Part shown: positions 1-64,000 of the stretch, piece by piece
How the letters are laid out: the number at the start of each line of letters is the position of its first letter
How positions within the stretch are numbered: position 1 is the stretch's first letter
Origin: Propioniciclava tarda
GTDB lineage: Bacteria > Actinomycetota > Actinomycetes > Propionibacteriales > Propionibacteriaceae
Direction: 5' to 3'
Length of the DNA: 64,000 nucleotides
NCBI RefSeq assembly: GCF_900182665.1
Contig: NZ_FXTL01000002.1
Span: forward strand, 186,001 to 250,000
The notes under the pieces: generated by a model
Seen by the model: the letters and a program-made list of their open reading frames with translations, nothing else
What the model was told of the DNA's origin: nothing
Databases searched by the model: none
Program-made: the position numbers and the translations under genes

Positions 1-77
1 GCTGGACGCTCAACGGCAACGTTTTCGAGCGCCAGATCGACGGGGGGGGGGGTAGCTCGAATGCTGCCGCTGTTTGA
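1..77 (+). pseudogene. 3' end of an Eco57I/PglX-type DNA adenine methylase, out of frame
   Basis: Read from base 3, the sequence gives WTLNGNVFERQID, then four glycines, then runs out at TGA 75-77. In family members as I remember them, a segment like WTLxGNVFxR directly precedes the LPLYEAKM block. That block is encoded just downstream from base 61, but in a different frame. The shift falls in the 11-G run at 42-52. With ten Gs this reading would pass straight into the gene at 61. The methylase core (NPPY motif) lies outside the window, so the family call rests on junction context. The gene is either phase-variable and currently off, or a sequencing error in the homopolymer. Confidence 0.6.
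42..52 (+). repeat. 11-nt poly-G tract, candidate phase-variation site
   Basis: Eleven consecutive G residues sit exactly where the upstream methylase frame (starting at base 3) must join the frame of the gene at 61. Losing one G (or gaining two) restores one continuous reading frame. Slippage of poly-G tracts switches the Streptomyces coelicolor pglX methylase on and off, which is a precedent in the same family. A homopolymer miscall is the main alternative. Confidence 0.7.
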
Positions 78-825
78 AGCCAAGATGATCCACCTCTACG
101 ACACCCGCTGGGCGACGTATGAGCCAGACGGGTCGATTCGGCCGATCACCGAGGACGAGAAGGCCGCCTACCTCCTTCCGATTCCCCGGTACTGGCTGAC
201 CGAGGCCGACGTAGATGCCTCATGGGGAAGCCGTAAGCCGACGGGTCCGTACTTCGCCTGGCGTGGGATTGCGCGAACCAGCGACGTGCGCACCGCAATC
301 GGCACGGTGATGCCTGCCGCCATCCCAGGCGGTGGGAACTTCGACATGGTGCTGGGGTGCGACCGCAACGAATTGCCCGGATTCGCCGCGGTCTTCTCCA
401 GCTTCGTGTTCGACTTTGTCGCCCGACAGAAGCTCAGCAACATGCATCTCCAGTTCAGCGTGGCCAAGCAACTCCCGATGGTGATGCCTGAGCAACTGGG
501 ATCGCTGGCGCTCCCTTTGGATCGCCCTCTGCGAGCCTGGGTTGCTCTGCGAGTCGATCGTCTGAACGGCTGGATCCCCGACACCGACCAGCGGGCGCAG
601 GTGCGAGCCGAACTGGATGCCCTGATGTTCCACGGCTACGGACTCACGCGTCCAGAAGTGTCGTACGTCATGGATACCTTCCCGATCGTGAAGCGCAAGG
701 ACGAGGCCGCCTATGGGAACTACCGGACCAAGGACCTGATCCTGTCCGCCTACGACGCGATGGCCGAGGCGAAGTCGTCAGGACGCACCTACCAGCAGCC
801 CTGGCCCCAGGAGGTTCACACATGA
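61..825 (+). CDS. C-terminal module A of Eco57I/PglX-type methylase (254 aa)
   Basis: The protein begins MLPLFEAKMIHLYDTRW, the conserved block that follows the catalytic half of Eco57I-like and BREX/DISARM methylases. It ends with DTFPIVKRKDEAAYGNYRTK followed by a YDAM helix, the usual family C-terminus. No methylase catalytic motif is present, so alone it is only the target-recognition/C-terminal part. It could start at ATG 61 as its own protein. More likely it is the continuation of the upstream gene, reached when the poly-G tract at 42-52 is in frame. Its stop overlaps the next start (ATGA), so it is co-translated with a second copy of the same module. Confidence 0.7.
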   Translation: MLPLFEAKMIHLYDTRWATYEPDGSIRPITEDEKAAYLLPIPRYWLTEADVDASWGSRKPTGPYFAWRGIARTSDVRTAIGTVMPAAIPGGGNFDMVLGCDRNELPGFAAVFSSFVFDFVARQKLSNMHLQFSVAKQLPMVMPEQLGSLALPLDRPLRAWVALRVDRLNGWIPDTDQRAQVRAELDALMFHGYGLTRPEVSYVMDTFPIVKRKDEAAYGNYRTKDLILSAYDAMAEAKSSGRTYQQPWPQEVHT

Positions 826-1724
826 CGCAGACGGTGGAGCGCATGCTGCCGCTCTACGAGGGGAAGATGGGCCTCCTTTACGACCACCGTTACGCCTCCT
901 TCAGGGGAGTCGGGGACACGGACATCGAGGCGAACCAGGAGCGCCAAGACGATTCGCTCGTGCTCCCGCGCTACTGGGTTCGCGAAGAAGTAGTTGCCGA
1001 TCGGCTCGTCAGGCGCACGTGGGGGTCCGAGGCCGCCCTGCTCGGCCACCGCCGGGTCGCGCGCAATACCGACGAGCGCACCATCATCGCGAGCTTCATC
1101 CCGTTCGGCGCGGCTTCCTACGGCTGGATCCTCAGTGCTGGTCCCGACGCGCGGGCGCTAGCGCTCCTGGTCGCCCAGTACAACTCGTTCGCGCTTGACT
1201 ACATCCTTCGCCAGTTCCTATCGCAGCCGTCGATCCCTCAAGGCACCTTCGGCCAACTGCCAACGCTCCCGCCGGATGTGTTCGCGAGGTTGGACCCGTT
1301 GGTCGGGAACGGTGTTGACTGGGTCGTCGATCGAGTGGCCGTCCTTGTCGGCTCAGGTATCGAGATGCACGCCTACGTCCGTGAGTTGGGCCGGGAGTAT
1401 TTGCTCCCTGTCGAGTGGGATCAGGAGCGCCGCGCAGCATGCCGGGTCGAGCTTGACGCAGCGATGTTCCTGCTCCTCGGCGTCGAGCGAGCTGACGTCG
1501 AACACATCATGGACACGTTCCCGATCGTCAAGCGGAAGGATGTGGCTGCGTTCGGCTCGTTCCGGACGAAGGAGCTGATCCTCGACGTCTACGACGCGAT
1601 GGAAGCCGCTATCGACGCTGGGCGGCCCTACGTCTCCCCGCTCGCTGACTTACTCGCTGGCGAGCAGGGTCGCGGCGCGATTTCGCCATACACGCAGGAG
1701 GAGAGTGAGTGCGCTCATGAGTGA
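822..1724 (+). CDS. C-terminal module B of Eco57I/PglX-type methylase (300 aa)
   Basis: This is a second free-standing C-terminal module. It starts MTQTVERMLPLYEGKMGLLY, so its ATG lies seven residues before the conserved LPLYEGKM block. It ends with the same block as its neighbour (DTFPIVKRKDVAAFGSFRTK, then a YDAM helix). The central 180 or so residues differ strongly from module A, as expected for alternative target-recognition domains. It overlaps module A by ATGA and mcrB by a few bases. I infer a duplicated, diverged specificity module that may pair with a separately encoded methylase core. It could instead be a recombination remnant, but the intact frame and coupling argue for expression. 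Confidence 0.65.
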   Translation: MTQTVERMLPLYEGKMGLLYDHRYASFRGVGDTDIEANQERQDDSLVLPRYWVREEVVADRLVRRTWGSEAALLGHRRVARNTDERTIIASFIPFGAASYGWILSAGPDARALALLVAQYNSFALDYILRQFLSQPSIPQGTFGQLPTLPPDVFARLDPLVGNGVDWVVDRVAVLVGSGIEMHAYVRELGREYLLPVEWDQERRAACRVELDAAMFLLLGVERADVEHIMDTFPIVKRKDVAAFGSFRTKELILDVYDAMEAAIDAGRPYVSPLADLLAGEQGRGAISPYTQEESECAHE

Positions 1725-3855
1725 GATCGCAAGCGAGCCGGTTCGACGGGGGCTCCTGATTCGTGCCGCACTGCAGGTGCTTGCGGAGGCGGGCGGTCCC
1801 GTCCCGAGGGCTGACGTCATTCGCCTCGTGGAGCAGCGAGTGCAGCTGACGCCGTACGAGCGTGCCCCGTTCCGGACGAACGACTCGCTGCGCAGATGGG
1901 AGAACCATCTGACATGGGCGAGTACCGATATGAAGGCTGCCGGTTGGATCGAGAAGACCCCTCAGGGTTGGCTGATAACCGACGCCGGTCGGGAGGCGCT
2001 CGCCACACACCCCGAGGACGGCGCGGGGCTAGATGTTGAGTCGGGACAGGCGTACCGCGATGCGCGCCGCGCGGACGCCCCTGAGACTCCTCGCTATCAG
2101 CGAATCCTGGAGGCGGCGCTGGATTTCCTGGAACCCGGCCAGTGGACCACTTACAGCGACATGGCAGCGGTCGCGAGCACGAATCCGCAGACTGTGGGCT
2201 ATGTCATGAGCGGTGCCTCCTCAGAAGGGGCGACGCATCGAGTGATCGGCAAGGACGGGCGCCCGTCAGCCGGATTCGTTTGGTCCGATGGGCGCCCCGG
2301 CACCCAGCGGGAGGCGCTGGAGGCCGAGGGAGTGCAGTTTGATTCGTCGGGAGTGGCGAGCGAAGCGCAGCACGTCCGGACCGAGGATCTGCGGGCATAT
2401 CTGGAGGAGCTTGGCGTCTTGGTCGCACCGCCACAGCGGGCCTGGCTCGTGCGCGGGTCGTCCGTGGACGGTCACGACTTGATCCCCACCTGGCGACAGG
2501 AGGGCTACGCGTCCCTACGGGCGGCCAAGCTGCGCGAAGTAGAACCGGGCATCGGGCGTCCTGAGCTCAAGGCGATCGTTGAGGAGGACTACTCGCAGAC
2601 CTCGTACGCGGCGAAGGCTGCGAAGCTCGACGAGTTCCACGCGTTCCTGTCACGCATCCAGGTCGACGACGTGATCGCCACCACCAGCCAGGGGAAGCTC
2701 TATCTGGGCACGGTTACCGGGCCGGCAGAGTATGTGAACTCCGCCGATGACCTGTCGAACCTGCGCCGGGCCGTGGCCTGGGCTCCCGACGGATTCGACT
2801 ACGCCGAGTTGCCGAGCGAGGTGAAGGCGCGTCTGCAGATTCAGTACGACGTCGTCGAGATGACCCAGCAGCTCGACCTGCTGGGGAAGTTGCTTGCCGC
2901 GCAAGCCACGGAGGTCGAGGACGACGAGCCTGCCCCGCCGGTGGTAGAGCGTGAACTGGCACTGCCGAACGCGACGGACGAACTCGCACGCCAGTTGAAT
3001 GTGGATCGGGCGTGGCTGCAGGAGTGCATCGAACTGCTCCGCGACCGGCCCCAGTTGATCTTCTATGGCCCGCCCGGCACGGGGAAGACGTATATCGCCC
3101 AACACCTGGCCGCGCACCTGGCCGGGGACAACGTGCGGCTGGTGCAGTTCCACCCTGCGTACTCCTACGAGGACTTCTTTGAGGGTTACCGGCCACTCGA
3201 ATCTGGCGGGTTCAAGCTGAAGCCCGGCCCGCTGCGCAAGACGGTGGACGCCGCACGCGAGAATCCGTCGACCCCGTACTTCTTGATCATCGACGAGATC
3301 AACCGCGGCAACCTGGCGAAGATCTTCGGCGAGCTGTACTTCCTGCTGGAGTACCGCAGCCAGAACGTCGACCTGCTGTACGCCACCGACGACGACATCG
3401 GGTTCACGCTGCCGGAGAACGTGTTCGTGATCGGAACGATGAATACCGCCGACCGGTCTATCGCGCTGGTGGACGCCGCGATGCGGCGCCGGTTCGCCTT
3501 CGTGCCGCTGCACCCGTCCGAGCCGCCTACCGACGGCGTGCTGCGGAGATGGCTCGGGGCATCCGGCTTGGACGTCGGCGTGGCTGACCTTCTGGACGAA
3601 CTGAACCGTCGGATCGAGGATCCGGGCTTCAAGATCGGGCCGTCCTACTTCATGCGCAAGGCAGTGCACGAGCCGGGCGGTCTCGAGCGGGCGTGGCGGA
3701 CGGCGATCCTGCCGCTCCTCGAGGAGCATCACTACGGCGACGGCATCGACGTGCGCGCCCGTTACGGGCTTGACGCGATTCGCGCCCGGGTGGCACGGGC
3801 ATCTGCGGCCGCGAACTCGGGGCCTGGTGATGGCGAACCCGCTGATCCTGCGTGA
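1717..3855 (+). CDS. mcrB: McrB-family AAA+ restriction NTPase with winged-helix and alkyltransferase-like domains
   Basis: This is the motor subunit of a McrBC-type modification-dependent restriction system. Numbered from the GTG at 1705 (716 aa): an Mrr-N-like winged helix at about 13-100; an alkyltransferase-like domain at about 128-213 (WTTYSDMA, HRVIGKDGR, FVWSDG) with no PCHR cysteine; a region at about 246-340 beginning AWLVRGSS that resembles EVE/PUA-type modified-base readers; then AAA+ with Walker A GPPGTGKT (455-462), Walker B FLIIDEINRGN and sensor GTMNTADRS. The N-terminal reader set is unusual for McrB. ATG 1717 and GTG 1705 both fit; AGGAGG lies at 1697-1702. It overlaps mcrC, its nuclease partner. 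Confidence 0.9.
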   Translation: MSEIASEPVRRGLLIRAALQVLAEAGGPVPRADVIRLVEQRVQLTPYERAPFRTNDSLRRWENHLTWASTDMKAAGWIEKTPQGWLITDAGREALATHPEDGAGLDVESGQAYRDARRADAPETPRYQRILEAALDFLEPGQWTTYSDMAAVASTNPQTVGYVMSGASSEGATHRVIGKDGRPSAGFVWSDGRPGTQREALEAEGVQFDSSGVASEAQHVRTEDLRAYLEELGVLVAPPQRAWLVRGSSVDGHDLIPTWRQEGYASLRAAKLREVEPGIGRPELKAIVEEDYSQTSYAAKAAKLDEFHAFLSRIQVDDVIATTSQGKLYLGTVTGPAEYVNSADDLSNLRRAVAWAPDGFDYAELPSEVKARLQIQYDVVEMTQQLDLLGKLLAAQATEVEDDEPAPPVVERELALPNATDELARQLNVDRAWLQECIELLRDRPQLIFYGPPGTGKTYIAQHLAAHLAGDNVRLVQFHPAYSYEDFFEGYRPLESGGFKLKPGPLRKTVDAARENPSTPYFLIIDEINRGNLAKIFGELYFLLEYRSQNVDLLYATDDDIGFTLPENVFVIGTMNTADRSIALVDAAMRRRFAFVPLHPSEPPTDGVLRRWLGASGLDVGVADLLDELNRRIEDPGFKIGPSYFMRKAVHEPGGLERAWRTAILPLLEEHHYGDGIDVRARYGLDAIRARVARASAAANSGPGDGEPADPA

Positions 3856-5050
3856 AGGTGACGGTCCGCGGCTGGTGGAGTTGCGGCGTCCGGTTGCGGA
3901 CGCCCTCGCCGCAGCTGGGACCGTGCAGCTCGGCTTGACGGACCGGCCGGGCTGGTGGGAAGTGTCGGCCGGCACCCAGATCGGCGTTGTCAGCGTCGAC
4001 GGGCTGCAGGTGGTCATTCAGCCCAAGATCGGCATCAAGCGGTTGGTGTTCCTCATGGGGTACGCGCGGCACCCAACCTTCTGGCGCGACGATCGAGTGC
4101 TGCTGGACTCGGATGCGGACCTCCCCGAGGCGCTGGCGGACGCCTTCGTGCGGCTCGCGCGTCGGGCGCTGGAGCAGGGACTGCTCAAGGGGTACGTGAC
4201 GGTGGACGAGACCCTGGCAGTGTTGCGCGGACGGGTCCGCGAGGCCGACCAGCTGCGGCGTCGGTGGGGGCGAAGCATCCCGCTCGAGGTTCGCTACGAC
4301 GAGTTCACCGTGGATATCGCCGAGAACCAGCTGCTGTTGGCGGCAGTCGAGCAGCTATTGCGGACGCCGCGGGTCGGCGTCCGGCATCGGGCGGGGTTGC
4401 AGCGGCTGCGGCTGCAGTTGGCGGATGTGACCGCCCCTGGGCGGGGCGGCGTCCGGCCTTCGTGGGTGGCGTCGCGGTTGAACGCGAAGTACGTGCCGGC
4501 GTTGGAGTTGGCGGAGTTGGTGCTGGCGGGGCGGTCGTTCGAGCAGCGGGTCGGGGACCTGGTGGTGTCGGGCTACCTGTTCAACATGGCGACAATCTTC
4601 GAGGACTTCGTGACGGTCGTGTTGCGGGAGGCGTTTCGGCCGTTCGGGGGTCGTTCGCGGTTGCAGTACCGCACCCATCTGGACGAGGCCGAGACGGTGC
4701 CGGTTCGTCCGGACTTCGTGTGGTTGGACACCGGCCTCCCGCGGGTAGTGGTGGACGCCAAGTACAAGGCAGAGAAGCCCAGCGGGTTTCCGCAGGCCGA
4801 CCTCTACCAGCTTCTTGCATACTGCACCGTCCTTGGCCTACCGGTCGGGCACCTGATCTACGCGAAGGGGTTCGAGGACGCGCGCGAGCACGCGGTGCGG
4901 CACGCCGGGGTTCGGATCGTCGCGCACACCCTGGATCTGCAAGCCGAGCCAGCCTCGCTGCTGCGAAGCGTGAGCGGCCTGGTTGACGAGATGCGGCCGA
5001 CGGTGGACCCGGCGGCGCCTGCCGGGCGGCAGGGGAGGGTGCCTTCATGA
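3830..5050 (+). CDS. mcrC: McrC-family restriction nuclease subunit
   Basis: This 406-aa protein is the PD-(D/E)xK nuclease partner that docks on McrB hexamers and cuts DNA. The N-terminal half is the McrC beta-rich region (GVVSVDGLQVVIQPKIG). The nuclease signature is near the C-terminus: VRPDFVW followed by RVVVDAKYK, giving the D...DxK set, then QADLYQLLAY. The start overlaps the end of mcrB by about 26 bp. I chose the first start (GTG 3827 or ATG 3830) that gives the normal N-terminus, since an earlier in-frame ATG lies deep inside mcrB. The stop overlaps the GIY-YIG gene as ATGA, so all three proteins are probably made in fixed ratio. Confidence 0.9.
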   Translation: MANPLILREGDGPRLVELRRPVADALAAAGTVQLGLTDRPGWWEVSAGTQIGVVSVDGLQVVIQPKIGIKRLVFLMGYARHPTFWRDDRVLLDSDADLPEALADAFVRLARRALEQGLLKGYVTVDETLAVLRGRVREADQLRRRWGRSIPLEVRYDEFTVDIAENQLLLAAVEQLLRTPRVGVRHRAGLQRLRLQLADVTAPGRGGVRPSWVASRLNAKYVPALELAELVLAGRSFEQRVGDLVVSGYLFNMATIFEDFVTVVLREAFRPFGGRSRLQYRTHLDEAETVPVRPDFVWLDTGLPRVVVDAKYKAEKPSGFPQADLYQLLAYCTVLGLPVGHLIYAKGFEDAREHAVRHAGVRIVAHTLDLQAEPASLLRSVSGLVDEMRPTVDPAAPAGRQGRVPS

Positions 5051-5865
5051 CCGCAGAGCAGGGGCCCACGGTGTCCTCGATCTCGTTGGCTGACGTCGTG
5101 GCCGTCGCCGGTCTCGCCCTGATCGACGTCCTGCTGATCAGGCACCCCTTGAGCAACGCCAGAGTGAGGGAGGCACTCGAGGCGGACCAGTTACGCCAGT
5201 ACACCAGCAGCCAGGGCGCCCGATTCCAGGGCCGGCAGCGCTTCTGGCTGGTCTTTCTTGGGGAGGAGGGCCGCAGTGCCCGCTATGTGGCCTGCTACGA
5301 GAACGCAGGCATCCTCACCCCCGGCAGCTTTGACTTGAGCGATGCGGCAGTTCTCCCTGACCTCGTCAACCGCCTTGTCGTCGACTGGGGGCCCGGGACC
5401 CGCAGTTGGTGGCAGAACGGGCCGACCGCGGTGAGCAAGCCTGTCCTCGCGATCATGGACCGAAGAGTCGAACACTTCCCAGGGTTCGAGAACCTCGTCC
5501 TGACGTTCCGGGAGCTTGAGATTGTCGTTATCGAGCCGCGCCGCTACGCGGAGTGGCATGCGGCCATGTCCTCGGTGAACGCCGTTTACCTCATCGTCGA
5601 CGCGCATACCGGCAAGCACTACGTCGGGTCTGCGTACGGCGTGGGAGGCCTGCTCGGCCGCTGGAAGGAGTACGTGGCCACGTACCACGGCCACAACGTG
5701 AACATGGTGGAGGGCGTGCGTGCCGATCCGTCCATGTTCCAGCGTTTCCAGTTCTCGGTCTTGCAGATCCTCCCGAAGAGCTCCACCGCGGACGAGGTCG
5801 TTGCCGTGGAGACCCTGTACAAGCGCAAGCTGCTCAGCAAGGAGTTCGGCCTCAACGCGAACTGA
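5047..5865 (+). CDS. GIY-YIG nuclease domain protein
   Basis: This 272-aa protein is coupled to mcrC by an ATGA overlap. The C-terminal third (about 178-272) is a GIY-YIG nuclease: NAVYLIVDAHTG then HYVGSAYG supply the GIY and YIG strands, GRWKEY supplies the catalytic arginine, and VAVETLYKRKL supplies the metal-binding glutamate. The first 170 residues are a domain I do not recognise (FWLVFLGEEGRSARYVACY). Catalytic residues look intact, so it should cut DNA. Its place as last gene of a methylase-module/McrBC transcript suggests an extra effector nuclease rather than a homing endonuclease, although such genes do occur alone. Confidence 0.8.
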   Translation: MTAEQGPTVSSISLADVVAVAGLALIDVLLIRHPLSNARVREALEADQLRQYTSSQGARFQGRQRFWLVFLGEEGRSARYVACYENAGILTPGSFDLSDAAVLPDLVNRLVVDWGPGTRSWWQNGPTAVSKPVLAIMDRRVEHFPGFENLVLTFRELEIVVIEPRRYAEWHAAMSSVNAVYLIVDAHTGKHYVGSAYGVGGLLGRWKEYVATYHGHNVNMVEGVRADPSMFQRFQFSVLQILPKSSTADEVVAVETLYKRKLLSKEFGLNAN

Positions 5866-5964
5866 TCCCTCGCCAGAATGCGAGACGCGCTGGCCGACCA
5901 AGGTTGTGCTGCGGCACTGACGCGTCCGACGGTGGATCGCTGCTCCCCGGAGTTGCCGCTCCGT

Positions 5965-8900
5965 TCATCCCAGGGGTGGTAATGAGACCATCAGGTCCGA
6001 GCGGGCGGGGTCCAGGTGGGTCGCAGCCCAGTCGCGGACGCTGGTCTCTTGCGAGAAGAGGATGACTTGGCGTTCCTTCGAGATGTCGTGCAGCAGCGAG
6101 AGCAGAGCCTCGGTCCGGGTGGCGTCGCACTGCACCGTCACATCGTCGAGGATCAGTGGCATGGTCTCGGCTGTTCCGAGGTGTTCCACGAGCGCGAGAC
6201 GTAGCAGCAAGAACGTTTGCTCGGCGGTGCCCTGAGAGAGGAGGGCGGCGTCGCGCCAGACGCCGGACCGTTCCTGCAGTTCCACGGCGAGTGTCTCTGG
6301 TGTGACGCGGGCGTCTTGGTAACGGCCGCCCGTCACCAAGGGAAGCCGTCGCCGGATCGCGGACTCAAGAACGGGGGTGATGGTGCGGTGCGCCTGCTGT
6401 TGGGCAGCTTCCAGGTGTTCGATCGCCAACTCGAGGGTGGCCTTCAACTCGATGAGGGAGTCCTTCTCCGACCGGCTTGCGGCGGCGAGTTCGACGGCCG
6501 CAGGCAGGTCGCCCTCCTGCTCGCGTAGGCGCACCAGTTGCCCCTCGGCGGTTGCTCTTCGGGTGACGCAGGCTTCGACCTGCGCGGAAGCGGACGCGAC
6601 GAGTTCGTCAGGGTTGGGGGGCAGGGATTGCGGCCGGTTACCGAGCCCTGCTGTGAGGGTGTCGACCTTCGTTGCGAGTTGCTCGAGGGTGGCGCCAGTC
6701 AGCAGTTGAGCGCGCAGCGAGCCGATCCGGTCCCGTTTCTGGTAGACGGCGGCGGCGTGGTCTTGGGCCTCCAGCCAGTCGCCGAGCCACTGCGCAGCGG
6801 CCTGCGCATCGTCGCTGGGATCGCCGCCCACGAGCCGTGCGGTCGCGAGTAGCTCGTCGGCGCGTGAGGCCCAGCGTTCGATAGCCGTCCGGTATGCGAC
6901 GTCAGCTGCGCTGCGCGCTTCCAGAGCGCGCGTCAGATCGGCACGACGGCTGGCTTGGGAGGCGATCTCCGCCCGGCGGTCACACGCCGCCTCGTAAAGG
7001 CGGTAGGCGGCGTCCGCCGCGTCGGCCTCCTCGCCCTCCGCGATTGGCGGTTGTTCGCCCTTCTCGCGCAGCGCATCGAGCAGTCTTGTCGCCGCTAATT
7101 GGGCTTCGCTCTGAAGCCGGGTCAGATCTGCGCGCTGCTGTTCGCCGAGCCTCCGGGCGCCGGCTCGCAGGTCGATGGCTTGGGCCAGCCGGTCGAGCTC
7201 CTCGGGGTTGGATGGCAGTCCGCGACGCGAGAGTTGCTCCGTGAGTTGAGCGTGCGCCGCGTCGAAGAGCGAGGCTCTTTGTTGCCAGTCGGACCTGCGG
7301 CTGGCGATCGCGGCCACTTGGTCAGACAGTGCCGGTTCGGTCGGCCTGTCACCGGGGGGAGGCAGATCGGTGGGTTCCGGTGCTTGAGGGGCCGGCGGAG
7401 GGGCGTCCATTTGGGGCACGCTGGGTGCACCGCCGTCGGTTGCACGCCGGGACCCGGTGCGCATCAGGAGGCCAGCGACGACGACAGCCACACCAAGAGC
7501 GGCGATGAGCGCGCCGATGAGCGGGTCGAGGAGAGTAGCGGCCAGCCCCGCCACGATGAGGGAAGCTCCGATCACCAGTAACCACTGGGGTGCGCCGAAT
7601 CGCGCAGCTCCCGAACTGAGCCCACGGCGTCCGACAGGCTCCCCACGAGTCGTGAGCGTCGCACGGTAGGCGTCCCAACTGCGGGCGTACTCGGCTTGCT
7701 CGGCGGCGTAGCGTTCGCGTGCTGTGGCGTACCAGGTGGCTGCTTGCTCGTGAGCTGCGGCTCTCGCCTGCCACGCCGACAGGTCGTGTGCGAACCGTTC
7801 CAGGGCCTGCGCGTGCCGGTTGCGCAACAGCGACTCGGTCTCGTCCTCACGGGGATCCCACGTGGGTCGCCGCAGCCGCAACCGGTTCGCGTGGCGTCGA
7901 AGTTCGTCGCTCTCCGCGTCGGGGAGCGCCTCGTCTGTGGCGGTCTCGAGGGGCAATTCCGTCCGAGAGGCGACTGCGGAGGTCGCGTGGTGGAACTGCT
8001 CCCACACTGCGCGTACCTGCGGATCGGGCGACGTGTCACCGTCCGGCGCCTGCGGAAGTGTCGCCAGTTGCGATTCGAGCGCGTCGACGGACGGCCCGGT
8101 CGGTGCTTCTGGTGGTTCGTCGCGCGCGAGGAAGGCAATTCGAGCATCCCGGACCTTCTTGAGAAGTTCGGGCGGGGCCGGTTCGCCAACGACTGTCGAG
8201 TCAGCCAGTTCGGCATCGTAACCCCGGATCTTGGCGATCCGGCTTTCCAGGGCGTCCACTTCGGCCCACTTCTGCCATGCCTGTGCTTGGGCGAGCGTGT
8301 TGCGCGCCTGAGTTTCATCACGGGCCAATTCGGCGACGCGGATAGTGGTTCGTCGAAGGTCATCGCGAGCGGCACGGAGCTTGTAGAGGGTGTCTTCGGC
8401 GTCTTGCAACTCTTCGATGGCCCGGCGCAGTGGACGCCTGCCGATCGAGAGACTGCCAACGCGGGTGGCGAGGTCGGCCTTGAGCGTGTCGAGTACCTCT
8501 TGGGCGGTCACATCGATGGCCTGGCTGGAGGTCGCGCGCTGGAGGTACTGCTGCAGTTCGTCGGACTGCTCCAGCACGCGCAGAATTTCGGCTTGTGGCA
8601 CGAACGTGGTGGCCCGCAGGGTTCCTCGGCTGAGCCCGAAGAGCTCGCCGACGTCGATGTCGTCCCAGTCGGTCGAAGAAAGCCCGAAGCGCCGCTCCAA
8701 CTCCGATCGGCTCAAGGGTTTAGGAGTCCCCGTGGGCAGGATCCGCGTCGTGCCGCCGACGAGGTCTTGGGTGATCGTCAGTCTGGTGCCGTCGTCGGTC
8801 GTGATCGCGCTGGTGACCTGCCAGCGCGAACCGCTCCAGGGTTTGTGTTTAGCCTTGAACTGCGCGTCGTCGCGTGTTCCTCGACCGCGCGATCGACGCC

Positions 8901-9048
8901 TTCCGGCGAGGCTGGAGTAGAGCGCTGCGGCCCACGTGGTCTTGCCGCTCTCGTTGGGACCCGTGACGATGGTGAAGGCCGGCGCCAACCCGAGGTGCTC
9001 GCCCCGGAACGGGCCGAAGGAAACAGCCGTAACCGTCTCGAACCTCAT
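5965..9048 (-). CDS. YhaN/SbcC-like SMC-type ATPase with central membrane hairpin
   Basis: This 1027-aa ABC/SMC-type ATPase has Walker A GPNESGKTT at about residue 30, long coiled coils (210-480 and 560-900), an LSQGTAEQTFLLLRLA signature and Walker B PLILDDVTVQCD near the C-terminus. The layout is that of YhaN, a RecN/SbcC-like DNA-end processing ATPase. Two hydrophobic helices at about 490-529 (LLVIGASLIVAGLAATLL and LIGALIAALGVAVVVAGLL) sit where SbcC has its hook, so the arms may be membrane-anchored. It is translationally coupled to the upstream phosphoesterase-like gene, as sbcD precedes sbcC. It is transcribed toward the mcrBC operon. Confidence 0.85.
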   Translation of the reverse strand: MRFETVTAVSFGPFRGEHLGLAPAFTIVTGPNESGKTTWAAALYSSLAGRRRSRGRGTRDDAQFKAKHKPWSGSRWQVTSAITTDDGTRLTITQDLVGGTTRILPTGTPKPLSRSELERRFGLSSTDWDDIDVGELFGLSRGTLRATTFVPQAEILRVLEQSDELQQYLQRATSSQAIDVTAQEVLDTLKADLATRVGSLSIGRRPLRRAIEELQDAEDTLYKLRAARDDLRRTTIRVAELARDETQARNTLAQAQAWQKWAEVDALESRIAKIRGYDAELADSTVVGEPAPPELLKKVRDARIAFLARDEPPEAPTGPSVDALESQLATLPQAPDGDTSPDPQVRAVWEQFHHATSAVASRTELPLETATDEALPDAESDELRRHANRLRLRRPTWDPREDETESLLRNRHAQALERFAHDLSAWQARAAAHEQAATWYATARERYAAEQAEYARSWDAYRATLTTRGEPVGRRGLSSGAARFGAPQWLLVIGASLIVAGLAATLLDPLIGALIAALGVAVVVAGLLMRTGSRRATDGGAPSVPQMDAPPPAPQAPEPTDLPPPGDRPTEPALSDQVAAIASRRSDWQQRASLFDAAHAQLTEQLSRRGLPSNPEELDRLAQAIDLRAGARRLGEQQRADLTRLQSEAQLAATRLLDALREKGEQPPIAEGEEADAADAAYRLYEAACDRRAEIASQASRRADLTRALEARSAADVAYRTAIERWASRADELLATARLVGGDPSDDAQAAAQWLGDWLEAQDHAAAVYQKRDRIGSLRAQLLTGATLEQLATKVDTLTAGLGNRPQSLPPNPDELVASASAQVEACVTRRATAEGQLVRLREQEGDLPAAVELAAASRSEKDSLIELKATLELAIEHLEAAQQQAHRTITPVLESAIRRRLPLVTGGRYQDARVTPETLAVELQERSGVWRDAALLSQGTAEQTFLLLRLALVEHLGTAETMPLILDDVTVQCDATRTEALLSLLHDISKERQVILFSQETSVRDWAATHLDPARSDLMVSLPPLG

Positions 9049-10031
9049 GAGGACTCTTCGCTCTCGAGGGAGCTCAAGGCCAGGGCCAGGGCTTGATGGC
9101 GGCGGGCCTCATTCGGCCCGGCGCCCGACAGCCGGCGAATGAGTTCCGCCGCGACGGTGCGATCGTCTGCTTTGGCCGTCGGGAATCTGTAGTCGAGGTC
9201 ACTCCAGTCGACGGTGACGTCATCCCGGCTGGGCTGCCACGGCAGGGCGGGTGGCACAAGCAACCGTGCAGCGACACTGCCACTCACCACCACGCGGTCG
9301 AGGCGCTCACACTGCGACAACAGGCCGTCGAGCGCTGCGGTGAGGGTGGCGCCGTCCCGGAAGTCGTCCAGGGGCAGGTGTCGTGTCGAGCCCAACTGTT
9401 GCGCGTAGGTCACGTCCTCACTGTGAAGGTCCGGGTCCGAGCCGTGGATGAGCAGGACACCCTCGGAGCGGCCCCCACCCGTGCCCACAACCAACGGCGT
9501 GAGCGTGAGATCCGAGGGACGAGGCGTCTGGCTGCCCTGCAAGACAGCCGGTCGGATCACAGGCAAATGGGTCCCCGGTGGTGAGGGGTGGGTCGTGAGC
9601 ATTGCGACAACCCCCTCCAGCGGCGGGATCCTCGAGCCCCTCGGGCCCAGGATGGCGAACCGGGCGTCACCAAACACCACCACGGTGCTCGCCTCCGGGG
9701 TCATCCAGCGTACGGTCGAGGGCCACTCGTCCAATGCCTGCGGCGCGAAGTTGCTCTCGGCGTCCTGCTCGTTCGGGACGAGCAGCACCTCGCAGGGCAG
9801 GCTGCCCAGCACGGTTCGGACATCCCCGACGGTCGACCGGCGCACCGTTGTGGGATCCCACAGGCCGCCCAGAATGATCAGGCCATCAACGCGCAGGTCG
9901 ATGCACTGCTGCGCCACCTCCATAAGGAGACTGACGCTCGCCTCGCGCAACCCGCGGGCGGCACCCACCGCCTCGTCAGGCCATGCCTTGTCGAGGTTGA
10001 GCCCCGCCACGACCAAGATCCGAGCACCCAT
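9045..10031 (-). CDS. SbcD/YhaO-like phosphoesterase homologue lacking catalytic residues
   Basis: This 328-aa protein is the first gene of the pair with the YhaN-like ATPase; its stop overlaps the ATPase start. The fold follows SbcD/YhaO: strand-start ARILVVAGLNLD where the family has hAADLHLD; DGLIILGGLWD for GDLWD; LLVPNEQD for GNHD. All three metal-binding motifs have lost their Asp/His/Asn ligands (D to G, H to N, D to G, GNHD to PNEQ). It is therefore probably a structural or regulatory pseudo-phosphoesterase. Start chosen at MGARI, where homology begins; the longer frame to 10139 would overlap the divergent helicase gene. The promoter must lie in 10032-10089. Confidence 0.75.
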   Translation of the reverse strand: MGARILVVAGLNLDKAWPDEAVGAARGLREASVSLLMEVAQQCIDLRVDGLIILGGLWDPTTVRRSTVGDVRTVLGSLPCEVLLVPNEQDAESNFAPQALDEWPSTVRWMTPEASTVVVFGDARFAILGPRGSRIPPLEGVVAMLTTHPSPPGTHLPVIRPAVLQGSQTPRPSDLTLTPLVVGTGGGRSEGVLLIHGSDPDLHSEDVTYAQQLGSTRHLPLDDFRDGATLTAALDGLLSQCERLDRVVVSGSVAARLLVPPALPWQPSRDDVTVDWSDLDYRFPTAKADDRTVAAELIRRLSGAGPNEARRHQALALALSSLESEESS

Positions 10032-10089
10032 CCCGCGGCCCCTGTTCAGATAGGGTTTCCCATTGTCATCGGACGTTACAGGACAAGGC

Positions 10090-12942
10090 ATGCCTGACCC
10101 CCACCACCTCGAAATCGGCGCCCTCGTCGAGGGCGTCATCGCCGACGAGGTCGTGAGGCTGCTCGAGATCCGGCGATCGGGTGATTCCGCGCTGGTGACC
10201 TACGAGCGCATCAATGGCGAACGAGGCACCGCCTTCCTGAACCGCGATGCTCTGGCGGGCCTGGTCCAAGTTGCGGCACGGTCCACGTGGCGCGCTCGAT
10301 GGTCCGACTTCAAGCTGGGTGTCCAGGCGTTGGCGCTGCAGGCGGCGCCGTTCGAGGACCGGCTGCTCGCCGTGAGCTCTTCGAACGTCATCCCCCTCCC
10401 GCACCAGGTTCAAGCGGTCTATCGCGAGATCCTCCCGCACCATCGCCTGCGCTTCCTCCTCGCCGACGATCCGGGGGCCGGAAAGACGATCATGACGGGC
10501 CTTTACCTCAAGGAGGTGCTGGCCCGCGGACAGGTCACGCGGGTGCTGATCGTCGCGCCGGGCAGCCTCACCGAGCAGTGGGTTGACGAGATGTGGAACC
10601 GTTTCGGGCTCTCGTTCGTCGAGTTGGGCACCCAGAACCTGGTGTCGGACGCCGTGGGTGGCCCCGCCCTTGCGGACGCCGGCCCACTCGTGGTGGCCAG
10701 ACTCGACCAACTTGCTCGCAACGAAGATCTGCTGCAAGCGGTGCTTCGCGAGGACTTCCACGTCGTCGTGGTCGACGAGGCCCACAAGATGAGCGCCCGC
10801 CGCTGGGGCAGCCGAATGATCTTCAGCAAGCGCTACCTGGTCGGCAAGGCGCTAGCGGCGGAGGCGCCGCACCTACTGCTGCTAACTGCGACTCCACACA
10901 ACGGAAAACCCGAGGATTTCGCGGGCTTCATGGAGCTGTTGGACGTCGAGCTGGACCAGCGCAGACCCGTCCTCGACCAAGCCCCGGTGCGGCGGCTCGT
11001 CAAGGAGCAGCTGGTTCATGCGGACGGGAGGACCCTGTTCCCGCCCCGCATGGCCTCGACCCTCGGCTACGAGATGACGCCGGACGAAGGCCACATGTAC
11101 GAGGCCGTCACCCAGTATGTGGCCGAGGAGATGAACCGGGTGATGGACGAGACCGTGCGGCGCCGGGTCGGCTTCGCCATGATGGTGCTCCAGCGACGCC
11201 TGGCCTCGTCGCCCGAGGCCATCCTCCGCTCACTGGAGCGGCGGTTCGACCTGCTGCAGTCCCTGCTCGAGCGGGCCGAAGCCAGGGACGCCGATCTGGC
11301 AGTCCTGCTCGCGGCCTCCCTCCAAGAGGACCCCTCCACGGAAGACGACGAAGGGCCGGGCGACGACTCAGCTTCCTCGGCCTCGGCAGCGCGCACACCG
11401 GCCGAGTTACGTACGGAACTGCTCGTCCTCGAACGTCTCATCCGTGAGGCGTACAGGGTGCGCTCGTCGGGCGTCGACCAGAAGTGGGAGGCGCTCAAGG
11501 CGTTCCTCACCAGCGCAGACAGCAGGGACGACCTCGGTATGCGCCGCAAGGTCATCGTGTTCACCGAACACCGCGACACCCTCGATTACCTGCTCGAACG
11601 CATGGACGAGGTCCTGCAACACGGAGAGTATGTGGCGGTCATCCACGGCCAGACGCCGCGCCACGAGCGGAGGCAGGCGCAGCACGACTTCAATCACGAT
11701 CGTCAGTGCGGAATCTTGTTGGCCACGGACGCCGCGGGCGAAGGAGTCAACCTGCAGGTGGCCAACCTCATGGTTAACTACGACATCCCTTGGAATCCCA
11801 ACCGCCTCGAGCAGCGGTTTGGCCGGATCCACCGCATCGGTCAGGACCGCACCTGCTACCTCTGGAACTTGGTGGCCACGGACACCCGAGAGGGCTACGT
11901 CTTCGAGACCCTCCTCGAGAAGCTCGCCGTGCAGCGCGAGGCATTGGGGGACCGCGTCTTCGACGTGCTGGGCGACGTCCTGTCGGGGGCCGACCTGAGC
12001 CGGATCCTCACCGAGGCGGTTCGCACGCAGGATCCGTCCGGCGCACTCTCAGTTGTCAAACAACTCCTCGACCACGAGTTGGGCTACGAGGTAGCCCGGC
12101 GAGCGGCGAGTACCACGGAGTTCAGCCCGGACGATTTGGCAGGGATCCAGCGTCGACTTCAATGGGCCAAGGCATTGGACCCCCAGCCGGTGATGGTGCC
12201 GACCTTCGCCCGAAGTGCGTTGCTGCGACTCGGCGCGGAAGTCCACACCGTCAGACCAGGGACGTGGAGTGTGCCCTACGTACCGGAGCCCCTGGCCAGC
12301 GAGCCGGGCGTGGCCAGATCGTATGCGCGCCTCCACCTTGACCGGGCGAACCTGGCAGCCGACGACGCTGGCGCAGCTGATTTCCTCGCTCCCGGGCACC
12401 CGTTGCTGAACGCTTTGGCCGCACGGGTGTCGTCAGAACTTGCCACGAGCCTGCGTGACGGCGTGCTACTTGAGGATCCCCTCTCGCCGGACAACTACCT
12501 CTTGATCACGGACCAGGCCGAGGGGTTTCCACAGACGTACCGTGTCGAACCCGAAGGCACCCGCTCTCGCGTGGCCGTGGACGCCGCCTTGGACCTGCAA
12601 CCTGCCCAACTGTCAGACACTGCGTGGGCCACCGAGCTCGCACAGTGCGCCCCCGCATGCGACGCCACGCTGGCGATCGCTGCCGTGAGAGGCACCGCAC
12701 AACCTCACCAGGTCGCTCACCACCGCAGTCTGGTGGACGACGCGGCGCGACGGCTGGGGGACGAGGGCTCGGTCATTCGAGGCCTGATGGGTGCTGGATT
12801 CGATCTCGCAGTGGAGCGCGGCTCCTCAGTCGAGTTCGTCACCATCGACCGGACGGCGGCGTTCGGCAGTCACCAAAGTCTCCCCTCGGAGAATCGCTTG
12901 GCGCTGGCAACGATGGTCAGTGTTCAGGGACGGCGACCGTGA
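10090..12942 (+). CDS. drmD: DrmD-like SNF2 helicase of a DISARM-type defence system
   Basis: This is a 950-aa superfamily 2 SNF2-type ATPase. Motifs run in order: LPHQVQAV (Q-like), Walker A DDPGAGKT, DEAHKMSA (motif II), LLTATPHNG (III), VGFAMMVLQRRLASSPEA, KVIVFTEHRD (IV), ATDAAGEGVNLQ (V), NPNRLEQRFGRIHRIGQ (VI). The DDPGAGKT/DEAHKMSA wording is what I know from DISARM DrmD helicases. DISARM DrmA and DrmB are absent from the window, though an Eco57I-type methylase is present. ATG 10090 has AGGACAAGG seven bases upstream, better than the TTG at 10063. It is divergent from the phosphoesterase-like gene across only 58 bp, so the two probably share control. Confidence 0.8.
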   Translation: MPDPHHLEIGALVEGVIADEVVRLLEIRRSGDSALVTYERINGERGTAFLNRDALAGLVQVAARSTWRARWSDFKLGVQALALQAAPFEDRLLAVSSSNVIPLPHQVQAVYREILPHHRLRFLLADDPGAGKTIMTGLYLKEVLARGQVTRVLIVAPGSLTEQWVDEMWNRFGLSFVELGTQNLVSDAVGGPALADAGPLVVARLDQLARNEDLLQAVLREDFHVVVVDEAHKMSARRWGSRMIFSKRYLVGKALAAEAPHLLLLTATPHNGKPEDFAGFMELLDVELDQRRPVLDQAPVRRLVKEQLVHADGRTLFPPRMASTLGYEMTPDEGHMYEAVTQYVAEEMNRVMDETVRRRVGFAMMVLQRRLASSPEAILRSLERRFDLLQSLLERAEARDADLAVLLAASLQEDPSTEDDEGPGDDSASSASAARTPAELRTELLVLERLIREAYRVRSSGVDQKWEALKAFLTSADSRDDLGMRRKVIVFTEHRDTLDYLLERMDEVLQHGEYVAVIHGQTPRHERRQAQHDFNHDRQCGILLATDAAGEGVNLQVANLMVNYDIPWNPNRLEQRFGRIHRIGQDRTCYLWNLVATDTREGYVFETLLEKLAVQREALGDRVFDVLGDVLSGADLSRILTEAVRTQDPSGALSVVKQLLDHELGYEVARRAASTTEFSPDDLAGIQRRLQWAKALDPQPVMVPTFARSALLRLGAEVHTVRPGTWSVPYVPEPLASEPGVARSYARLHLDRANLAADDAGAADFLAPGHPLLNALAARVSSELATSLRDGVLLEDPLSPDNYLLITDQAEGFPQTYRVEPEGTRSRVAVDAALDLQPAQLSDTAWATELAQCAPACDATLAIAAVRGTAQPHQVAHHRSLVDDAARRLGDEGSVIRGLMGAGFDLAVERGSSVEFVTIDRTAAFGSHQSLPSENRLALATMVSVQGRRP

Positions 12943-13106
12943 TCCCGCGTAGTGCGCCGGACCTGCAACGACCGTGCGATGCGCAGCAGTAGGGTACGGA
13001 TCATCGCGCTCAACTTGACTTGAGTCGAGGCGCTACTCCCTTGCCGCTTCGCGCAGTCGGGGCGCTGGCCGACGGGGACTGCTGCACGATTTGGTGACAG
13101 GTTGGG

Positions 13107-13982
13107 TTAGGCGGCCTGGAGGGCCGGTGTGGTCATGATGGTCTCGAACTCGATGGGGGTCAATCGGCCGAGGCGTTGCTGGCGTCGGCGGCGGTGGTAG
13201 GTGCGTTCGGTCCAGGTGACGATGGCGATCCGGAGGTCGTGGCGGGTGTGCCAGCGTTGCCGGTTCAAGACGTTCTTCTGGAGCAGGGCGAAGAAGGATT
13301 CCATGGCGGCGTTATCGCCGGCGGAGGCGAGTTGGCCCATCGACCCTTTCAGCTGGTGACGGCGGAGCGCGGCCAGGAACTTCCTGGAACGAAATTGGCT
13401 GCCTCGATCGCTGTGCACGATGCAGCCGGCCACGCTCCCGCGGCGTGCGACGGCCATGTTGAGCGCGTCGACGGCGATCTTGGACTTCATCCGGTCACTG
13501 ATCGAGTAGCCGACGATCCGGTTGGACCACACGTCCTTGATCGCGCACTCGTACAACTTGCCCTCATCGGTCCAGTGCTCGGTGATGTCGGTCAGCCACA
13601 GCTGGTTCGGCCCGGTCGCGGTGAAGTCCCGCTTCACCAGGTCGTCGTGGGCCGGCGGGCCGGGCTTCTTGCCGTTGCGGCCACGTTTCTTGCCGAACGC
13701 GCTCCACCAGCCGTTGTCCGCACAGATCCGCCACACTGTTCGGTCACACCCGGTGTGGCCGGCAGCGCGCGCCTCATCGGCCAGGAGTCGGTAGCCGAAC
13801 TCCGGATCATCGTGGTGGGCGTCGAACAGGGCGTTGGCCAGGTAGGCCTCGGCGAGTTCGGAGTCGCTGATGGGGTGGGCGAGCCAGCGGTAGTAGGGCT
13901 GGCGGGCGAGCTTCAAGACCCGGCACGTGACCGTGACGGGGATCCCGCCGGCGGCCAGCTCCTTGACGAGCGGGTACATCAT
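13107..13982 (-). CDS. IS3-family transposase OrfB (DDE integrase)
   Basis: This 291-aa protein is the catalytic part of the IS3 transposase. The rve-type core shows the DDE triad: LTDITEHW (first Asp), IVHSDRGSQF (second Asp) and AAMESFFALLQKN (Glu), followed by a C-terminal TYHRRRRQQRLG region. The upstream HTH_21-like part contains YYRWLAHP and FGYRLL. The start MMYPLVKEL at 13982 overlaps the orfA stop in a GGAAAATGATG context, which could allow either coupling or -1 frameshifting into an OrfAB fusion. The frame is intact, so this protein may still be active. Confidence 0.9.
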   Translation of the reverse strand: MMYPLVKELAAGGIPVTVTCRVLKLARQPYYRWLAHPISDSELAEAYLANALFDAHHDDPEFGYRLLADEARAAGHTGCDRTVWRICADNGWWSAFGKKRGRNGKKPGPPAHDDLVKRDFTATGPNQLWLTDITEHWTDEGKLYECAIKDVWSNRIVGYSISDRMKSKIAVDALNMAVARRGSVAGCIVHSDRGSQFRSRKFLAALRRHQLKGSMGQLASAGDNAAMESFFALLQKNVLNRQRWHTRHDLRIAIVTWTERTYHRRRRQQRLGRLTPIEFETIMTTPALQAA

Positions 13983-14416
13983 TTTCCCGGCAGGTTCGCC
14001 TGGGACAGATACGCCGCCGCTCGACGCAGGACCTCGTTCTCCTGCTCTAGCAGCCGGATCCGGCGCTTCGCGTCGCGGAGTTCCTTGGCGTCGGCCTCGG
14101 TGGTCCCGGACCGGACGCCGTCTTCGACATCGGCCCGGTGCAGCCAGTTCCGCAGACAGGACTCGCTGATCCCGAAGTCCTTCGCGATCTGGGCGATCGG
14201 CGCCTCGCCCGCACACGCGTGGTCAGCGTTGCCCGCCGCGGTCGATCTCTTGCGAGAAGACTTCGGCCCCAAGACTGCGGCCGACGGTCTCCCGGACTGA
14301 GAGCACACCTTCGACCCGGCAATCAAGCATCCTGAACTGCCGCGAGGCGCGCGCCCGAAGTTGTCTGTCTGCGAGCCTTGCTCGACCGTTGCGCGGATGG
14401 CCGCGCTAGCCCTCAC
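13979..14416 (-). CDS. IS3-family OrfA, probable damaged N-terminus
   Basis: The C-terminal two thirds are typical OrfA: HTH block IAQIAKDFGISESCLRNW, then a DVEDG linker and a leucine-zipper-like ELRDAKRRIRLLEQENEVL. The preceding 75 residues do not carry the usual PKxFxxEFRDDVVxVAR-like opening. In this region (about 14210-14280) the expected sequence seems frameshifted or rearranged, so the true start cannot be fixed. OrfA binds the terminal repeats and regulates OrfB; without a normal N-terminus the element may be immobile. Confidence 0.55.
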   Translation of the reverse strand: MRASAAIRATVEQGSQTDNFGRAPRGSSGCLIAGSKVCSQSGRPSAAVLGPKSSRKRSTAAGNADHACAGEAPIAQIAKDFGISESCLRNWLHRADVEDGVRSGTTEADAKELRDAKRRIRLLEQENEVLRRAAAYLSQANLPGK

Positions 14417-14537
14417 CGGCGTCGTCTGGTTCCGAGCGACCTACCTCGTCCCCGACGCCGGGGCCGGAGTGCAGCAGGAGCATTCACAGTTCGTCCGCGA
14501 GGACGGGCGCTGGTTCTTCCTCGACTCGGTCGGGTGA
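14397..14537 (+). pseudogene. C-terminal fragment of a YchJ/UPF0225-like protein
   Basis: From about codon 7 the frame reads TGVVWFRATYLVP ... HSQFVREDGRWFFLD and stops. This matches the last 35-40 residues of YchJ-family SEC-C/NTF2-like proteins (xVxFRAxY ... SxFVREDGRWxYxDG). Nothing upstream continues the family, and the break lies beside the damaged end of the IS. It is therefore read as the 3' remnant of a gene cut by IS insertion or deletion. The homology is short. Confidence 0.5.
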
Positions 14538-14538
14538 C

Positions 14539-15258
14539 TTAGCTGCCAGGCTTCACGCGGACGGAGACGCTGGTGGTGCCTTCGTTGCGGAACTCGTAGC
14601 CGGGCAGTGCCTTGAGGACCTTGGTCCAGGTTGCCTTGCCGTGGTCCCTCGACGTCTGCCCGTAGTGCTGGCGCAGGTGGTTCGCGACGGCGCTGACTCG
14701 GGCCCAGCCTTGCTTGTCGGCGTTCTTGGCGATGGCGCCGGCCAGCATCTCGGTCAGAGTGGGTTGGGGATTCGTCGCGGTCTTCTGCTTCGCCGTGCCC
14801 GCTGTGGAGCTTGGGGTGCTGGCGCCGTTGCCGTGAATGGCGGTGAACGTGGTGCAGGCGGCCTGGAATGACGGGGCGGTGGTTGGGCGTCCGAAGCCGA
14901 GGACCTTCACGCCGCGCTCGCGCAAGTAGTGGGCCAGCGGGGTGTAGTCGCTGTCACTTGAGACAAGCGCAAAGATCTCTGGGGCAACGGTGTGGTGGAG
15001 ATCGACGGCGTCGATCACGAGCGCGAGGTCGGTGGCGTTCTTGCCCTTCACCGGGTCGGACTGCTGGATCGCGCGGAAGCCGCGTCGGTTCAGTTCGGCG
15101 TCCCAGCTGCGCAGGGCCGTCTTGAACCAGTTGCCGTAGGCGCGGCGAATCTGAACCTGACCGTGCTTGGTGAGCGCGGCGAGTACTTCATCGAGGCTGT
15201 CCAGTGCGGCGTTGTCGGCATCGACCAGGAGTGCGATCGCGGGCGGCGTGTCAGTCAC
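14539..15258 (-). CDS. NYN-domain ribonuclease-like protein with OST-HTH/LOTUS domain
   Basis: This is a 239-aa protein. The N-terminal NYN/PIN-like domain (LabA/DUF88 type, about 5-135) carries the acidic cluster of this nuclease fold: LLVDADN, NATDLALVIDAVDL and LVSSDSDYTPLA. A low-complexity Thr/Ala linker follows. The C-terminal 70 residues (LTEMLAGAIAKNADKQGW ... LPGYEFRNEG) look like an OST-HTH/LOTUS RNA-binding domain. The architecture suggests a metal-dependent RNase with an RNA-recognition tail. Start is GTG 15258, since the homology begins four residues later. It lies inside mobile-element debris, so it may be cargo. Confidence 0.8.
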   Translation of the reverse strand: MTDTPPAIALLVDADNAALDSLDEVLAALTKHGQVQIRRAYGNWFKTALRSWDAELNRRGFRAIQQSDPVKGKNATDLALVIDAVDLHHTVAPEIFALVSSDSDYTPLAHYLRERGVKVLGFGRPTTAPSFQAACTTFTAIHGNGASTPSSTAGTAKQKTATNPQPTLTEMLAGAIAKNADKQGWARVSAVANHLRQHYGQTSRDHGKATWTKVLKALPGYEFRNEGTTSVSVRVKPGS

Positions 15259-15414
15259 AAGCGAACAGTAGTCGTGTAGTTGCCGTCGGTGCCGGTTCGT
15301 CACTCTCACGTGCTGGCGGACGAACGTCCACCTCTGTGCCGAAGATCGGCGGCTCCCGGGTGACCGCAGAGGACTCCTCGCTGCCTTCTTCATCTACGAA
15401 GAAGGGAGTTCGCG

Positions 15415-15588
15415 ATGGAACCTCCGAATGCCCGCGAGTTGGCCTGCGTCCCGTTGCCCGATCGGGACCTGTTGGCCGAGCAGCTGCTGAGCGAGCTTGA
15501 GTTCGCCGTCTTGATGGCGCCGGACGATGAGCCGATCGTGCGGCTGCAGGCGATGTGGGACGACCTGAAGCGGGGTCGGGTCCGGTGA
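15415..15588 (+). CDS. Small hypothetical protein upstream of the ArdC-like gene
   Basis: This 57-aa ORF has a good GAAGGGAG ribosome site six bases before the ATG. Its stop overlaps the GTG start of the ArdC-like reading frame (GTGA). The sequence is acidic and helical, with LLAEQLLSELEFAVLMAPDD in the middle. I recognise no family. Position and coupling suggest a partner of the antirestriction gene, perhaps part of the same conjugative-element operon. Confidence 0.55.
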   Translation: MEPPNARELACVPLPDRDLLAEQLLSELEFAVLMAPDDEPIVRLQAMWDDLKRGRVR

Positions 15589-16645
15589 GCCGGCGGGACG
15601 CCTCGAAGGACGACTGGCAGGCCGCCCGTCGAGAGACGCTCGAGCGGATGCATGCCGACCTGGCGTCCAAGGTCGGGTCGATGGATTCGGTGGGGGAGTG
15701 GCAGGCGTGGTTGAGGTTCACGCAGAGCTTCCACCGCTACTCATTCAACAATTCCGTACTCATCTGGCTCGCCCGGCCAGACGCCACTGCGGTCAGGTTA
15801 CCGGGCGTGGCTGGCCCGGGGGAGGCAGGTTCGCCGCGGCGAGAAGGCGCTTCAGGTGTTCGCGCCGGTGACCCAGCGGGTGCCGCGGCTCGACGCGGCA
15901 GGCAACCCCGTGTACGACGCGGACGGCAATGGTCGGAGTGAAACCCGCAGCCGTCTTCGATGTGAGCCAAACCGATGGTGTGCCGCTGCCTCAGCAGCCG
16001 GAGGTGGAGCTGCTGAAGGGGGAAGCGCCGATCGGCCTTTGTGCGTCGCTGGTGGGCTATTGCGAGTCCAGGGGCTACACGGTCTCACGCGGTGACTGCC
16101 AAGGCGCCAACGGGGTGACCAAGTTCGACACGAAGGAGGTGATCGTCCGCCCGGACGTCGACGACGCCCAAGCCGTCAAGACGCTCGCGCACGAGGCTGC
16201 TCACACAACGCTGCACGAGAAGCTGGTCGACCGGACGTGCCGTGGGCTGATCGAGGTGGAAGCAGAGAGTGTTGCGTTCCTCGTCCTTGCTGCGCACCAG
16301 GTCGATAGCAGCCAATACACGTTCAACTACGTCGCCGGCCGGGCACACCAGGCCAAGGCGCTCGCCCCGGACGGTCCGAGCATCGAGGAGATCGTGCAGG
16401 CCACCGGCCAGCGAGTGATCACCGCCGCCGACCAGATCCTGAACGTGACCCGGCCCGGTCCGTCGGTGGCCGAGGTTGCAGTCGGGTCGCTGGCAATGGA
16501 GATCGAACCCAAGGTCGACCGTGCACTGCAGCCCGTGTCGGTCATGGCCAGCGAACAGCCCGCGTCACACCAGCACGTCCTGCCGGGCATGGACGTGCTG
16601 CCGCCGCTGTACTCGCCCGACCACGGGCCGACGATCGGACGGTGA
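15585..16645 (+). pseudogene. ArdC-like antirestriction / zinc metalloprotease gene with two frameshifts
   Basis: Three frames join to give one ArdC-type protein. Frame one (GTG 15585) reads EWQAWLRFTQSFHRYSFNN, IWLARPDAT. The next frame, from about 15793, reads GYRAWLARGRQVRRGEKAL, QVFAPVTQRVPRLD. The third, from about 15930, reads VGVKPAAVFDVSQTDG and continues to the stop. The third segment holds the zincin motif TLAHEAAHTTLHE with a downstream IEVEAES glutamate. ArdC proteins ride on conjugative elements and protect entering DNA from restriction. Both shifts go the same direction. Either the gene is dead or there are two base-call errors. Confidence 0.8.
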
Positions 16646-16649
16646 CGCG

Positions 16650-17108
16650 ATGGTCTCCCAACGCGAACGCCGCGCCGATCCTTACCCGTCGACCCGGGAG
16701 ATCCCCGCGGCGGTCTTCGCAGGGTCACTGCTGGCCCTCGTTCTCGGCGTCCAACTCGGACGCGGCCTGGCAAACCTGGCCGCTGGTGCCGGGTGGGCGT
16801 GGCCCGTCCCGACGTTGCTGTTCAGCAGCGCGATCGGCGTCCTTCAAGGCGACGCGGGCGCCGGCCTCGACCACGTCGCCCCGCTCGCCTCACCGGACGC
16901 GCTGATCGCGTGGGTGTTCGCGGTCGAGCTGATCGCGATGGCTGCCTACCTCGCGCTGATCTGGCTGTGCCTTCACCGATGGGGTCCGAACCGCACCCTC
17001 GGAGTCGCGTCCGTGGATGAAGCCCGCCGACTGCTCGGCCGCCAACGGCTGTACACCGCACAGAGGGTCATCCGTCCCGACATCTACGGCGGGAAGGTGA
17101 GGCCATGA
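16650..17108 (+). CDS. Membrane protein of a conjugative element, coupling-protein N-terminal type
   Basis: This 152-aa protein follows the ArdC-like gene by 4 bp. It has two or three hydrophobic spans (AAVFAGSLLALVLGVQLG; LIAWVFAVELIAMAAYLALIW) followed by a basic tail ending DEARRLLGRQRLYTAQRVIRPDIYG. That tail pattern (ARRxLG ... VRPDxYG) resembles the membrane region that precedes VirD4/TraG-type coupling ATPases in actinobacterial ICEs. The family call rests on memory of such sequences. The stop overlaps the next start (ATGA), which also reads coupling-protein-like before breaking off. Confidence 0.5.
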   Translation: MVSQRERRADPYPSTREIPAAVFAGSLLALVLGVQLGRGLANLAAGAGWAWPVPTLLFSSAIGVLQGDAGAGLDHVAPLASPDALIAWVFAVELIAMAAYLALIWLCLHRWGPNRTLGVASVDEARRLLGRQRLYTAQRVIRPDIYGGKVRP

Positions 17109-17218
17109 AGCGGCGTGATCCCTGCCAGGTCGGTTGGCCGATCGGCCACGCCGAGGAACCCCGCGGAGCCTGTTCGAACGCACGTTGTAGAGCAGGCTCG
17201 ACAGTCCACCGGTCATAA
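17105..17218 (+). pseudogene. Truncated start of a VirD4/TraG-type coupling ATPase
   Basis: This 37-codon frame is coupled to the preceding gene by ATGA. Its first 20 or so residues (DPCQVGWPIGHAEEPRG) resemble the segment just ahead of the Walker A region in actinobacterial VirD4/TraG-like proteins. At about 17165-17180 the sequence becomes galactanase DNA read on the other strand, and the frame ends shortly after. This is the junction where the conjugative element was cut and joined to chromosomal DNA. Confidence 0.45.
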
Positions 17219-17973
17219 ACGGGTAGTACGAGACGCCGATGATGTCGAACGGCACGCAGTACTGGACGAAGTTGTCGAACCACCACCGTGTCCAGGAGGC
17301 GCTGTCGCCCGGGTGGATGTGGATCATGATCTGGATGCCGCGGGTCCCGGCACCCTGCTTGGCGCCCACGACACCTGCGTTCACCAAGCTGGTGAAGTCG
17401 GGCCAGTTCAGGCCGGTAGGCCCGCGGTAGATGGCACCGACAGGCACGAGGAAGCCGTACGTGATCTCGTTACCGATCTGAATGATGTCGACGGGCGTGC
17501 CCTGGGCAGCGAAGGCGGCGACGAGGTCGCGGGTGTACGCCCGTGTCCTGCATCTCGGGGAGCGTCGTCGGCCACCCGGCGGGGGGCTCTGGTGGCCTGG
17601 GTCGGCCCAGAAGTCCGAGTAGTGCGGGTCGAGCATGATCTTCATGCCTGCCGCCTTCGCGCGGCGTCCGACCGCCAGCGCTCGCTCGAGGTTCGTGTAG
17701 CCAGTCGGCGGATTGACCCAGACCCGGATCCGCATCCGCATCGTGTTCGCCCCGGCGCGGACGAGAATCTGCTCGGCAGGCCCGCCGGCGTCCGGTGAGG
17801 TCTGACCAGCGGACGCCTGCCTCCTCCAGTTGGGGGAGGAACGTCATGTCGGCCCCCCGAATGGCCAGCGACCGTGACGGCGGTGCTGCCTCGGCGGCCG
17901 TGGCTTCGACGATCGACGTGGCGACGACGGACGCCGCCCCTGCCACAACGGTTCTTCTGCTGATCGCGTTCAT
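17168..17973 (-). pseudogene. GH53 endo-beta-1,4-galactanase, frameshifted and truncated
   Basis: It starts at ATG 17973 with a Tat-like signal (SRRTVVAGAASVVATSIVEA). Then SLAIRGADMTFLPQLEEAGV marks the GH53 N-terminus. The frame breaks near 17800 and resumes as ILVRAGANTMRMRIRVWVNP and MKIMLDPHYSDFWADPG. It breaks and recovers again around 17580-17540 (GWPTTLPEMQDT in the other frame). It then continues with the acid/base motif IQIGNEITYGF and WWFDNFVQYCVPFDIIGVSY. It ends at about 17170, where conjugative-element sequence begins, so the second catalytic Glu region is missing. It once hydrolysed secreted arabinogalactan-type substrates and is now dead. Confidence 0.85.
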
Positions 17974-18045
17974 CCTGGTCCCATCCCAACGCGGTGTCTG
18001 AGTGACGGATGGGCCACGGCCCCGCGGCGGTCAATGGTCGATCTA

Positions 18046-18381
18046 TCAGCCCTCGTCAGGATCGGTGTCGTCCATGAAGACACTGGACGCCACGAGGTGC
18101 AGGAGGGCCTTCATCAGCCGCTCGTGCACGGTGAGCGCGTCGAAGATCGCGTCCTCTGAGAGCACACGGGGCGTGACCTCGGCGCCGAACTGGGCTATCA
18201 ACTCGTCGCGCTCGTCCAGCCACGAATCGGCGTAGGCGTCCGACAGGTCACGGGCTCGCTGGGCGGCGGCCCGGAGCTCAGGCAACTGCGCCCTGAGGGC
18301 AGCGTTGTCGGCGTCCACGGCGTCGAGGAGGCGCGCAAGGGTGTCCATCGAAGGGGAGAGGCGGGGTTCGGCGGCAGTCAT
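18046..18381 (-). CDS. Hypothetical acidic helical protein
   Basis: This is a 111-aa protein from ATG 18381; a longer frame exists but is Arg/Trp-rich shadow sequence. It is predicted almost entirely helical: MDTLARLLDAVDADNAALR, then an ARDLSDAYADSWLDERDELI stretch, ending in an acidic tail (MDDTDPDEG). No family is recognised. It is the first apparently intact chromosomal gene after the decayed region and is followed by a DMT transporter gene on the same strand 52 bp away. Confidence 0.6.
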   Translation of the reverse strand: MTAAEPRLSPSMDTLARLLDAVDADNAALRAQLPELRAAAQRARDLSDAYADSWLDERDELIAQFGAEVTPRVLSEDAIFDALTVHERLMKALLHLVASSVFMDDTDPDEG

Positions 18382-18433
18382 GACTCGACTGTACCGAGTG
18401 GCCACAGGGACGCCCCGAGCGCCGGGCACGTTG

Positions 18434-19345
18434 CTAACTCGCCGCCTTCGGCGTCCACGACGACGCCACCACCGCGCCCAGCAGCAGCGCTCCGCCGACC
18501 CAACCCAAGACACCGAGGCGCTCACCGAACGCCGCGACCGCGATCAAGGTGCTCGTGACGGGCTCCAAGAGGGCGAACAGCGCGGCAACGGGCGCGGACG
18601 CGCGCAGCAGCCCGGTGAAGTAGAGGCCGTACGGCGCGGCCGTGCAGAGCAGCCCCAGCACCACCAACCAGCCCACCAGTGGCCCGGACCACTGGATGCT
18701 CGGACCCGGAGCGATCAGCAGCACCACCACCATTACCGCTCCGGCAAGGACGAACGCCACCCCGGTTCCGGTGATGTGGTCGCTGCCGGGCACGGCGTCC
18801 GCGTTGATCAACGTGATCGCAGCGAAGGCGACCCCCGATCCCAAGGCGAGCCCCACGACCGTCCAGACGCCCTCGCCGCCCTCGGGGCGTCCGACCAACA
18901 GCCCCAGCCCGACGAGCGCCAGGGCGAGGATCGCGACCGATCTCGCCTCCAGCCGACGCCGCTGTACCGCATGGACGATCGTCACGAACACCGGAGCCGA
19001 GCCGAGGGCCACGAGCGTCGCGATGCTCAACGAGCCGGCAGCCACCGCGGCGAAGTACGTCGTCTGATACGCGATCGTGAGCAACGCCATCGCGACGACG
19101 TGCCGGACGGCTCGTCGCCCCCGCAGCCACGGACGCCGCAGCAGCCAAGCGGCCAACACCAGCGCGACCCCGCCGATCAGGGCGCGTCCCGCCGCGACCT
19201 CCAGTGACGACAGCTGCCCGGACGCCGCCACCATGCGTCCGGCCGCACCCGCCCCACCCCACAGGACGCCGGCGCCCGCCAGCAGCGGGGCCCCCGACGC
19301 CAGCAGGGACGCGCCCTGGCGCGCGATGGTGTCGGGCTGGGTCAC
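18434..19345 (-). CDS. EamA/DMT-superfamily exporter
   Basis: This is a 303-aa inner-membrane protein with about ten hydrophobic helices in two EamA repeats. The first repeat contains LLAGAGVLWGGAGAAGRMVA and AYQTTYFAAVAAGSLSIATL. The second contains VVLGLLCTAAPYGLYFTGLL and ALFALLEPVTSTLIA, the typical LEP motif. DMT/RhaT-type members export amino acids or other metabolites; the substrate cannot be told. GTG 19345 is preceded by GGAAGG seven bases upstream, and the frame upstream of it is non-coding. It is divergent from the lactonase-like gene, with a shared upstream region of about 100 bp. Confidence 0.85.
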   Translation of the reverse strand: MTQPDTIARQGASLLASGAPLLAGAGVLWGGAGAAGRMVAASGQLSSLEVAAGRALIGGVALVLAAWLLRRPWLRGRRAVRHVVAMALLTIAYQTTYFAAVAAGSLSIATLVALGSAPVFVTIVHAVQRRRLEARSVAILALALVGLGLLVGRPEGGEGVWTVVGLALGSGVAFAAITLINADAVPGSDHITGTGVAFVLAGAVMVVVLLIAPGPSIQWSGPLVGWLVVLGLLCTAAPYGLYFTGLLRASAPVAALFALLEPVTSTLIAVAAFGERLGVLGWVGGALLLGAVVASSWTPKAAS

Positions 19346-19451
19346 GGGTTGGCCTTCCAGGGATCGATGGAGCCGGATGCGTCTGGCTGACCCTAGCGAC
19401 CCCGGACCGCGCCGCCGCGGCCGACCACGCGCTGAGCCATAGGCTGTGGTC

Positions 19452-20477
19452 ATGGATCCGCTTCTCGTGCTCGTGGCCAACTCCGGTGACTCCACGATCG
19501 GCGCCTTCCGGCTCGACGGTGACCGGCTGACCGCGTTGGGCGTGTCGGAGCTGCCCGGCGCGTGCTCCACCTTCGCGGTCGACGCAGCGCGGAGTCTCGT
19601 CTACGCGTCCGTGAAGGCGCCCGAGCCCGCCATCGTGACCTTGGCCCTGGACCGCGCGTTGGGCTCGTTGACAGAGATCGGACGTCGCCGCTGCGGAGGC
19701 GCCATGGTCTACCTCACGCTGGCCGCGGAGGGCGGGCTGCTGCTAGGGGCCTCGTACCACAGTGAAGTCGGCGCGGTCTGGCCGGTCGCCGACGGGGTGG
19801 TGGGGGAGCACTCCGCCGAGATCGCCTTTCCCCAGTTGCACAGCGTCATCGCGCCGCGCGACAGCCGGCACGCCTACGTCGCGTCGCTGGGCGACGACCT
19901 GATCGCCCAGTACGAGCTGGACGCCGCCGGTCACCTCACCCCGGTGGACCCGCCCAGCGTGGCGGCTCCGGCCGGCAGCGGCCCGAGGCACATCGTGCTG
20001 TCCGAGGACGAGCGCTCGCTCTACCTGCTGACCGAATTCTCGGGCGAGGTCATCCGCTTCGACCGCGCCGCCGACGGACGCCTCACGCCGGCCGAGTCGG
20101 TCAGCATCGTCGACCCCGACGCCGGACTGAAGCACTCACGCTTCGGTGCTGATCCGCGCGCTGAGCACCTGATCTGGGGAGCCGACCTGCACCTCGCCCA
20201 GGGCGGACGCATCCTCTTGGCGTCCGAACGCACCGCCAGCACGATCGGTTCCGTGACCGTCGACGCCGATGGACGCCTCGGGCAGTTCGTGGGCGTTCAG
20301 CAGGTGCCGACCCAGCCCCGCGGCTTCACCGTGACCCCCGACGGCGCGCACTGCATCGCCGCCGGCGAGCGATCCACCGAGGTCGTCGTCTACTCGATTT
20401 CGGCGGGCGGTGACCTGACACCGGTGGGGAAGTCCACGGGCGGCAACGGCGCCAACTGGGTGCGCGTCGTCTCCTGA
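19452..20477 (+). CDS. Lactonase-family beta-propeller protein (6-phosphogluconolactonase-like)
   Basis: This 341-aa seven-bladed propeller of the YbhE/Pgl family has repeated blade endings such as RSLVYASVKAPE, RHAYVASLGDDLIAQYELD and RSLYLLTEFSGEVIRFDRA. Conserved family features include LHSVIAPRDSRHAYV and QPRGFTVTPDGAHCIAAGE. Members hydrolyse 6-phosphogluconolactone or related lactones, but many are uncharacterised, so the exact substrate is open. ATG 19452 is preferred; a GTG two codons earlier is possible. It stands alone between the DMT exporter and a PAS protein. Confidence 0.8.
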   Translation: MDPLLVLVANSGDSTIGAFRLDGDRLTALGVSELPGACSTFAVDAARSLVYASVKAPEPAIVTLALDRALGSLTEIGRRRCGGAMVYLTLAAEGGLLLGASYHSEVGAVWPVADGVVGEHSAEIAFPQLHSVIAPRDSRHAYVASLGDDLIAQYELDAAGHLTPVDPPSVAAPAGSGPRHIVLSEDERSLYLLTEFSGEVIRFDRAADGRLTPAESVSIVDPDAGLKHSRFGADPRAEHLIWGADLHLAQGGRILLASERTASTIGSVTVDADGRLGQFVGVQQVPTQPRGFTVTPDGAHCIAAGERSTEVVVYSISAGGDLTPVGKSTGGNGANWVRVVS

Positions 20478-20526
20478 CGCTGGACGTCCGCTTGCCGAGC
20501 CCGACCGGCCAGGCTAGGACTACTCC

Positions 20527-20904
20527 ATGACGGATCTCGCGACCTTCACCGCCGCCGCCCTCGACCAGGCCGGCGACGGCGTCATCGCCATCGACCGCGA
20601 CGGAATCATCCGCGTGTGGAGCAAGGCCTGCGAGGCCATGTTCGGCCATACCGCTGCCGAGGCGATCGGTCAGGACGTCAAGATCATCATCCCGCCGCGC
20701 CTGGCCGAGGCCCACGATCGGGGGTTCTTCGGCGCCATGGAGCGCGGTCACCTCGCCTCCGACGGTCGCCCGCGTCGCACCAAGGGCGTCCGCAAGGACG
20801 GCTCCAACGTCTACGTCACGATGACGTTCGCGATGATCGTGGACGCCGACGGCGCGGCCATCGGCTCGGTCGCGGTCGCCCGCGAGGACGTCAGAGAGGG
20901 CTGA
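20527..20904 (+). CDS. Single PAS-domain sensor protein
   Basis: This 125-aa protein consists of one PAS fold: ALDQAGDGVIAIDRDGIIRV at the start, WSKACEAMFGHTAAEAIGQ, then a KDGSNVYVTMTFAMI core strand and IGSVAVARED as the PAC segment. No kinase, GGDEF or HTH output domain is attached. It may therefore act as a small ligand-binding protein that signals through a partner. Its 3' end overlaps that of the convergent TetR gene by 14 bp. Confidence 0.8.
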   Translation: MTDLATFTAAALDQAGDGVIAIDRDGIIRVWSKACEAMFGHTAAEAIGQDVKIIIPPRLAEAHDRGFFGAMERGHLASDGRPRRTKGVRKDGSNVYVTMTFAMIVDADGAAIGSVAVAREDVREG

Positions 20905-21451
20905 ACCGCGCCTTCACCCCGTCCACCAGCAGTTGGACGCCGACGGCGAACGTCTGCTCGGTGGCCGTCGGGCCACGGTCGGGATCCGGTTGCCCGAAGC
21001 GCTCCCAGTCGGCGCGGGCCTGCTCCTCGGCGACGTGGCCCAGGACGAAGTGCAGCAGAGCGGACGCCGCGGCGTCGGCGTCCGGGTGGCTGAGTCCGGC
21101 GGCGGAGAGCGCCGCGGTGGGAGCGGAGACCGCGTCGAGCTCCGAGATGCCCATGGCCCGAGCCGAGGCCACGAGGTCGGCCGAGTCGCGATGCGCCAGC
21201 AGGACCTCTCGGAGGTTCCACGCCCAGCCTGACAAGGCAGAGCGCCAGTCGCCCTGCACCGGGCGGACGTCCGCCAGGATCCGATCCGAGACCCACGCCA
21301 GCAACGTCTGCTTGTTCGGGACGTGGTAGTAAAGCGCCCCCGCCCGGACGCCGAGCGCGTCCCCGAGCCGGCGCATGGTCAGGTCGGTCAGGCCGAACTC
21401 GTCCAGGATGACGCAGGCGGCGTCCACCACCTCGTCACGGTTCAGGGCCAC
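20891..21451 (-). CDS. TetR-family transcriptional regulator
   Basis: This 186-aa protein has an N-terminal TetR HTH (LNRDEVVDAACVILDEFGL, LTMRRLGDALGVRAGALYYHV, followed by NKQTLL). The C-terminal domain resembles the TetR_C class of TetR itself (WRSALSGWAWNLREVLL, ALLHFVLGHVAEEQ). GTG 21449-21451 is chosen because HTH homology begins at once. It is divergent from the Gfo/Idh/MocA oxidoreductase gene with a 61-bp gap, making that gene its likely target. I see no clear palindrome in the gap. Confidence 0.9.
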   Translation of the reverse strand: MALNRDEVVDAACVILDEFGLTDLTMRRLGDALGVRAGALYYHVPNKQTLLAWVSDRILADVRPVQGDWRSALSGWAWNLREVLLAHRDSADLVASARAMGISELDAVSAPTAALSAAGLSHPDADAAASALLHFVLGHVAEEQARADWERFGQPDPDRGPTATEQTFAVGVQLLVDGVKARFSPL

Positions 21452-21512
21452 GGACCGAACACTACCGAGCCACGCTGGACCCAGTGCCCAGCTGCAGAGC
21501 CATACTGGGGCG

Positions 21513-22547
21513 ATGAGCCTGCCGTCCGCCTTGCCGTCGTCCCGAGTCCCCGATCCCCGGGATGCCCCTCCGCTGCGCTGGGGCATCCTGGCCACGGGAG
21601 GGATCGCGCGGGCCTTCGCGGAGGCCCTCCGGCTGCACACCCGGCAGGTCGTGCTGGCCTGCGGCTCACGCACCCAGGACGCCGCCGACCGGTTCGCGGC
21701 CGCCGTGGGTGCCGAGCGGGCCTACGGCTCGTACGAGGCGCTGGTCGCCGACCCTGACGTGGACGCGATCTATGTTGCGTCCCCGCACTCGCATCACGCC
21801 GAGCATGCCTTGTTGGCCATCGCGGCGGGCAAGCCGGTTCTGGTCGAGAAGAGCTTCACCCGGACCGCGGCCGAGGCGCACGCCGTCGTGGACGCCGCCC
21901 GCGCCGCCGGTGTCTTGGCGATGGAAGCCATGTGGACCCGCTTCCAGCCGGGCGCCGACATCATCCGCCAGCTGCTGGCCGACGGCGTCTTGGGTGAGCT
22001 TGAGACCGTGATCGCCGACCACGGCCAGGCGTTCGCCTTCGATCCGACCCACCGCCTCTACGCGCCTGAGCTAGCGGGTGGTGCGCTCCTGGACCTGGGG
22101 ATCTATCCGCTGTCGTTCGCCTTCTTCGCCCTCGGACGCCCCGGCCGCGTCACCACGGTCGGATCGCTCGCGCCCACCGGAGTCGATCGCCAGCTCTCGC
22201 TCATCCTCGATGGCTTCGCGGCCGCGCCCAACGCGCAGGCGCTACTCAACACGACCCTCGCGGCGAAGACGCCGACGACGGCGTCCATCAGTGGATCGGA
22301 GGCGCGCGTCGAGCTGCCCGGACCCTTCTACATCCCGCAGCCCGTGACCCTGATCGGACGCGACGGCGTCCAACTGACGTCGGCCCAGCCGACGATCCCG
22401 GCCCATCAGGGCCTGTGCTACCAGGCGGCCCACTGTGCGACGTTGGCGAAGGAGGGACGCCTCGAGTCACCGCTGCTGCCGCTGGACGAGACGCTGGCCA
22501 TCATGGAGACGATGGACCTCATCCGGACGCAGCTCCACGCGTCCTAG
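21513..22547 (+). CDS. Gfo/Idh/MocA-family NAD(P)-dependent oxidoreductase
   Basis: This is a 344-aa protein with an N-terminal Rossmann domain (LRWGILATGGIARAFAEAL), the VDAIYVASPHSHHAEH strand and the EKSFTR motif (GKPVLVEKSFTRT) that carries the conserved lysine. The C-terminal dimerisation sheet contains GGALLDLGIYPLSFAFFALG, typical of the dihydrodiol-dehydrogenase-like branch. It probably oxidises a sugar or sugar-like alcohol; the substrate is unknown. Start ATG 21513 follows GGGGCG. It is probably controlled by the divergent TetR protein. Confidence 0.85.
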   Translation: MSLPSALPSSRVPDPRDAPPLRWGILATGGIARAFAEALRLHTRQVVLACGSRTQDAADRFAAAVGAERAYGSYEALVADPDVDAIYVASPHSHHAEHALLAIAAGKPVLVEKSFTRTAAEAHAVVDAARAAGVLAMEAMWTRFQPGADIIRQLLADGVLGELETVIADHGQAFAFDPTHRLYAPELAGGALLDLGIYPLSFAFFALGRPGRVTTVGSLAPTGVDRQLSLILDGFAAAPNAQALLNTTLAAKTPTTASISGSEARVELPGPFYIPQPVTLIGRDGVQLTSAQPTIPAHQGLCYQAAHCATLAKEGRLESPLLPLDETLAIMETMDLIRTQLHAS

Positions 22548-22590
22548 GCAACCCTGATCGGCCGCTCCCGCTGGCCGAGTTGAATCCGAT

Positions 22591-22678
22591 GGCTGAGCCT
22601 GTCGAAGCCCTGGTTGGTGCCGCTGGCTGAGCCTGTCGAAGCCCTCGTTGGTGCCGCTGGCTGAGCCTGTCGAAGCCC
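22591..22678 (+). repeat. Three tandem 34-bp repeats carrying GGCTGAGCCTGTCGAAGCCC
   Basis: The 20-mer GGCTGAGCCTGTCGAAGCCC occurs at 22591, 22625 and 22659, exactly 34 bp apart. The spacer TGGTTGGTGCCGCT/TCGTTGGTGCCGCT is nearly identical. The array fills most of the gap between the 3' ends of the convergent Gfo/Idh and PAC2 genes. The core CTTCGACAGGCTCAG on the other strand is a common extragenic motif of the REP type in many bacterial genomes. Confidence 0.85.
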
Positions 22679-22727
22679 AGGAGGTGTCGCCTCGACGAGC
22701 CAATCCGCCAAGGGGACAACTGCCTGC

Positions 22728-23669
22728 CTAGAAGGACGGGCCGCTCGGCGTCCCATCAGTGGGGTCGCCGGGGGAGTCCGTGCCGAGGGTCTTGAGGAAC
22801 TCCTCTGCGGCCTCGCCGATCTCATCAGCGCTGGGAATGGCTTCCTCCGCCTGGGCGGCGAGTTCGCGCTGGCGATGGAACTCGTCGTAGGCGCGCTCCA
22901 ACTGCTCGACGTGCTCGCCCAACTCCTCCGACTGCGAGACCTGATGGCCGATCTGCGCCCGGACGACCCCCGCGGCGACGGCCAGCGTGATCGTCGGGAT
23001 CTGCAGCGCTCCCACCTCCCGCAACGCGTCGATGAGTGCGATGGGGGCATCCGGGAAGTCGTGGTCGGCCAGGTAGTGCGGCACGTGGGCGGTCAGCCCG
23101 ATGATGTCGTGCCCGGCCTCTCCCAGCCGCGTCGACAGCATCGCCGGGAAGGATGCGCTCATCATGATCGTGCCGAACATGGGCCGGTTGTCGACGAGCA
23201 ACTCCGAACTGGAAGCCCAGCGAGAGATCGCCACCGGACGCGTGTGCGGCGCGGGCATCGGCATCGACTGTGCGAACACCGTCAACTCGACCTCGTGGCG
23301 TTCGACGATGTCGCGCACGGCCGCGGCCACCCGCTCCCACTGCAGGCCGGGCTCGGGGCCGACCAGCAGCAGGAAGCTCTCGCCTGCGGCGTCCGTCACC
23401 TCGTGCAGGACCAGCGACGGCGCGCGGTACTGGGAGAAGTGGTCGGAGTTGAAGACGATGCTCGGCCGCTGCTCCCGGTAGGAGATGACCTGATCGGTGT
23501 CGAAGGCGCCGATGCGATGGTTGGTGAGGTTGTTGAGCATGTGATCGTCGAGGAGTCGCTGCGCGTGACCGGCGTCCGCGAAGGAGCCAAGGGTCACGAG
23601 CAGCACGCGCGCGCGGATCGTGCGCGCGTCGATGTGGCTGTCGTAGCTGAAGAGCGAAGGGTCGAGCAT
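22728..23669 (-). CDS. PAC2-family protein
   Basis: This 313-aa protein has the PAC2 (proteasome assembly chaperone-like) fold of actinobacteria. It contains VLLVTLGSFADAGHAQRLLDD at the start, FLLLVGPEPGLQWERV, and the conserved IGLTAHVPHYLA with a following helical segment. The C-terminal 80 residues are acidic helix and linker (EELGEHVEQLERAYDEFHRQ). Members are found in proteasome-bearing actinomycetes, but their biochemical role is not settled. Its stop lies just past the 34-bp repeat array. Confidence 0.85.
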   Translation of the reverse strand: MLDPSLFSYDSHIDARTIRARVLLVTLGSFADAGHAQRLLDDHMLNNLTNHRIGAFDTDQVISYREQRPSIVFNSDHFSQYRAPSLVLHEVTDAAGESFLLLVGPEPGLQWERVAAAVRDIVERHEVELTVFAQSMPMPAPHTRPVAISRWASSSELLVDNRPMFGTIMMSASFPAMLSTRLGEAGHDIIGLTAHVPHYLADHDFPDAPIALIDALREVGALQIPTITLAVAAGVVRAQIGHQVSQSEELGEHVEQLERAYDEFHRQRELAAQAEEAIPSADEIGEAAEEFLKTLGTDSPGDPTDGTPSGPSF

Positions 23670-23757
23670 GGTTCCTCCTGCACGCCGGCGACCGATGATG
23701 ATTCATCGTCCTCAACGCCAGGTCGGGCCCTGTTCATTCCTCGTCTGGCAAGGTGCC

Positions 23758-24177
23758 TCAGCTCACCACGGGGCGTCCCGCGGCCTGCCAGCTCGTGATC
23801 CCGCCGCCCAAGTGCTGGACCTTGGTGAAACCGGCCGCCTTCATCACGGCGAGGGCCTGGCCGGACCGGTTGCCCGAGCGGCAGTAGAGCGCGTAGGTGG
23901 CGTCCTTGGGCAGGCCGGAGATCTGCGTCTTGAAGTCGGACGCCTCGAAGTCAACATTGCGGGACCCGGCGAGGTGGCCGCTCGCGAACTCGGCCGGGGT
24001 GCGCACGTCGAGCAGGACGACGTCGGGCTGCGCGATCAGGGTGGCGAAGTCCGCCGCCGAGAGCGTCTCGTTGCCGCCCGGCGCTGCCGTGCCTGAGCCG
24101 GACTGCGGCGAACCGCTCGCGCAGCCTGCGAGCAGAAGGCCCACGAAGAACAGTGAAATCAGCCGGAGCAGTGCCAT
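23758..24177 (-). CDS. Rhodanese-domain lipoprotein
   Basis: This 139-aa protein has an N-terminal signal with lipobox LLLAGC (Cys at about residue 19) and a Ser/Gly-rich linker. A single rhodanese domain follows: VVLLDVRTPAEFASGHLAG, then the active-site loop YCRSGNRS with catalytic Cys. It is expected outside the membrane, anchored by lipid, handling sulfane sulfur. Just upstream of its start lies a near-palindrome of the CsoR/CstR operator type (24184-24199), which would fit persulfide- or copper-responsive control. It is divergent from a tiny membrane protein gene. Confidence 0.9.
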   Translation of the reverse strand: MALLRLISLFFVGLLLAGCASGSPQSGSGTAAPGGNETLSAADFATLIAQPDVVLLDVRTPAEFASGHLAGSRNVDFEASDFKTQISGLPKDATYALYCRSGNRSGQALAVMKAAGFTKVQHLGGGITSWQAAGRPVVS

Positions 24178-24183
24178 ACCAAA

Positions 24184-24199
24184 ATACTCCCAGGGGTAT
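24184..24199. promoter_or_regulatory. Candidate CsoR/CstR-type operator
   Basis: ATACTCCCAGGGGTAT is an imperfect inverted repeat (ATAC..CC / GG..GTAT). It resembles the ATACCC-N-GGGTAT operators bound by CsoR-family copper or persulfide sensors. It lies 6 bp before the rhodanese ATG and overlaps that gene's GGGAG ribosome site. It is 36 bp before the divergent small gene. CstR members regulate rhodaneses, which fits the neighbour. No CsoR gene is in the window. Confidence 0.45.
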
Positions 24200-24234
24200 C
24201 TGGGGTGCGCAAGCTCGATGGTTCAATGGTGGGC

Positions 24235-24378
24235 ATGCCACAGCAAGATCCCCGGACGCCGAACGGCAACGAGCCCACCAAGCACCCCGTCATCGCAGCG
24301 CTGGGGCTCGTCACGACCGGCGCGCTGGTCGCCGCGGTCGTGGCCGCACTGGCGAAGGGCCTCAGCTCGCTGAAGTAG
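24235..24378 (+). CDS. Small single-span membrane protein
   Basis: This 47-aa ORF begins MPQQDPRTPNGNEP and has one hydrophobic span (VIAALGLVTTGALVAAVVAAL) and a short basic end KGLSSLK. No family is recognised. The start is plausible (ATGGTGGGC spacing, weak RBS). It shares the regulatory gap with the rhodanese lipoprotein and ends 11 bp before the stop of the convergent YqeY gene. It could be a real small protein or chance; the clear span in an otherwise tight gap favours real. Confidence 0.5.
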   Translation: MPQQDPRTPNGNEPTKHPVIAALGLVTTGALVAAVVAALAKGLSSLK

Positions 24379-24388
24379 GCAAGGAGCG

Positions 24389-24856
24389 CTACGCCAGCGC
24401 CGCCTTGACCTTCGCGGCCACCGTGGCGCCGTCGGCGCGTCCGGCCGCCTCGGCGTTGACGGCCTTGATGACGAGACCCATCTGCCGCATGGTCGGCTTC
24501 TCGCCGCTGGCGGCCTCGGCGTCCGCCAGGGCCTTCGCGACGAGATCGTCCAGTTCGGCGTCGGTGAGCCGCGCGGGCAGGTAGGTCTGCAGCAGGGCCG
24601 CCTCCTCGAGCTCCTTGGCCGCCAACTCAGGGCGGTGGCCGGCGTTGTACGCCTCCGCGGAGTCCTTGCGCTTGTTGACCTCGCTCGTGAGCACCTTGAG
24701 CTCCTCGGCCTCCGACAGCTCCCGCGCCACCGGGCCGGCGACCTTCTCCAGGCGCAGGGCGGCGATCGCAGCGCGCAGCGTCACGACCTTGTCCCTCTCG
24801 CCGGCCTTCATCGCGGCCACCATGTCCGCGCTGATGCGGGTCTCGAGCGTTGTCAT
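24389..24856 (-). CDS. GatB/YqeY domain protein
   Basis: This 155-aa protein is a stand-alone YqeY. The N-terminal helices contain TTLETRISADMVAAMKAGER. The ELKVLTSEVNKRKDSAEAY core is followed by an EEAALLQTYLPARLTDAEL segment and the tail QMGLVIKAVNAEAAGRADG. It resembles the tRNA-binding tail domain of GatB, but the cellular role of the free form is not established. It is divergent from the RNA-ligase-like gene with a 37-bp gap. Confidence 0.9.
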   Translation of the reverse strand: MTTLETRISADMVAAMKAGERDKVVTLRAAIAALRLEKVAGPVARELSEAEELKVLTSEVNKRKDSAEAYNAGHRPELAAKELEEAALLQTYLPARLTDAELDDLVAKALADAEAASGEKPTMRQMGLVIKAVNAEAAGRADGATVAAKVKAALA

Positions 24857-24893
24857 GCGTCCTCCTCGTGCGTTCGGCCCTATTCTCGCACCC

Positions 24894-25448
24894 ATGCCAG
24901 CGCGCATGTTCGCCGCCCTCGTGCCCCCACCGACGGTGTTGGTCCAGCTCGAGGAGTTCATCGAAGTCCGCCGGGAGGCCGACTCTCGCGTCCGTTTCGT
25001 CCCGATCGACTCGTGGCACGTGACCACCGCCTTTGCCGCGGCGGTGGCGTCCCGGAACGTCGACGACCTCACCGAGGCCCTGGTCGACGTCGCCGGCCGG
25101 ACGCCGCCCCTCGACCTGACCGTGGGCGGGGGTCGCTGTTTGCCGACCCCGGTCGAGGCGAGAGTCCTGGCGTTCGGCGTTGGTCCGTCCGAACAGCTCG
25201 GACGCCTCGCAGCGTCCTGCCGGACGGCGTTCAGCCACGCCGGGGTCGCGGTCGACGGGGCTCGGTTCGTGCCGCACATGACGGTTGCGCGCATGCGGCG
25301 TCCGATCGAAGCCACGCCGTGGCTGACGGTCCTGGACGCCTGCCCGGACGCGTCCTGGCGTGCCGACGAACTCGTGCTCATCGAGTCGCATCTGCGGGAC
25401 ACGGCGAATCGGTACGAGGTGGTCGAGCGCTTCCGGTTCAAGGGCTAA
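24894..25448 (+). CDS. thpR: 2'-5' RNA ligase family / RNA 2',3'-cyclic phosphodiesterase
   Basis: This is a 184-aa protein of the 2H phosphoesterase fold with both H-x-T/S motifs in place: SWHVTTAF near residue 43 and PHMTVAR near residue 124. It begins MFAALVPPPTVLVQLEEF, as ThpR proteins do. Known members hydrolyse RNA 2',3'-cyclic phosphate ends; ligase activity is seen only in vitro. It lies 75 bp ahead of metY and is probably not part of that operon. Confidence 0.85.
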   Translation: MPARMFAALVPPPTVLVQLEEFIEVRREADSRVRFVPIDSWHVTTAFAAAVASRNVDDLTEALVDVAGRTPPLDLTVGGGRCLPTPVEARVLAFGVGPSEQLGRLAASCRTAFSHAGVAVDGARFVPHMTVARMRRPIEATPWLTVLDACPDASWRADELVLIESHLRDTANRYEVVERFRFKG

Positions 25449-25522
25449 CCGAGCACCGAGATCGCGGACCGCGCGAGACGAATCGGCCCTAGCCTGACCC
25501 GACACCGTTGAGAGGGAGTGAG

Positions 25523-26806
25523 ATGACGCAGCACATCGAGACGTTGGCCGTCCACGCGGGTCAGGAGCAGTCCGACCCGGCGACCAAGGCGCGCGCCGTT
25601 CCGATCTACCAGACCACGTCGTACACGTTCGACAGCACCGAGCACGCCGCCGACCTGTTCGCGCTGCGTCAGCCGGGCTACATCTACACCCGCATCATGA
25701 ACCCGACGCAGAACGTCTTCGAGGAGCGGGTCAACGCGCTGGAGGGCGGCATCGGCGCGCTCGCCACGGCGTCCGGTGCGGCGGCCATCGACTACGCGGT
25801 GCGCAACCTCTGCTCGGCGGGCGACAACTTCGTGGCGTCCTCGAAGCTGTACGGCGGCACGTTCGCCCTGTTCGCCCACACGCTGCCGCAGTTCGGCATC
25901 GAGTGCCGCTTCGTCGACCCCGACGACCCGTCGTCCTTGGACGCCGTGGTCGACGAGCGCACCAAGCTGGTCTTCGGCGAGTCGCTCGGCAACCCGGCCA
26001 TGAACGTGCTCGACGTGCGGGCCTGGGCGGACGCCGCGCACGCCCACGGGCTGCCGCTCGTGATCGACAACACGGTGCCGACGCCGTACCTGTGCCGTGT
26101 GTTCGACCACGGCGCCGACATCGCGGTGCACGCTGCCACCAAGTACATGGGCGGGCACGGCACCACGATGGGCGGCATCATCGTTGACTCCGGACGCTTC
26201 GACTGGGTCGGCAACGCCGACCGCTTCCCGAACATGACCGCGCCGGATCACGCCTACCACGGCGTCGTCTGGACCGACGCCGCGGGCCCGGCCGCGTACA
26301 TCATCCGCGCGCGCACGATCATGCTGCGCAACACCGGCGCCGCCATCTCGCCGTTCAACGCGTGGCAGCTGCTGCAGGGCCTCGAGACGCTGCACCTCCG
26401 CATGGACCGGCACAGCTCGAACGCCATGGCCGTCGCGAAGCACCTGCAGTCGCATCCGGCCGTCGCGTGGGTCAACTACCCGGGCCTCGAGGGCGATCGC
26501 TATCACGAGGCCGCCAAGAAGACCCTGGACGGCCGCGGCTTCGGCGGGCTGGTCTCCTTCGGACTCAAGGCCGGACGGGCCGGCGGGTCGTCCTTCATCG
26601 AGAGCCTCAAGGTGTTCAGCCATCTGGCGAACATCGGCGACGCGAAGAGCTTGGCGATCCACAACGCCACGACGACGCACAGCCAGCTCACCGAGGACGA
26701 GCTGGTCGCGGCGGGCGTGGCGCCCGAGGGCGTCCGGCTCAGCATCGGCATCGAGAACGTCGACGACCTGATCGCCGACTTGGACCAGGCATTGGCGGCG
26801 AACTGA
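25523..26806 (+). CDS. metY: O-acetylhomoserine aminocarboxypropyltransferase
   Basis: This 427-aa PLP enzyme of the Cys/Met gamma-family makes homocysteine from O-acetylhomoserine and sulfide. Features include TLAVHAGQE at the start, the TTSYTFDST segment, YTRIMNPT, the SSKLYGGTFALFAHT cofactor loop, and the PLP lysine in HAATKYMGGHGT. The roughly 430-aa length and MGGHGT fit MetY rather than the shorter MetB/MetC. GAGAGGGAG precedes the ATG. It is the first gene of metY-metX-metW, with metX starting 2 bp after its stop. Confidence 0.95.
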   Translation: MTQHIETLAVHAGQEQSDPATKARAVPIYQTTSYTFDSTEHAADLFALRQPGYIYTRIMNPTQNVFEERVNALEGGIGALATASGAAAIDYAVRNLCSAGDNFVASSKLYGGTFALFAHTLPQFGIECRFVDPDDPSSLDAVVDERTKLVFGESLGNPAMNVLDVRAWADAAHAHGLPLVIDNTVPTPYLCRVFDHGADIAVHAATKYMGGHGTTMGGIIVDSGRFDWVGNADRFPNMTAPDHAYHGVVWTDAAGPAAYIIRARTIMLRNTGAAISPFNAWQLLQGLETLHLRMDRHSSNAMAVAKHLQSHPAVAWVNYPGLEGDRYHEAAKKTLDGRGFGGLVSFGLKAGRAGGSSFIESLKVFSHLANIGDAKSLAIHNATTTHSQLTEDELVAAGVAPEGVRLSIGIENVDDLIADLDQALAAN

Positions 26807-26808
26807 CG

Positions 26809-27942
26809 GTGCACCACGACCCAGGATCGGTCGGACTGGTCGAGACCCGATCAGTCCGGCTGTTCACCGCGGACGCCCCGCTCACGCTGGCATCCGGCCG
26901 GACCCTCGGGCCGATCGACGTCGCGTACGAGACCTACGGGACCCTGAACGCTGACGGCTCGAACGCGGTGGTGATCTGCCATGCCCTGACAGGTGACGCG
27001 CACGCGGCCGGCTGGCACGCGGGCGCGAAGGGTCCGGGCTGGTGGGACAACCTGATCGGTCCGGGCAAGCCGCTGGACACCGACCGGTTCTTCGTCATCA
27101 GCAGCAACCTGCTGGGCGGCTGCATGGGCACCACCGGCCCGTCGACGGTCAACCCCGAGACCGGAAACGTGTACGGGCTCGACTTTCCCCTGCTCGCGAT
27201 CCAGGACTTCGTCGAGGTGCATCGGGCGCTGGTCCGGCACCTGGGCGTGGGCCGGCTGCTGGGCGTGATCGGCGGGTCGATGGGAGGCATGCAGGCGCTG
27301 GAGTGGTCGCTGCGCTACCCGGACGAGGTCGCGAACGCGGCGATCATCGCGGCGTCCTCGCGGTTGACCGCCCAGAACATCGCCTTCTCGGCCGTGGCAC
27401 GGCGGGCCATCATGGACGACCCCAACTTCGCGGGCGGCCACTACGCCGACACCGGGCAGAGCCCCGACATCGGGCTGTCGATCGCCCGGATGATGGCCCA
27501 CATCACCTACCTGTCCGAGGACGCCTTCACCGAGAAGTTCGGGCGCGCCCCGCAGAACGCGAGCCGGCGTCCGGGGTTCGGCGTCGACTTCGCCGTCGAG
27601 AGCTACCTGGGGCACCAAGCCGAGGTGTTCCTGGAGCGGTTCGACGCCCTCTCGTATCTCTACCTCAGCCGGGTCATGGACTACTTCGACCCGTTCGCCG
27701 CGCACGAGCTAGTCGCGCGGAGGCGTCCGGTGAACTACCTCGTCGTCTCGTTCGACACCGACTGGCGGTTCTCGTCCGCGCACTCGCGGCGGATCGTCCG
27801 GCGCCTCGAGTCGGCTCGCTACCCGGTGACCTTCCGGGACATCACCTCGCCCTGGGGGCACGACTCGTTCCTGTTGGTCATCGACGCCTACCACGACACG
27901 CTGCGTGCGTGGTTCGACCGGGCGCTGGAGGTGGGCGTGTGA
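26809..27942 (+). CDS. metX: Homoserine O-acetyltransferase
   Basis: This is a 377-aa alpha/beta-hydrolase that acetylates homoserine to feed MetY. The catalytic triad is visible: nucleophile elbow IGGSMGGMQ (Ser), Asp in VSFDTDWRF, His in WGHDSFLL. NLLGGCMGTTGPS is the family oxyanion segment. GTG 26809 lies 2 bp after the metY stop, and no better start exists downstream. The stop overlaps the GTG of metW. Some MetX-like proteins use succinyl-CoA; pairing with MetY favours acetyl. Confidence 0.95.
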   Translation: MHHDPGSVGLVETRSVRLFTADAPLTLASGRTLGPIDVAYETYGTLNADGSNAVVICHALTGDAHAAGWHAGAKGPGWWDNLIGPGKPLDTDRFFVISSNLLGGCMGTTGPSTVNPETGNVYGLDFPLLAIQDFVEVHRALVRHLGVGRLLGVIGGSMGGMQALEWSLRYPDEVANAAIIAASSRLTAQNIAFSAVARRAIMDDPNFAGGHYADTGQSPDIGLSIARMMAHITYLSEDAFTEKFGRAPQNASRRPGFGVDFAVESYLGHQAEVFLERFDALSYLYLSRVMDYFDPFAAHELVARRRPVNYLVVSFDTDWRFSSAHSRRIVRRLESARYPVTFRDITSPWGHDSFLLVIDAYHDTLRAWFDRALEVGV

Positions 27943-28577
27943 ACGCGACCGAGTGGCAGAGCGGCCCGCTGCGCGCGGACCTGGCGCTGGTCGCCGCGCA
28001 GATTCCGGACGCCTCGCGCGTCCTCGACCTCGGCTGCGGCTCGGCCACGCTGCTGAGCTACCTGATGGCCGAGCGCGGCTGCAGCGGCACGGGAGTCGAG
28101 ATCGATCCGGACAAGGTCCTGAAGGCCATCCGTCGGGGCGTGCCTATTATCGAGCTGGACGTCGACCGCAGTCTGAGCGAGTTCTCGGACGCCTCGTACG
28201 ACGTGTGCGTGCTGTCGCGCACCATCCAGACGATCCAGCGTCCGGAGCACGTGCTGGAGGAGATGGCCCGCATCGCCGGACTGCTGATCGTGTCGGTGCC
28301 GAACTTCGGCTGGTGGGGCCACCGGCTGCGCCTCCTGCGCGGACGCATGCCCATGTCGAAGGAGCTGCCGTACTCCTGGTACGACACGCCGAACATTCGC
28401 CACACCACGCTGGTCGATCTGGAGACGCTGTTCGACAAGCTCGGACTCACGGTGGTCAAACGTTTCACCTTCACCGAGGACGGCCGCCGCCTCCGCATGC
28501 AAGGCGCCCGCGCCAACCTCACGGCCGGAGCTGCGGTCTACGTGCTGCGGCCAGGCGGGCGACCGAGGACGTCGTAG
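27939..28577 (+). CDS. metW: Methionine biosynthesis protein MetW
   Basis: This is a 212-aa methyltransferase-fold protein that commonly follows metX. Motif I is RVLDLGCGSATLL, followed by GTGVEIDPDKV and the typical MetW block ELPYSWYDTPNIRHTT. MetW supports homoserine acetyltransferase function, although its exact biochemical role is debated. Its GTG overlaps the metX stop (GTGA), so the two are co-translated. The transcript probably ends in the repeat-bearing region that follows. Confidence 0.9.
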   Translation: MNATEWQSGPLRADLALVAAQIPDASRVLDLGCGSATLLSYLMAERGCSGTGVEIDPDKVLKAIRRGVPIIELDVDRSLSEFSDASYDVCVLSRTIQTIQRPEHVLEEMARIAGLLIVSVPNFGWWGHRLRLLRGRMPMSKELPYSWYDTPNIRHTTLVDLETLFDKLGLTVVKRFTFTEDGRRLRMQGARANLTAGAAVYVLRPGGRPRTS

Positions 28578-28593
28578 CTCTCGGCCTTGGGCT

Positions 28594-28687
28594 CAGGTCA
28601 GATTGAGATTCAGCGCAATGCGCTGCACGTCAGGGCGTGTGATTCAGTGCGCTGACCGAGCAGCGTGCCGATTCATTGCGCTGACCT
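28594..28687. repeat. Left cluster of ATTGCGCTGACC-like repeats
   Basis: The motif ATTGCGCTGACC or a one-base variant appears at about 28644 (CAGTGCGCTGACC) and 28674 (ATTGCGCTGACC). An inverted form, TCAGCGCAATG, lies at about 28610. The same motif reappears on the other side of the next gene (29448-29523). The paired placement suggests flanking repeats rather than one operator. Confidence 0.65.
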
Positions 28688-28724
28688 ATCACCCCCGTGC
28701 GACCGCCACTCGGCGGGCGGAGCC

Positions 28725-29387
28725 TCAGGCCGACCGCACGGTGGCGGGCCGGGGATCACCGCAACGTGGCTGGCGCTCGCCGACCCTGATGGCCGGGATG
28801 GCGCTACCGGTTCTGGATCGAAGTGCTGATGCACAGCGCTCGAGAAGCCGATCGGGTTCGCCGCGAAGGGTCGTTGGCGTCACTCCGAGGCACAGGATCC
28901 CGGCCGCCGCGTACGCCCCGTCCTGCTCGACGGTTTCCTCCCAGCGGTCACGCCCCCGGTCGTCCAGGCCGGTATGGAACTGACGAGAGCGAACCTGGAC
29001 TGCGACCGCCGCCTTGAGAAAGTAGCCGTCCGGCGTCCCGATCCGTCGGCCGTCCAGGGTGGAGAGAGTGACATTGTGGGCCATGGCAGGCAGTCCTCGT
29101 CCCCGCACCAACTGCGCCAGCCATGCCTCCGGCAGCGACCAGGCGCCGGTGACGAAGTCCCGGAGTCCGGTTCTCACTGGCAGGGTGTGGTTGAGTCGAC
29201 CGGCCGTCAGTTCAGTCGCCAGCTCTCCCTCCGCCACGTCACCCGACTGCAGCAGACGGATGGCGAGCGCTCTCATGCCAGCGGCGTCGAGTTCGCAGTA
29301 GCGTCCGGCGTCCACGAGTGCGCGTACGGCAGAGGCGTAGGCGACACAGCCCGACTCGATCCGACGCCAATCCGTCCCTTCGGTCAC
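28725..29387 (-). CDS. Hypothetical protein, possible DUF559/Vsr-type nuclease relative
   Basis: This is a 220-aa protein. The C-terminal half has a strand-rich region followed by AVQVRSRQFHTG, RDRWEETVEQDGAYAAAGI and LGVTPTTLRGEP. It resembles the end of actinobacterial DUF559/AbiEi-like proteins, where an acidic residue, a strand and QVHSRxxH precede a helix. The catalytic set is not convincing, so activity is doubtful. The gene is bracketed by short ATTGCGCTGACC repeats on both sides, which suggests a small inserted module. Confidence is in the frame, not the function. Confidence 0.5.
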   Translation of the reverse strand: MTEGTDWRRIESGCVAYASAVRALVDAGRYCELDAAGMRALAIRLLQSGDVAEGELATELTAGRLNHTLPVRTGLRDFVTGAWSLPEAWLAQLVRGRGLPAMAHNVTLSTLDGRRIGTPDGYFLKAAVAVQVRSRQFHTGLDDRGRDRWEETVEQDGAYAAAGILCLGVTPTTLRGEPDRLLERCASALRSRTGSAIPAIRVGERQPRCGDPRPATVRSA

Positions 29388-29447
29388 GCTGACGAAATCT
29401 GTGGATCACTTCTCGGCGTCAGCGCCATGTTGTGAACGCTGAAGACA

Positions 29448-29523
29448 AGTCAGCGCAACGATCAATGAGCCAGGGCGTACGTGTCATTGCGCTGACCCGG
29501 AACGTGCTGGATATTGCGCTGAC
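29448..29523. repeat. Right cluster of ATTGCGCTGACC-like repeats
   Basis: Copies of the motif lie at about 29485 (CATTGCGCTGACCC) and 29512 (TATTGCGCTGACCT), with an inverted GTCAGCGCAACG at 29449. Together with the left cluster they bracket the hypothetical gene at 28725-29387. The rest of the 272-bp gap up to the exonuclease stop holds no ORF I would support. Confidence 0.65.
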
Positions 29524-29659
29524 CTCCCCGCCGATGGGAGGACGTGCGACGAACGGGGCAAGGTGCTGATCCGCTGCGTTACGGCCTGACGACGCTACCG
29601 GGCCCTGATCCGCTCGGTCGCCCGAGGGGGGCTCGACGGCGGGCGAGTCGAATCCTGGG

Positions 29660-30592
29660 TTACCCAGCCATCGCCTTGAGGATCCGCTCGGCCGCCCCGC
29701 CGAGGTTCAGCTCGTCGGCGAGCGCGTCGAAGAGCTCGGGCTCGCGAGGCGTCCGGGGGAGCGTCAGGTCGGCGTCCGGCAATGAGACGTTGCGGTCGCA
29801 GGCGACGACCTGGGACGCCGCTGCCAGGTAGTCGGCGTTGGCCACGAGAGCCCGCTGCACCGCCGCACCCAGGGAGCCGACGTTCTCGACGATGCCCTCC
29901 AGGTCGCCGTAGGTGGCCAGCAGGGATGCAGCGGTCTTCTCGCCGATGCCCTTCACGCCCGGCAGCCCGTCGGACGCGTCGCCGCGCAGGGTGGCGAAGT
30001 CGACGTACTGGGCGCCCGTGATTCCGTACTTGGCGGCGAGCCAGCCGTCGGTCACGCGCTCGTGCTTGCCCACGCCGCGCGCCACGTACAGCACCCGGAC
30101 GCCCGCGTCGTCGTCGACCACCTGGAACATGTCGCGGTCCCCGGTGACCACGTCGACCGGACCCGGCGCGCGGGCGGCCAGCGTCGCCATGACGTCGTCG
30201 GCCTCGAAGCCGTCGGCGCCCACGATGGGCAGGCCGAGCGCGTCCAGGACGGCCCGGATCAGGGGCACCTGAGCGGTCAGCGCGTCCGGCACCTCTTCGA
30301 CATAGGACGCCGTCCCTCCGGGTCCGGCAACGGTCCGCGCCACCCGGTGGCCCTTGTAGGACGGCACCAGGGCCACCCGCCATGCCGGACGCCAGTCGTT
30401 GTCCCAGCAGCAGGCCACCCGGTCGGGGCGGTAGTCCGTGATGAACCGGGCTAGGAAGTCCAACAGTCCCCGCACCGCGTTCACCGGACGCCCGTCACGA
30501 CCGGTCAAAGACTCGGGCAAACCGTAAAAAGCCCGGAAATATAGCGATGCTGTATCAAATAGTTGCGAACGCTGACCGGTCATGGCCGTCAT
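29660..30592 (-). CDS. 5'-3' exonuclease (DNA polymerase I N-terminal type)
   Basis: This is a 310-aa stand-alone FEN-like nuclease. Acidic metal-site motifs are present: FDTASLYFRAFYG, CWDNDWRPAWR, FEADDVMATLA and VDVVTGDRDMFQVVDD. A helix-hairpin-helix follows (LPGVKGIGEKTAASLLATYG). It can remove flaps and RNA primers. ATG 30592 gives MTAMTG; the second ATG nine bases later is equally possible. It is divergent from the Lrp-family gene across 18 bp. The first 40 codons are less GC-rich than the rest of the gene. Confidence 0.9.
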   Translation of the reverse strand: MTAMTGQRSQLFDTASLYFRAFYGLPESLTGRDGRPVNAVRGLLDFLARFITDYRPDRVACCWDNDWRPAWRVALVPSYKGHRVARTVAGPGGTASYVEEVPDALTAQVPLIRAVLDALGLPIVGADGFEADDVMATLAARAPGPVDVVTGDRDMFQVVDDDAGVRVLYVARGVGKHERVTDGWLAAKYGITGAQYVDFATLRGDASDGLPGVKGIGEKTAASLLATYGDLEGIVENVGSLGAAVQRALVANADYLAAASQVVACDRNVSLPDADLTLPRTPREPELFDALADELNLGGAAERILKAMAG

Positions 30593-30610
30593 CGTGACAC
30601 AATCCGCCCC

Positions 30611-31048
30611 ATGGAAAGCATCGACCAGCAGATCCTCGGGCTCTTGTGTCGGGACGGCCGCATGTCCTACACCGATATCGGCCGCGAGACGGGGCTTTCC
30701 ACGTCAGCCGCCCAGCAACGGGTGCGTCGGCTCGAGCAGCGTGGGCTCATCACGGGCTACCGCGCCATCCTCAATCCGGACGCCCTGGGCAAGCTTCTGA
30801 CGGCCTTCGTCCAGCTGCGCGCGCTGGATCCCACCCGCGACGACCAGGTGCCGGACATCATCACCCCGCTCAAGGGCGTGATCTCGTGCTACTCGGTCGC
30901 GGGTCAGGCGTCGCACCTCCTGATGGTGCAGGTGGGCACGCCCGCTGATCTGGAGGCCCTGCTGACCCAGATCCGCCAGACGGCGCACGTGTCGACCGAG
31001 ACCACGCTGGTGCTCTCGGTCCCGTTCCACGACCGGCCCTTGGTCTAG
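30611..31048 (+). CDS. Lrp/AsnC-family transcriptional regulator
   Basis: This is a 145-aa protein with an N-terminal AsnC HTH (DQQILGLLCRDGRMSYTDIG, TSAAQQRVRRLEQRGLI) and a C-terminal RAM ligand/oligomerisation domain (FVQLRALDPT, CYSVAGQASHLLMVQVGT). The ligand is probably an amino acid. The start MESIDQQ is fixed by homology. It overlaps the 3' end of the convergent M20 peptidase gene by 4 bp and is divergent from the exonuclease gene. Confidence 0.95.
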   Translation: MESIDQQILGLLCRDGRMSYTDIGRETGLSTSAAQQRVRRLEQRGLITGYRAILNPDALGKLLTAFVQLRALDPTRDDQVPDIITPLKGVISCYSVAGQASHLLMVQVGTPADLEALLTQIRQTAHVSTETTLVLSVPFHDRPLV

Positions 31049-32409
31049 GCGTCGGCCGCCTGGGCGAGGCGGGTCAGCAGGAGAGCCTCTGCCACGGCCG
31101 CCTTCTCCAGGTCGTCCAGGTCGACGGACTCGTCCAGCCCATGCATGCGTGAGTCGGGATCGACGATTCCGGTGAGCAGCACCGCCGCCCGCGGGAACCG
31201 GTGCATCAGGTTGCCAGCCAGCGGAATCGACCCACCCATGCCCATGAACACCGGATCAACGCCCCAACTGTCGCGCAGGCACGCCACGGCCGTCTGCGCG
31301 ATGTCGCCGTCGAACCTGAGCTGACAGCCGGCCGCGCCGGACTCCTCCTCGAACGAGATCCGCGTGCCGAAGGGCGCGTGGTCGACGAGGTGCTTCCTGA
31401 GGGCATCGAGGGCCTGCGAGGCGTCCTGGGTCGGTGCGATGCGCATGCTCACCTTCGCGCGCGCCCGGGGGACCAGCGTGTTGGAGGCGCCCTCGACCTT
31501 GGGGGCGTCCAGGCCGATCACGGTCACGGCGGGCTCGCCCCACAGCCGCTGGACGAGCCGTCCCCGGCCGATGAAGTCGACGCCGTGGAGCAGTCCGGAC
31601 TCGGCCCGCAGTCGGTCTTCGGGGTAGTCCAGCTCGGCGACCGGTGTGCTGTCGAGCCCCGCGACGGCGACGGCACCGTCGGCGTCCCAGAGGCTGCCGA
31701 GCAGCCGGCACAGCGTCGTGAGGGCGTCCGGGACGGCCCCGCCGTACTGCCCCGAGTGCAGGGCGTGATCGAGCGTGCGGACCTCCACGACGAGATCGAC
31801 GAGTCCGCGCAGCGACGACGTGAAGGCCGGACGCCCCACGGCCCAGTTGCCCGAGTCCAGGATGACGAAGGCGTCGGCGTCCAGATCGTCGGAGAACTCG
31901 TCGAGGAAGGCGTCCATCGTCGGCGAGCCGACCTCCTCCTCGCCCTCGATCAGCAGCGTGACGCCCACGCCGAGCTCGTCGCCCAGGGCGCGCAGCGCAG
32001 TCAGGTGAACGGCGATCGCCCCCTTGTCGTCGACGACGCCGCGTCCGTACAGCCGGCCGTCGCGTCGTGTGACGGTGAACGGATCCGACGTCCAGCTGGA
32101 CGCCTCGCCCGTGGGCTGGACGTCGTGGTGGGCGTAGAAGCAGACCGTGGGCGCTCCGGGCGCGGCCGGACGCTTGGCGATCACGGCGGGCCGGCCACCC
32201 GGCACCGACACGATGCGGACGTCGGCCCAGCCGAGTTCGCGGACGAGGCCGGCGACGGCCTCCGCGCTGGCGGCCACGTCGTCGGCATGGTCGGTCGCCA
32301 TACTGACCGACGGGATGGCGACGAGCTTGGCCAGATCGTCGAGGGCCTGGGGGAGTTCGCGCGCTACGGCGGCGCGCACGTCAGCAATCGAGGTCACGAT
32401 CGAAGACAC
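31045..32409 (-). CDS. M20-family dipeptidase
   Basis: This is a 454-aa zinc peptidase of the M20 family. The first metal His is in VCFYAHHDVQPTGE, the bridging Asp in GRGVVDDKGAIAVH and the catalytic Glu pair in LLIEGEEEVGSP. Later ligands lie in FVILDSGNW and near the C-terminus in LLTGIVDPDSRMHGLDE. A dimerisation domain sits in the middle (LRGLVDLVVEVRTLDHALHSG). It probably cleaves dipeptides or N-acyl amino acids in the cytosol. It is divergent from lnt with a 47-bp gap. Confidence 0.9.
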   Translation of the reverse strand: MSSIVTSIADVRAAVARELPQALDDLAKLVAIPSVSMATDHADDVAASAEAVAGLVRELGWADVRIVSVPGGRPAVIAKRPAAPGAPTVCFYAHHDVQPTGEASSWTSDPFTVTRRDGRLYGRGVVDDKGAIAVHLTALRALGDELGVGVTLLIEGEEEVGSPTMDAFLDEFSDDLDADAFVILDSGNWAVGRPAFTSSLRGLVDLVVEVRTLDHALHSGQYGGAVPDALTTLCRLLGSLWDADGAVAVAGLDSTPVAELDYPEDRLRAESGLLHGVDFIGRGRLVQRLWGEPAVTVIGLDAPKVEGASNTLVPRARAKVSMRIAPTQDASQALDALRKHLVDHAPFGTRISFEEESGAAGCQLRFDGDIAQTAVACLRDSWGVDPVFMGMGGSIPLAGNLMHRFPRAAVLLTGIVDPDSRMHGLDESVDLDDLEKAAVAEALLLTRLAQAADA

Positions 32410-32456
32410 TACGCCCAGACGGCGTCCCGGCGCCCGAGCCGGTTACCCTTGCCGAC

Positions 32457-34043
32457 GTGAAGAGCGAGCCAGCGACGAGGGCGCCGTCCGGGTGGGTCCT
32501 GTTGCCGTTCGCCCTCGGCGGGGGTTTGGTCGGCTCGCTCGCCTTCGCCCCGTTCTCGTGGTGGCCGGCGGCCTTCGTGGCGGTGGGGGTGCTAGCGGCC
32601 GTCATCGGCGCGGCCCCGCGTCTGCGGGCTGCCCTCGGCCTCGGCCTGGCCTACGGCTTGGCGTTCAACCTCGTCACGATCCGCTGGCAGATCCTCATCG
32701 AGGTCGGCTCCTACCTCGGGCTGGCATTGCTCGAGGCGCTGTTCTTCGCCCTCCTGGGCGGCTTGTTGTGGCTGGTGCGTCGGCTGAGGTGGGCGCCGCT
32801 CGCAGCCGCCTGCTGCTGGGTGCTGGTCGAGGCGCTCCAGGCCCGCGTCCCGTTCGGCGGCTTCTCGTGGACTCGACTCGGCTACGCCGTCGTCGACACG
32901 CCGCTGTCCGGCCTCTACCCCCTGGCGGGGGCGGCGCTGGCCAGCTTCGCCGTCGCGCTCGTAGCGCACACGGCGGTCTGGGCTCTGTCCGGACGCCGCA
33001 GGCGCGAGTTCCTCATGGCGGCCGGCGTGGCGGTGAGCGTCCTGGCCCTCGGTGCTCTGGGCACGCTCGTCCCGACGACACCCACCAACAGACCCACGAT
33101 CGACGTGGGCTGGGTGCAGGGCGGTTCTGGTGGGGGCGGCTTCTACGGGCTGGGCGAGCCGGGGGAGACCACGCGCCGCCACGCGGCCCAGACGCGGGTC
33201 TTGCTGGGGGATGCCGACGCCGGACGCGTCGCGAAGCCCGCCTTCATCGTCTGGCCCGAGAACGGCACCGACAACGACCCGCTGCTGGACCCGACGACCA
33301 ACAAGATCGTCGCGGACGTGGTGGCGGACGCCGGCGTCCCGCTGCTCCTCGGCGTCCCGACCACCGGGCCCGGCCCGGGGGAGCGGCAGACCACGGACCT
33401 GTGGTGGACGAACGCCGGCATCGGGGCCCGCTACGACAAGCGCAATCTCGTGCCGTTCGGCGAATGGATCCCGTTCCGTGACGTTCTGCTGCCCCTGATC
33501 CCGACGCTTCAGGTCATCGGCGATCAGGCCATCCCTGGCACGCTGCCGGGGGTGCTGAGCGTCCAAGACGCGTCCGGCAACCCGCTCAAGGTCGGGGTGG
33601 CGATCTGCTACGACGTGGCCTTCGCCGACACGATGGCCGACGCCGTCACCCACGGCGCCGAGGTCATGGTCGTGGGCAGCAACAACGCCATGTTCCAGGG
33701 CAGCCCGCAGATCGAGCAGCAGTTCGCGATCACCCGGGTGCGCGCCGCCGAGCTGGGCCGCCAGATCCTCGTCGTGACCGTCTGGGGGCTGACGGGCCTG
33801 ATCGGCGAGCGCGGCGAGATCACCATGCGCGCCCCGCTGCAGGACGCGGCGTCCGGCGTGGTCAGCCTCGTGCGCTCCGACTCTCGCACCCCGTACGTGC
33901 TCGGCGGCTGGGTCTTCGAGTGGGTGGCGGTTGCGTTGGCCCTAGCCGCCGCGGTCGCAGGGGCCGTCGCCGGACGCGTCCGCGCGGGTGACAGAATGGC
34001 GGCGCGATCCGAGCCACAAGAAGGGGACAGCACACATGGGTGA
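32457..34043 (+). CDS. lnt: Apolipoprotein N-acyltransferase
   Basis: This is a 528-aa membrane enzyme that adds the third acyl chain to lipoproteins. About six N-terminal hydrophobic spans (for example WVLLPFALGGGLVGSLAFAPF) are followed by a nitrilase domain. The catalytic triad is Glu in IVWPENGTDND, Lys in YDKRNLVPFGEW and Cys in GVAICYDVAF. A final span (WVAVALALAAAVAGAV) anchors the C-terminus. It starts at GTG 32457. The next gene, ppm1, overlaps it by 8 bp; in mycobacteria the two activities are fused in one protein. Confidence 0.95.
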   Translation: MKSEPATRAPSGWVLLPFALGGGLVGSLAFAPFSWWPAAFVAVGVLAAVIGAAPRLRAALGLGLAYGLAFNLVTIRWQILIEVGSYLGLALLEALFFALLGGLLWLVRRLRWAPLAAACCWVLVEALQARVPFGGFSWTRLGYAVVDTPLSGLYPLAGAALASFAVALVAHTAVWALSGRRRREFLMAAGVAVSVLALGALGTLVPTTPTNRPTIDVGWVQGGSGGGGFYGLGEPGETTRRHAAQTRVLLGDADAGRVAKPAFIVWPENGTDNDPLLDPTTNKIVADVVADAGVPLLLGVPTTGPGPGERQTTDLWWTNAGIGARYDKRNLVPFGEWIPFRDVLLPLIPTLQVIGDQAIPGTLPGVLSVQDASGNPLKVGVAICYDVAFADTMADAVTHGAEVMVVGSNNAMFQGSPQIEQQFAITRVRAAELGRQILVVTVWGLTGLIGERGEITMRAPLQDAASGVVSLVRSDSRTPYVLGGWVFEWVAVALALAAAVAGAVAGRVRAGDRMAARSEPQEGDSTHG

Positions 34044-34899
34044 CGACTGGTCGCTGGGCACGATCTTGGTGATCGTCCCGACGTACAACGAAATCGAGAA
34101 CATCGACATCGTGACGTCCCGGCTGCGCGCTGCAGTCCCACAGGCTCACATCCTGGTGACCGACGACAACTCGCCGGACGGCACCGGACGCCGCGCGGAC
34201 GAGCTGGCCGCCGCCGACGATCACCTTCACGTGCTGCACCGCCAGGGCAAGGAGGGGCTGAGCGCCGCCTACCTGGCGTCCTTCCGGTGGGGTCTCGAGC
34301 GTGATTACGGCGTCTTCGTGGAGTTCGATGCGGACGGCTCGCACCAGCCCGAGCAACTGCCCCGCCTGCTCGAGAGGCTGAAGACCGCCGACATGGTGAA
34401 GGGCTCGCGGTGGGTCAAGGGCGGCAGCGTCGTGAACTGGCCGAAGTCGAGGGAGCTGCTGTCCCGCGCGGGCAGCGTTTACACGCGCGTCATGCTGGGC
34501 ATCCCGGTCAAGGACATCACCGGCGGGCTGAACCTGTTCAGGCGAGCCACCCTCGAAGCGATCATCGACGACATCCATGCCGGCGGCTATGGCATTCAGC
34601 GCGACCTGACGTGGTGGGCGCATCGCAAGGGCTTCCGCATCGTCGAGGAGCCGATCGAGTTCATCGAGCGTGAGCGCGGCCAGTCGAAGCTCGGCGGCGA
34701 CGTCGTGGTCGAGGCCCTCAAGCGCACGACCCTGCTCGGCCTCGACCATCGCGGCGGGCAGCTCCGGGACGCCGCCGCGAAGGCCCTGCCGGTCGCGAAG
34801 CGGGCGGTGGGCGATGCGGTGTCGTTGGGTCGGGCGGTGCTGCGGACGGGCGTCCACGCGGCACAAGACCTCACGCGAACGGGGCGAGACAAGGCATGA
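34036..34899 (+). CDS. ppm1: Polyprenol monophosphomannose synthase
   Basis: This is a 287-aa GT2 dolichol-phosphate-mannose synthase type enzyme: ILVIVPTYNEIENIDIV, ILVTDDNSPDGTGRRADEL, FVEFDADGSHQPEQLPRLL (DAD metal site), RWVKGGSVVNWPKSREL and IPVKDITGGLNLFR. No transmembrane tail is present, so it acts at the membrane face, making the mannose donor for lipoglycans or mannoproteins. The basic C-terminal tail is an extension. AAGGGGACA precedes the ATG, which overlaps the lnt stop; fxsA follows by ATGA. Confidence 0.95.
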   Translation: MGDDWSLGTILVIVPTYNEIENIDIVTSRLRAAVPQAHILVTDDNSPDGTGRRADELAAADDHLHVLHRQGKEGLSAAYLASFRWGLERDYGVFVEFDADGSHQPEQLPRLLERLKTADMVKGSRWVKGGSVVNWPKSRELLSRAGSVYTRVMLGIPVKDITGGLNLFRRATLEAIIDDIHAGGYGIQRDLTWWAHRKGFRIVEEPIEFIERERGQSKLGGDVVVEALKRTTLLGLDHRGGQLRDAAAKALPVAKRAVGDAVSLGRAVLRTGVHAAQDLTRTGRDKA

Positions 34900-35414
34900 G
34901 GCGCTCCACCTGGGTGCTGGTCGGACTCGGCTGCCTCGCGATCGCCGAAGTCGCGGTGCTGGCCGCGGTCGGTCAGCGGATCGGGGCCCTGCCTCTGGTC
35001 GGCATCTTGGTGGCGGAGGCGCTCCTGGGCGGCTGGCTGGTTCGCCACGAGGGCTCCAAAGCGTGGGCGTCGTTGCGAGCCGCGCAGGCCGATCCGGACC
35101 GACGCGGTGCTGCACTGACCGACGCGGCCCTGGTTCTGGTCGGAGCGCTGTTGATCATGCTGCCCGGTTTCATCTCGGACGCCGTCGGCGCGCTGTTCTT
35201 ACTGCCGCCGACCCGCGGCGTCGCGAAGGCCGGCGTTGTGGGCCTCTTCCGCTCGCTGACCAGGAAGTATCGGGATCAGGCCGACTTGCTGGCCACTCGC
35301 GTCGATCGGGGTTCGGTGGTGGAGGGGTCCGTCGCGGACGCGTCCGCCACCGACGAAGCGGCGCGTCGGCGTCCGAACGAGACCGAGGTCATCAAGGGCG
35401 AGATCGAGCCCTGA
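34896..35414 (+). CDS. fxsA: FxsA-family membrane protein
   Basis: This is a 172-aa protein with FxsA features: two N-terminal spans (WVLVGLGCLAIAEVAVLAAV; LPLVGILVAEALLGGWLVR), DAALVLVGALLIMLPGFISD and the LLPPTRG motif. The C-terminus is polar. E. coli FxsA relieves T7 exclusion by F when overproduced; its normal role is unclear. ATGA overlap with ppm1 puts it in the lnt-ppm1 operon. Its 3' end meets convergent rbpA after 5 bp. Confidence 0.9.
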   Translation: MRRSTWVLVGLGCLAIAEVAVLAAVGQRIGALPLVGILVAEALLGGWLVRHEGSKAWASLRAAQADPDRRGAALTDAALVLVGALLIMLPGFISDAVGALFLLPPTRGVAKAGVVGLFRSLTRKYRDQADLLATRVDRGSVVEGSVADASATDEAARRRPNETEVIKGEIEP

Positions 35415-35419
35415 CAGCG

Positions 35420-35752
35420 TTACTGCTGGCCGCGGAGCTCCTGAAGCCGCTCGGCGAGGATTTCCTCAAGCTCGGGGATCGAGCGGCGCTCCCGCAGCAT
35501 GTCCCAGTGCGTGCGCTGGTGCTTCGCCTCCTTGGCCTCGGCCCGGCTGCCGTCGGAGCGCAACGCGGTCTGGCCGCAGCGGGGGCATTCCCACTCGAGC
35601 GGGAGCTCGGCTTCCTCGGCGAAGGTGCGCGAGAAGTGATGCCCGTTGGGGCAGTCGAAGTCCAGGTCCTGGCGGGCGGCTAGTTCGACCCCGGATGAGT
35701 CGGCGAGGCTCTTCGAGCCAAGCCCGCGTCCCCTGAGCGCCTTGTCGGCCAT
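35420..35752 (-). CDS. rbpA: RNA polymerase-binding protein RbpA
   Basis: This is a 110-aa actinobacterial RNA polymerase activator. It has the N-terminal tail with RGRGLGSKSLADSSG, the core DCPNGHHFSRTFAEEAELP with Cys pairs (DCPNGH, ECPRCG) and the sigma-interacting C-terminal helix (RTHWDMLRERRSIPELEEIL). It binds sigma A/B and stabilises open complexes. Its presence is strong evidence for Actinomycetota. Start chosen at MADKALRG. Confidence 0.95.
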   Translation of the reverse strand: MADKALRGRGLGSKSLADSSGVELAARQDLDFDCPNGHHFSRTFAEEAELPLEWECPRCGQTALRSDGSRAEAKEAKHQRTHWDMLRERRSIPELEEILAERLQELRGQQ

Positions 35753-35811
35753 GATCAACTCCTAGCGTGAGAACTACTGGGGCCAACGTCGCCGGGACGC
35801 CGTTTGTTCCG

Positions 35812-36594
35812 TCAGGCGCCCGTCCAGAGGCCGCGCTCGACGAGGACGTCCTTGAGCAGGACGATGTCGTCGCTGACCAGGCCGTCGACACCCAGGTCGA
35901 TCAGGCGATGCATCTCGGAGGCGTCGTTGACGGTCCAGACGTGGACGACGCGTCCGGCCCGGTGTGCGGCCGTGATGAGTGACGGTTTCACGATGAGGAC
36001 GCCCGTCTTCTCGTCCCGCACCGGCACCTGCAACGCCTGACCCGGGGGAGCCACTACGCGGCGTCCGCCGGCAGCGAAGGCGTACCAGATCACGCCCAAG
36101 GGGTCGACGGACGTGGCGACGGAAGGTCCGGCCAGGCGGCGGAACCGCCGAATCCGGCGGGTACTGAACGAGCCCACGCACACCCTCCGCTCCGCGCCGT
36201 GCCGTGCCAGCGTCTCCGCCAGCGGGGCCACCGCCCCGTCGGCCTTGAGATCGATGTTGAAGCGCGTCGTGGGGAAGGCGTCCAGCAGCTCGTCAAAGGT
36301 GGGGATCGGCTCGACGCCGCCGATGCGAGCGGCCCTGACCTCACTCCACGGCAGCTGAGCGATCGGGCCCGAGGCGTCCGTCACGCGATCCAGCAGGTCG
36401 TCGTGGAAGGCGACGAGCACGCCGTCAGACGTCACGTGGACGTCGGTCTCGAGATGGCTGTAGCCCATCTCGACTGCCGCGCTGAACGCCGCCAGCGTGT
36501 TCTCGGCGGCCTCGCCGGCGGCCCAGCCACCCCGGTGCGCCAGGGCGCAGAAGCCGGGCGGAAAGTAGGAGAAGTCGCGGGCGCGCACGGCCAC
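35812..36594 (-). CDS. Glycerophosphodiester phosphodiesterase
   Basis: This is a 260-aa TIM-barrel enzyme that splits glycerophosphodiesters into glycerol 3-phosphate and alcohol. Motifs: ALAHRGGWAAGEAAENTLAA (catalytic His and Arg, ENT), HLETDVHVTSDGVLVAFHDD (metal Glu/Asp, second His), FNIDLKADG, and VHVWTVNDASEMHRLIDLGV with DGLVSDD near the end. No signal peptide is seen, so it is cytosolic. It is transcribed away from pdxY, which starts 41 bp beyond its ATG. Confidence 0.95.
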   Translation of the reverse strand: MAVRARDFSYFPPGFCALAHRGGWAAGEAAENTLAAFSAAVEMGYSHLETDVHVTSDGVLVAFHDDLLDRVTDASGPIAQLPWSEVRAARIGGVEPIPTFDELLDAFPTTRFNIDLKADGAVAPLAETLARHGAERRVCVGSFSTRRIRRFRRLAGPSVATSVDPLGVIWYAFAAGGRRVVAPPGQALQVPVRDEKTGVLIVKPSLITAAHRAGRVVHVWTVNDASEMHRLIDLGVDGLVSDDIVLLKDVLVERGLWTGA

Positions 36595-36635
36595 AGACTA
36601 GGGGCACGCCGTCGGGGAGGGCAGAATGCATCCTC

Positions 36636-37490
36636 GTGACCAAGATCGTCTCCATCCAGTCGTCCGTCGCCTACGGCTACGTCGGCAACAGCGCCGCCAC
36701 CTTCCCGCTGATGCGGATGGGCTGCGAGGTGCTGCCCGTCTACACCGTCCATTTCGCGGCGAGCACCGTCTACGGCCCGCCGAGCGGCCCGATGCTGACG
36801 CCCGACCAGGTCGGGGCGGTCGTCGGCGGACTGGACGCCCTCGGCGTCCTGTCCGATGTGGACGCCGTGCTGTCCGGCTTCCAGGGCGCCCCGGCGATGG
36901 GAGCTCGCATCCTGGAGTCGGTCCGGACCGTCAAGGCGCGCAGCCCCAAGGCGCTGTACTGCTGCGATCCGGTGATGGGCGATGTCGAACGCGGCTTCTA
37001 CGCCCTGCCCGGCATCCCCGAGTTCCTGCGCGACGAGGTCGTGCCGTTCGCCGACATCCTGATCCCGAACCACTTCGAGTTGAACTACCTGGTCGGACGC
37101 GAGACGTCCACGACGGCCGACATCATCGCGGCTGCCCGCGAGCTGTCGGCGCGTGGGCCGGGTGTCGTGGTGGTCACGTCCGCGGTGACGTCCGACGCGC
37201 CAGCCGACGAGATTCACATGCTCGCAGTTGGCGCGGACGGTGCCTGGCGCGTGGCGACGCCCCTCATCGACCGGTCGTTCACGGGCTCGGGCGACGTGAC
37301 GTCGGCCGTGTTCCTCGCCGAGACGCTGCGGGGTGCGAGCGTGCCGGACGCCCTGGCGACGACGGCCGACGTCGTGTTTGGCCTGTTGGAGAAGACCACC
37401 CAGGCCGGGACCCGCGAGCTAGCGCTGGTCGCCGCCCAGGACGAGTTCGTCAGCCCGAGCCACGACTTCGCGGTGACCCGGCTCGACTGA
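36636..37490 (+). CDS. pdxY: Pyridoxal kinase
   Basis: This is a 284-aa ribokinase-fold enzyme that phosphorylates pyridoxal in salvage. SIQSSVAYGYVGNSAATFPL is the substrate loop at the start, CDPVMGD the magnesium-site segment, IPNHFELNYLVG is typical of PdxK/PdxY, and FTGSGDVTSAVF holds the catalytic Asp with GSGD in place of the usual GTGD. GTG 36636 is the only start giving the full loop. Its 3' end lies 15 bp from the end of the convergent MurA-like gene. Confidence 0.93.
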   Translation: MTKIVSIQSSVAYGYVGNSAATFPLMRMGCEVLPVYTVHFAASTVYGPPSGPMLTPDQVGAVVGGLDALGVLSDVDAVLSGFQGAPAMGARILESVRTVKARSPKALYCCDPVMGDVERGFYALPGIPEFLRDEVVPFADILIPNHFELNYLVGRETSTTADIIAAARELSARGPGVVVVTSAVTSDAPADEIHMLAVGADGAWRVATPLIDRSFTGSGDVTSAVFLAETLRGASVPDALATTADVVFGLLEKTTQAGTRELALVAAQDEFVSPSHDFAVTRLD

Positions 37491-37505
37491 GCCGACTGAG
37501 GCCGA

Positions 37506-39026
37506 TCAGCCGACGAAGGTCTCAATCTTGGCGCCGAGCTTGTTGAGCCGGTTCGCCAGGTCCTCGTAGCCACGGTTGATGACGTAGACGTCGCGTAGCA
37601 ACGTCGTCCCGGACGCCGCCAGCGCGGCCAGCAGCAGGCAGACCGCCGGGCGCAGTGCGGGCGGGCAGACGATGTCTTGGTTGCGCCAGCGGGTCGGACC
37701 CTGTACCAGCAGGCGGTGCGGATCAAGCAGCTGCGTGTGGGCCCCGAGCTTGTTGAGCTCGACGAGGTGGATCGCCCGATTCTCGTAGACCCAGTCGTGG
37801 ATGAGGGTGCGTCCCTCAGCCATGGCCGCGATCACGGCAAAGAACGGCAGGTTGTCGATGTTGAGCCCGGGGAACGGCATCGGGTGGATCTTGTCGGACG
37901 CCGCGTGCAGCTTGCTGGGGTGAATCGTGATGTCGACCAGGCGGGTGTGACCGTTGTCGGCCGCGTACTCGGGGGACAGGGTGTACCGGAGGCCCATCTC
38001 GTCCAGCACCGAGAGCTCGATCTCGAGGAACTCGATCGGCGCCCGCTGGATCGTCAACTCGGAGTCGGTGACGATCGCCGCCGTGATCAAGCTCATGGCC
38101 TCGATGGGGTCCTCCGACGGGGACGCCGTGACGTCGGCGTTGATGCGCTCGCGTCCCGTGACCGTCAGGGTGGTGGTGCCGATGCCCTCGACGGTGACGC
38201 CCAGCTGCTGAAGGAAGAAGCAGACGTCCTGAACCATGTAGTTGGGGGAGGCGTTGCGGATCATCGTCGTGCCCGGGTACAGGGCGGCGGCCATCAGGAC
38301 GTTCTCGGTGACGGTGTCGCCGCGCTCGGTGAGCGTGATCGTCCGGAGCCCGGTGCCGACCTCGGCGACCTGCGCCTTGTACCAGCCCTCGGTCGCGTGC
38401 ACTTCAAGCCCGAAGCGCTGCAGGGCCTGAAGGTGCGGCGTGACGGTGCGCGTCCCGAGGTCACAGCCGCCGGCGTACGGCAGCCGGAACTCGGGGAAGA
38501 GGTGCAGCAGCGGGCCGAGGAACATGATCACGCTGCGGGTGCGCCGCGCGGCGTCCACGTCCATGGACTCCAGGTCCAGCACGACGGGCCGGATCAGCTC
38601 CAGCTCGGTTCGGTCGTCGGACCACGTCGCCTGGACGCCGATGCTCTCGAGCACCTCCAGGATCCGGTTCACCTCTTCGATGCGGGCGATGCCGCGCAGG
38701 ACGGTGCGGCCCTCGTTGAGCAGCGATGCGCACAGCAGCGCGACGGCCGCGTTCTTCGAGGAGCGCACGACGATCGAGCCGCTGAGTTTCGTGGGACCGG
38801 TGATGCTCAGGTTGACGGCCGGAACCTTGCCGTTGTCGGCAGGATCCATCAGCGCGCTGGCATACCGATTCAGCAACGAGAGGTCGGGATTTCGCTCGCC
38901 GATCTCGATCTGATCGATGGCTCGGACGCCGACATTGAGGGCCTGCGCGATGCTCTGCTTGCTCAGCCCGCGCTGGTTCCGGACGTTGCGGAGCAGACTG
39001 CCGAGGCTGCTGGGAGTGTCGCTCAC
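37506..39026 (-). CDS. murA: UDP-GlcNAc 1-carboxyvinyltransferase with N-terminal Xre HTH
   Basis: This is a 506-aa fusion. Residues 1-60 are a Cro/C1-type HTH (LGSLLRNVRNQRGLSKQSIA, VGVRAIDQIEIGERNPDLS). The rest is an EPSP-synthase/MurA fold: SKNAAVALLCASLLNEG (with the active-site Lys), FRLPYAGGCDLGTRTV carrying the Cys attacked by fosfomycin in MurA, and DWVYENRAIHLVEL. It catalyses or senses the first step of peptidoglycan synthesis. The HTH makes it a candidate DNA-binding or regulatory MurA paralogue. GTG 39026 is chosen because the HTH begins at once. Confidence 0.88.
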   Translation of the reverse strand: MSDTPSSLGSLLRNVRNQRGLSKQSIAQALNVGVRAIDQIEIGERNPDLSLLNRYASALMDPADNGKVPAVNLSITGPTKLSGSIVVRSSKNAAVALLCASLLNEGRTVLRGIARIEEVNRILEVLESIGVQATWSDDRTELELIRPVVLDLESMDVDAARRTRSVIMFLGPLLHLFPEFRLPYAGGCDLGTRTVTPHLQALQRFGLEVHATEGWYKAQVAEVGTGLRTITLTERGDTVTENVLMAAALYPGTTMIRNASPNYMVQDVCFFLQQLGVTVEGIGTTTLTVTGRERINADVTASPSEDPIEAMSLITAAIVTDSELTIQRAPIEFLEIELSVLDEMGLRYTLSPEYAADNGHTRLVDITIHPSKLHAASDKIHPMPFPGLNIDNLPFFAVIAAMAEGRTLIHDWVYENRAIHLVELNKLGAHTQLLDPHRLLVQGPTRWRNQDIVCPPALRPAVCLLLAALAASGTTLLRDVYVINRGYEDLANRLNKLGAKIETFVG

Positions 39027-39092
39027 GTTGCGTGAGTCTACCCGAGGGACACCTTCACCCCGTCCGGTGCCCGCGTGGCTAGAGTGACACCC

Positions 39093-40493
39093 ATGAGTTC
39101 TCACTTCGACGTCGTCGTCCTCGGCGCTGGCCCGGGCGGCTACGTAGCCGCGATCCGGGCGGCCCAACTGGGTCTGAAGACCGCCATCATCGAGAAGGAG
39201 TACTGGGGGGGTGTCTGCCTGAACGTGGGCTGCATTCCCACGAAGTCCCTCCTGCGCAACGCGGAGATCGTGAACATCCTGAACCACGATGCCGAGATGT
39301 TCGGCATCTCCGGTGACTTCACCTATGACTACGGCAAGGCCTACTCGCGCAGCCGTGAGGTGTCCGACCGCATGGTCAAGGGCATCCATTTCCTGATGAA
39401 GAAGAACAAGATCACCGAGATCCACGGTTGGGGGACGTTCCGCGACGCCAAGACGATCGCGGTGGCGTCCGATGACGGCTCGACCAGCGACGTGACGTTC
39501 GATCACTGCATCATCGCGGCCGGCGCGACGGTCAAGCTGCTGCCGGGCACCCAGCTGTCGGCCAACGTCGTCAGCTACAAGGAGCAGATCCTGGCCGATT
39601 CGCTGCCGGCGTCCATCATCATCGGCGGCTCGGGCGCCATCGGCACCGAGTTCGCCTACGTGCTCAACTCGTACGGCGTCGACGTGACGATCGTCGAGTA
39701 TCTCGACCGCATCGTCCCGCTGGAGGACGCCGACGTGTCCAAGGAGCTGGCGCGCGCCTACAAGAAGCTGGGCATCACGGTGCTCACCGGCACCGCGGTC
39801 AAGACCGTCGAGGACACTGGCAGCGGCGTCCGGGTGACGGTGGAGCCCGCCAAGGGCGGCGAGCCGCAGGTCCTCGAGGCCGAGAAGATGCTGCAGGCCA
39901 TGGGCTTCGCGCCGCGCACGCAGGGCTTCGGGCTCGAGAACACCGGCGTGGCGCTCACCGAGCGCGGCGCGATCGCGATCGACGACTACATGCGGACGAA
40001 CGTCCCTGGCATCTACGCCATCGGCGACTGCACCGCGAAGATGATGCTCGCGCACACCGCCGAGGCCATGGGCGTGGTCGCCGCCGAGACCATCGCCGGT
40101 CATCCGACCGAGCCGATCGACTACGACATGATCCCGCGTGCGACCTACTGCCAGCCGCAGATCGCGTCGATGGGCTACTCCGAGCAGCAGGCGAAAGACA
40201 AGGGCTACGACGTCAAGACGGCGAAGTTCCCGTTCTCGGCGAATGGCAAGGCGTGGGGGCTCGGCGAGGGCGTTGGCTTCGTCAAGGTCATCGCGGACGC
40301 CAAGTACAACGAGATCGTCGGCGTCGCCATGATCGGCCCCGAGGTCACCGAGCTGCTGCCCGAAATCGTCCTGGCCCAGAAGTGGGACCTGACGGCCGAA
40401 GAGGTCGGCCGCACGATCCATGCGCACCCGACGCTGTCCGAGGCCATCAAGGAGGCCATGGAGGGCATCGCGGGGCACATGATCAACCTCTGA
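39093..40493 (+). CDS. lpdA: Dihydrolipoyl dehydrogenase
   Basis: This is a 466-aa FAD/NAD flavoprotein that reoxidises dihydrolipoamide in 2-oxoacid dehydrogenase complexes. The FAD motif is [20 protein letters not shown], the redox disulfide [14 protein letters not shown], the NAD motif [21 protein letters not shown], the second FAD motif [17 protein letters not shown] and the C-terminal active-site pair AHPTLSEA (His, Glu). It is divergent from the HTH-MurA gene and followed by a clear hairpin terminator. Confidence 0.95.
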
Positions 40494-40509
40494 TCAGCGC
40501 CTGAAATCA

Positions 40510-40541
40510 ACGACGGACGCCCCGGCTGGGGCGTCCGTCGT
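40510..40541 (+). terminator. Hairpin terminator after lpdA, built from inverted GGACGC motifs
   Basis: ACGACGGACGCCCC pairs perfectly with GGGGCGTCCGTCGT around a GGCT loop: 14 bp of stem, followed by GGCGTTCTT. It lies between the convergent lpdA and psuK-like genes and can serve both strands. Each arm carries one copy of the genome-enriched hexamer GGACGC/GCGTCC. Confidence 0.8.
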
Positions 40542-40555
40542 GGCGTTCTTGGCTG

Positions 40556-41431
40556 CTACTTCTCCGTCGCGCCGGCCCGGCCGATGACGCGGGCGGCTAG
40601 CGCGTGCGCCGCGGCCACATTGCGCTCGGGGTCGTCGCCGTGGGCGAGCAGATCGGTGAGGTAGCCCGCGTTGAAGGCGTCCCCGGCACCGGTCAGGTCG
40701 CGGACGACAGCCACGGGCGGGACAGGGATCGTGGCGAGGAGGCGTCCGGCTCGGAACACGCGGGTCGGCTCAGAGCCAGCCCTGGCAAGGAGCGTTGCAC
40801 CGCCGAGGCGGGGGAGTGCTGGCCCCGGCTGCCCCTGAGCGGTGAGGCCGAGCAGCTCGGACTCGTCCGCGTTCGCGGTGACGATGTCGGGGCGGAGGCT
40901 CTCGACCAGACCCAGGAAGCGGTCGACGCCGTAGTGCTGGATCAGTCCCACGGACGAGACGTCGAAGCTGAGCCGACCGCCAGCGGCCCGCACCACGGGC
41001 AAGGCCGCGCCGACGGCGTCCGGCGTGCTGCCGGAGGCGAAGGAGTAGGCGGTGACGTGGACGAGATCAAGGCCCGTGAGCCAGTCCGGGTCGATGGTCT
41101 GGAGTTGTTCGGACGCCCCGCGCGAGGGATACATCGTCCGTTCGCCGTCCGGGGCGATGAGGACGACGATCATGCCGGTGCGTCCGCGGGTCTGCAGGCG
41201 AACGTCGACGCCGCGCTCGGTGAGTTCGCGGCCCAGGACGAAGCCGCCGAGGTCGTCGCCGACGCACCCGATGAACCGCGTTGGGTAGCGGGACGCCGCG
41301 AAGGCGGCCACATTGGCGCCGGATCCGCCGCGGGTCATGAAGACGTCGGACGCCGTGTCGGTACCGGGGCGGTGCTCCTCGCGCTGCCAGACGACGACGT
41401 CTTGGACGACGTCGCCGATGACGCCCAGCAT
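40556..41431 (-). CDS. psuK: PfkB-family kinase, probable pseudouridine kinase
   Basis: This is a 291-aa ribokinase/PfkB enzyme: MTRGGSGANVAAFAASRYP near the start, GCVGDDLGGFVLGREL, and the anion-hole/catalytic motif DLTGAGDAFNAGY (Asp base). Its ATG overlaps the stop of psuG upstream. PsuK phosphorylates pseudouridine to the substrate cleaved by PsuG, so the pairing assigns the substrate. Sequence alone would say only carbohydrate or nucleoside kinase. Confidence 0.85.
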   Translation of the reverse strand: MLGVIGDVVQDVVVWQREEHRPGTDTASDVFMTRGGSGANVAAFAASRYPTRFIGCVGDDLGGFVLGRELTERGVDVRLQTRGRTGMIVVLIAPDGERTMYPSRGASEQLQTIDPDWLTGLDLVHVTAYSFASGSTPDAVGAALPVVRAAGGRLSFDVSSVGLIQHYGVDRFLGLVESLRPDIVTANADESELLGLTAQGQPGPALPRLGGATLLARAGSEPTRVFRAGRLLATIPVPPVAVVRDLTGAGDAFNAGYLTDLLAHGDDPERNVAAAHALAARVIGRAGATEK

Positions 41432-42348
41432 CAGGCGCCGACCACCAGGGCGGTGGCGACCTGGGCGGCGAGGGCGACGTTGTTGCGATAAAGGGCAACG
41501 TTGGCGTCCAGGCTGCGTCCGTCGGTGGCGCGGCGGATGTAGTCGAGCAGGTACGGCGTCAGTTGCTGTCCGTGGACGCCGTCGCGTTCGGCGTCCGACC
41601 ACGCGCGCTGGATGACGGCGTCCAGCTCGTGGGGATCGAGTTGTTGATCGGCCGGGACGGGATTGGCCACCAGGACGCCTCCGGCGGCACCGAGCCCGCG
41701 ATGCACGGTCAGCAGCCGGGCGATTTGCTCGGGCGATTCGACGCGCGCGCCGACGGTGTAGCCCGAGTCGACCACATAGAAGCCCGGGTACGAGTTCGTG
41801 CGGTAGCCGACGACGGGCACCGACAGGGACTCGAAGCGCTCCAGGGTGGCCCCGATGTCCAGGATCGCCTTGGCGCCCGACGAGATCAGCACGACGGACG
41901 TGGTGGCCAGCGCGTACAGGTCGGCGGACTCGTCGAAGTTCTCCGACGCACCATGGTGGACGCCGCCCAGGCCGCCCGTGGCGAACACGTCGATGCCCGC
42001 GGCCCGGGCCAGGAAGGCGGTCGCGGCGATCGTGGTGCCAGCGCTGGCGCCGGTGACCGAGGCGATGGACAGCTCGCGGATGCCGGCCTTGATGACGGCG
42101 TCGTCGTGGGCCAGGTCGTTGATCTGGTCGGCGGACAGGCCGACGGTCGGCGTCCCACGATGGACGCCGATGGTCGCCGGAACTGCGCCGGCGTCCCGGA
42201 CGATCTGCTCGCCCTCCAGCGCCACCTCGACGTTGCGCGGCCGCGGCAGCCCGTGGGTGAAGATCGTCGATTCGAGCGCGACTACGGGGCGTCCGGACGC
42301 GACGGCCTCGGCCACCTCGGACGAGACGGACAGGTACGGATTGGTCAT
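41431..42348 (-). CDS. psuG: Pseudouridine-5'-phosphate glycosidase
   Basis: This is a 305-aa enzyme that reversibly splits pseudouridine 5'-phosphate to uracil and ribose 5-phosphate. Family blocks: VVALESTIFTHGLPRPRNVE at the N-terminus, GAVPATIGVHRGTPTVGL, VFATGGLGGVHHGASENFDE and YRTNSYPGFYVVDSG, with NPVPADQQLD nearer the end. It is first of a two-gene operon with the kinase (ATGA overlap). Together they recycle pseudouridine from RNA turnover. Confidence 0.95.
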   Translation of the reverse strand: MTNPYLSVSSEVAEAVASGRPVVALESTIFTHGLPRPRNVEVALEGEQIVRDAGAVPATIGVHRGTPTVGLSADQINDLAHDDAVIKAGIRELSIASVTGASAGTTIAATAFLARAAGIDVFATGGLGGVHHGASENFDESADLYALATTSVVLISSGAKAILDIGATLERFESLSVPVVGYRTNSYPGFYVVDSGYTVGARVESPEQIARLLTVHRGLGAAGGVLVANPVPADQQLDPHELDAVIQRAWSDAERDGVHGQQLTPYLLDYIRRATDGRSLDANVALYRNNVALAAQVATALVVGA

Positions 42349-42399
42349 GGGCCCATTATCTCATGTCGGCCCGCCGAGGCTCCCACGTAAGCTGCGGGC

Positions 42400-42969
42400 A
42401 TGACCCGCACCATGCACCTGACCGGGGACGCCGCCGCCGACGAGCTGCTCGCATCCGACGCCAACGCCTTGCTTCTGGGCATGCTGTTGGACCAACAGTT
42501 CCCCATGGAACGGGCTTTCCAGGGTCCGGCGATCATCGCCGAGCGGCTCGGTCGCCTCGACGTCGCCGAGATCGCCGGAATGGACCCGGAGGCGTTCACC
42601 GAGCTCTGCTCCCGGACGCCCGCGGTGCACCGCTTCCCGGCGTCGATGGCCCAGCGCATCCAATCGGTGTGTCGCGTCCTGGTGGACGAGTGGGGCGGCT
42701 CGGCGGCGAGTCTGTTCGACGCGCCGACGGGTGCCGAGCTGAAGAAGCGCATCAGCAGCCTGCCCGGCTTCGGCGACCAGAAGTCGAAGATCATGGTCGC
42801 CCTGCTCGCCAAGCAGTGGGGGATCGCGCCCACGGGTTGGCGCCAGGCCGCCGGGGACTACTCCCTCGACGGCTTCCGCAGCGTGGCAGACGTCGTCGAC
42901 GACGCGTCCCTTCAGAAGGTCCGCGAGACCAAGAAGGCCGCCAAGGCCGCCGCGAAGGCGTCCGAGTAG
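42400..42969 (+). CDS. HhH-GPD-type base-excision repair family protein
   Basis: This is a 189-aa protein related to the HhH-GPD DNA glycosylase superfamily. It contains LLGMLLDQQFPMERAFQGP, a helical core with ELCSRTPAVHRFPASMAQRI and a hairpin-like LKKRISSLPGFGDQKSKIM. The C-terminal segment IAPTGWRQAAGDYS is characteristic of a small actinobacterial subfamily. A Lys/Ala-rich tail follows. A catalytic Asp in the usual GPD position is not obvious, so glycosylase activity is uncertain. It is divergent from psuG. Confidence 0.75.
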   Translation: MTRTMHLTGDAAADELLASDANALLLGMLLDQQFPMERAFQGPAIIAERLGRLDVAEIAGMDPEAFTELCSRTPAVHRFPASMAQRIQSVCRVLVDEWGGSAASLFDAPTGAELKKRISSLPGFGDQKSKIMVALLAKQWGIAPTGWRQAAGDYSLDGFRSVADVVDDASLQKVRETKKAAKAAAKASE

Positions 42970-42975
42970 GAATTG

Positions 42976-43003
42976 CGCTCGCCCGCCCGCCGATGGGCGA
43001 GCG
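42976..43003. terminator. Bidirectional hairpin between convergent genes
   Basis: CGCTCGCCC pairs with GGGCGAGCG across a 10-nt loop in the 56-bp gap separating the ends of the HhH-GPD and AGPS-like genes. No long T run follows, so termination strength is uncertain. Confidence 0.6.
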
Positions 43004-43025
43004 GGCGAACGATTTGATCCGATCC

Positions 43026-44720
43026 CTATCGCGGGCTGGGCAGCACCTTGTCCGGGTTGAGCCGGTTCCCCGGATCGGCCGACGCGAACAGCCCGGCCAT
43101 CAGCGCGACACCCTCTTCGGAGAGGTCCTGCTCCATCCATGGACGGTGCTCCACGCCCACGCCGTGATGGTGCGACAGGGTCGCGCCCGAGTCCATGAAG
43201 GACTGCTGAATCGCCGACTTGACGGCGTCGTATTGGCTGAGCGCCCCGATGCCCTCGTCCGCCACGAACGCGAACGTGAAGTAGAGGCAGGCGCCGGCGT
43301 GGTAGCTGTGCGACATGTGGCACATCACGAAGCCCTTGCGTCCCAGTTGCTCCAGCGCCGCGTGAGCGGCCGCCTTGGCCTTGCGGTGCACCTCGGCCAG
43401 CTTCGACCACGGCGCGGCCGTCTCGGACACGTCACCCACCGTGTTGCGGTCGAGCAGGAAGTCGCGGATGTAGGGGGTGTCGAACTTCTTCTGGTCGTAC
43501 ATGGCTCCCGGGCCGCCGCCCAGCACGATGCCCCCGTGCCGACCGACGATCGCCTTGACGACGTCCTTCTCGCGGTCGTTGTGCTTGGCCGAGCCCTCAA
43601 AGCAGCAGTAGCTGATGCACATCGCGTTGGTGTCCCAGCCGCGCAGCCGCAGGTAGTCCCAGAGCCGCTCCTGACCGAAGGACGCCACCTTCTTCAGGGG
43701 CGTGGTGGGCGCCTTCAGCGTCGACAACGAGAAGCGCGTCTCGTCGGCGTCCGAGATACGCGTGAAGACCGGGTGTGCCTCCGAGCGGGAGATCTCGTGC
43801 ATCGCCAACAGCCCGGCCTCCCAGGTCGGGAACATGTAGGCCACGACTTCGCGCTTGGCCGGCAGCTTGTGCACCTGGATGGTGACCTCGGTGATGATGC
43901 CGAGGCGTCCCTCCGACCCGATGATCATCTCGCGCACCGACGGGCCCGTCGACGTCGACGGCAGGTCGCGCAGCGTGACGACGCCGGACGGACGCACCAG
44001 GTGCAGCCCCTTCACGATGTCGGCGATGTCGCCGTACTTGTCGCTCTGCATGCCGGACGAGCGCGTCGCTACCCAGCCGCCGAGGGTCGAGTAGGTGAAC
44101 GAGTCCGGGACGTGGCCCATGGTGAGTCCGCGGGCGGTCAGGGCGTCCTCGAGGTCCGGGCCCAGGATGCCGGCCTGTACGCGCGCCAGCCCCGAGTGGG
44201 TGTCGACGTCGAGCAGGCGGTTCATGCGGCCCAGGTCGACGGTGACGACGACGCGCGTCTCGTGGTCCTCGGCCTGCAGCGAGCCCGAGATGGACGTGCC
44301 GCCGCCGAACGGGATGACGACGAAGTCGCGTTCGGACGCCAGCGCCAGCACACGCTGGACCTCGTCCTCGCTGCCGGGGTAGACCACCACGTCCGTGACA
44401 CGGCTGAAGTTGCCAGCGCGCGTCCGGATCAGGTCGCGCACGCTGCGTCCGGCCCAGTGGACGATGCGCGCCTCGTCGTCGGTCAGGGCGAACGCGTCGC
44501 CGACGATCGCGGCCAGCGCCGCGACATCATCGACGGACGCCTTGGTGGCGGGCACGTTGAGCTCCGACAGGGCCGGCGGACGCACGACCTTGGCCGTGGC
44601 CAGATCCAGGCCGATGTTGGCCAGCACGAAGGGCGCGAAGCCGGGCTTGTTCTCGTAGTGGAAGTCCGGGATGCCGTCGTAGCCCCAGCCCCACCACTTT
44701 TGATGCTTCACGTCTGGCAT
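43026..44720 (-). CDS. FAD-linked oxidase, alkyldihydroxyacetonephosphate synthase-like
   Basis: This is a 564-aa VAO/PCMH-type flavoprotein. The opening HQKWWGWGYDG, the FAD pyrophosphate loop PFGGGTSISGSL, GHVPDSFTYSTLGGWVATRS, IIGSEGRLGIITEV and the late SHHHGVGVEHRPWM loop match AGPS, the enzyme that swaps an acyl for a fatty-alcohol chain on DHAP to make the ether bond. D-lactate dehydrogenases share the FAD domain but not this set. Next to it are an SDR and a fatty acyl-CoA reductase, which strengthens an ether-lipid role. Confidence 0.85.
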   Translation of the reverse strand: MPDVKHQKWWGWGYDGIPDFHYENKPGFAPFVLANIGLDLATAKVVRPPALSELNVPATKASVDDVAALAAIVGDAFALTDDEARIVHWAGRSVRDLIRTRAGNFSRVTDVVVYPGSEDEVQRVLALASERDFVVIPFGGGTSISGSLQAEDHETRVVVTVDLGRMNRLLDVDTHSGLARVQAGILGPDLEDALTARGLTMGHVPDSFTYSTLGGWVATRSSGMQSDKYGDIADIVKGLHLVRPSGVVTLRDLPSTSTGPSVREMIIGSEGRLGIITEVTIQVHKLPAKREVVAYMFPTWEAGLLAMHEISRSEAHPVFTRISDADETRFSLSTLKAPTTPLKKVASFGQERLWDYLRLRGWDTNAMCISYCCFEGSAKHNDREKDVVKAIVGRHGGIVLGGGPGAMYDQKKFDTPYIRDFLLDRNTVGDVSETAAPWSKLAEVHRKAKAAAHAALEQLGRKGFVMCHMSHSYHAGACLYFTFAFVADEGIGALSQYDAVKSAIQQSFMDSGATLSHHHGVGVEHRPWMEQDLSEEGVALMAGLFASADPGNRLNPDKVLPSPR

Positions 44721-44742
44721 GGTCGTGTCCCTTCCTGGGTGG

Positions 44743-45522
44743 TCAAGCCGATTCGTTGCGCCGGGCAGAACTGAGCATGCCTGACAGGCGGCGGACGAGC
44801 GAACGGGGTGCGTGGCGCAGCACGCGGTGGATGAAGCCCCAGCGTGCCTGCGGCACCGAGATCACTTTGCCGCGCTCGACATCGCGCAGGCAGTCGGCGA
44901 CGAGCTGATCGGCGTCCATCCAGAGCGGACCGGGGATCGAGCTGCCCTTGATGCCCGCCCGCTCGTGGAACTCGGTGCGGACGTACCCGGGGCACAGCGC
45001 GCATACTCGGACGCCCGAGCCGCGCAGCTCGACCGCCAGCGACTCGGTGAGCGTGACGACGTAGGCCTTGATCGCCGAATAGTGGCCCTGGGTGACGAAG
45101 CCTGCGATCGAGGCGACGTTGATGATGGTTCCGTGTCCGCGGGTCCGCATGGCGCGTCCGGCGACGCCCTGCAGCAGGACCACCGTGCGCATCATCACCT
45201 CGGCCGCGCGGTCGTGCTTCTCCATGCTGGACGACAGCAGTCCGGCGCCGACAGAGAACCCCGCGTTGTTCACCAAGACATCGACCGGCCGGGACGAGTC
45301 ACCGACGCGATCGGCGACGCGCTGCGCGTCTGGACGCTCCGCCAGGTCCGCCACCAAACATTCAACCTGGACGCCGTGGGCGGCGGCGAGCTCGTCGGCG
45401 ACCGCCTGCAGGCGGGCCTCGTCACGGGCCACCAGCACCAGATCGTCGCCTCGGGACGCCAGCGCGCGGGCGAAGGCGAGGCCGATCCCGGACGTGCCGC
45501 CGGTCACGCAGGAGGTGGTCAT
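44743..45522 (-). CDS. Short-chain dehydrogenase/reductase
   Basis: This is a 259-aa classical SDR: cofactor loop CVTGGTSGIGLAFARALA, DLAERPDA, NNAGFSVGAG, catalytic Ser in INVASIAGF and YSAIK (Tyr/Lys), and LCPGYVRTEF. The N-terminal pattern suggests NADPH. It lies 22 bp upstream of the AGPS-like gene on the same strand and could be the alkyl/acyl-DHAP reductase of the pathway. Its ATG abuts a divergent promoter region with two inverted repeats. Confidence 0.88.
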   Translation of the reverse strand: MTTSCVTGGTSGIGLAFARALASRGDDLVLVARDEARLQAVADELAAAHGVQVECLVADLAERPDAQRVADRVGDSSRPVDVLVNNAGFSVGAGLLSSSMEKHDRAAEVMMRTVVLLQGVAGRAMRTRGHGTIINVASIAGFVTQGHYSAIKAYVVTLTESLAVELRGSGVRVCALCPGYVRTEFHERAGIKGSSIPGPLWMDADQLVADCLRDVERGKVISVPQARWGFIHRVLRHAPRSLVRRLSGMLSSARRNESA

Positions 45523-45539
45523 GAGCGAGCAAGATACAC

Positions 45540-45568
45540 TACGGTGCCGTAACCGAATGATCGTTCGG
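45540..45568. promoter_or_regulatory. Two adjacent inverted repeats in a divergent promoter
   Basis: TACGGTGCCGTA (45540-45551) and CCGAATGATCGTTCGG (45553-45568) sit side by side in the 89-bp gap between the SDR gene and the reductase-HAD gene. Both look like dimeric repressor sites of the TetR type. One regulator could therefore control both arms of the putative ether-lipid locus. No regulator gene is adjacent. Confidence 0.55.
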
Positions 45569-45611
45569 TGCTCAGACACGCCGACCTCGAACCTCCACGA
45601 AGGGAGCCAGC

Positions 45612-47867
45612 GTGCCGTCCAGCTCGACACCTGCCGACACCCCCGAACGTCGCCGCATCCTACTGACCGGCGCCACCGGCTTCGTGGGTCAGGCCGTGCT
45701 CCTGGCCCTGCTCGAGACGTCCACCGACGTTGACGTGGTGGCCGTCGTCCGGGGCAAGAAGGGGGAGGACGCCGCGGCGCGCCTCGCCGGATTGCTGGAC
45801 AAGCCGGCCTTCTCGCGGTTCGTCGAGTCCCGGGGCGGCGGGTCGGCACGCGCCGAGTTCGCGCGCAGGGTCACCGTCATCCCCGCCGACCTCAGTGGCC
45901 TGGACGCCGACGCGGCAGCGGTCGCCCAGTTGCGCGACGGCGGACGCCTCAGCGCAGCCGTGCACTGCGCGTCGGCCGTCTCGTTCGACCTGGCGATCGA
46001 CGAAGCCTTCGACACCAACGTGGGCGGCGCGTTGGGCCTCTATCGGGCCCTCGCGGCGTCCGGCCAGGACCCCCATGTCGTCCACGTCTCGACCGCGTAC
46101 GTCGGCGGGTCGGCGCGCGGCCTGCGCACCGAGGGGCCGCTGGCGCACCGCGTCGACTGGCGCTCCGAGCAAGCGTGGGCCACGGCGTCCAGGAACGACG
46201 CAGAACTCGCCTCGCGCTCCGCGGACGCGTTGGCGCGACACCTGCGCCGTGCGGCTCTCGTCCACGGCAAGGAGGGCCCGAACGCCGTCGCCGCCGCAGC
46301 GGAAGAGGCGCGTCGGGCGTCCGTGCAGGACGGCCTGGTCGAGGCCGGACGCCTCCGCGCACAGACCCTCGGCTGGACCGACGTCTACACCTTCACCAAG
46401 GCGATGGCCGAGCGGGTCGCCGAGACCGAGTGGGCGGGCCAAGGTCATCGGCTGTCGATCGTTCGCCCGTCCATCATCGAGAGCTCGCAGTCGTGGCCCT
46501 ACCCGGGCTGGATCGACGGCTACAAGGTCGCTGATCCGCTGATCATGGCCTACGCGCGCGGCATGCTGCCCGAGATCCCGGCGCTGCCGGACTCGTTGCT
46601 GGACGTCATCCCGGTCGACATGGTGGTGGGAGTCATCGTCGCGCTCGCCCTCGGCCTGACCGAGCGCACGGGCACCGACGCCTACTACCAGGTGGTCTCC
46701 GGCACGACGAACCCGCTGCCGTTCCACACGATGGTCGACAGCGTCCACGACTACTTCACGGTCAACCCGCTGACCGACGAGAAGGGTCGCCCGATCAAGG
46801 TGCCCCGCTGGACCTATCGCCGCGGTCACCTCGTCGAGCCGATCATCGCCCTGCAGGAGTCCGGCGTCCGGCTGGCCGAGGGCGTGGCGACCGTGGTGCC
46901 GCGCCGCAATGCGCGCCGCTGGGCGGGCACCCTGCACAAGCAGCGCACGGGCCTGACGACGCTGCGCAAGTTCGTCGAGCTGTACAAGAACTACACGCGC
47001 ACCGAGCTGGTGTTCGACGATGCGCACACGCGGGCCTTGCTCGCCGAGCTGGGGGAGCGCGCCCCGATCTCCTTCGACGTGGCCTCGGTGAACTGGCCGA
47101 CGTACTTCACGGATCACCATCTGCCGGAGCTGGTCAAGCTCACCTCGGACTACTCCGCCAAGAAGAAGGCCGACCGCGCCCGCCGCGCAGGCGTCGAGGA
47201 CCTCGAGGTGACGCCAACCGCGGCGGCGGTCTTCGACCTGGACGGCACGGTCTCCTCGGCCACGGTCGTCACGCAGTTCCTGGCCCTGCAGGGGGCGCTC
47301 CGCGGTCCGCTGGGCCAGGGCCTGCAAGCGGCGTCCATCGCCTGGAACTCACCCGCCTACCTGGGCGCAGATCGTCGCGCCCGCAGCACCTTCCTGCGCA
47401 CGTTCGCCCGGCGCTACGCGGGCATCGGCGTCCAAGAACTGTCGGACGCCGTCTCCGGCCGGTATGCCCGTTGGCTACGCAAGACGCTGCGTCCTGAGGC
47501 GCTCGAGCGAATCGAGGCGCACCGGGCGGCCGGGCATCGGACGGTGCTCGTGACCGGTGTGCCGGCGCCCTTCGTCGCGGCGCTCGCCGACCTGTTCGAC
47601 GAGATCGTGGCGACGCCGCTGGAATCGACAGATGGCGAGCTGACCGGCTACCTCGGGGGCCCGCCGGTGGTCGACGAGGCGCGGGCGGCCTGGCTGCTGC
47701 GCTACGCCGCCGAAAAGGGACTGGACCTCGCGGCGTCCCACGGCTACGGCGACAGCCAAGCCGACGTCACCTGGCTGTCGTTGCTCGGGCACCCGCATGC
47801 CGTCGACCCAGACCTCGGGCTCTACGCCGAGGCGAAGCGCAATCGCTGGCCGATCCTGGAGTGGTGA
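45612..47867 (+). CDS. Fatty acyl-CoA reductase fused to a HAD-family phosphatase
   Basis: This is a 751-aa fusion. Residues 1-400 are an extended SDR reductase of the FAR/NAD-binding-4 type: ILLTGATGFVGQAVLLALLE, VHCASAVSFD, HVSTAYVGG, YTFTKAMAERV (catalytic Tyr/Lys) and IVRPSIIESS. A sterile-like C-domain follows. Residues about 535-751 are a HAD-IB phosphatase: AAVFDLDGTVSS (nucleophile Asp), VLVTGVPAPF, SHGYGDSQADVTWLS. The reductase would make fatty alcohol, the AGPS co-substrate. The HAD half may dephosphorylate a lipid or act as in acyltransferase/HAD fusions. GTG start follows AAGGGAG. Confidence 0.88.
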   Translation: MPSSSTPADTPERRRILLTGATGFVGQAVLLALLETSTDVDVVAVVRGKKGEDAAARLAGLLDKPAFSRFVESRGGGSARAEFARRVTVIPADLSGLDADAAAVAQLRDGGRLSAAVHCASAVSFDLAIDEAFDTNVGGALGLYRALAASGQDPHVVHVSTAYVGGSARGLRTEGPLAHRVDWRSEQAWATASRNDAELASRSADALARHLRRAALVHGKEGPNAVAAAAEEARRASVQDGLVEAGRLRAQTLGWTDVYTFTKAMAERVAETEWAGQGHRLSIVRPSIIESSQSWPYPGWIDGYKVADPLIMAYARGMLPEIPALPDSLLDVIPVDMVVGVIVALALGLTERTGTDAYYQVVSGTTNPLPFHTMVDSVHDYFTVNPLTDEKGRPIKVPRWTYRRGHLVEPIIALQESGVRLAEGVATVVPRRNARRWAGTLHKQRTGLTTLRKFVELYKNYTRTELVFDDAHTRALLAELGERAPISFDVASVNWPTYFTDHHLPELVKLTSDYSAKKKADRARRAGVEDLEVTPTAAAVFDLDGTVSSATVVTQFLALQGALRGPLGQGLQAASIAWNSPAYLGADRRARSTFLRTFARRYAGIGVQELSDAVSGRYARWLRKTLRPEALERIEAHRAAGHRTVLVTGVPAPFVAALADLFDEIVATPLESTDGELTGYLGGPPVVDEARAAWLLRYAAEKGLDLAASHGYGDSQADVTWLSLLGHPHAVDPDLGLYAEAKRNRWPILEW

Positions 47868-47997
47868 GAGTCGGTCTGTCGTCCGGGTCCGGGGGTCTGC
47901 GTCAGGCTCGGCTGAGTCGATGGAGGCCTGGGCTGGCGACAGCCGGCGTCCGTGGGCGACATCAAGGCCGCGCGCCGGCCGAGGATAGAGTCCGCCC

Positions 47998-49137
47998 GTG
48001 CGCCGCTCCCTGACCATGGCCGCAGGCCTCGGCTGGGGCCTGCAGTTCGCGTTTCTCTCACCGGCGCTGGCCCTCGTGCTCGTCTCGGTCTTCGGGGCCT
48101 CGGACGCCCAGGTCGGGCTGGTGTTGGCCATCGCCAACGCGGCCGGACTGGCGGCGTCCATCGTCCTGCCCCTCCTGGCCGACCGGGCGCGGGACTACGT
48201 ACGGCCCATGATCCTGTGCGCCGTCCTGACGCTGGTCCTGGCGGGAGCGCTGTCCCTGGCCCCGTCGCTCGTCTGGGCCACCGTCGCCCTCGTGGTGCTC
48301 GGCGCGCCAGCCGGGGTCGGCAACGCCCTGCTGTTCGCGCACGTCCGGCACAGCGGGGCGACGACCGCCGAGACCATGAATGTGCGGGCGGCTGTCTCCT
48401 TCGCGTGGGTGGCCGGCCCGCCGATCGCCTCGTTCGTCATGGCAGCAGCCGGTCCTCGCTCGGTGTTCGCGCTGCTGGCCGGGGTGGCCCTCTACAACCT
48501 GGTGCTGGCGGTGCTGCTAGCCCGCGGGGGACGCGTCCCGGTGGGGGAGAGGCCCGAGGTCAGCCCGGACGCCCCGCCCGCCAGGGTGCACTGGGCGATC
48601 GTGGTGACCGTGATGGCCGTGTTCGCCGTGCTGCAGGCCACGAACACCGCCGGCGTCGCTGTCATGAACCTGCTGGTGACGACGATGGGTGAGTCCATCG
48701 CCTGGGCCGGAGTTGCGCTAGGCCTGGCCGCCGGCCTCGAGGTTCCGGCGTTGATCCTGATCGGACGCCTCGGGCACCGCTTCTCTGCCCTATCGCTGCT
48801 CATGGCGGGCTGCGTCGTCGGAGCGACCTACTACGGGCTGGTCGCCTTCGGCCACGGACTGGTGCCCCTGCTGGCCGGCCAGCTGCTCAACGCGGCCTTC
48901 TACGCCGTCGTGGCCGGGATCGGCCTCACCTACTTTCAAGGCATCGTCGATCGGCCCGGCCTGGCGACGGGTCTCTACATGAACGCCAGCCGGCTCGGAT
49001 CCATCTTCTCCGGTGCGATCATCGCGGGCGGCACCGCCACCGGGCTGGGCTATGCGGGGGTGTACGCGCTGAACGGCGTCCTCACCGTCGTCGCCTTGGC
49101 GGTCGTGACGGTCCTGAGACTGCGGGCCAAGTCCTAG
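47998..49137 (+). CDS. MFS transporter, sugar-efflux-like
   Basis: This is a 379-aa membrane protein with about twelve helices in two halves, beginning [21 protein letters not shown]. The first half has the loop [11 protein letters not shown] (motif A-like), the second half [17 protein letters not shown] central polar loop ([19 protein letters not shown]) separates them. The layout resembles SetA/SotB-type efflux carriers; the substrate is unknown. GTG 47998 follows a GAGGATAGAG stretch. It is not obviously linked to the upstream reductase gene (130-bp gap). Confidence 0.82.
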
Positions 49138-49181
49138 CGCACCAATCGGCCAAGCCAACGGCGACGGCGTCCGGCTGCTCG

Positions 49182-49187
49182 TATGAT
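49182..49187 (+). promoter_or_regulatory. Candidate -10 element for the DUF1846 gene
   Basis: TATGAT occurs 33 bp before the GTG start in the 83-bp gap after the transporter gene. A GGGGAG ribosome site lies nearer the start. No convincing -35 is seen. Confidence 0.35.
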
Positions 49188-49220
49188 CCAGCGGGAACAG
49201 CGAAGCAGGGGAGTGCGGAC

Positions 49221-50708
49221 GTGAAGATCGGCTTTGACCGGGAGAAGTACCTCAGCCTTCAGTCCGAGCACATCGAGGCTCGTCGCAAGCAGTTCGGGGG
49301 CAAGCTCTACCTGGAATTCGGGGGCAAGCTGTTCGACGACATGCATGCGTCTCGGGTCCTGCCGGGCTTCACGCCCGACAACAAGATCGCCATGCTCGAG
49401 ACGATCGCCGACGAGGTGGAGGTCGTCATCGCGATCAGTGCGACCGACCTCGCCCGCAACAAGGAGCGCGCCGACCTCGGCATCGGTTACGACGCGGACG
49501 TGCTGCGGCTGATCGACGCCTTCCGCTCGTACGGGCTGTTCGTCGGCAGCGTCGTCATCACGAAGATGACCGAGGACAACCGCATCGCCAAGGCGTTCAA
49601 GCGCAAGCTCGAGCGACTGGGGCTCAAGGTGTATCGCCACTACCCGATCAAGGGCTACCCGAACGACGTGGCCACGATCGTCAGCGAGCACGGGTACGGG
49701 CGCAACGAGTACGTCGAGACGACCCGCGACCTGATCATCGTCACCGCGCCGGGTCCGGGCAGCGGCAAGATGGCGACCTGCCTGAGCCAGCTCTACCACG
49801 ATCACCAACGCGGTCTGGCTTCGGGCTATGCCAAGTTCGAGACGTTCCCGATCTGGAACCTGCCCCTGGATCACCCGGTCAACGTCGCCTACGAAGCCGC
49901 CACGGCCGACCTCGACGACGTCAACATCATCGATCCGTTCCATCTGTCGGCCTACGGCCAGCAGGTGGTCAACTACAACCGCGACGTCGAGATCTTCCCG
50001 GTGCTGAACGTCTTGTTCGAGCGGCTGATGGGGCAGTCGCCCTACAAGTCGCCCACCGACATGGGCGTCAACATGGCGGGTTACTGCATCAGCGACGACG
50101 ACGCCTGCCGTGAGGCGTCCAAACAAGAGGTCATCAGGCGCTATTACAAGGCCCTGGTGGAGGAGCGGCGCGAGGAACTGGAGCCGTCGGCGTCCGAGCG
50201 GGTGGCCATCCTGATGGGGAAGCTCGGGATCAAGCCGGAGGACCGTCCGGTGGTGCGTCCGGCACTGGACCTGGAGAAGCGCACGAAGGCGCCGGCGGCG
50301 GCCATCCAGCTTCCGGACGGCCGCATCGTGACCGGCAAGACGTCGGCCCTGCTGGGCAGCTGCTCGGCCATGCTGCTGGACGCCCTCAAGGCGCTCGCCG
50401 GGATCGATCCTGCGGTGAAGCTGCTCGCCGAGGAGTCGATCGTGCCGATCCAGACCCTGAAGACGCAGCACTTGGGTAGCCGAAACCCGCGGCTGCACAC
50501 CGACGAGGTCCTGATCGCGCTGTCGGTGAGTGCCACGACGGACGCCAACGCGCGAGCCGCCCTGGCGCAGCTGCACGAGCTGCGGGGCTGCGACGTGCAC
50601 ACGACGGTGATTCTTGGCTCGGTCGACGAGGGGATCTTCCGCAGCCTGGGCGTGCATGTCACGAGTGAGCCGGTCTATCAGTCTAAGAAGCTGTATCGGA
50701 AGCGTTGA
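49221..50708 (+). CDS. DUF1846 / UPF0371 family protein
   Basis: This is a 495-aa protein that fits the DUF1846 family along its length: [20 protein letters not shown] at the start, [54 protein letters not shown] and [19 protein letters not shown]. The length and lack of signals fit a cytosolic enzyme of unknown reaction. It begins at GTG 49221 and is last before an AT-richer patch carrying the hip remnant. Confidence 0.9.
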
Positions 50709-50720
50709 CTTTAGATCGCG

Positions 50721-50785
50721 TATGCGCGTCATAACTGCGTTTTAGGTAGCATATGCGCGACGTAATGACTACCATGACGTCATGG
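50721..50785 (+). promoter_or_regulatory. Operator region of the HipB-like gene
   Basis: TATGCGCG(T/A) occurs twice (50721 and 50752), 31 bp apart, about three helical turns. A perfect 14-bp palindrome, CCATGACGTCATGG (50772-50785), overlaps the ATG at 50782. The patch is AT-richer than its surroundings. HipB-type antitoxins autorepress through repeated operators, so this is the likely binding region. Confidence 0.55.
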
Positions 50786-51084
50786 CTACGCAACCGACCC
50801 CGTCCGGCACGCGGACGGCTGCCGCGACGTTGGGTGGGAACCTGGCCACGTGGCGTCGCCTCCTCGGGCTGCCTGCGGCCGTGGTGGCCGAGCGGGCCGC
50901 CATCTCCAGAAGCACACTAAGTCGGTTAGAGAACGGCGACGTCGGGGTCGGCCTCGAGGCGCTGCTCAATGTCGCGGCGGCTCTGGGCATCCGAGAACAA
51001 ATCGTGACGGCCACGGATCCGTACGAGTCGGATCTGGGACGCGCACGTGCGGATCAAACGGTGCCCAAGCGGGTGCGGGGATGA
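50782..51084 (+). CDS. HipB-like Xre-family antitoxin/regulator
   Basis: This is a 100-aa protein with one HTH_3 domain (LATWRRLLGLPAAVVAERA, ISRSTLSRLENGDVGVGLEA, LLNVAAALGI) and a basic C-terminal tail. Its stop overlaps a HipA-type start (ATGA), the usual hipB-hipA layout. The kinase that would follow is reduced to 37 codons, so this regulator is an orphan antitoxin. It may still repress its own palindromic promoter. Confidence 0.85.
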   Translation: MATQPTPSGTRTAAATLGGNLATWRRLLGLPAAVVAERAAISRSTLSRLENGDVGVGLEALLNVAAALGIREQIVTATDPYESDLGRARADQTVPKRVRG

Positions 51085-51194
51085 GCGAGAAGGTTGACGT
51101 CTATGTTGCGCTCGGTGGCGACGACGTCCACGCAGGCACGATGCATGTGACGACCTCAAGGGTGCTGAGTGTGACGTTTCAGTATTCGTCGTGA
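51081..51194 (+). pseudogene. HipA N-terminal fragment
   Basis: It begins MSEKVDVYVALGGDDVHAGT and runs to VLSVTFQYSS. This fits the first subdomain of HipA kinases (VYVxLxGxxVxAGxL ... SVTFxYD). A TGA follows at codon 38 and no further HipA sequence appears downstream. The kinase core, phosphate loop and active Asp are gone. The toxin is therefore dead; the deletion ends before the DCC gene. Confidence 0.75.
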
Positions 51195-51234
51195 CATCGA
51201 ACTCCTGGAGCCAGCTTCACATATGACCGATAAT

Positions 51235-51247
51235 TGACATTATGTCA
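51235..51247. promoter_or_regulatory. 13-bp perfect palindrome in AT-rich gap
   Basis: TGACATTATGTCA lies in the AT-rich spacer (51195-51291) after the hipA fragment. It shares the TGAC/GTCA arms with the palindrome over the hipB start. It may be a second regulator site or leftover from the deleted hipA region. Confidence 0.4.
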
Positions 51248-51291
51248 CAACGAAGCAACGCCTTCAGGCCTCCTCCGCCACGTCGGACGGA

Positions 51292-51675
51292 CTAGGCGTC
51301 GGGCGCGGGCGGCATCGCGCACACCGCCGTGCCACCTGGTAGCCGATGCCGATGCCGGGCGACAAGCCGATAGACCACCTGGGCCACCTCCCTGACGCCC
51401 CGCGCCATCAACACCCGAGCCGCGAGCCGAGTCGGCAACGGGCCCGTGGCCAGGGCCGAGGCGACGGCGTCCGAGCCCCAGGTGACTCTTCCGTGCTCAT
51501 CGATGAAGGGGATCTCCCGTCGCGCCCGGTCCGGGTCCACGCCCGATGCCCTCAGGGTCGCGGGAAGGCCGGGGACGACCGCGCACTCGCAGCCCAGCTT
51601 GCCGACCCAGCCAGCGGCCCGAGTGCAGAAGCCGCAGTCCGGGTCGTACAGGAGCACTCCTCCCGCCACGCTCAA
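51292..51675 (-). CDS. DCC-family thiol-disulfide oxidoreductase-like protein (DUF393)
   Basis: This is a 127-aa protein with the DUF393 signature DPDCGFCTRAAGW, a thioredoxin-like CxxC with preceding Asp. Later comes the family stretch EIPFIDEHGRVTWGSDAVASAL, where the substrate-side strand sits. Function is redox-type but not known in detail. Its ATG overlaps the stop of the upstream FMN reductase gene, so they form a two-gene redox operon. Confidence 0.88.
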   Translation of the reverse strand: MSVAGGVLLYDPDCGFCTRAAGWVGKLGCECAVVPGLPATLRASGVDPDRARREIPFIDEHGRVTWGSDAVASALATGPLPTRLAARVLMARGVREVAQVVYRLVARHRHRLPGGTAVCAMPPAPDA

Positions 51676-52229
51676 CTCGCGGCGCTCAGCTTCCTGGCCA
51701 GATCGACAAGCTGGTTGAACAGATCAGCGAGGTTCTTGTTCTTCAGGTCGGACTCCTTGACCGCCCCGTCCGCGATGTCGGTGAACAGCGACAAGTTCAC
51801 TTCGGCGCGCACGGTGGGCGCCGAGAAGTTCGACAGGATCGCTCGCCAGTGCTCGATGGCGCGGACGCCTCCGACGGCCCCGTAGCCGACGAGGCCAACG
51901 GGCTTGCCCACCAACTCCGGACCGACGGAGTCGATGGCGTTCTTGAAGGCTCCAGGAACGGAGTGGTTGTACTCCGGCGTGACGAAGACGAAGGCGTCGC
52001 AGGCGTCCAGTGCGCCGGACCATGCCTGCACGGCCGGCGAGGCGTACTTCTTGCCGGCCATCATCGGCAGGTAGGCGCCTTCGAACAGCGGCACGTCGAA
52101 AGACTTCAGATCCACGACGACCCAGTCGATGCCTCCAGGGTGGGTGGCAGCCTGCTGGGCGACCCACTCCCCTACGCCGGCCCCGACTCGGCCCTCGCGG
52201 ATCGACCCGATGACAATCCCTACCTGCAT
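51672..52229 (-). CDS. NADPH-dependent FMN reductase family protein
   Basis: This is a 185-aa flavodoxin-like reductase: IVIGSIREGRVGAGVGEW (phosphate-binding loop), FVFVTPEYNHSVPGAFKNA (the conserved PEYN motif) and KPVGLVGYGAVGGVRA. It may reduce quinones, azo compounds or chromate using NAD(P)H. It is co-transcribed with the DCC protein. The upstream gap to the M24 peptidase gene is about 175 bp. Confidence 0.93.
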   Translation of the reverse strand: MQVGIVIGSIREGRVGAGVGEWVAQQAATHPGGIDWVVVDLKSFDVPLFEGAYLPMMAGKKYASPAVQAWSGALDACDAFVFVTPEYNHSVPGAFKNAIDSVGPELVGKPVGLVGYGAVGGVRAIEHWRAILSNFSAPTVRAEVNLSLFTDIADGAVKESDLKNKNLADLFNQLVDLARKLSAAS

Positions 52230-52404
52230 GGTGCACCTCCACGTATTGGAGCCAGCATTGACGCACTGGCGTCGCGGGCGATCAGCAGTCCGGATGATGA
52301 GCCTGGACGCACCCTCTTTGGAGGATCATTGCATGGCGGCGCAGTCCACGCCCTCGGGGATCGTACAAGCGCTGCCGGGCGGCGCTTCCGCTAGCGTTCG
52401 ACTC

Positions 52405-53547
52405 GTGATCGCCAACGACGCGTATGCCCTGTCCTGGACGCCTGATCTGGATCGCTATCTGTCCCGGATTCGGCGTCTCGCCGACTCTGCGGCGAACGAG
52501 CAACTGGACGCCGTCGTGCTGGTCCCCGGCCCTGACCTGCTGTACTACGCGGGACGCGACCAAGGGTCGTACGAGAGGCTCACCGCCCTCGTGATCCGTC
52601 CTGGCCGGGACCCCCTCCTGGTGGTCCCGGCGCTGGAGGCGCCCGGCTGGGCGCAAACCACGCTCGCTGGCGCGCTGGAGGTCACCGCCTGGTCGGACGG
52701 CGAGGACCCCTACAAGCTGGTCGCTCGTGCCCTGCCCCGAGTCGCCAAGGTCGCCGTCGACGATCATGTGCCAGCGCTGCACCTGCTCAAGCTCAATGCG
52801 GCACTCGAGCCGAGTCAGGTCCGGCTCGCGAGCGTGCTCACGGCGCCCCAGCGCCGCATCAAGGAGTCCGAGGAACTCGCTGCCCTGGCCGCGGTGGGCC
52901 GCGCCAACGACCGCGTCCAGCAGGCGGTATCGCAATGGCTGCGGCCCGGCCGCACCGAGGCAGAGGTCGCCTCAGACATCGCCGCGGCCCTCGTCCACGA
53001 AGGACACGCCCACGCGGACTTCGTCATCGTGGCGTCCGGAGCCCATGGGGCCAGCCCGCATCACGGCTGCTCCGACACGGTGATCCTCGACGGCGACCCG
53101 GTCGTGATCGACATCGGAGGCCCGGCTCCGTCCCGCTACAACTCGGACAGCACCCGCACCTACTGCCTCGGCACCCCCCGCGACCCCGACTTCGCCGCCG
53201 TGCACGCGCTGGTCGTCGCCGCCCAGGAGGCGGGCTTCCAGGCCGCCGTCGAGGGCGCCTCCTGCGCGTCCGTGGACGCCGCAGCCCGCCGCGTGATCGC
53301 GAACGCGGGCCTCAGCGAGCACTTCATCACCCGCACCGGCCACGGCATCGGGCTTGAGGTTCACGAAGAGCCCTATCTGGTCGTCGGAAACGATCAGCCG
53401 CTCCTGCCGGGGATGGTCTTCAGCATCGAGCCGGGCGTCTATCTGCCCGGGCGCTTCGGCGTCCGGATCGAGGACATCGTGGCGATCGACCAGTCCGGAC
53501 GACCCATGCGCCTGAACGCCAGCCCCAAGACCTGGACCCTCAGCTAG
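52405..53547 (+). CDS. M24-family Xaa-Pro peptidase
   Basis: This is a 380-aa creatinase/prolidase-fold peptidase. The N-terminal domain includes LDAVVLVPGPDLLYYAGRDQ. The C-terminal pita-bread domain has all five metal ligands: Asp in VVIDIGGPAP, Asp in YNSDSTRTYC, His in GHGIGLEVHEEP, Glu in FSIEPGVYL and Glu in RIEDIVAI. It cleaves X-Pro dipeptides or N-termini. GTG 52405 is preferred, because the ORF before it (to 52333 or earlier) looks non-coding. No signal peptide. Confidence 0.9.
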   Translation: MIANDAYALSWTPDLDRYLSRIRRLADSAANEQLDAVVLVPGPDLLYYAGRDQGSYERLTALVIRPGRDPLLVVPALEAPGWAQTTLAGALEVTAWSDGEDPYKLVARALPRVAKVAVDDHVPALHLLKLNAALEPSQVRLASVLTAPQRRIKESEELAALAAVGRANDRVQQAVSQWLRPGRTEAEVASDIAAALVHEGHAHADFVIVASGAHGASPHHGCSDTVILDGDPVVIDIGGPAPSRYNSDSTRTYCLGTPRDPDFAAVHALVVAAQEAGFQAAVEGASCASVDAAARRVIANAGLSEHFITRTGHGIGLEVHEEPYLVVGNDQPLLPGMVFSIEPGVYLPGRFGVRIEDIVAIDQSGRPMRLNASPKTWTLS

Positions 53548-53568
53548 CCGCCAGGGCTGTCGCCGCGG

Positions 53569-54294
53569 CTACCCCGAGGCCGCGCGCAGGGCGTCCGGCT
53601 CGTAGATGACGAACGAACGTCCGCTGACGCCGATCAGCCCTTCGTCCGCCATCCGGCCAAGCTCGCGCGTCATGGAGGCCCTCGACACCACGAGGACGTC
53701 GGCCAACTCCTGGCGCGTGAGGCCGAGCACGACCACCCCGTCCGGACCCGCGTTGCGCAGCAGGTAGTACGCGAGCCGCTCGCGCAGCCCCCTCCGGGTC
53801 AGCAGTTCCACGCGCCCGCTCATGTGCCGAGCCCGCTCGGCGAGGATGCGTGTGCAGTTGTGCAGGAGCCGCAGCCGGGTCTCATCGGCACCTCCCCCGG
53901 CGACGAGGGCGGCGGCGCGGACCGCAAGCGCCCGGACGTCCGAGACGGCGTGGACGTCCGCGGGCCAGCGTGGCGACGAGCCGAAAGCCGTGACTGCTCC
54001 GCACGCGCCGCCGGCGCCGACGACATCGACGATCTGGCGACTCCCATCGGGACGGGTCCGGGCTACGTCGAGGCGTCCGGTCAACACGACAAGAAACTCG
54101 CTCTGGGACGACCCGGCCAGCGTCACGATCGACCCACGCTTCCAGTCGGCGAGCCGGGCGTAGCCGGCGGTCATCATGACGGCGAGGTCTTTGGGGCTCA
54201 GTCCCCTGCCGAACTCCGACGCCAAGAGGACGCGTCGCTCATCCGGCGTCAGCGGCTGCGAGACGAGGCGGGCTAGCTCCCCTTCATCCTGCAT
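53569..54294 (-). CDS. Crp/Fnr-family transcriptional regulator
   Basis: This is a 241-aa protein with a cNMP-binding-like beta barrel (WKRGSIVTLAGSSQSEFLVV, LTGRLDVARTR, VGAGGACGAVTAFG), a dimer helix and a C-terminal HTH_Crp (LTRQELADVLVVSRASMTREL). There is no Fnr-type Cys cluster at the N-terminus and the cAMP-pocket residues are not obvious, so its signal could be NO, heme or something else. It is divergent from dacB, with hcp as the next gene. It is the best local candidate to bind the palindrome upstream of hcp. Confidence 0.9.
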   Translation of the reverse strand: MQDEGELARLVSQPLTPDERRVLLASEFGRGLSPKDLAVMMTAGYARLADWKRGSIVTLAGSSQSEFLVVLTGRLDVARTRPDGSRQIVDVVGAGGACGAVTAFGSSPRWPADVHAVSDVRALAVRAAALVAGGGADETRLRLLHNCTRILAERARHMSGRVELLTRRGLRERLAYYLLRNAGPDGVVVLGLTRQELADVLVVSRASMTRELGRMADEGLIGVSGRSFVIYEPDALRAASG

Positions 54295-54379
54295 CACGTG
54301 CTCTCCTGTCCGCCGACTGCGACCCGGACCCTACCGAGACCCGCGGTAAGGTGGCGACACCGTTGCCAACAGGAGAACG

Positions 54380-56017
54380 ATGGTCCATCACCCCCGCTCG
54401 AAACGCTGCGTGTCCGCCCTGGGTATCGGCGGCGCGGCGCTGAGCCTGCTGGCGGGCTGCGCGGTGCAGCGGTACAGCCCGTCCGCGGGTCCGTCGACGC
54501 CCCAGTCGTCGCTATCGACACCAGGGACGCCGAGCGCGGTCGCGACGTCAGTCTCGGTTCAACCGAGCAGCCCGGCGCCCTCCCCCACCGTGACGTTCGC
54601 GGCGGCCGATCCCGCGCTAGCGGCCAAGCTGGCCGGTCTGCTGACCACGGCCGCGACGCCCAAGCCGGCCCCGGTCCCGTCGGTCCTTTCCGTCGTTGTC
54701 GCGGACGCCTCCGGCGGCGCACCCCTCTACGCGAAGGGCGCCGAGGCGGCCCTGATCCCGGCGTCCACGCAGAAGGTGCTCACGACCATGGCCGCCCTGT
54801 CGATCCTGGGGCCCCAGTACCGGTTCAGCACCACGGTGTCAGCAGCCGCGACGCCCGCCGACGGCGTCCTGACCGGAGACCTGTACCTGCAGGGTGACGG
54901 GGATCCGACCACCGACGAGGCCGACTACGCGGCTCTCGCCAGCGCCGTGAGCGCGGCCGGCATCAAGAGGGTCACCGGGTCGGTCATCGTGGACGCGAGC
55001 GCCTTCGACGACGTCGACTACAACGACAACTGGGGCAGCCCCTTCCCGAATGTGTCGCGCCCCCCGGTCGAAGCGCTGACGGTATCCCCGGCGACCGTGA
55101 GTCGCCTCGGCTCGGTCCGTCATGTCGGCTCGGTCGAGGTGAGCTACGCAGGGGCCGCGACCGAGGGCAAGCCGGCCGTCGTCACGCTCAAGCCTGCGTC
55201 GGCGTCCGCGTACGTGAAGATCGACAACAAGTCGAAGACCACCAAGGCCGGCAGGAACCTCATCAGCCTTGCCCGAGCCCCGGGCTCGAACACGATCACC
55301 GTGACGGGCTCGCTCGCCGTCGCGAATCCGGCGGTCGTCTGGCCCATGACGGTCGAGAATCCGGCCCTCTATGCGGGGGCGGTCTTCAAGAGCGCCCTCG
55401 CGAGCGCTGGAGTCACGGTCAAGGGGGCCGTGGTCCGCGGGACGAAGCCGGCCGACGCCACCCAGCTGGGTGCCCACCAGTCGGCGCCGTTGTCGCAGAT
55501 CGTGCACGACACGCTCAAGGAGTCCAACAACGGCTACGCCGAGCACCTCGTCAAGGCGTTGGGGCGTACCCCCACTTCGCCGGGCTCCTGGGCGAGCGGC
55601 ACCGCCCGCGTCCGCGACTGGCTCTCCAGCAGCGGCATCCCCACCGACGGCATCGTCCTGCTGGACGGGTCGGGCTTCTCGGGGGGCAATCGGGTCAGCG
55701 CCCGGACGCTCGTCGGCGCCCTGCAATACGCGCGCGGCCAGGCCTGGTTCAACGCTTTCTACGACGGCCTGCCCGTCGCCGGGGTCGACGACGTGGACGT
55801 GGCGGGCACCCTCGCCAAGCGGCTGGTGGGCACCCCGGCCGCCGGCAATCTGCGGGCGAAGACGGGGACGCTCAACGTTTCGCGGTCGCTGGCCGGCTAC
55901 GTGACCGGCGCGGACGGGCGACCCTACGCGTTCGCGATCATCGGCAACGACAAGCTCTCCTCCGTCCTCGCCTACGAGGACGCCGTAGCCATTCTGCTTG
56001 CCACCTGGCGTTCCTGA
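54380..56017 (+). CDS. dacB: D-alanyl-D-alanine carboxypeptidase/endopeptidase (PBP4 type)
   Basis: This is a 545-aa S13 serine peptidase trimming peptidoglycan cross-links. The N-terminus has a signal with lipobox LSLLAGC and a Ser/Thr/Pro-rich linker of about 60 residues, so it is probably a surface lipoprotein. The catalytic motifs are SxxK in IPASTQKVLTTMAAL, SxN in KESNNGYAEHL and KTG in LRAKTGTLNVSRSLAGY. It is divergent from the Crp/Fnr regulator and followed at 111 bp by hcp. It probably has its own promoter. Confidence 0.93.
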   Translation: MVHHPRSKRCVSALGIGGAALSLLAGCAVQRYSPSAGPSTPQSSLSTPGTPSAVATSVSVQPSSPAPSPTVTFAAADPALAAKLAGLLTTAATPKPAPVPSVLSVVVADASGGAPLYAKGAEAALIPASTQKVLTTMAALSILGPQYRFSTTVSAAATPADGVLTGDLYLQGDGDPTTDEADYAALASAVSAAGIKRVTGSVIVDASAFDDVDYNDNWGSPFPNVSRPPVEALTVSPATVSRLGSVRHVGSVEVSYAGAATEGKPAVVTLKPASASAYVKIDNKSKTTKAGRNLISLARAPGSNTITVTGSLAVANPAVVWPMTVENPALYAGAVFKSALASAGVTVKGAVVRGTKPADATQLGAHQSAPLSQIVHDTLKESNNGYAEHLVKALGRTPTSPGSWASGTARVRDWLSSSGIPTDGIVLLDGSGFSGGNRVSARTLVGALQYARGQAWFNAFYDGLPVAGVDDVDVAGTLAKRLVGTPAAGNLRAKTGTLNVSRSLAGYVTGADGRPYAFAIIGNDKLSSVLAYEDAVAILLATWRS

Positions 56018-56029
56018 CAGCGCACGAAG

Positions 56030-56045
56030 TGTTGCCCCGGCAACA
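56030..56045. promoter_or_regulatory. Perfect 16-bp palindrome upstream of hcp, candidate Crp/Fnr-type site
   Basis: TGTTGCCCCGGCAACA (arms TGTTGCC/GGCAACA) lies 84 bp before the hcp ATG and 13 bp after the dacB stop. Crp/Fnr relatives that control hcp genes (HcpR, NnrR types) bind symmetric sites of this size. A Crp/Fnr gene is 1.7 kb away, which supports a link. The position fits an activator site for a promoter between it and hcp. Confidence 0.6.
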
Positions 56046-56128
56046 GACAACGGGCGCAGGGCTCCCTACCTTGGCCGAGGTTGCCGCACACGTCGGCACG
56101 GAGCCACGAGATATTGAGGAGCCCACCC

Positions 56129-57709
56129 ATGGGGATGTTCTGCTTCCAGTGCGAGCAGACGGCGCACGGCACCGGCTGCACCGAGATCGGTGCGTGCGGC
56201 AAGTCGGTCGGCACGTCGGACGCGCAGGACCGCATCACGTACGAGCTGATGAAGCTGGCGGTCGCGGTCCAGGACAAGCGGGTCGACGACGATCTGCCGG
56301 TCCTGTTCATGGAGGCTCTGTTCACGACGGTCACCAACGTCAGCTTTGACGAGGCAGGCTGCCTCGCCCTGGCGGACGACATCGCGGCCCGTCGCCTCGC
56401 GATCACGGGAGGCGCCGACACGCCCCTGGAGGCCATCCCGAGCCCCGCGGACATCTTCGGCCAGCCCGGCGTCGAGGCGTCCTGCCGGACCCTCCTCGTG
56501 CTGGGCCTGCGCGGGATGGCCGCCTACGCCCACCACGCCTCCATGCTCGGACGCCGCGACGAGGCCGTGGACGCCTGGCTGATCTCGGGCATGGCGGACG
56601 CGTCCAAGCATCACGAGGTCGCCGACTGGCTCCAGCTGATCCAGGACTTCGGCATGGCCAACTTCCGCTGCATGGAGGTGCTCGACGAGGCCAACACCGG
56701 CACCTACGGGCACCCGGCGCCCACCAACGTCACCATGGAGGTGGCCGCCGGCCCCTTCATCGTCATCACGGGCCACGACCTGCACGACATGGGCATGCTG
56801 CTCGACCAGTGCGAAGGCACCGGCGTCTCGGTCTACACCCACGGCGAGATGCTTCCCGGCCACGGCTACCCGGAGCTGGCCAAGTACACCTGCCTGAAGG
56901 GCCACTTCGGCACCGCCTGGCAGAACCAGCAAAAGGAGTTCGCGGGCGTCCCGGGCGTGTTCCTCTACACGACCAACTGCCTGATGCCGCCCCGCGACAG
57001 CTACGCCGACAACATCTACACGACCTCGGTTGTGGCCTACCCGGGCCTTAAGCACGTCGATGCGGACGCCGACGGCCACAAGGACTTCTCGGCCGCCATC
57101 GCCCAGGCGAAGGCCCTGGGCGGCTGGTCCGAGCCGCGGATGTTCACCGGCATGAACGGCGGGTCGACCCTGACGACCGGATTCGGGCACAACACCGTCC
57201 TCGGTGCGGCCGAGACCGTGATCAACGCCGTGAAGGCCGGGGACCTGAAGCACATCTACCTCGTCGGCGGCTGCGACGGCGCCCTGCACGGACGCAACTA
57301 CTACACGCGCTTCGTCGAGAAGACGGCGCCCGACACCCTCGTGCTGACGCTGGCCTGCGGCAAGTTCCGGTTCAACGACATGAACCTGGGCACCCTGGGC
57401 GGGCTCCCCCGGATCCTCGACATGGGCCAGTGCAACGACGCCTACTCGGCCGTCAAGGTGGCCTCGGCGCTCGCCGACGCGTTCGGCGTGGGCGTGAACG
57501 ATCTGCCGCTGACGCTGATCCTGTCCTGGTACGAGCAGAAGGCGGTGTGCGTCCTGCTGTCGCTGCTCAGCCTCGGCGTGAAGAACATCTACCTCGGCCC
57601 GACGCTGCCCGCGTTCGTGGCGCCTGAGGTGTTCGACGTGCTGGTCAGCCAGTTCGGGCTGCGTCCCATCACCAACCCCGAGAACGATCTCGCGGTGATC
57701 GGCGCCTGA
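56129..57709 (+). CDS. hcp: Hybrid cluster protein / hydroxylamine reductase
   Basis: This is a 526-aa iron-sulfur enzyme. The N-terminal Cys motif is CFQCEQTAHGTGCTEIGACG, the proximal cluster of the short-spaced class. Hybrid-cluster ligands are spread through VITGHDLHD (His), CEGTGVSVYTHGEMLPGH (Cys, Glu/His), KYTCLKGHFGTAW (Cys), TTNCLMPP (Cys), VGGCDGA (Cys), and KAVCVLLSLL near the end. Hcp reduces NO or hydroxylamine in nitrosative stress, usually in anaerobic or facultative cells. ATG 56129 fits AGGAG at 56117. No hcr reductase gene is adjacent. Confidence 0.95.
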   Translation: MGMFCFQCEQTAHGTGCTEIGACGKSVGTSDAQDRITYELMKLAVAVQDKRVDDDLPVLFMEALFTTVTNVSFDEAGCLALADDIAARRLAITGGADTPLEAIPSPADIFGQPGVEASCRTLLVLGLRGMAAYAHHASMLGRRDEAVDAWLISGMADASKHHEVADWLQLIQDFGMANFRCMEVLDEANTGTYGHPAPTNVTMEVAAGPFIVITGHDLHDMGMLLDQCEGTGVSVYTHGEMLPGHGYPELAKYTCLKGHFGTAWQNQQKEFAGVPGVFLYTTNCLMPPRDSYADNIYTTSVVAYPGLKHVDADADGHKDFSAAIAQAKALGGWSEPRMFTGMNGGSTLTTGFGHNTVLGAAETVINAVKAGDLKHIYLVGGCDGALHGRNYYTRFVEKTAPDTLVLTLACGKFRFNDMNLGTLGGLPRILDMGQCNDAYSAVKVASALADAFGVGVNDLPLTLILSWYEQKAVCVLLSLLSLGVKNIYLGPTLPAFVAPEVFDVLVSQFGLRPITNPENDLAVIGA

Positions 57710-57720
57710 CGCGCCCAGAG

Positions 57721-57746
57721 GGTCCCGGCGGGCGACCGCCGGGACC
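57721..57746 (+). terminator. Intrinsic terminator after hcp
   Basis: GGTCCCGGCGG pairs perfectly with CCGCCGGGACC around a GCGA tetraloop (11-bp stem), followed by TTTC. It starts 11 bp after the hcp stop. It also lies just beyond the end of the convergent NDH-2 gene. Confidence 0.85.
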
Positions 57747-57760
57747 TTTCGGCGTCCGGA

Positions 57761-59173
57761 TCAGGCCTCGCGGCGGGGCTTGCGCTCGGTGATGTCCTCA
57801 CCCGCGACGAGGCGTCCGGACGCCCCCTCACCCAGCTGCTCGAGCGCGAGGCGTCCGACCAGCTGCTGGTTGGTCGTCACCCGCTCGGAGCGCGCGTTGC
57901 TCAGGAAGCTGATCACCCACCGCAGCAGCGTCGCCACCCGATTCTTGAAGCCGGCGATGTAGAGCAGGTGCAGGACGAGCCACATCAGCCAGGCCACGAA
58001 GCCGGTGAGCTCGGTCTTGCCGACCTTCACCACCGCCCGGTACTTGGCGATCGTGGCCATCGAGCCCTTGTCCCGGTAGACGAAGGGCTTGGACGCCGCC
58101 GCGATGGCCCGCGCCCGACCCGATCCCTCGGGCAGGGCTCGCGCGGCGATGATCTTGGCGACGTGCTTGGCCGACTGGATCGCGCCCTGGGCGACGCCGG
58201 GCACGCCCTGCACGTTCATCAGGTCGCCCACGACGAACACCTCGGGGTGGCCGCGAAGCGAGCAGTCGGGCTCGACGGCGATGCGTCCGGACCGGTCGAG
58301 GCTGGCCCCGGACTGACGCGCCAGCGTCGCCCCCAAGTCGCTGGCCTGGACGCCTGCGGCCCAGACCTTGCAGGAGCAGTCGATCCGCTCGGTGCTGCCG
58401 TCCTTGCGCTTGACGGTGAGGCCGGACGCGTCGAGATCGGTGACGATCGCCCCGAGCATGACCTCGACGCCCATGGACTCCAACGAGCGTTGGGTCTTGG
58501 CGCCGAGGGTGGGTCCGAACGGTGGCAGCACTTGGTCGGCGCCGTCGATCAGGATGACGCGCGCGCTGGACGGGTCGATGTCGCGGAAGTCCCGCCGGAG
58601 CGTCTTGGACGCGAGTTCGCGGATCTGGCCCGCCATCTCGACTCCGGTGGGCCCGGCCCCCACGACGGAGAAGGTGAGCAGCCGCCGGACCTGCTCGGGG
58701 TCCTCGGACAGCTCGGCCTGCTCGAAGGCCCAGAAGATGCGCGAGCGCAGTTCCAGCGCGTCGTCGATCGTCTTCATGCCCGGCGCGAAGGTGGCGAAGT
58801 GGTCGCGTCCGAAGTAGGACGCCCCGGCTCCCGTCGCGACGATCAACGAGTCGTACGGGGTCACGGTCTCGTCGTTGTGGTGGCGCCATTTGACGAGGCG
58901 GTTGTCGAGGTCGATGTCCCAGACGAGACCGAGGAGCACCTGGACGTTGGGCTGGTTGCGCAGCACGTCGCGCGTCGCGGGCGCGATCTCGCCCTCCGAC
59001 AGGATGCCCGTGGCCACCTGGTACAGCAGCGGCTGGAACAGGTGGTGGGTGGTCTTGGCGATCAGCGTGACGTTCACGTCGGCGCGCTTGAGGGCCTGGG
59101 CAGCGAACAGCCCGCCGAAGCCCGAGCCGATGATCACGACGTGATGGGTCTCGCTGTCATGAAAGGTCTTCAC
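57761..59173 (-). CDS. ndh: Type II NADH dehydrogenase-like FAD/NAD oxidoreductase
   Basis: This is a 470-aa flavoprotein: FAD motif VVIIGSGFGGLFAAQALKRA, the TTHHLFQPLLYQVATG segment typical of NDH-2, the NAD motif FSVVGAGPTGVEMAGQIREL, the second FAD site VFVVGDLMNVQGVPGVAQGA, and a C-terminal hydrophobic pair (FVAWLMWLVLHLLYIAGF; VISFL) that binds the membrane. It passes electrons from NADH to quinone without pumping protons. It ends next to the hcp terminator on the opposite strand. Confidence 0.93.
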   Translation of the reverse strand: MKTFHDSETHHVVIIGSGFGGLFAAQALKRADVNVTLIAKTTHHLFQPLLYQVATGILSEGEIAPATRDVLRNQPNVQVLLGLVWDIDLDNRLVKWRHHNDETVTPYDSLIVATGAGASYFGRDHFATFAPGMKTIDDALELRSRIFWAFEQAELSEDPEQVRRLLTFSVVGAGPTGVEMAGQIRELASKTLRRDFRDIDPSSARVILIDGADQVLPPFGPTLGAKTQRSLESMGVEVMLGAIVTDLDASGLTVKRKDGSTERIDCSCKVWAAGVQASDLGATLARQSGASLDRSGRIAVEPDCSLRGHPEVFVVGDLMNVQGVPGVAQGAIQSAKHVAKIIAARALPEGSGRARAIAAASKPFVYRDKGSMATIAKYRAVVKVGKTELTGFVAWLMWLVLHLLYIAGFKNRVATLLRWVISFLSNARSERVTTNQQLVGRLALEQLGEGASGRLVAGEDITERKPRREA

Positions 59174-59428
59174 GGATGCCTCCCAGGTCCGTTTGGTGGC
59201 ATGAGACTACGTGGACGCCCCACGCGGTCTCGGTTCGCGGAATCCCCGGGCTCGCCGTGCACGCCGGGTGCAACCCCTTGTTGAGGCGCCCGAAGCCCGG
59301 GGGCAATCCGGGCACGCCGCCGCTAGGCCTCACGCTTTCGCGCGGGTCGCTGCGGTAACGTGTGATGGACGCCGTAGCCCCCGCCGGATTCGCCGTCTCG
59401 TCCCACCGGCCCGCGAACCGAGGAACCT

Positions 59429-60358
59429 GTGCCGCAGATCATCCCCCTGGCAATCGCCTTGCAGGTGATCGGGTCGTTCTGCTTCGCCATCTCCGCCTAC
59501 TTGCAGCACCACGCGGTCGGGCAGGAGACTGCCGGCAACCGGGCGTCGTCCGGCATCGGCTTCGGCCAACTGTGGGAGAGCATCAAGCGACCGCGCTGGC
59601 TGCTCGGGCTTGTGGCCATGGGGGTGTCGCTGGGGCTGCAGGTCCTGGCGCTGATGTTCGCGCCGGTGTCGGTCGTTCAGCCGGTCGGGCTGCTGGCCTT
59701 CCCCTGGTCGATCGCGATCCAGGCCTGGGCAGCCAAGCGCAAGCCGCCGCAGCAGGTGATCATCGCTACCGCGATCACCGCCGGGGCCACGTTCGCGCTC
59801 ACGGTGATCACCGGCGTCTTCGCCGCCCCGCGGGCCGACCTCGACCAGACCCGCGTCTTCCTCGGCGCCCTGGTGATCTATCTGTGCGCCATGGGGCTGG
59901 GGTGGCTCGGGTCCCGCGGTCCGAGGCAGTTCCGTTCGCTGTTCTGGGCTTCGGGCGGCGCCTTCTTCTACGGTCTTGAGGCGGCCCTCGCGAAGTCGCT
60001 GATCGAGTTCGCCCGGGACTTCCCGGGGTGGTCTAGTTCGGCGTCCTTCTGGTCGATCCTGATCGCCCTGCTGATCGGCAGCGCGACGGCCGGCTGGATG
60101 GTCCAGCAGGGCTACGCCACCGGCGCCGCCGAGGTCGTGGTGGCCGCCATGACCATCACCTCTCCGTTCGTCGCCGTGCTCTTCGGCATCGCCGTGCTCG
60201 GCGAGGGCGCTCGGCTCACCGGCGCAGCCGCCTGGTTCATGGTGATCTGCGGTCTGGTCGCCGTGGGCGGCGTCATCTGGCTGACCAAGCTGCAGGCGTC
60301 CGTCGACCATCCGGCGCCAGACCAGGTCGCGCCCGCCCCACAGGCGGACGCGACCTGA
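59429..60358 (+). CDS. DMT-superfamily transporter
   Basis: This is a 309-aa membrane protein with about nine helices, starting IPLAIALQVIGSFCFAISAY. It contains VLALMFAPVSVVQPVGLLAF, typical of the NIPA/DUF803-like branch of DMT carriers, and ends VICGLVAVGGVIWLTKLQ followed by a polar tail. It has no visible EamA repeat signature. GTG 59429 is used. The 255-bp gap upstream holds no other gene I can support. Substrate unknown, possibly a metal ion or small metabolite. Confidence 0.75.
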   Translation: MPQIIPLAIALQVIGSFCFAISAYLQHHAVGQETAGNRASSGIGFGQLWESIKRPRWLLGLVAMGVSLGLQVLALMFAPVSVVQPVGLLAFPWSIAIQAWAAKRKPPQQVIIATAITAGATFALTVITGVFAAPRADLDQTRVFLGALVIYLCAMGLGWLGSRGPRQFRSLFWASGGAFFYGLEAALAKSLIEFARDFPGWSSSASFWSILIALLIGSATAGWMVQQGYATGAAEVVVAAMTITSPFVAVLFGIAVLGEGARLTGAAAWFMVICGLVAVGGVIWLTKLQASVDHPAPDQVAPAPQADAT

Positions 60359-60374
60359 GGCGTCCGATCAGGCC

Positions 60375-61412
60375 TTAGTTGAAGTGGTACAGGCGCTGCG
60401 CCAGCCGGTAGAGCGCGATGGACGCCTTGCGGCCGGGCTGGCTGGACAGGTTGGAGCCCAGCACGAGCGGGTGGCGTCCGAGGCGCTTCGCCATCTTGGC
60501 GTCCTTGGCGTACAAGTGCTCCCACATCTCCTTGCGCATGCGCAGCGCCTCGGCGTCGCTGCGGATCGCGGCGAACATCGAGGACGCCGAGATGATGAGC
60601 GCCAGGTAGCCCTCCATGTAGCGGGCCAGCCGCTTGCTTGGGATCTCGTCGGGTAGGACGTAGGCGTCCACCATGATGTTGGTGATCCGCATCTGCTGGT
60701 CGAGGCGTCCGATCATGACGGTCTCGTTGACCGACTGGTCCTCGCGGCCGATGAAGTAGCGGTACAGGTTGACCGGCAGGTAGTGCAGGGTCTTCACGAA
60801 CGGCAGCGGCACGTACACGAAGATGTTGTCGACGTAGAAGGTGTGCTTCGGCAGTTCGAGGCCCGAGTCGCGCAGCACCTGGGTCCGGAAGATGGCGGCG
60901 TGCATCAAGATGTTCTGGCCGGGGCCGAACACGCCGATCTCGTCCCAGCCGACGATCTTGTTGGTGGGCAGGGCGCCGCGGTAGCGGATCACCTTTTGCG
61001 AGCCAGTCTGAACGTGCTCGTAGACGTAGTTGCAGACCACCAGATCGACCAGGTTGTCGCCCGCGATGAAGCCGCGGAGTTTCGCGAGCAGCAGATCGCG
61101 GGCCGTCCGGTCCAGCCAGTCGTCGCTGTCGACCACCTTGAAGTACACCCCGGACGCCGCCCGCAGGCCCGCCATCACGGCGCCGCCGTGGCCGGCGTTC
61201 TCCTGGTGGATGACCTTGATGATGTCGGGGTGGGCGGCGGCCCATTCATCGGCCTTCTCGGCCGTGTTGTCCTTGGTGGACCCGTCGTTGACGATGATGA
61301 TCTCGATGTCGCGGCCCCCGCCGAGGATCGACTCGATGCAGGCGTCCATGTACGCCGCGGAGTTGTAGCAAGGGATGACGAAGCTGATCGTCTTGGGGCG
61401 GGCGGTGCTCAC
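60375..61412 (-). CDS. GT2-family glycosyltransferase
   Basis: This is a 345-aa family 2 glycosyltransferase: ISFVIPCYNSAAYMDACIES, IIIVNDGSTKDNTAEKA, NAGHGGAVMAGLRAA and the metal motif KVVDSDDWLD. The later part (GPGQNILMHAAIFRTQVLR, YFIGREDQSVNE) is that of galactan or capsule transferases without a membrane domain. GTG 61412 overlaps the stop of glf, so UDP-galactofuranose is the likely donor and the product a cell-surface galactan. Confidence 0.9.
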   Translation of the reverse strand: MSTARPKTISFVIPCYNSAAYMDACIESILGGGRDIEIIIVNDGSTKDNTAEKADEWAAAHPDIIKVIHQENAGHGGAVMAGLRAASGVYFKVVDSDDWLDRTARDLLLAKLRGFIAGDNLVDLVVCNYVYEHVQTGSQKVIRYRGALPTNKIVGWDEIGVFGPGQNILMHAAIFRTQVLRDSGLELPKHTFYVDNIFVYVPLPFVKTLHYLPVNLYRYFIGREDQSVNETVMIGRLDQQMRITNIMVDAYVLPDEIPSKRLARYMEGYLALIISASSMFAAIRSDAEALRMRKEMWEHLYAKDAKMAKRLGRHPLVLGSNLSSQPGRKASIALYRLAQRLYHFN

Positions 61413-62617
61413 TTGTTCTCCTCCAGCAGGGCGTCGGCGAGGTCGAGCGCCTTGGCGACGGTGGCGTCCATGTTGTAGTACCGGTACTCGGCGAGGCGTC
61501 CCAGGGGGTAGAAGGACGGCAGTTGCTCGGTGAGGGCGACGTAGGCGGCATGCATGGCCTGTACCTCGGCGTTGACCTCGGGGTAGTAGGGGTCCATGCC
61601 GGACTCGGGGTCGTAGTCGCGGCTGTACTCGCGGACGATCGTCGTCTTGCCCGGCAGCTCTTGGCGGGTCAGGTGCTTGAACTCGGTGATGCGCGTGTAG
61701 TCCTCGCTCACCGTGTAGTTGATCGTGCCGCGCGGCTGGAACTGGTCGACATCGTGGGTCTCGAAGACGAAGTCCAGGCTGCGGTACGGGAGGCGTCCGT
61801 GCCGGCAGCCGAAGAGCTCGTCGAGAGGTCCGGTATAGATCACGGTGCCGGCATACGGCTTCCCGTCCACCCGCACGACGCCGGGCTCGGACAGGTCCAG
61901 CAGCGGACGCGCGTCCACGTTGGTACGCACGGTGATGAGTGGGTGATCGAGCATCCGCTCGAAGATCTTGGTGTAACCCTCGGTGGGCAGGCCCTGGTGC
62001 GGGTCGGTGAAGTAGCGGCAGTCCTCGGAGACGAACACCGGGACACGCGCCGTGACGGACACGTCGATCTCGTCGGCGGACTTGCCCCACTGCTTCGTCG
62101 TGTAGTGCAGGAAGACGTTCTCCCACACGTAGTCGGCGATCTCGACCAAGTCGGGGTCCGCCTCCTTGCGGAGTTCACTGATCGGCACCTTCTTCTCGTC
62201 GCCGAACCGCTCGATGAGCTTCGCGATGAGGTACGCGCCGCGCTCGTGGCCGAAGGCGAGCCGCAGGGACTGCTTGTTGAACGGCACCGGCAGGTACGTC
62301 CCGTAGACGTCGGCCAGGACCTCGTGGCTGTACCCGTTCCAGGTCGTGAAGCGCGACACGTAGTCGAAGACGCGCTGGTCGACCGTGTGGAAGATGTGGG
62401 GTCCGTACTGATGGATCAGCACCCCCGCGTCGTCCAGGCGGTCGTAGGCGTTGCCGCCGATGTGGTGGCGCTGTTCGAGCACGATCACGCTCTTGCCGCC
62501 CCGTTCGGCCAGCTCGCGCGCGACGGTCGCGCCGGCGAAACCGGCCCCGACCACGATGACGTCATAGCTCCCGAGCGGCCTGGACTCCCCCGTCGCCTGC
62601 TCCCCGCTGGTGGTCAC
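61409..62617 (-). CDS. glf: UDP-galactopyranose mutase
   Basis: This is a 402-aa flavoenzyme converting UDP-galactopyranose to UDP-galactofuranose. FAD motif DVIVVGAGFAGATVARELAE; the family block HHIGGNAYDRLDDAGVLIHQ and YGPHIFHT; LPVPFNKQSL; the substrate Arg/Tyr region in YGTYLPVP and ETHDVDQFQPRGTINY; late PYYPEVN. GTG 62617 has AAGGAG nine bases upstream. It is the first gene of a two-gene galactan operon with the GT2 protein. Confidence 0.95.
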   Translation of the reverse strand: MTTSGEQATGESRPLGSYDVIVVGAGFAGATVARELAERGGKSVIVLEQRHHIGGNAYDRLDDAGVLIHQYGPHIFHTVDQRVFDYVSRFTTWNGYSHEVLADVYGTYLPVPFNKQSLRLAFGHERGAYLIAKLIERFGDEKKVPISELRKEADPDLVEIADYVWENVFLHYTTKQWGKSADEIDVSVTARVPVFVSEDCRYFTDPHQGLPTEGYTKIFERMLDHPLITVRTNVDARPLLDLSEPGVVRVDGKPYAGTVIYTGPLDELFGCRHGRLPYRSLDFVFETHDVDQFQPRGTINYTVSEDYTRITEFKHLTRQELPGKTTIVREYSRDYDPESGMDPYYPEVNAEVQAMHAAYVALTEQLPSFYPLGRLAEYRYYNMDATVAKALDLADALLEENK

Positions 62618-62726
62618 TGCTGCACTCCTTGGCTGTCGACGACCCGGGTCCACACCGGTCCCACGAGGCTATCGCGACCCGTCGCCCCCCGACACGTCAC
62701 CGGATGCGTGTCGGCTGCGCTGAGGT

Positions 62727-63506
62727 TCAGTCGGTGATCACGTCGAGTGAACGCGGGGTCAGTTCGATGCGCACGCGCTGGACGACTCCCGCGGCAGTCC
62801 GTACCTCGTGCGTGTCGAACCAGGCGGACGCCGCGGCAGCCGCCTGCTCGGGCGTCCGGGGGGCGCGCGGGGCCTCGCAGAGGGCTCGCGCCAACAGGCC
62901 TCGGGCGTGCTTGGCCAGGTGTGAAACGACGGAGCGTTGGCCGCCGACCTCACGGAACACGCGGACCGGCCAGGCGCCGGACGGCGTCCAGAACGGCTGG
63001 TACGTAGCTGACCGGCAGTCGATCACCAGCTGCCCGTCCCGGCGCGCCTCCAAGGCCGCGGTCAGGAGCGGGTTCCAGAAGGGGCCGAGGCGTCCGATGT
63101 CGGGCAGGGCGACGTCCCCGGAGAGGCGGTAGGCCGGGAGGCGATCGTCCAGCCGAAGCACTCCGAAGGCCGCCGAGAAGATCAGCACCGACTCACGGGC
63201 GCGGCGGCGTCCGGCTTCGCTCAACGTCGCGTAGGACAAGGCGTCGAACAGGACGCCGGTGTAGATGCGGGACGCCGGCGCGCACGGCGCCCCGTCGAGG
63301 TCGAGGTTCGCCCGGACCTCCGCCGCCAGCGACAGGCCGACCTTCAGGGTCGTGAGGGCGTCCGGGCCTGCGGACGCCGTCCGCAGCGCGTCCAGGACGC
63401 GACGACGGGCGTCCGAAAGGACCGGTTGGGACAGCGCGCCGAGGTCGAGCGAACGGCCCCGCGGCGGCGCCGCCTTGCCCTCCGACGGCGGCAGAAGAAT
63501 CAGCAC
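62727..63506 (-). CDS. yaaA: YaaA-family peroxide stress protein
   Basis: This is a 259-aa protein of the DUF328/YaaA family: VLILLPPSEGKAAPP at the start, IYTGVLFDALSYATLSE, LIFSAAFGVLRLDDRLPAYR, and later VIDCRSATYQPFW. E. coli YaaA lowers free iron under peroxide stress. GTG 63506 is chosen because the family begins with the LLPPSEGK motif. It is divergent from the coiled-coil gene at the window end (101-bp gap). Confidence 0.93.
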   Translation of the reverse strand: MLILLPPSEGKAAPPRGRSLDLGALSQPVLSDARRRVLDALRTASAGPDALTTLKVGLSLAAEVRANLDLDGAPCAPASRIYTGVLFDALSYATLSEAGRRRARESVLIFSAAFGVLRLDDRLPAYRLSGDVALPDIGRLGPFWNPLLTAALEARRDGQLVIDCRSATYQPFWTPSGAWPVRVFREVGGQRSVVSHLAKHARGLLARALCEAPRAPRTPEQAAAAASAWFDTHEVRTAAGVVQRVRIELTPRSLDVITD

Positions 63507-63607
63507 GCAGGTAAGGCTAGGAGATCGCGCGGGGCCGTCCAGCCAGGCTCTCAAGGGGCGCTGGACACCGATTGGCGCGGGGCTGTCCGGAGCTTCACAA
63601 TGTGCCC

Positions 63608-64000
63608 ATGCAGGAGGAAGTTCAGGCGCACGTCACGGTCGACGGAAGCGACGACACGCGGCGCGTCACCGACCTGCTGCACCGGGCTCAGTTGATGGCC
63701 GAGCGGCTGCAGCAGGAGGCCCAGGCCGAGGCGTCCGCCACGGTCGCGCGCGCCCAGCGGCAGCAGGCTGAGGCGGACGCTGCGCTGGCCAAGGCTCACG
63801 CGTCCCTGGCCGAGTCGACGGCGACCCTGGACTCCGCGCGCGCCGACGCCCACAACCTCATCTCGGACGCCTCGGCCCAGGCTGCGATCCTCCGCGCATC
63901 GGTGGAGACCGCTGCGAACCAGGCGCTGGAGAAGGCGCGCGCTGAGGCCGCCGAGCTGCTGTCGAAGGCCCAGGCCGACGCCGAGCGAGTCCGGGCGCAG
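63608..64000 (+). CDS. Coiled-coil protein, DivIVA-like (partial)
   Basis: The first 131 codons are present and the frame is open at the window edge. It begins MQEEVQAHVTVDGSDDTRRV, then turns into a long Ala/Glu/Gln-rich heptad coil (LMAERLQQEAQAEASATVAR ... LASRAD-type repeats) with no break. Such coils occur in DivIVA and related cell-division scaffolds. The membrane-binding N-terminus usual for DivIVA is not clear, so the name is only a resemblance. Confidence 0.6.
   Translation, partial: MQEEVQAHVTVDGSDDTRRVTDLLHRAQLMAERLQQEAQAEASATVARAQRQQAEADAALAKAHASLAESTATLDSARADAHNLISDASAQAAILRASVETAANQALEKARAEAAELLSKAQADAERVRAQ

Follow-up and report, generated by a model that had tools for sequence, protein, structure and literature searches.

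Phase variation is known for the Pgl system and for many restriction-modification methylases, and paired SMC-like ATPases and metallophosphoesterases form the YhaN–YhaO and SbcCD/Mre11–Rad50 families. Among the systems closest to the locus described here, ARMADA type I is common in Actinomycetota, and its association with McrBC is mentioned in the available part of the preprint (Bell et al. 2025, PMC12458937). The words "phase", "frameshift" and "homopolymer" are absent from the main text of that preprint according to a text search, and the surveyed literature, some of it accessible in part, yielded no report of phase variation in ARMADA or DISARM-related systems. In the Pgl system of Streptomyces coelicolor, as given in the accessible part of the description, a G tract of 8 or 7 G switches the PglX methylase at frequencies of 10^-2 to 10^-4 (PMC4365076).

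The DNA analysed here, called the window, is a stretch of 64,000 nucleotides from Propioniciclava tarda (assembly GCF_900182665.1, a draft of 40 contigs and 2.97 Mb; contig NZ_FXTL01000002.1, abbreviated C2, positions 186,001–250,000 of the forward strand). The locus of interest occupies window positions 1–12942 and very probably comprises two neighbouring predicted anti-phage systems: a putatively phase-variable ARMADA type I system with McrBC and UzuA on the left, and a unit of a helicase, a YhaN-like ATPase and a dead YhaO-like protein on the right (Table 1). Gene content, gene order, the homopolymer tract, its registers, the variation of the modules, the loss of metal motifs and the independent occurrence of the right-hand unit are direct observations. 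The original prediction, made from the window, is partly confirmed in what it observed and partly supported in how it was interpreted. Its open reading frames, strands and coordinates were borne out; it had left open whether the genes make up a single system or two to three adjacent ones, and the evidence now favours two over a single composite.

Table 1. Features of the locus. Positions refer to the window unless preceded by C2, which denotes contig coordinates.
Feature	Position	Strand	Evidence and remarks
YprA/DUF1998 helicase, 1724 aa	C2:174940-180114		Outside window; DEAD 3.1e-27, MZB 2.6e-8 (Pfam); DruE-type models <=326 bits (PADLOC)
BrxHII-like SNF2 helicase	C2:180111-182921		Outside window; Pfam SNF2
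PglX/Eco57I methylase catalytic core, ArmB-like, 1050 aa	C2:182925 to window 77	+	Eco57I 2e-16 (Pfam); core and upstream genes together: PADLOC matches of DruE, DrmMI and DrmD type
11-G homopolymer at core/TRD1 junction, proposed slipped-strand phase switch	42..52	+	Out of register in this assembly
TRD1, PglX C-terminal recognition module	61..825	+	Frame differs from core; ends conserved, middle variable
TRD2, stand-alone second recognition module, 300 aa	822..1724	+	4-nt overlap with TRD1; 38% identical to TRD1
McrB-like GTPase with Mrr_N winged helix and alkyltransferase-like DNA-binding domain	1705..3855	+	Pfam AAA_5, Mrr_N, DNA_binding_1; PDB McrB 4.6e-48
McrC	3830..5050	+	PF10117 9e-54; start picked by eye, open frame from 3770
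UzuA-type GIY-YIG protein	5047..5865	+	PADLOC UzuA 4.8e-83, residues 12-272; 4-nt overlap with mcrC
YhaN/SbcC-like ATPase	5965..9048	-	YhaN/AAA_27; two adjacent mid-protein hydrophobic stretches by eye; full-length 55% orthologue in G541
YhaO-like metallophosphoesterase homologue without metal motifs	9045..10031	-	Alignment; open frame reaches 10139
HmaA-like SNF2 helicase without canonical HmaA C-terminal extension	10063..12942	+	HmaA model 752 bits; next start ATG 10090

The window opens inside the first system, the upstream genes of which lie at C2:174940-182921. It had been assumed that DISARM-type genes were missing and that the set matched no named system. Both claims fail for the left-hand block, as two helicases, YprA/DUF1998 and a further one of SNF2 type, stand directly upstream of the window, and the block belongs to an established type, ARMADA type I with McrBC. 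The YprA-family helicase carries DUF1998/MZB in one protein, and the order of YprA, BrxHII-like helicase and PglX-like methylase recurs in relatives. Judged by domain and model matches together with this gene order, the left-hand block is a predicted ARMADA type I operon whose PglX-like enzyme would be an adenine methylase. The type II marker, a GajB/RelE-fused ArmD, was found in none of the proteins scanned, eight from the window plus those upstream. In place of the separate DrmA and DrmB plus DrmC of DISARM, YprA and DUF1998 share one open reading frame, and no PLD family was found among the scanned proteins; PglZ and BrxC/PglY likewise had no match there. At its C terminus the YprA protein has no Pfam match; by eye alone, this end resembles a Vsr-type nuclease domain. 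Across the phylum, the YprA comparison covered 15 of 17 other genomes (G141 and G240, both contig fragments, were left out); the YprA–SNF2–PglX order was seen in 14 of the 15 loci, and the remaining one ends at a contig edge.

The McrBC assignment made earlier holds, both the McrB GTPase and McrC being present. Such an association has precedents: plasmid pNOCA01 of Nocardioides JS614 combines the YprA–SNF2–PglX order with McrBC, and in D. radiodurans MP1 McrB and McrC lie farther downstream. The protein first described as GIY-YIG is indeed of that type, although its Pfam GIY-YIG score of 21.4 bits falls just below the cut-off of 22.6; its match to UzuA is the feature looked for in Uzume. The UzuA-type gene is accessory and is absent from the compared stretches of close relatives, and a search of viral contigs for UzuA gave no result.

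Compared with ARMADA type I in the accessible part of its description, the locus adds a split methylase with a homopolymer, tandem recognition modules and the UzuA-type gene (PMC12458937). It resembles Pgl of S. coelicolor, within the available account, in having a PglX-type methylase with a G tract; it differs in that the scanned proteins include no PglZ, PglW or PglY, the tract lies between the core and a recognition module, a second module follows, and C tracts also occur (PMC4365076). The McrBC and YprA–SNF2–PglX-type cassette is shared with McrBC loci that lie beside DISARM-like genes or methylases (Bell et al. 2024, PMC11090510), but the accessible part of that paper, which defers description of its cassette, mentions neither the switch nor the tandem modules present here. 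What is new is a methylase split at a homopolymer with two putatively exchangeable recognition modules; the combination of ARMADA type I and McrBC is itself known.

The genes at 1–825 and 822–1724, originally taken for methylase modules, are real, but they are two C-terminal recognition modules; the Eco57I core begins 3 kb outside the window and ends at position 77. The methylase gene is split at the 11-G tract; nowhere else in the 2.97-Mb assembly does a G or C run reach 10 nt. All six close relatives (genomes with a YprA identity of at least 78%, which together with this locus give seven loci) have one homopolymer of 8–11 nt at the core/module junction, made of G in four and of C in two, and the remaining G/C runs in their loci do not exceed 6 nt. 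One register of three enters TRD1, and the other two meet a stop within 0–29 aa. In two of the seven loci the core continues in register into the module, giving a fused single frame of 1299–1300 aa. This variation was seen between species, each represented by one genome. The seven tracts do not count as independent events, and draft assemblies can give wrong homopolymer lengths. When the operon in the window was shuffled with its codons preserved and the tract excluded (500 sets), runs of at least 8, 9, 10 and 11 nt appeared in 298, 215, 35 and 0 sets, respectively. Tract length alone is therefore weak evidence, and the case is carried by position, the turnover between G and C, and register variation. 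The proposed switch appears confined to this lineage, since 20 loci and a further 8, all of them unrelated or more distantly related, showed no G/C run of at least 8 nt.

Among relatives the catalytic core is far more uniform than the modules, and resemblances between modules run counter to those between cores. Variable positions cluster in the middle less clearly in TRD2 than in TRD1. A second module lies behind the first in all seven loci. By script, TRD1 and TRD2 are each open in six of seven. The exception is one relative (G532), whose broken TRD1 and whose TRD2, missed by the script and otherwise visible in one frame, were left out of the module-similarity comparison; its additional frame breaks in TRD1 and McrC are compatible with decay. 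The dN/dS values against the window are 0.15–0.40, out-of-register genomes included, with 0.44 for the TRD1 fragment of G532 (126 codons). Nine of ten modules match a Type IIG model, TRD2 at model positions 997–1084 of 1250. The modules had no meaningful PDB match, and the structure model of TRD2 (mean pLDDT 44.8) was too poor for a fold search. Exchange between the two slots was considered and rejected, as TRD1s and TRD2s form separate classes. A 30-nt TRD1 pattern gave no lead in viral contigs, and a search with the methylase core matched one viral contig, which was examined for runs alone.

Taken together, we read the locus as a putative phase-variable ARMADA with exchangeable specificity. 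A change in the length of the homopolymer during replication would fuse core and TRD1 (ON) or detach them (OFF). In tested ARMADA type II, defence depends on the methylase; the OFF state would therefore shut down the ARMADA part without killing the host, and McrBC would stay on. TRD1 and TRD2 would be swapped between relatives, thereby altering the recognised site. The switching, the methylation and the defence activity of the locus are what we infer from the nucleotide sequence. Natural relatives supply in-register and out-of-register alleles as well as a set of differing recognition modules, which makes it directly testable whether self/non-self recognition by ARMADA rests on the C-terminal module of the PglX-type protein.

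A tentative extension, which we consider possible rather than probable, is that the tract picks between two specificities, a core–TRD1 fusion when in register and a free core acting in trans with stand-alone TRD2 or TRD1 when out of register, and that the right-hand block is a separate SMC-based defence unit built around a kept, dead Mre11-like subunit. If the two-specificity part were true, one slipping homopolymer would re-aim a multi-gene DNA-targeting system together with its self-marking, and module exchange would renew both specificities. It is unlikely that the split instead reflects a fixed two-subunit design, with separate TRD1 and TRD2 and the G tract as a strong ribosome-binding site, or a homopolymer sequencing error. 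TRD1 does have its own ATG 8 nt past the tract in this locus, and TRD2 is always a separate open reading frame; however, core and TRD1 are fused in the two in-register loci, all 12 of the more distant complete methylase genes are single open reading frames, and the C tracts of two loci should not serve as ribosome-binding sites. A 40-contig draft can miscount homopolymers, but the tract stands at the same place in all seven assemblies.

The right-hand block is a rare, separate three-gene unit as far as its sequence indicates, consisting of an SNF2-type helicase and a divergent ATPase/phosphoesterase pair. The description of this pair as YhaN-like was right, a YhaN/AAA_27 SMC-like ATPase standing beside a phosphoesterase homologue, and the loss of phosphoesterase activity proposed for the latter is supported by an alignment in which the metal-binding motifs are absent. 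They are lost in both known copies and kept in six paired YhaO-like relatives. The second copy comes from a genome of the same genus (G541), which carries the trio, likewise divergently arranged, with identities of 55% (ATPase), 46% (phosphoesterase) and 69% (helicase); support for the unit comes from two genomes of one genus. The family comparison for the helicase comprised G541 alone of 22 other genomes, and the phylum comparison for YhaN 6 of 42. The open frame of the phosphoesterase (from 10139) overlaps that of the helicase, but conservation of the protein starts at 10031, and ATG 10090 is a possible start of the helicase. As in YhaN–YhaO and SbcCD/Mre11–Rad50, the ATPase and phosphoesterase genes are an overlapping pair; unlike there, the phosphoesterase lacks metal ligands and an SNF2 helicase is added. 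Matches of the ATPase to Lamassu LmuB (2.9e-7) and MADS mad3 (1.7e-14) cover part of the protein only.

The ATPase is probably membrane-anchored, and the unit would probably sense DNA ends or structures; the dead phosphoesterase subunit would serve as a scaffold or regulator, and work on the DNA would fall to the helicase. No effector nuclease was recognised in this block. It offers a compact case of an SMC-like ATPase that retains a phosphoesterase partner stripped of its metal-binding motifs. Phosphoesterase searches returned its own copy alone in 296 phylum genomes, its own copy plus five matches of 15.7–18.2 bits in 196 order genomes, and nothing of use in plasmids and viral contigs. It had no meaningful PDB match, and its structure model (mean pLDDT 45.9) was too poor for a fold search. 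For YhaN, one weak relative was found in genome contigs and 10 partial matches in plasmids, viral contigs giving no result. Promoter and terminator scans gave nothing informative.

The helicase had been called DrmD. It is an SNF2 helicase, but the name does not hold, the HmaA model scoring 752 bits and DrmD 373. In this best match it resembles Hma and DUF499-centred systems as far as their accessible descriptions go; it differs in lacking the C-terminal extension and a neighbouring HmaB or DUF499 HmaC, a YhaN-like ATPase and a dead phosphoesterase standing there instead (PMC8565338, PMC12839542). HmaB and HmaC were not found anywhere in the window. Truncation by the transposase behind the helicase was rejected, as the orthologue in G541 stops at the same point. 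The helicase is very unlikely to be a leftover HmaA whose Hma system has been broken up. It is the sole HmaA-like protein found in the assembly besides the ARMADA SNF2 helicase, and contig 4 has homologues of HmaB and HmaC and no HmaA within the 20 kb examined; the HmaB there is itself split into two frames, however, and the missing extension is shared with the 69% identical orthologue. No convincing remnant adjoins the helicase, matches of the downstream DNA to the canonical extension being weak (best E 1e-4 at ~21.3 kb). In the HmaA-type comparison (17 of 24 other phylum helicase genomes), 14 of the 17 HmaA proteins are closer to the Rhodococcus reference (44–56%) than the helicase is (42%).

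A single composite system, with the right-hand block sensing or processing DNA on behalf of the left, is hardly credible: the blocks adjoin, 99 nt separating uzuA from yhaN, and each is rich in helicases, but they are oriented convergently, DISARM-related genes lie just outside the window, the parts occur separately in relatives, the right-hand block is absent from the compared stretches of all six close (14–20 kb) and all 15 distant ARMADA loci, and YhaN or the phosphoesterase occurs in none of the 17 HmaA-type loci compared. Two systems are indicated by G541, which carries the right-hand trio in the same divergent layout and has no YprA match at E <= 1e-100.

The locus comprises two predicted defence systems side by side. 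The original prediction had left open whether it was one system or two or three adjacent ones; the outcome is two, and the right trio also occurs in a genome of the same genus, G541, where YprA has no match at E <= 1e-100. The genes it listed are all present, but the window start falls inside an operon. Its DISARM-type helicase "without DrmA/DrmB" has to be qualified, as the 20 kb upstream that were checked hold a YprA helicase with MZB/DUF1998 and an SNF2 helicase. Neighbouring genes of the left block overlap by 4 to ~26 nt or lie 3 nt apart (start codons picked by eye), and the block is therefore likely a single operon. The alkyltransferase-like domain of McrB is possibly a reader of modified guanine; its active-site cysteine position seems, by eye, to be THRV. 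The name Vsr, where applied at this locus, and the reading of the locus's active sites are tentative and in part made by eye.

Features of the locus and of compared loci (C2, contig NZ_FXTL01000002.1, with the window at C2:186001-250000; L, fetched stretches)
Feature	Position	Length	Remarks
YprA-type helicase	C2:174940-180114	1724 aa	DEAD 3.1e-27; MZB/DUF1998 2.6e-8; highest score among DruE-type models 326 bits
SNF2 helicase	C2:180111-182921	936 aa	NCBIfam DrmD 306 bits (model cut-off 610); PADLOC model named DpdE 1099 bits
Eco57I/PglX-type methylase core	ends window 77	1050 aa	behind the 936-aa SNF2 helicase
G tract	window 42-52	11 nt	
Two modules, McrB, McrC, UzuA-type GIY-YIG protein	downstream of methylase core, in this order	modules ~250-300 aa	TRD1 window 61-825; TRD2 window 822-1724
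McrB alkyltransferase-like DNA-binding domain	window 2098-2334		residues 132-210; PF01035, 28.6 bits (cut-off 27)
Transposase	window 13107-14416, - strand		two frames (by eye); presumably IS3-type
NYN-like protein	window 14539-15393		presumed, by eye
ORFs with HEAAHTTLH motif	window 15555-16645		two frames (by eye); presumably ArdC-like anti-restriction protein
Short TrwC relaxase match; nucleotidyltransferase with helix-turn-helix	L002 (stretch upstream of window) 3060-3542 and 4221-4694, - strand		PF08751, 4.3e-13; upstream of operon
HmaB and HmaC homologues	L089 (G000:C4:1-20000, own genome) 6296-12632, - strand	HmaC 1146 aa	HmaB in two frames
Partial second HmaA-like helicase	L187 (G541:C171) 4173-5717		42%; on the contig with the G541 trio
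Small genes between TRD2 and McrB	L181 12764-13315; L182 12730-13643		relatives, ARMADA orientation; acetyltransferase-like by eye; L182 with possible antitoxin
ARMADA-like cassette with McrB, McrC	L193 (D. radiodurans R1 plasmid MP1) 158181-175219		annotation without such label

The left block is assigned to ARMADA type I, here accompanied by McrBC, and there is good comparative evidence for two predicted features that would be new, a slipping switch and exchangeable specificity modules. All three genes of ARMADA type I are present in the order given in the available text of Bell et al., 2025 (PMC12458937). YprA homologues (E <= 1e-60) occur in 18 of 296 phylum genomes, the own genome included; among the 15 loci fetched from the other 17, the order YprA-SNF2-PglX is visible in 14, and the contig of the fifteenth stops within SNF2. 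Orthologous McrB and McrC follow the cassette immediately on Nocardioides JS614 pNOCA01 and lie farther downstream in Streptomyces BHT-5-2 and, according to the plasmid's annotation, on D. radiodurans MP1, where the methylase is annotated as two genes followed by an IS630-type transposase. None of the 15 phylum loci has the pair as close as these three, and two show weak McrB-type matches. In the plasmid collection, the best matches for McrB and the methylase core are actinobacterial. Within the family, YprA is matched at E <= 1e-100 in 9 of 147 genomes including the own, six of them 78-93% identical and two about 50%. All six close relatives carry McrB and five carry McrC, the contig of the sixth ending within McrB.

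The interval between TRD2 and McrB seems to be an insertion place for accessory genes, and some close relatives have different ORFs there. The GIY-YIG gene is missing from the fetched stretches of all six; UzuA is therefore an accessory gene at this locus. UzuA alone matched 4/296 phylum genomes (own included) and 387 plasmid records, and Uzume is termed poorly understood in the available text of PMC10740426.

The two recognition modules are 38% identical to each other. TRD1s are conserved at both ends, with 0.92 identity over the 20 leading columns and once more towards the other end, and vary in between, where identity falls to 0.35-0.41; this pattern is weaker in TRD2s. Identity of the six relatives to the window is 78-91% for the core, 55-72% for TRD1 (G532 fragment left out) and 49-85% for TRD2. 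G501 has the closest core (0.91), yet its TRD1 reaches just 0.59 and its TRD2 0.47; G350 has values of 0.81, 0.72 and 0.65 for core, TRD1 and TRD2; and G538 (core 0.88) has TRD2 in common with the window (0.85) but not TRD1 (0.59). By a simple count method that is saturated for some pairs, dN/dS against the window is 0.15-0.40 in the TRD1 and TRD2 frames (0.44 for the G532 fragment), and 0.15 for TRD1 between the window and G350, both out of register. From the conflicting similarities of core and modules and from these dN/dS values, we take the modules to be retained and exchanged among relatives.

The frame break between the core and TRD1 coincides with the tract of 11 consecutive G, and no second run of at least 10 G or C exists anywhere in the assembly (2.97 Mb, 40 contigs, GC content 64-72%). 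PglX is a single ORF in 12 of 12 distant loci with a complete gene (1325-1585 aa, measured from the first possible start). No G/C run of at least 8 was found in 20 fetched loci (15 ARMADA, 3 UzuA, 2 named plasmids; 14 span the junction), nor in 8 further loci. The six close relatives each have one run at exactly the same junction (10G, 10G, 9G, 8G, 11C, 11C), all remaining G/C runs in their loci being at most 6 nt long, and the spacers from tract to TRD1 differ in the C-tract loci. Behind each tract, just one of the three registers reaches TRD1, and translation in either of the other two would end within 0-29 aa. G501 and G538 have core and TRD1 in register; the window, G542, G533 and G350 have them out of register, as does G532, which has one more break. 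Tract length alone is not compelling, since synonymous-codon shuffles of the window's operon, tract excluded, yield long runs as well: among 500 sets, runs of at least 8 arose in 298, at least 9 in 215, at least 10 in 35 and at least 11 in 0. The common position, the base change between relatives and the occurrence of both registers in nature nevertheless provide good comparative evidence for a predicted slipping switch, the seven tracts being of common ancestry and not independent events. Its nearest parallel is Pgl, where the available text of PMC4365076 ascribes phase variation to the length of a pglX tract of 8 or 7 G.

In register, PglX would bear TRD1 and recognise its site; out of register, the recognition given by TRD1 would be lost or handed to a free module. 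Protection by the ARMADA type II system that was studied is abolished on deleting any of four genes, the methylase among them (available text of PMC12458937). As that system and Pgl defence require the methylase, its OFF state would be expected to shut down the ARMADA part with no self-attack, and McrBC would stay. McrBC has putative DNA-reading domains of its own, Mrr_N and the alkyltransferase-like domain, and an extra nuclease may come from the GIY-YIG protein.

The right block is a unit of its own, because G541, a draft of ~330 contigs with no YprA match at E <= 1e-100, has the complete trio, arranged divergently as in the window (YhaN 55%, phosphoesterase 46%, helicase 69%). Searches found no further copies of the trio, a candidate unit that is rare and has been seen in two genomes. 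Among the titles listed by searches of PubMed Central, whose coverage leaves out most subscription papers, none concerned this trio or a phase-variable ARMADA.

The best match of the right-block SNF2 helicase is HmaA (752 bits). Canonical HmaA (~1140 aa), from Rhodococcus and Gordonia plasmids, has as neighbours a DUF1156 methylase together with either a DUF499 or a Swt1-HEPN protein, and carries a C-terminal extension, which the window's helicase lacks. The 17 HmaA-type loci fetched, from 24 other phylum genomes with a match at E <= 1e-90, hold an HmaB homologue in 14, HmaC in 9 and YhaN or the phosphoesterase in 0, contig ends clipping some stretches. In the family, 23/147 genomes including the own match the helicase (E <= 1e-60); among the matches listed, only that of G541 reaches its end (69%, residue 954), the others stopping by residue 818. 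The 20 kb fetched from contig 4 of the own genome hold the HmaB and HmaC homologues and no HmaA; the ARMADA SNF2 helicase aside, no HmaA-like protein other than the window's helicase was found in the assembly.

YhaN-like proteins (E <= 1e-8) occur in 43/296 phylum genomes including the own, most of them with a match confined to the C-terminal part. In six fetched genomes with long matches, the paired phosphoesterase retains SDLHLD, GDLYE, PGNHDW, HGSE and GHFH or close variants. In the window and G541, the first two motifs read GLNLD and GGLWD, and the aligned positions hold no counterparts of GNHD, HGSE or GHxH; an HGS triplet stands elsewhere in the window's protein and is absent in G541. 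This motif loss, common to both copies, supports the phosphoesterase's predicted "dead" state. The YhaN protein retains GPNESGKTT, which we take to be Walker A, as well as LSQG and LILDD; two hydrophobic stretches lie near residues 489-530 (by eye). No nuclease was recognised in the right block. YhaN may act as an SMC-type DNA sensor, the phosphoesterase homologue as a structural, non-catalytic partner and the helicase as the motor.

Directly behind the helicase gene lies the transposase. The ArdC-like and NYN-like ORFs, both read by eye, suggest that the island is of mobile-element origin.
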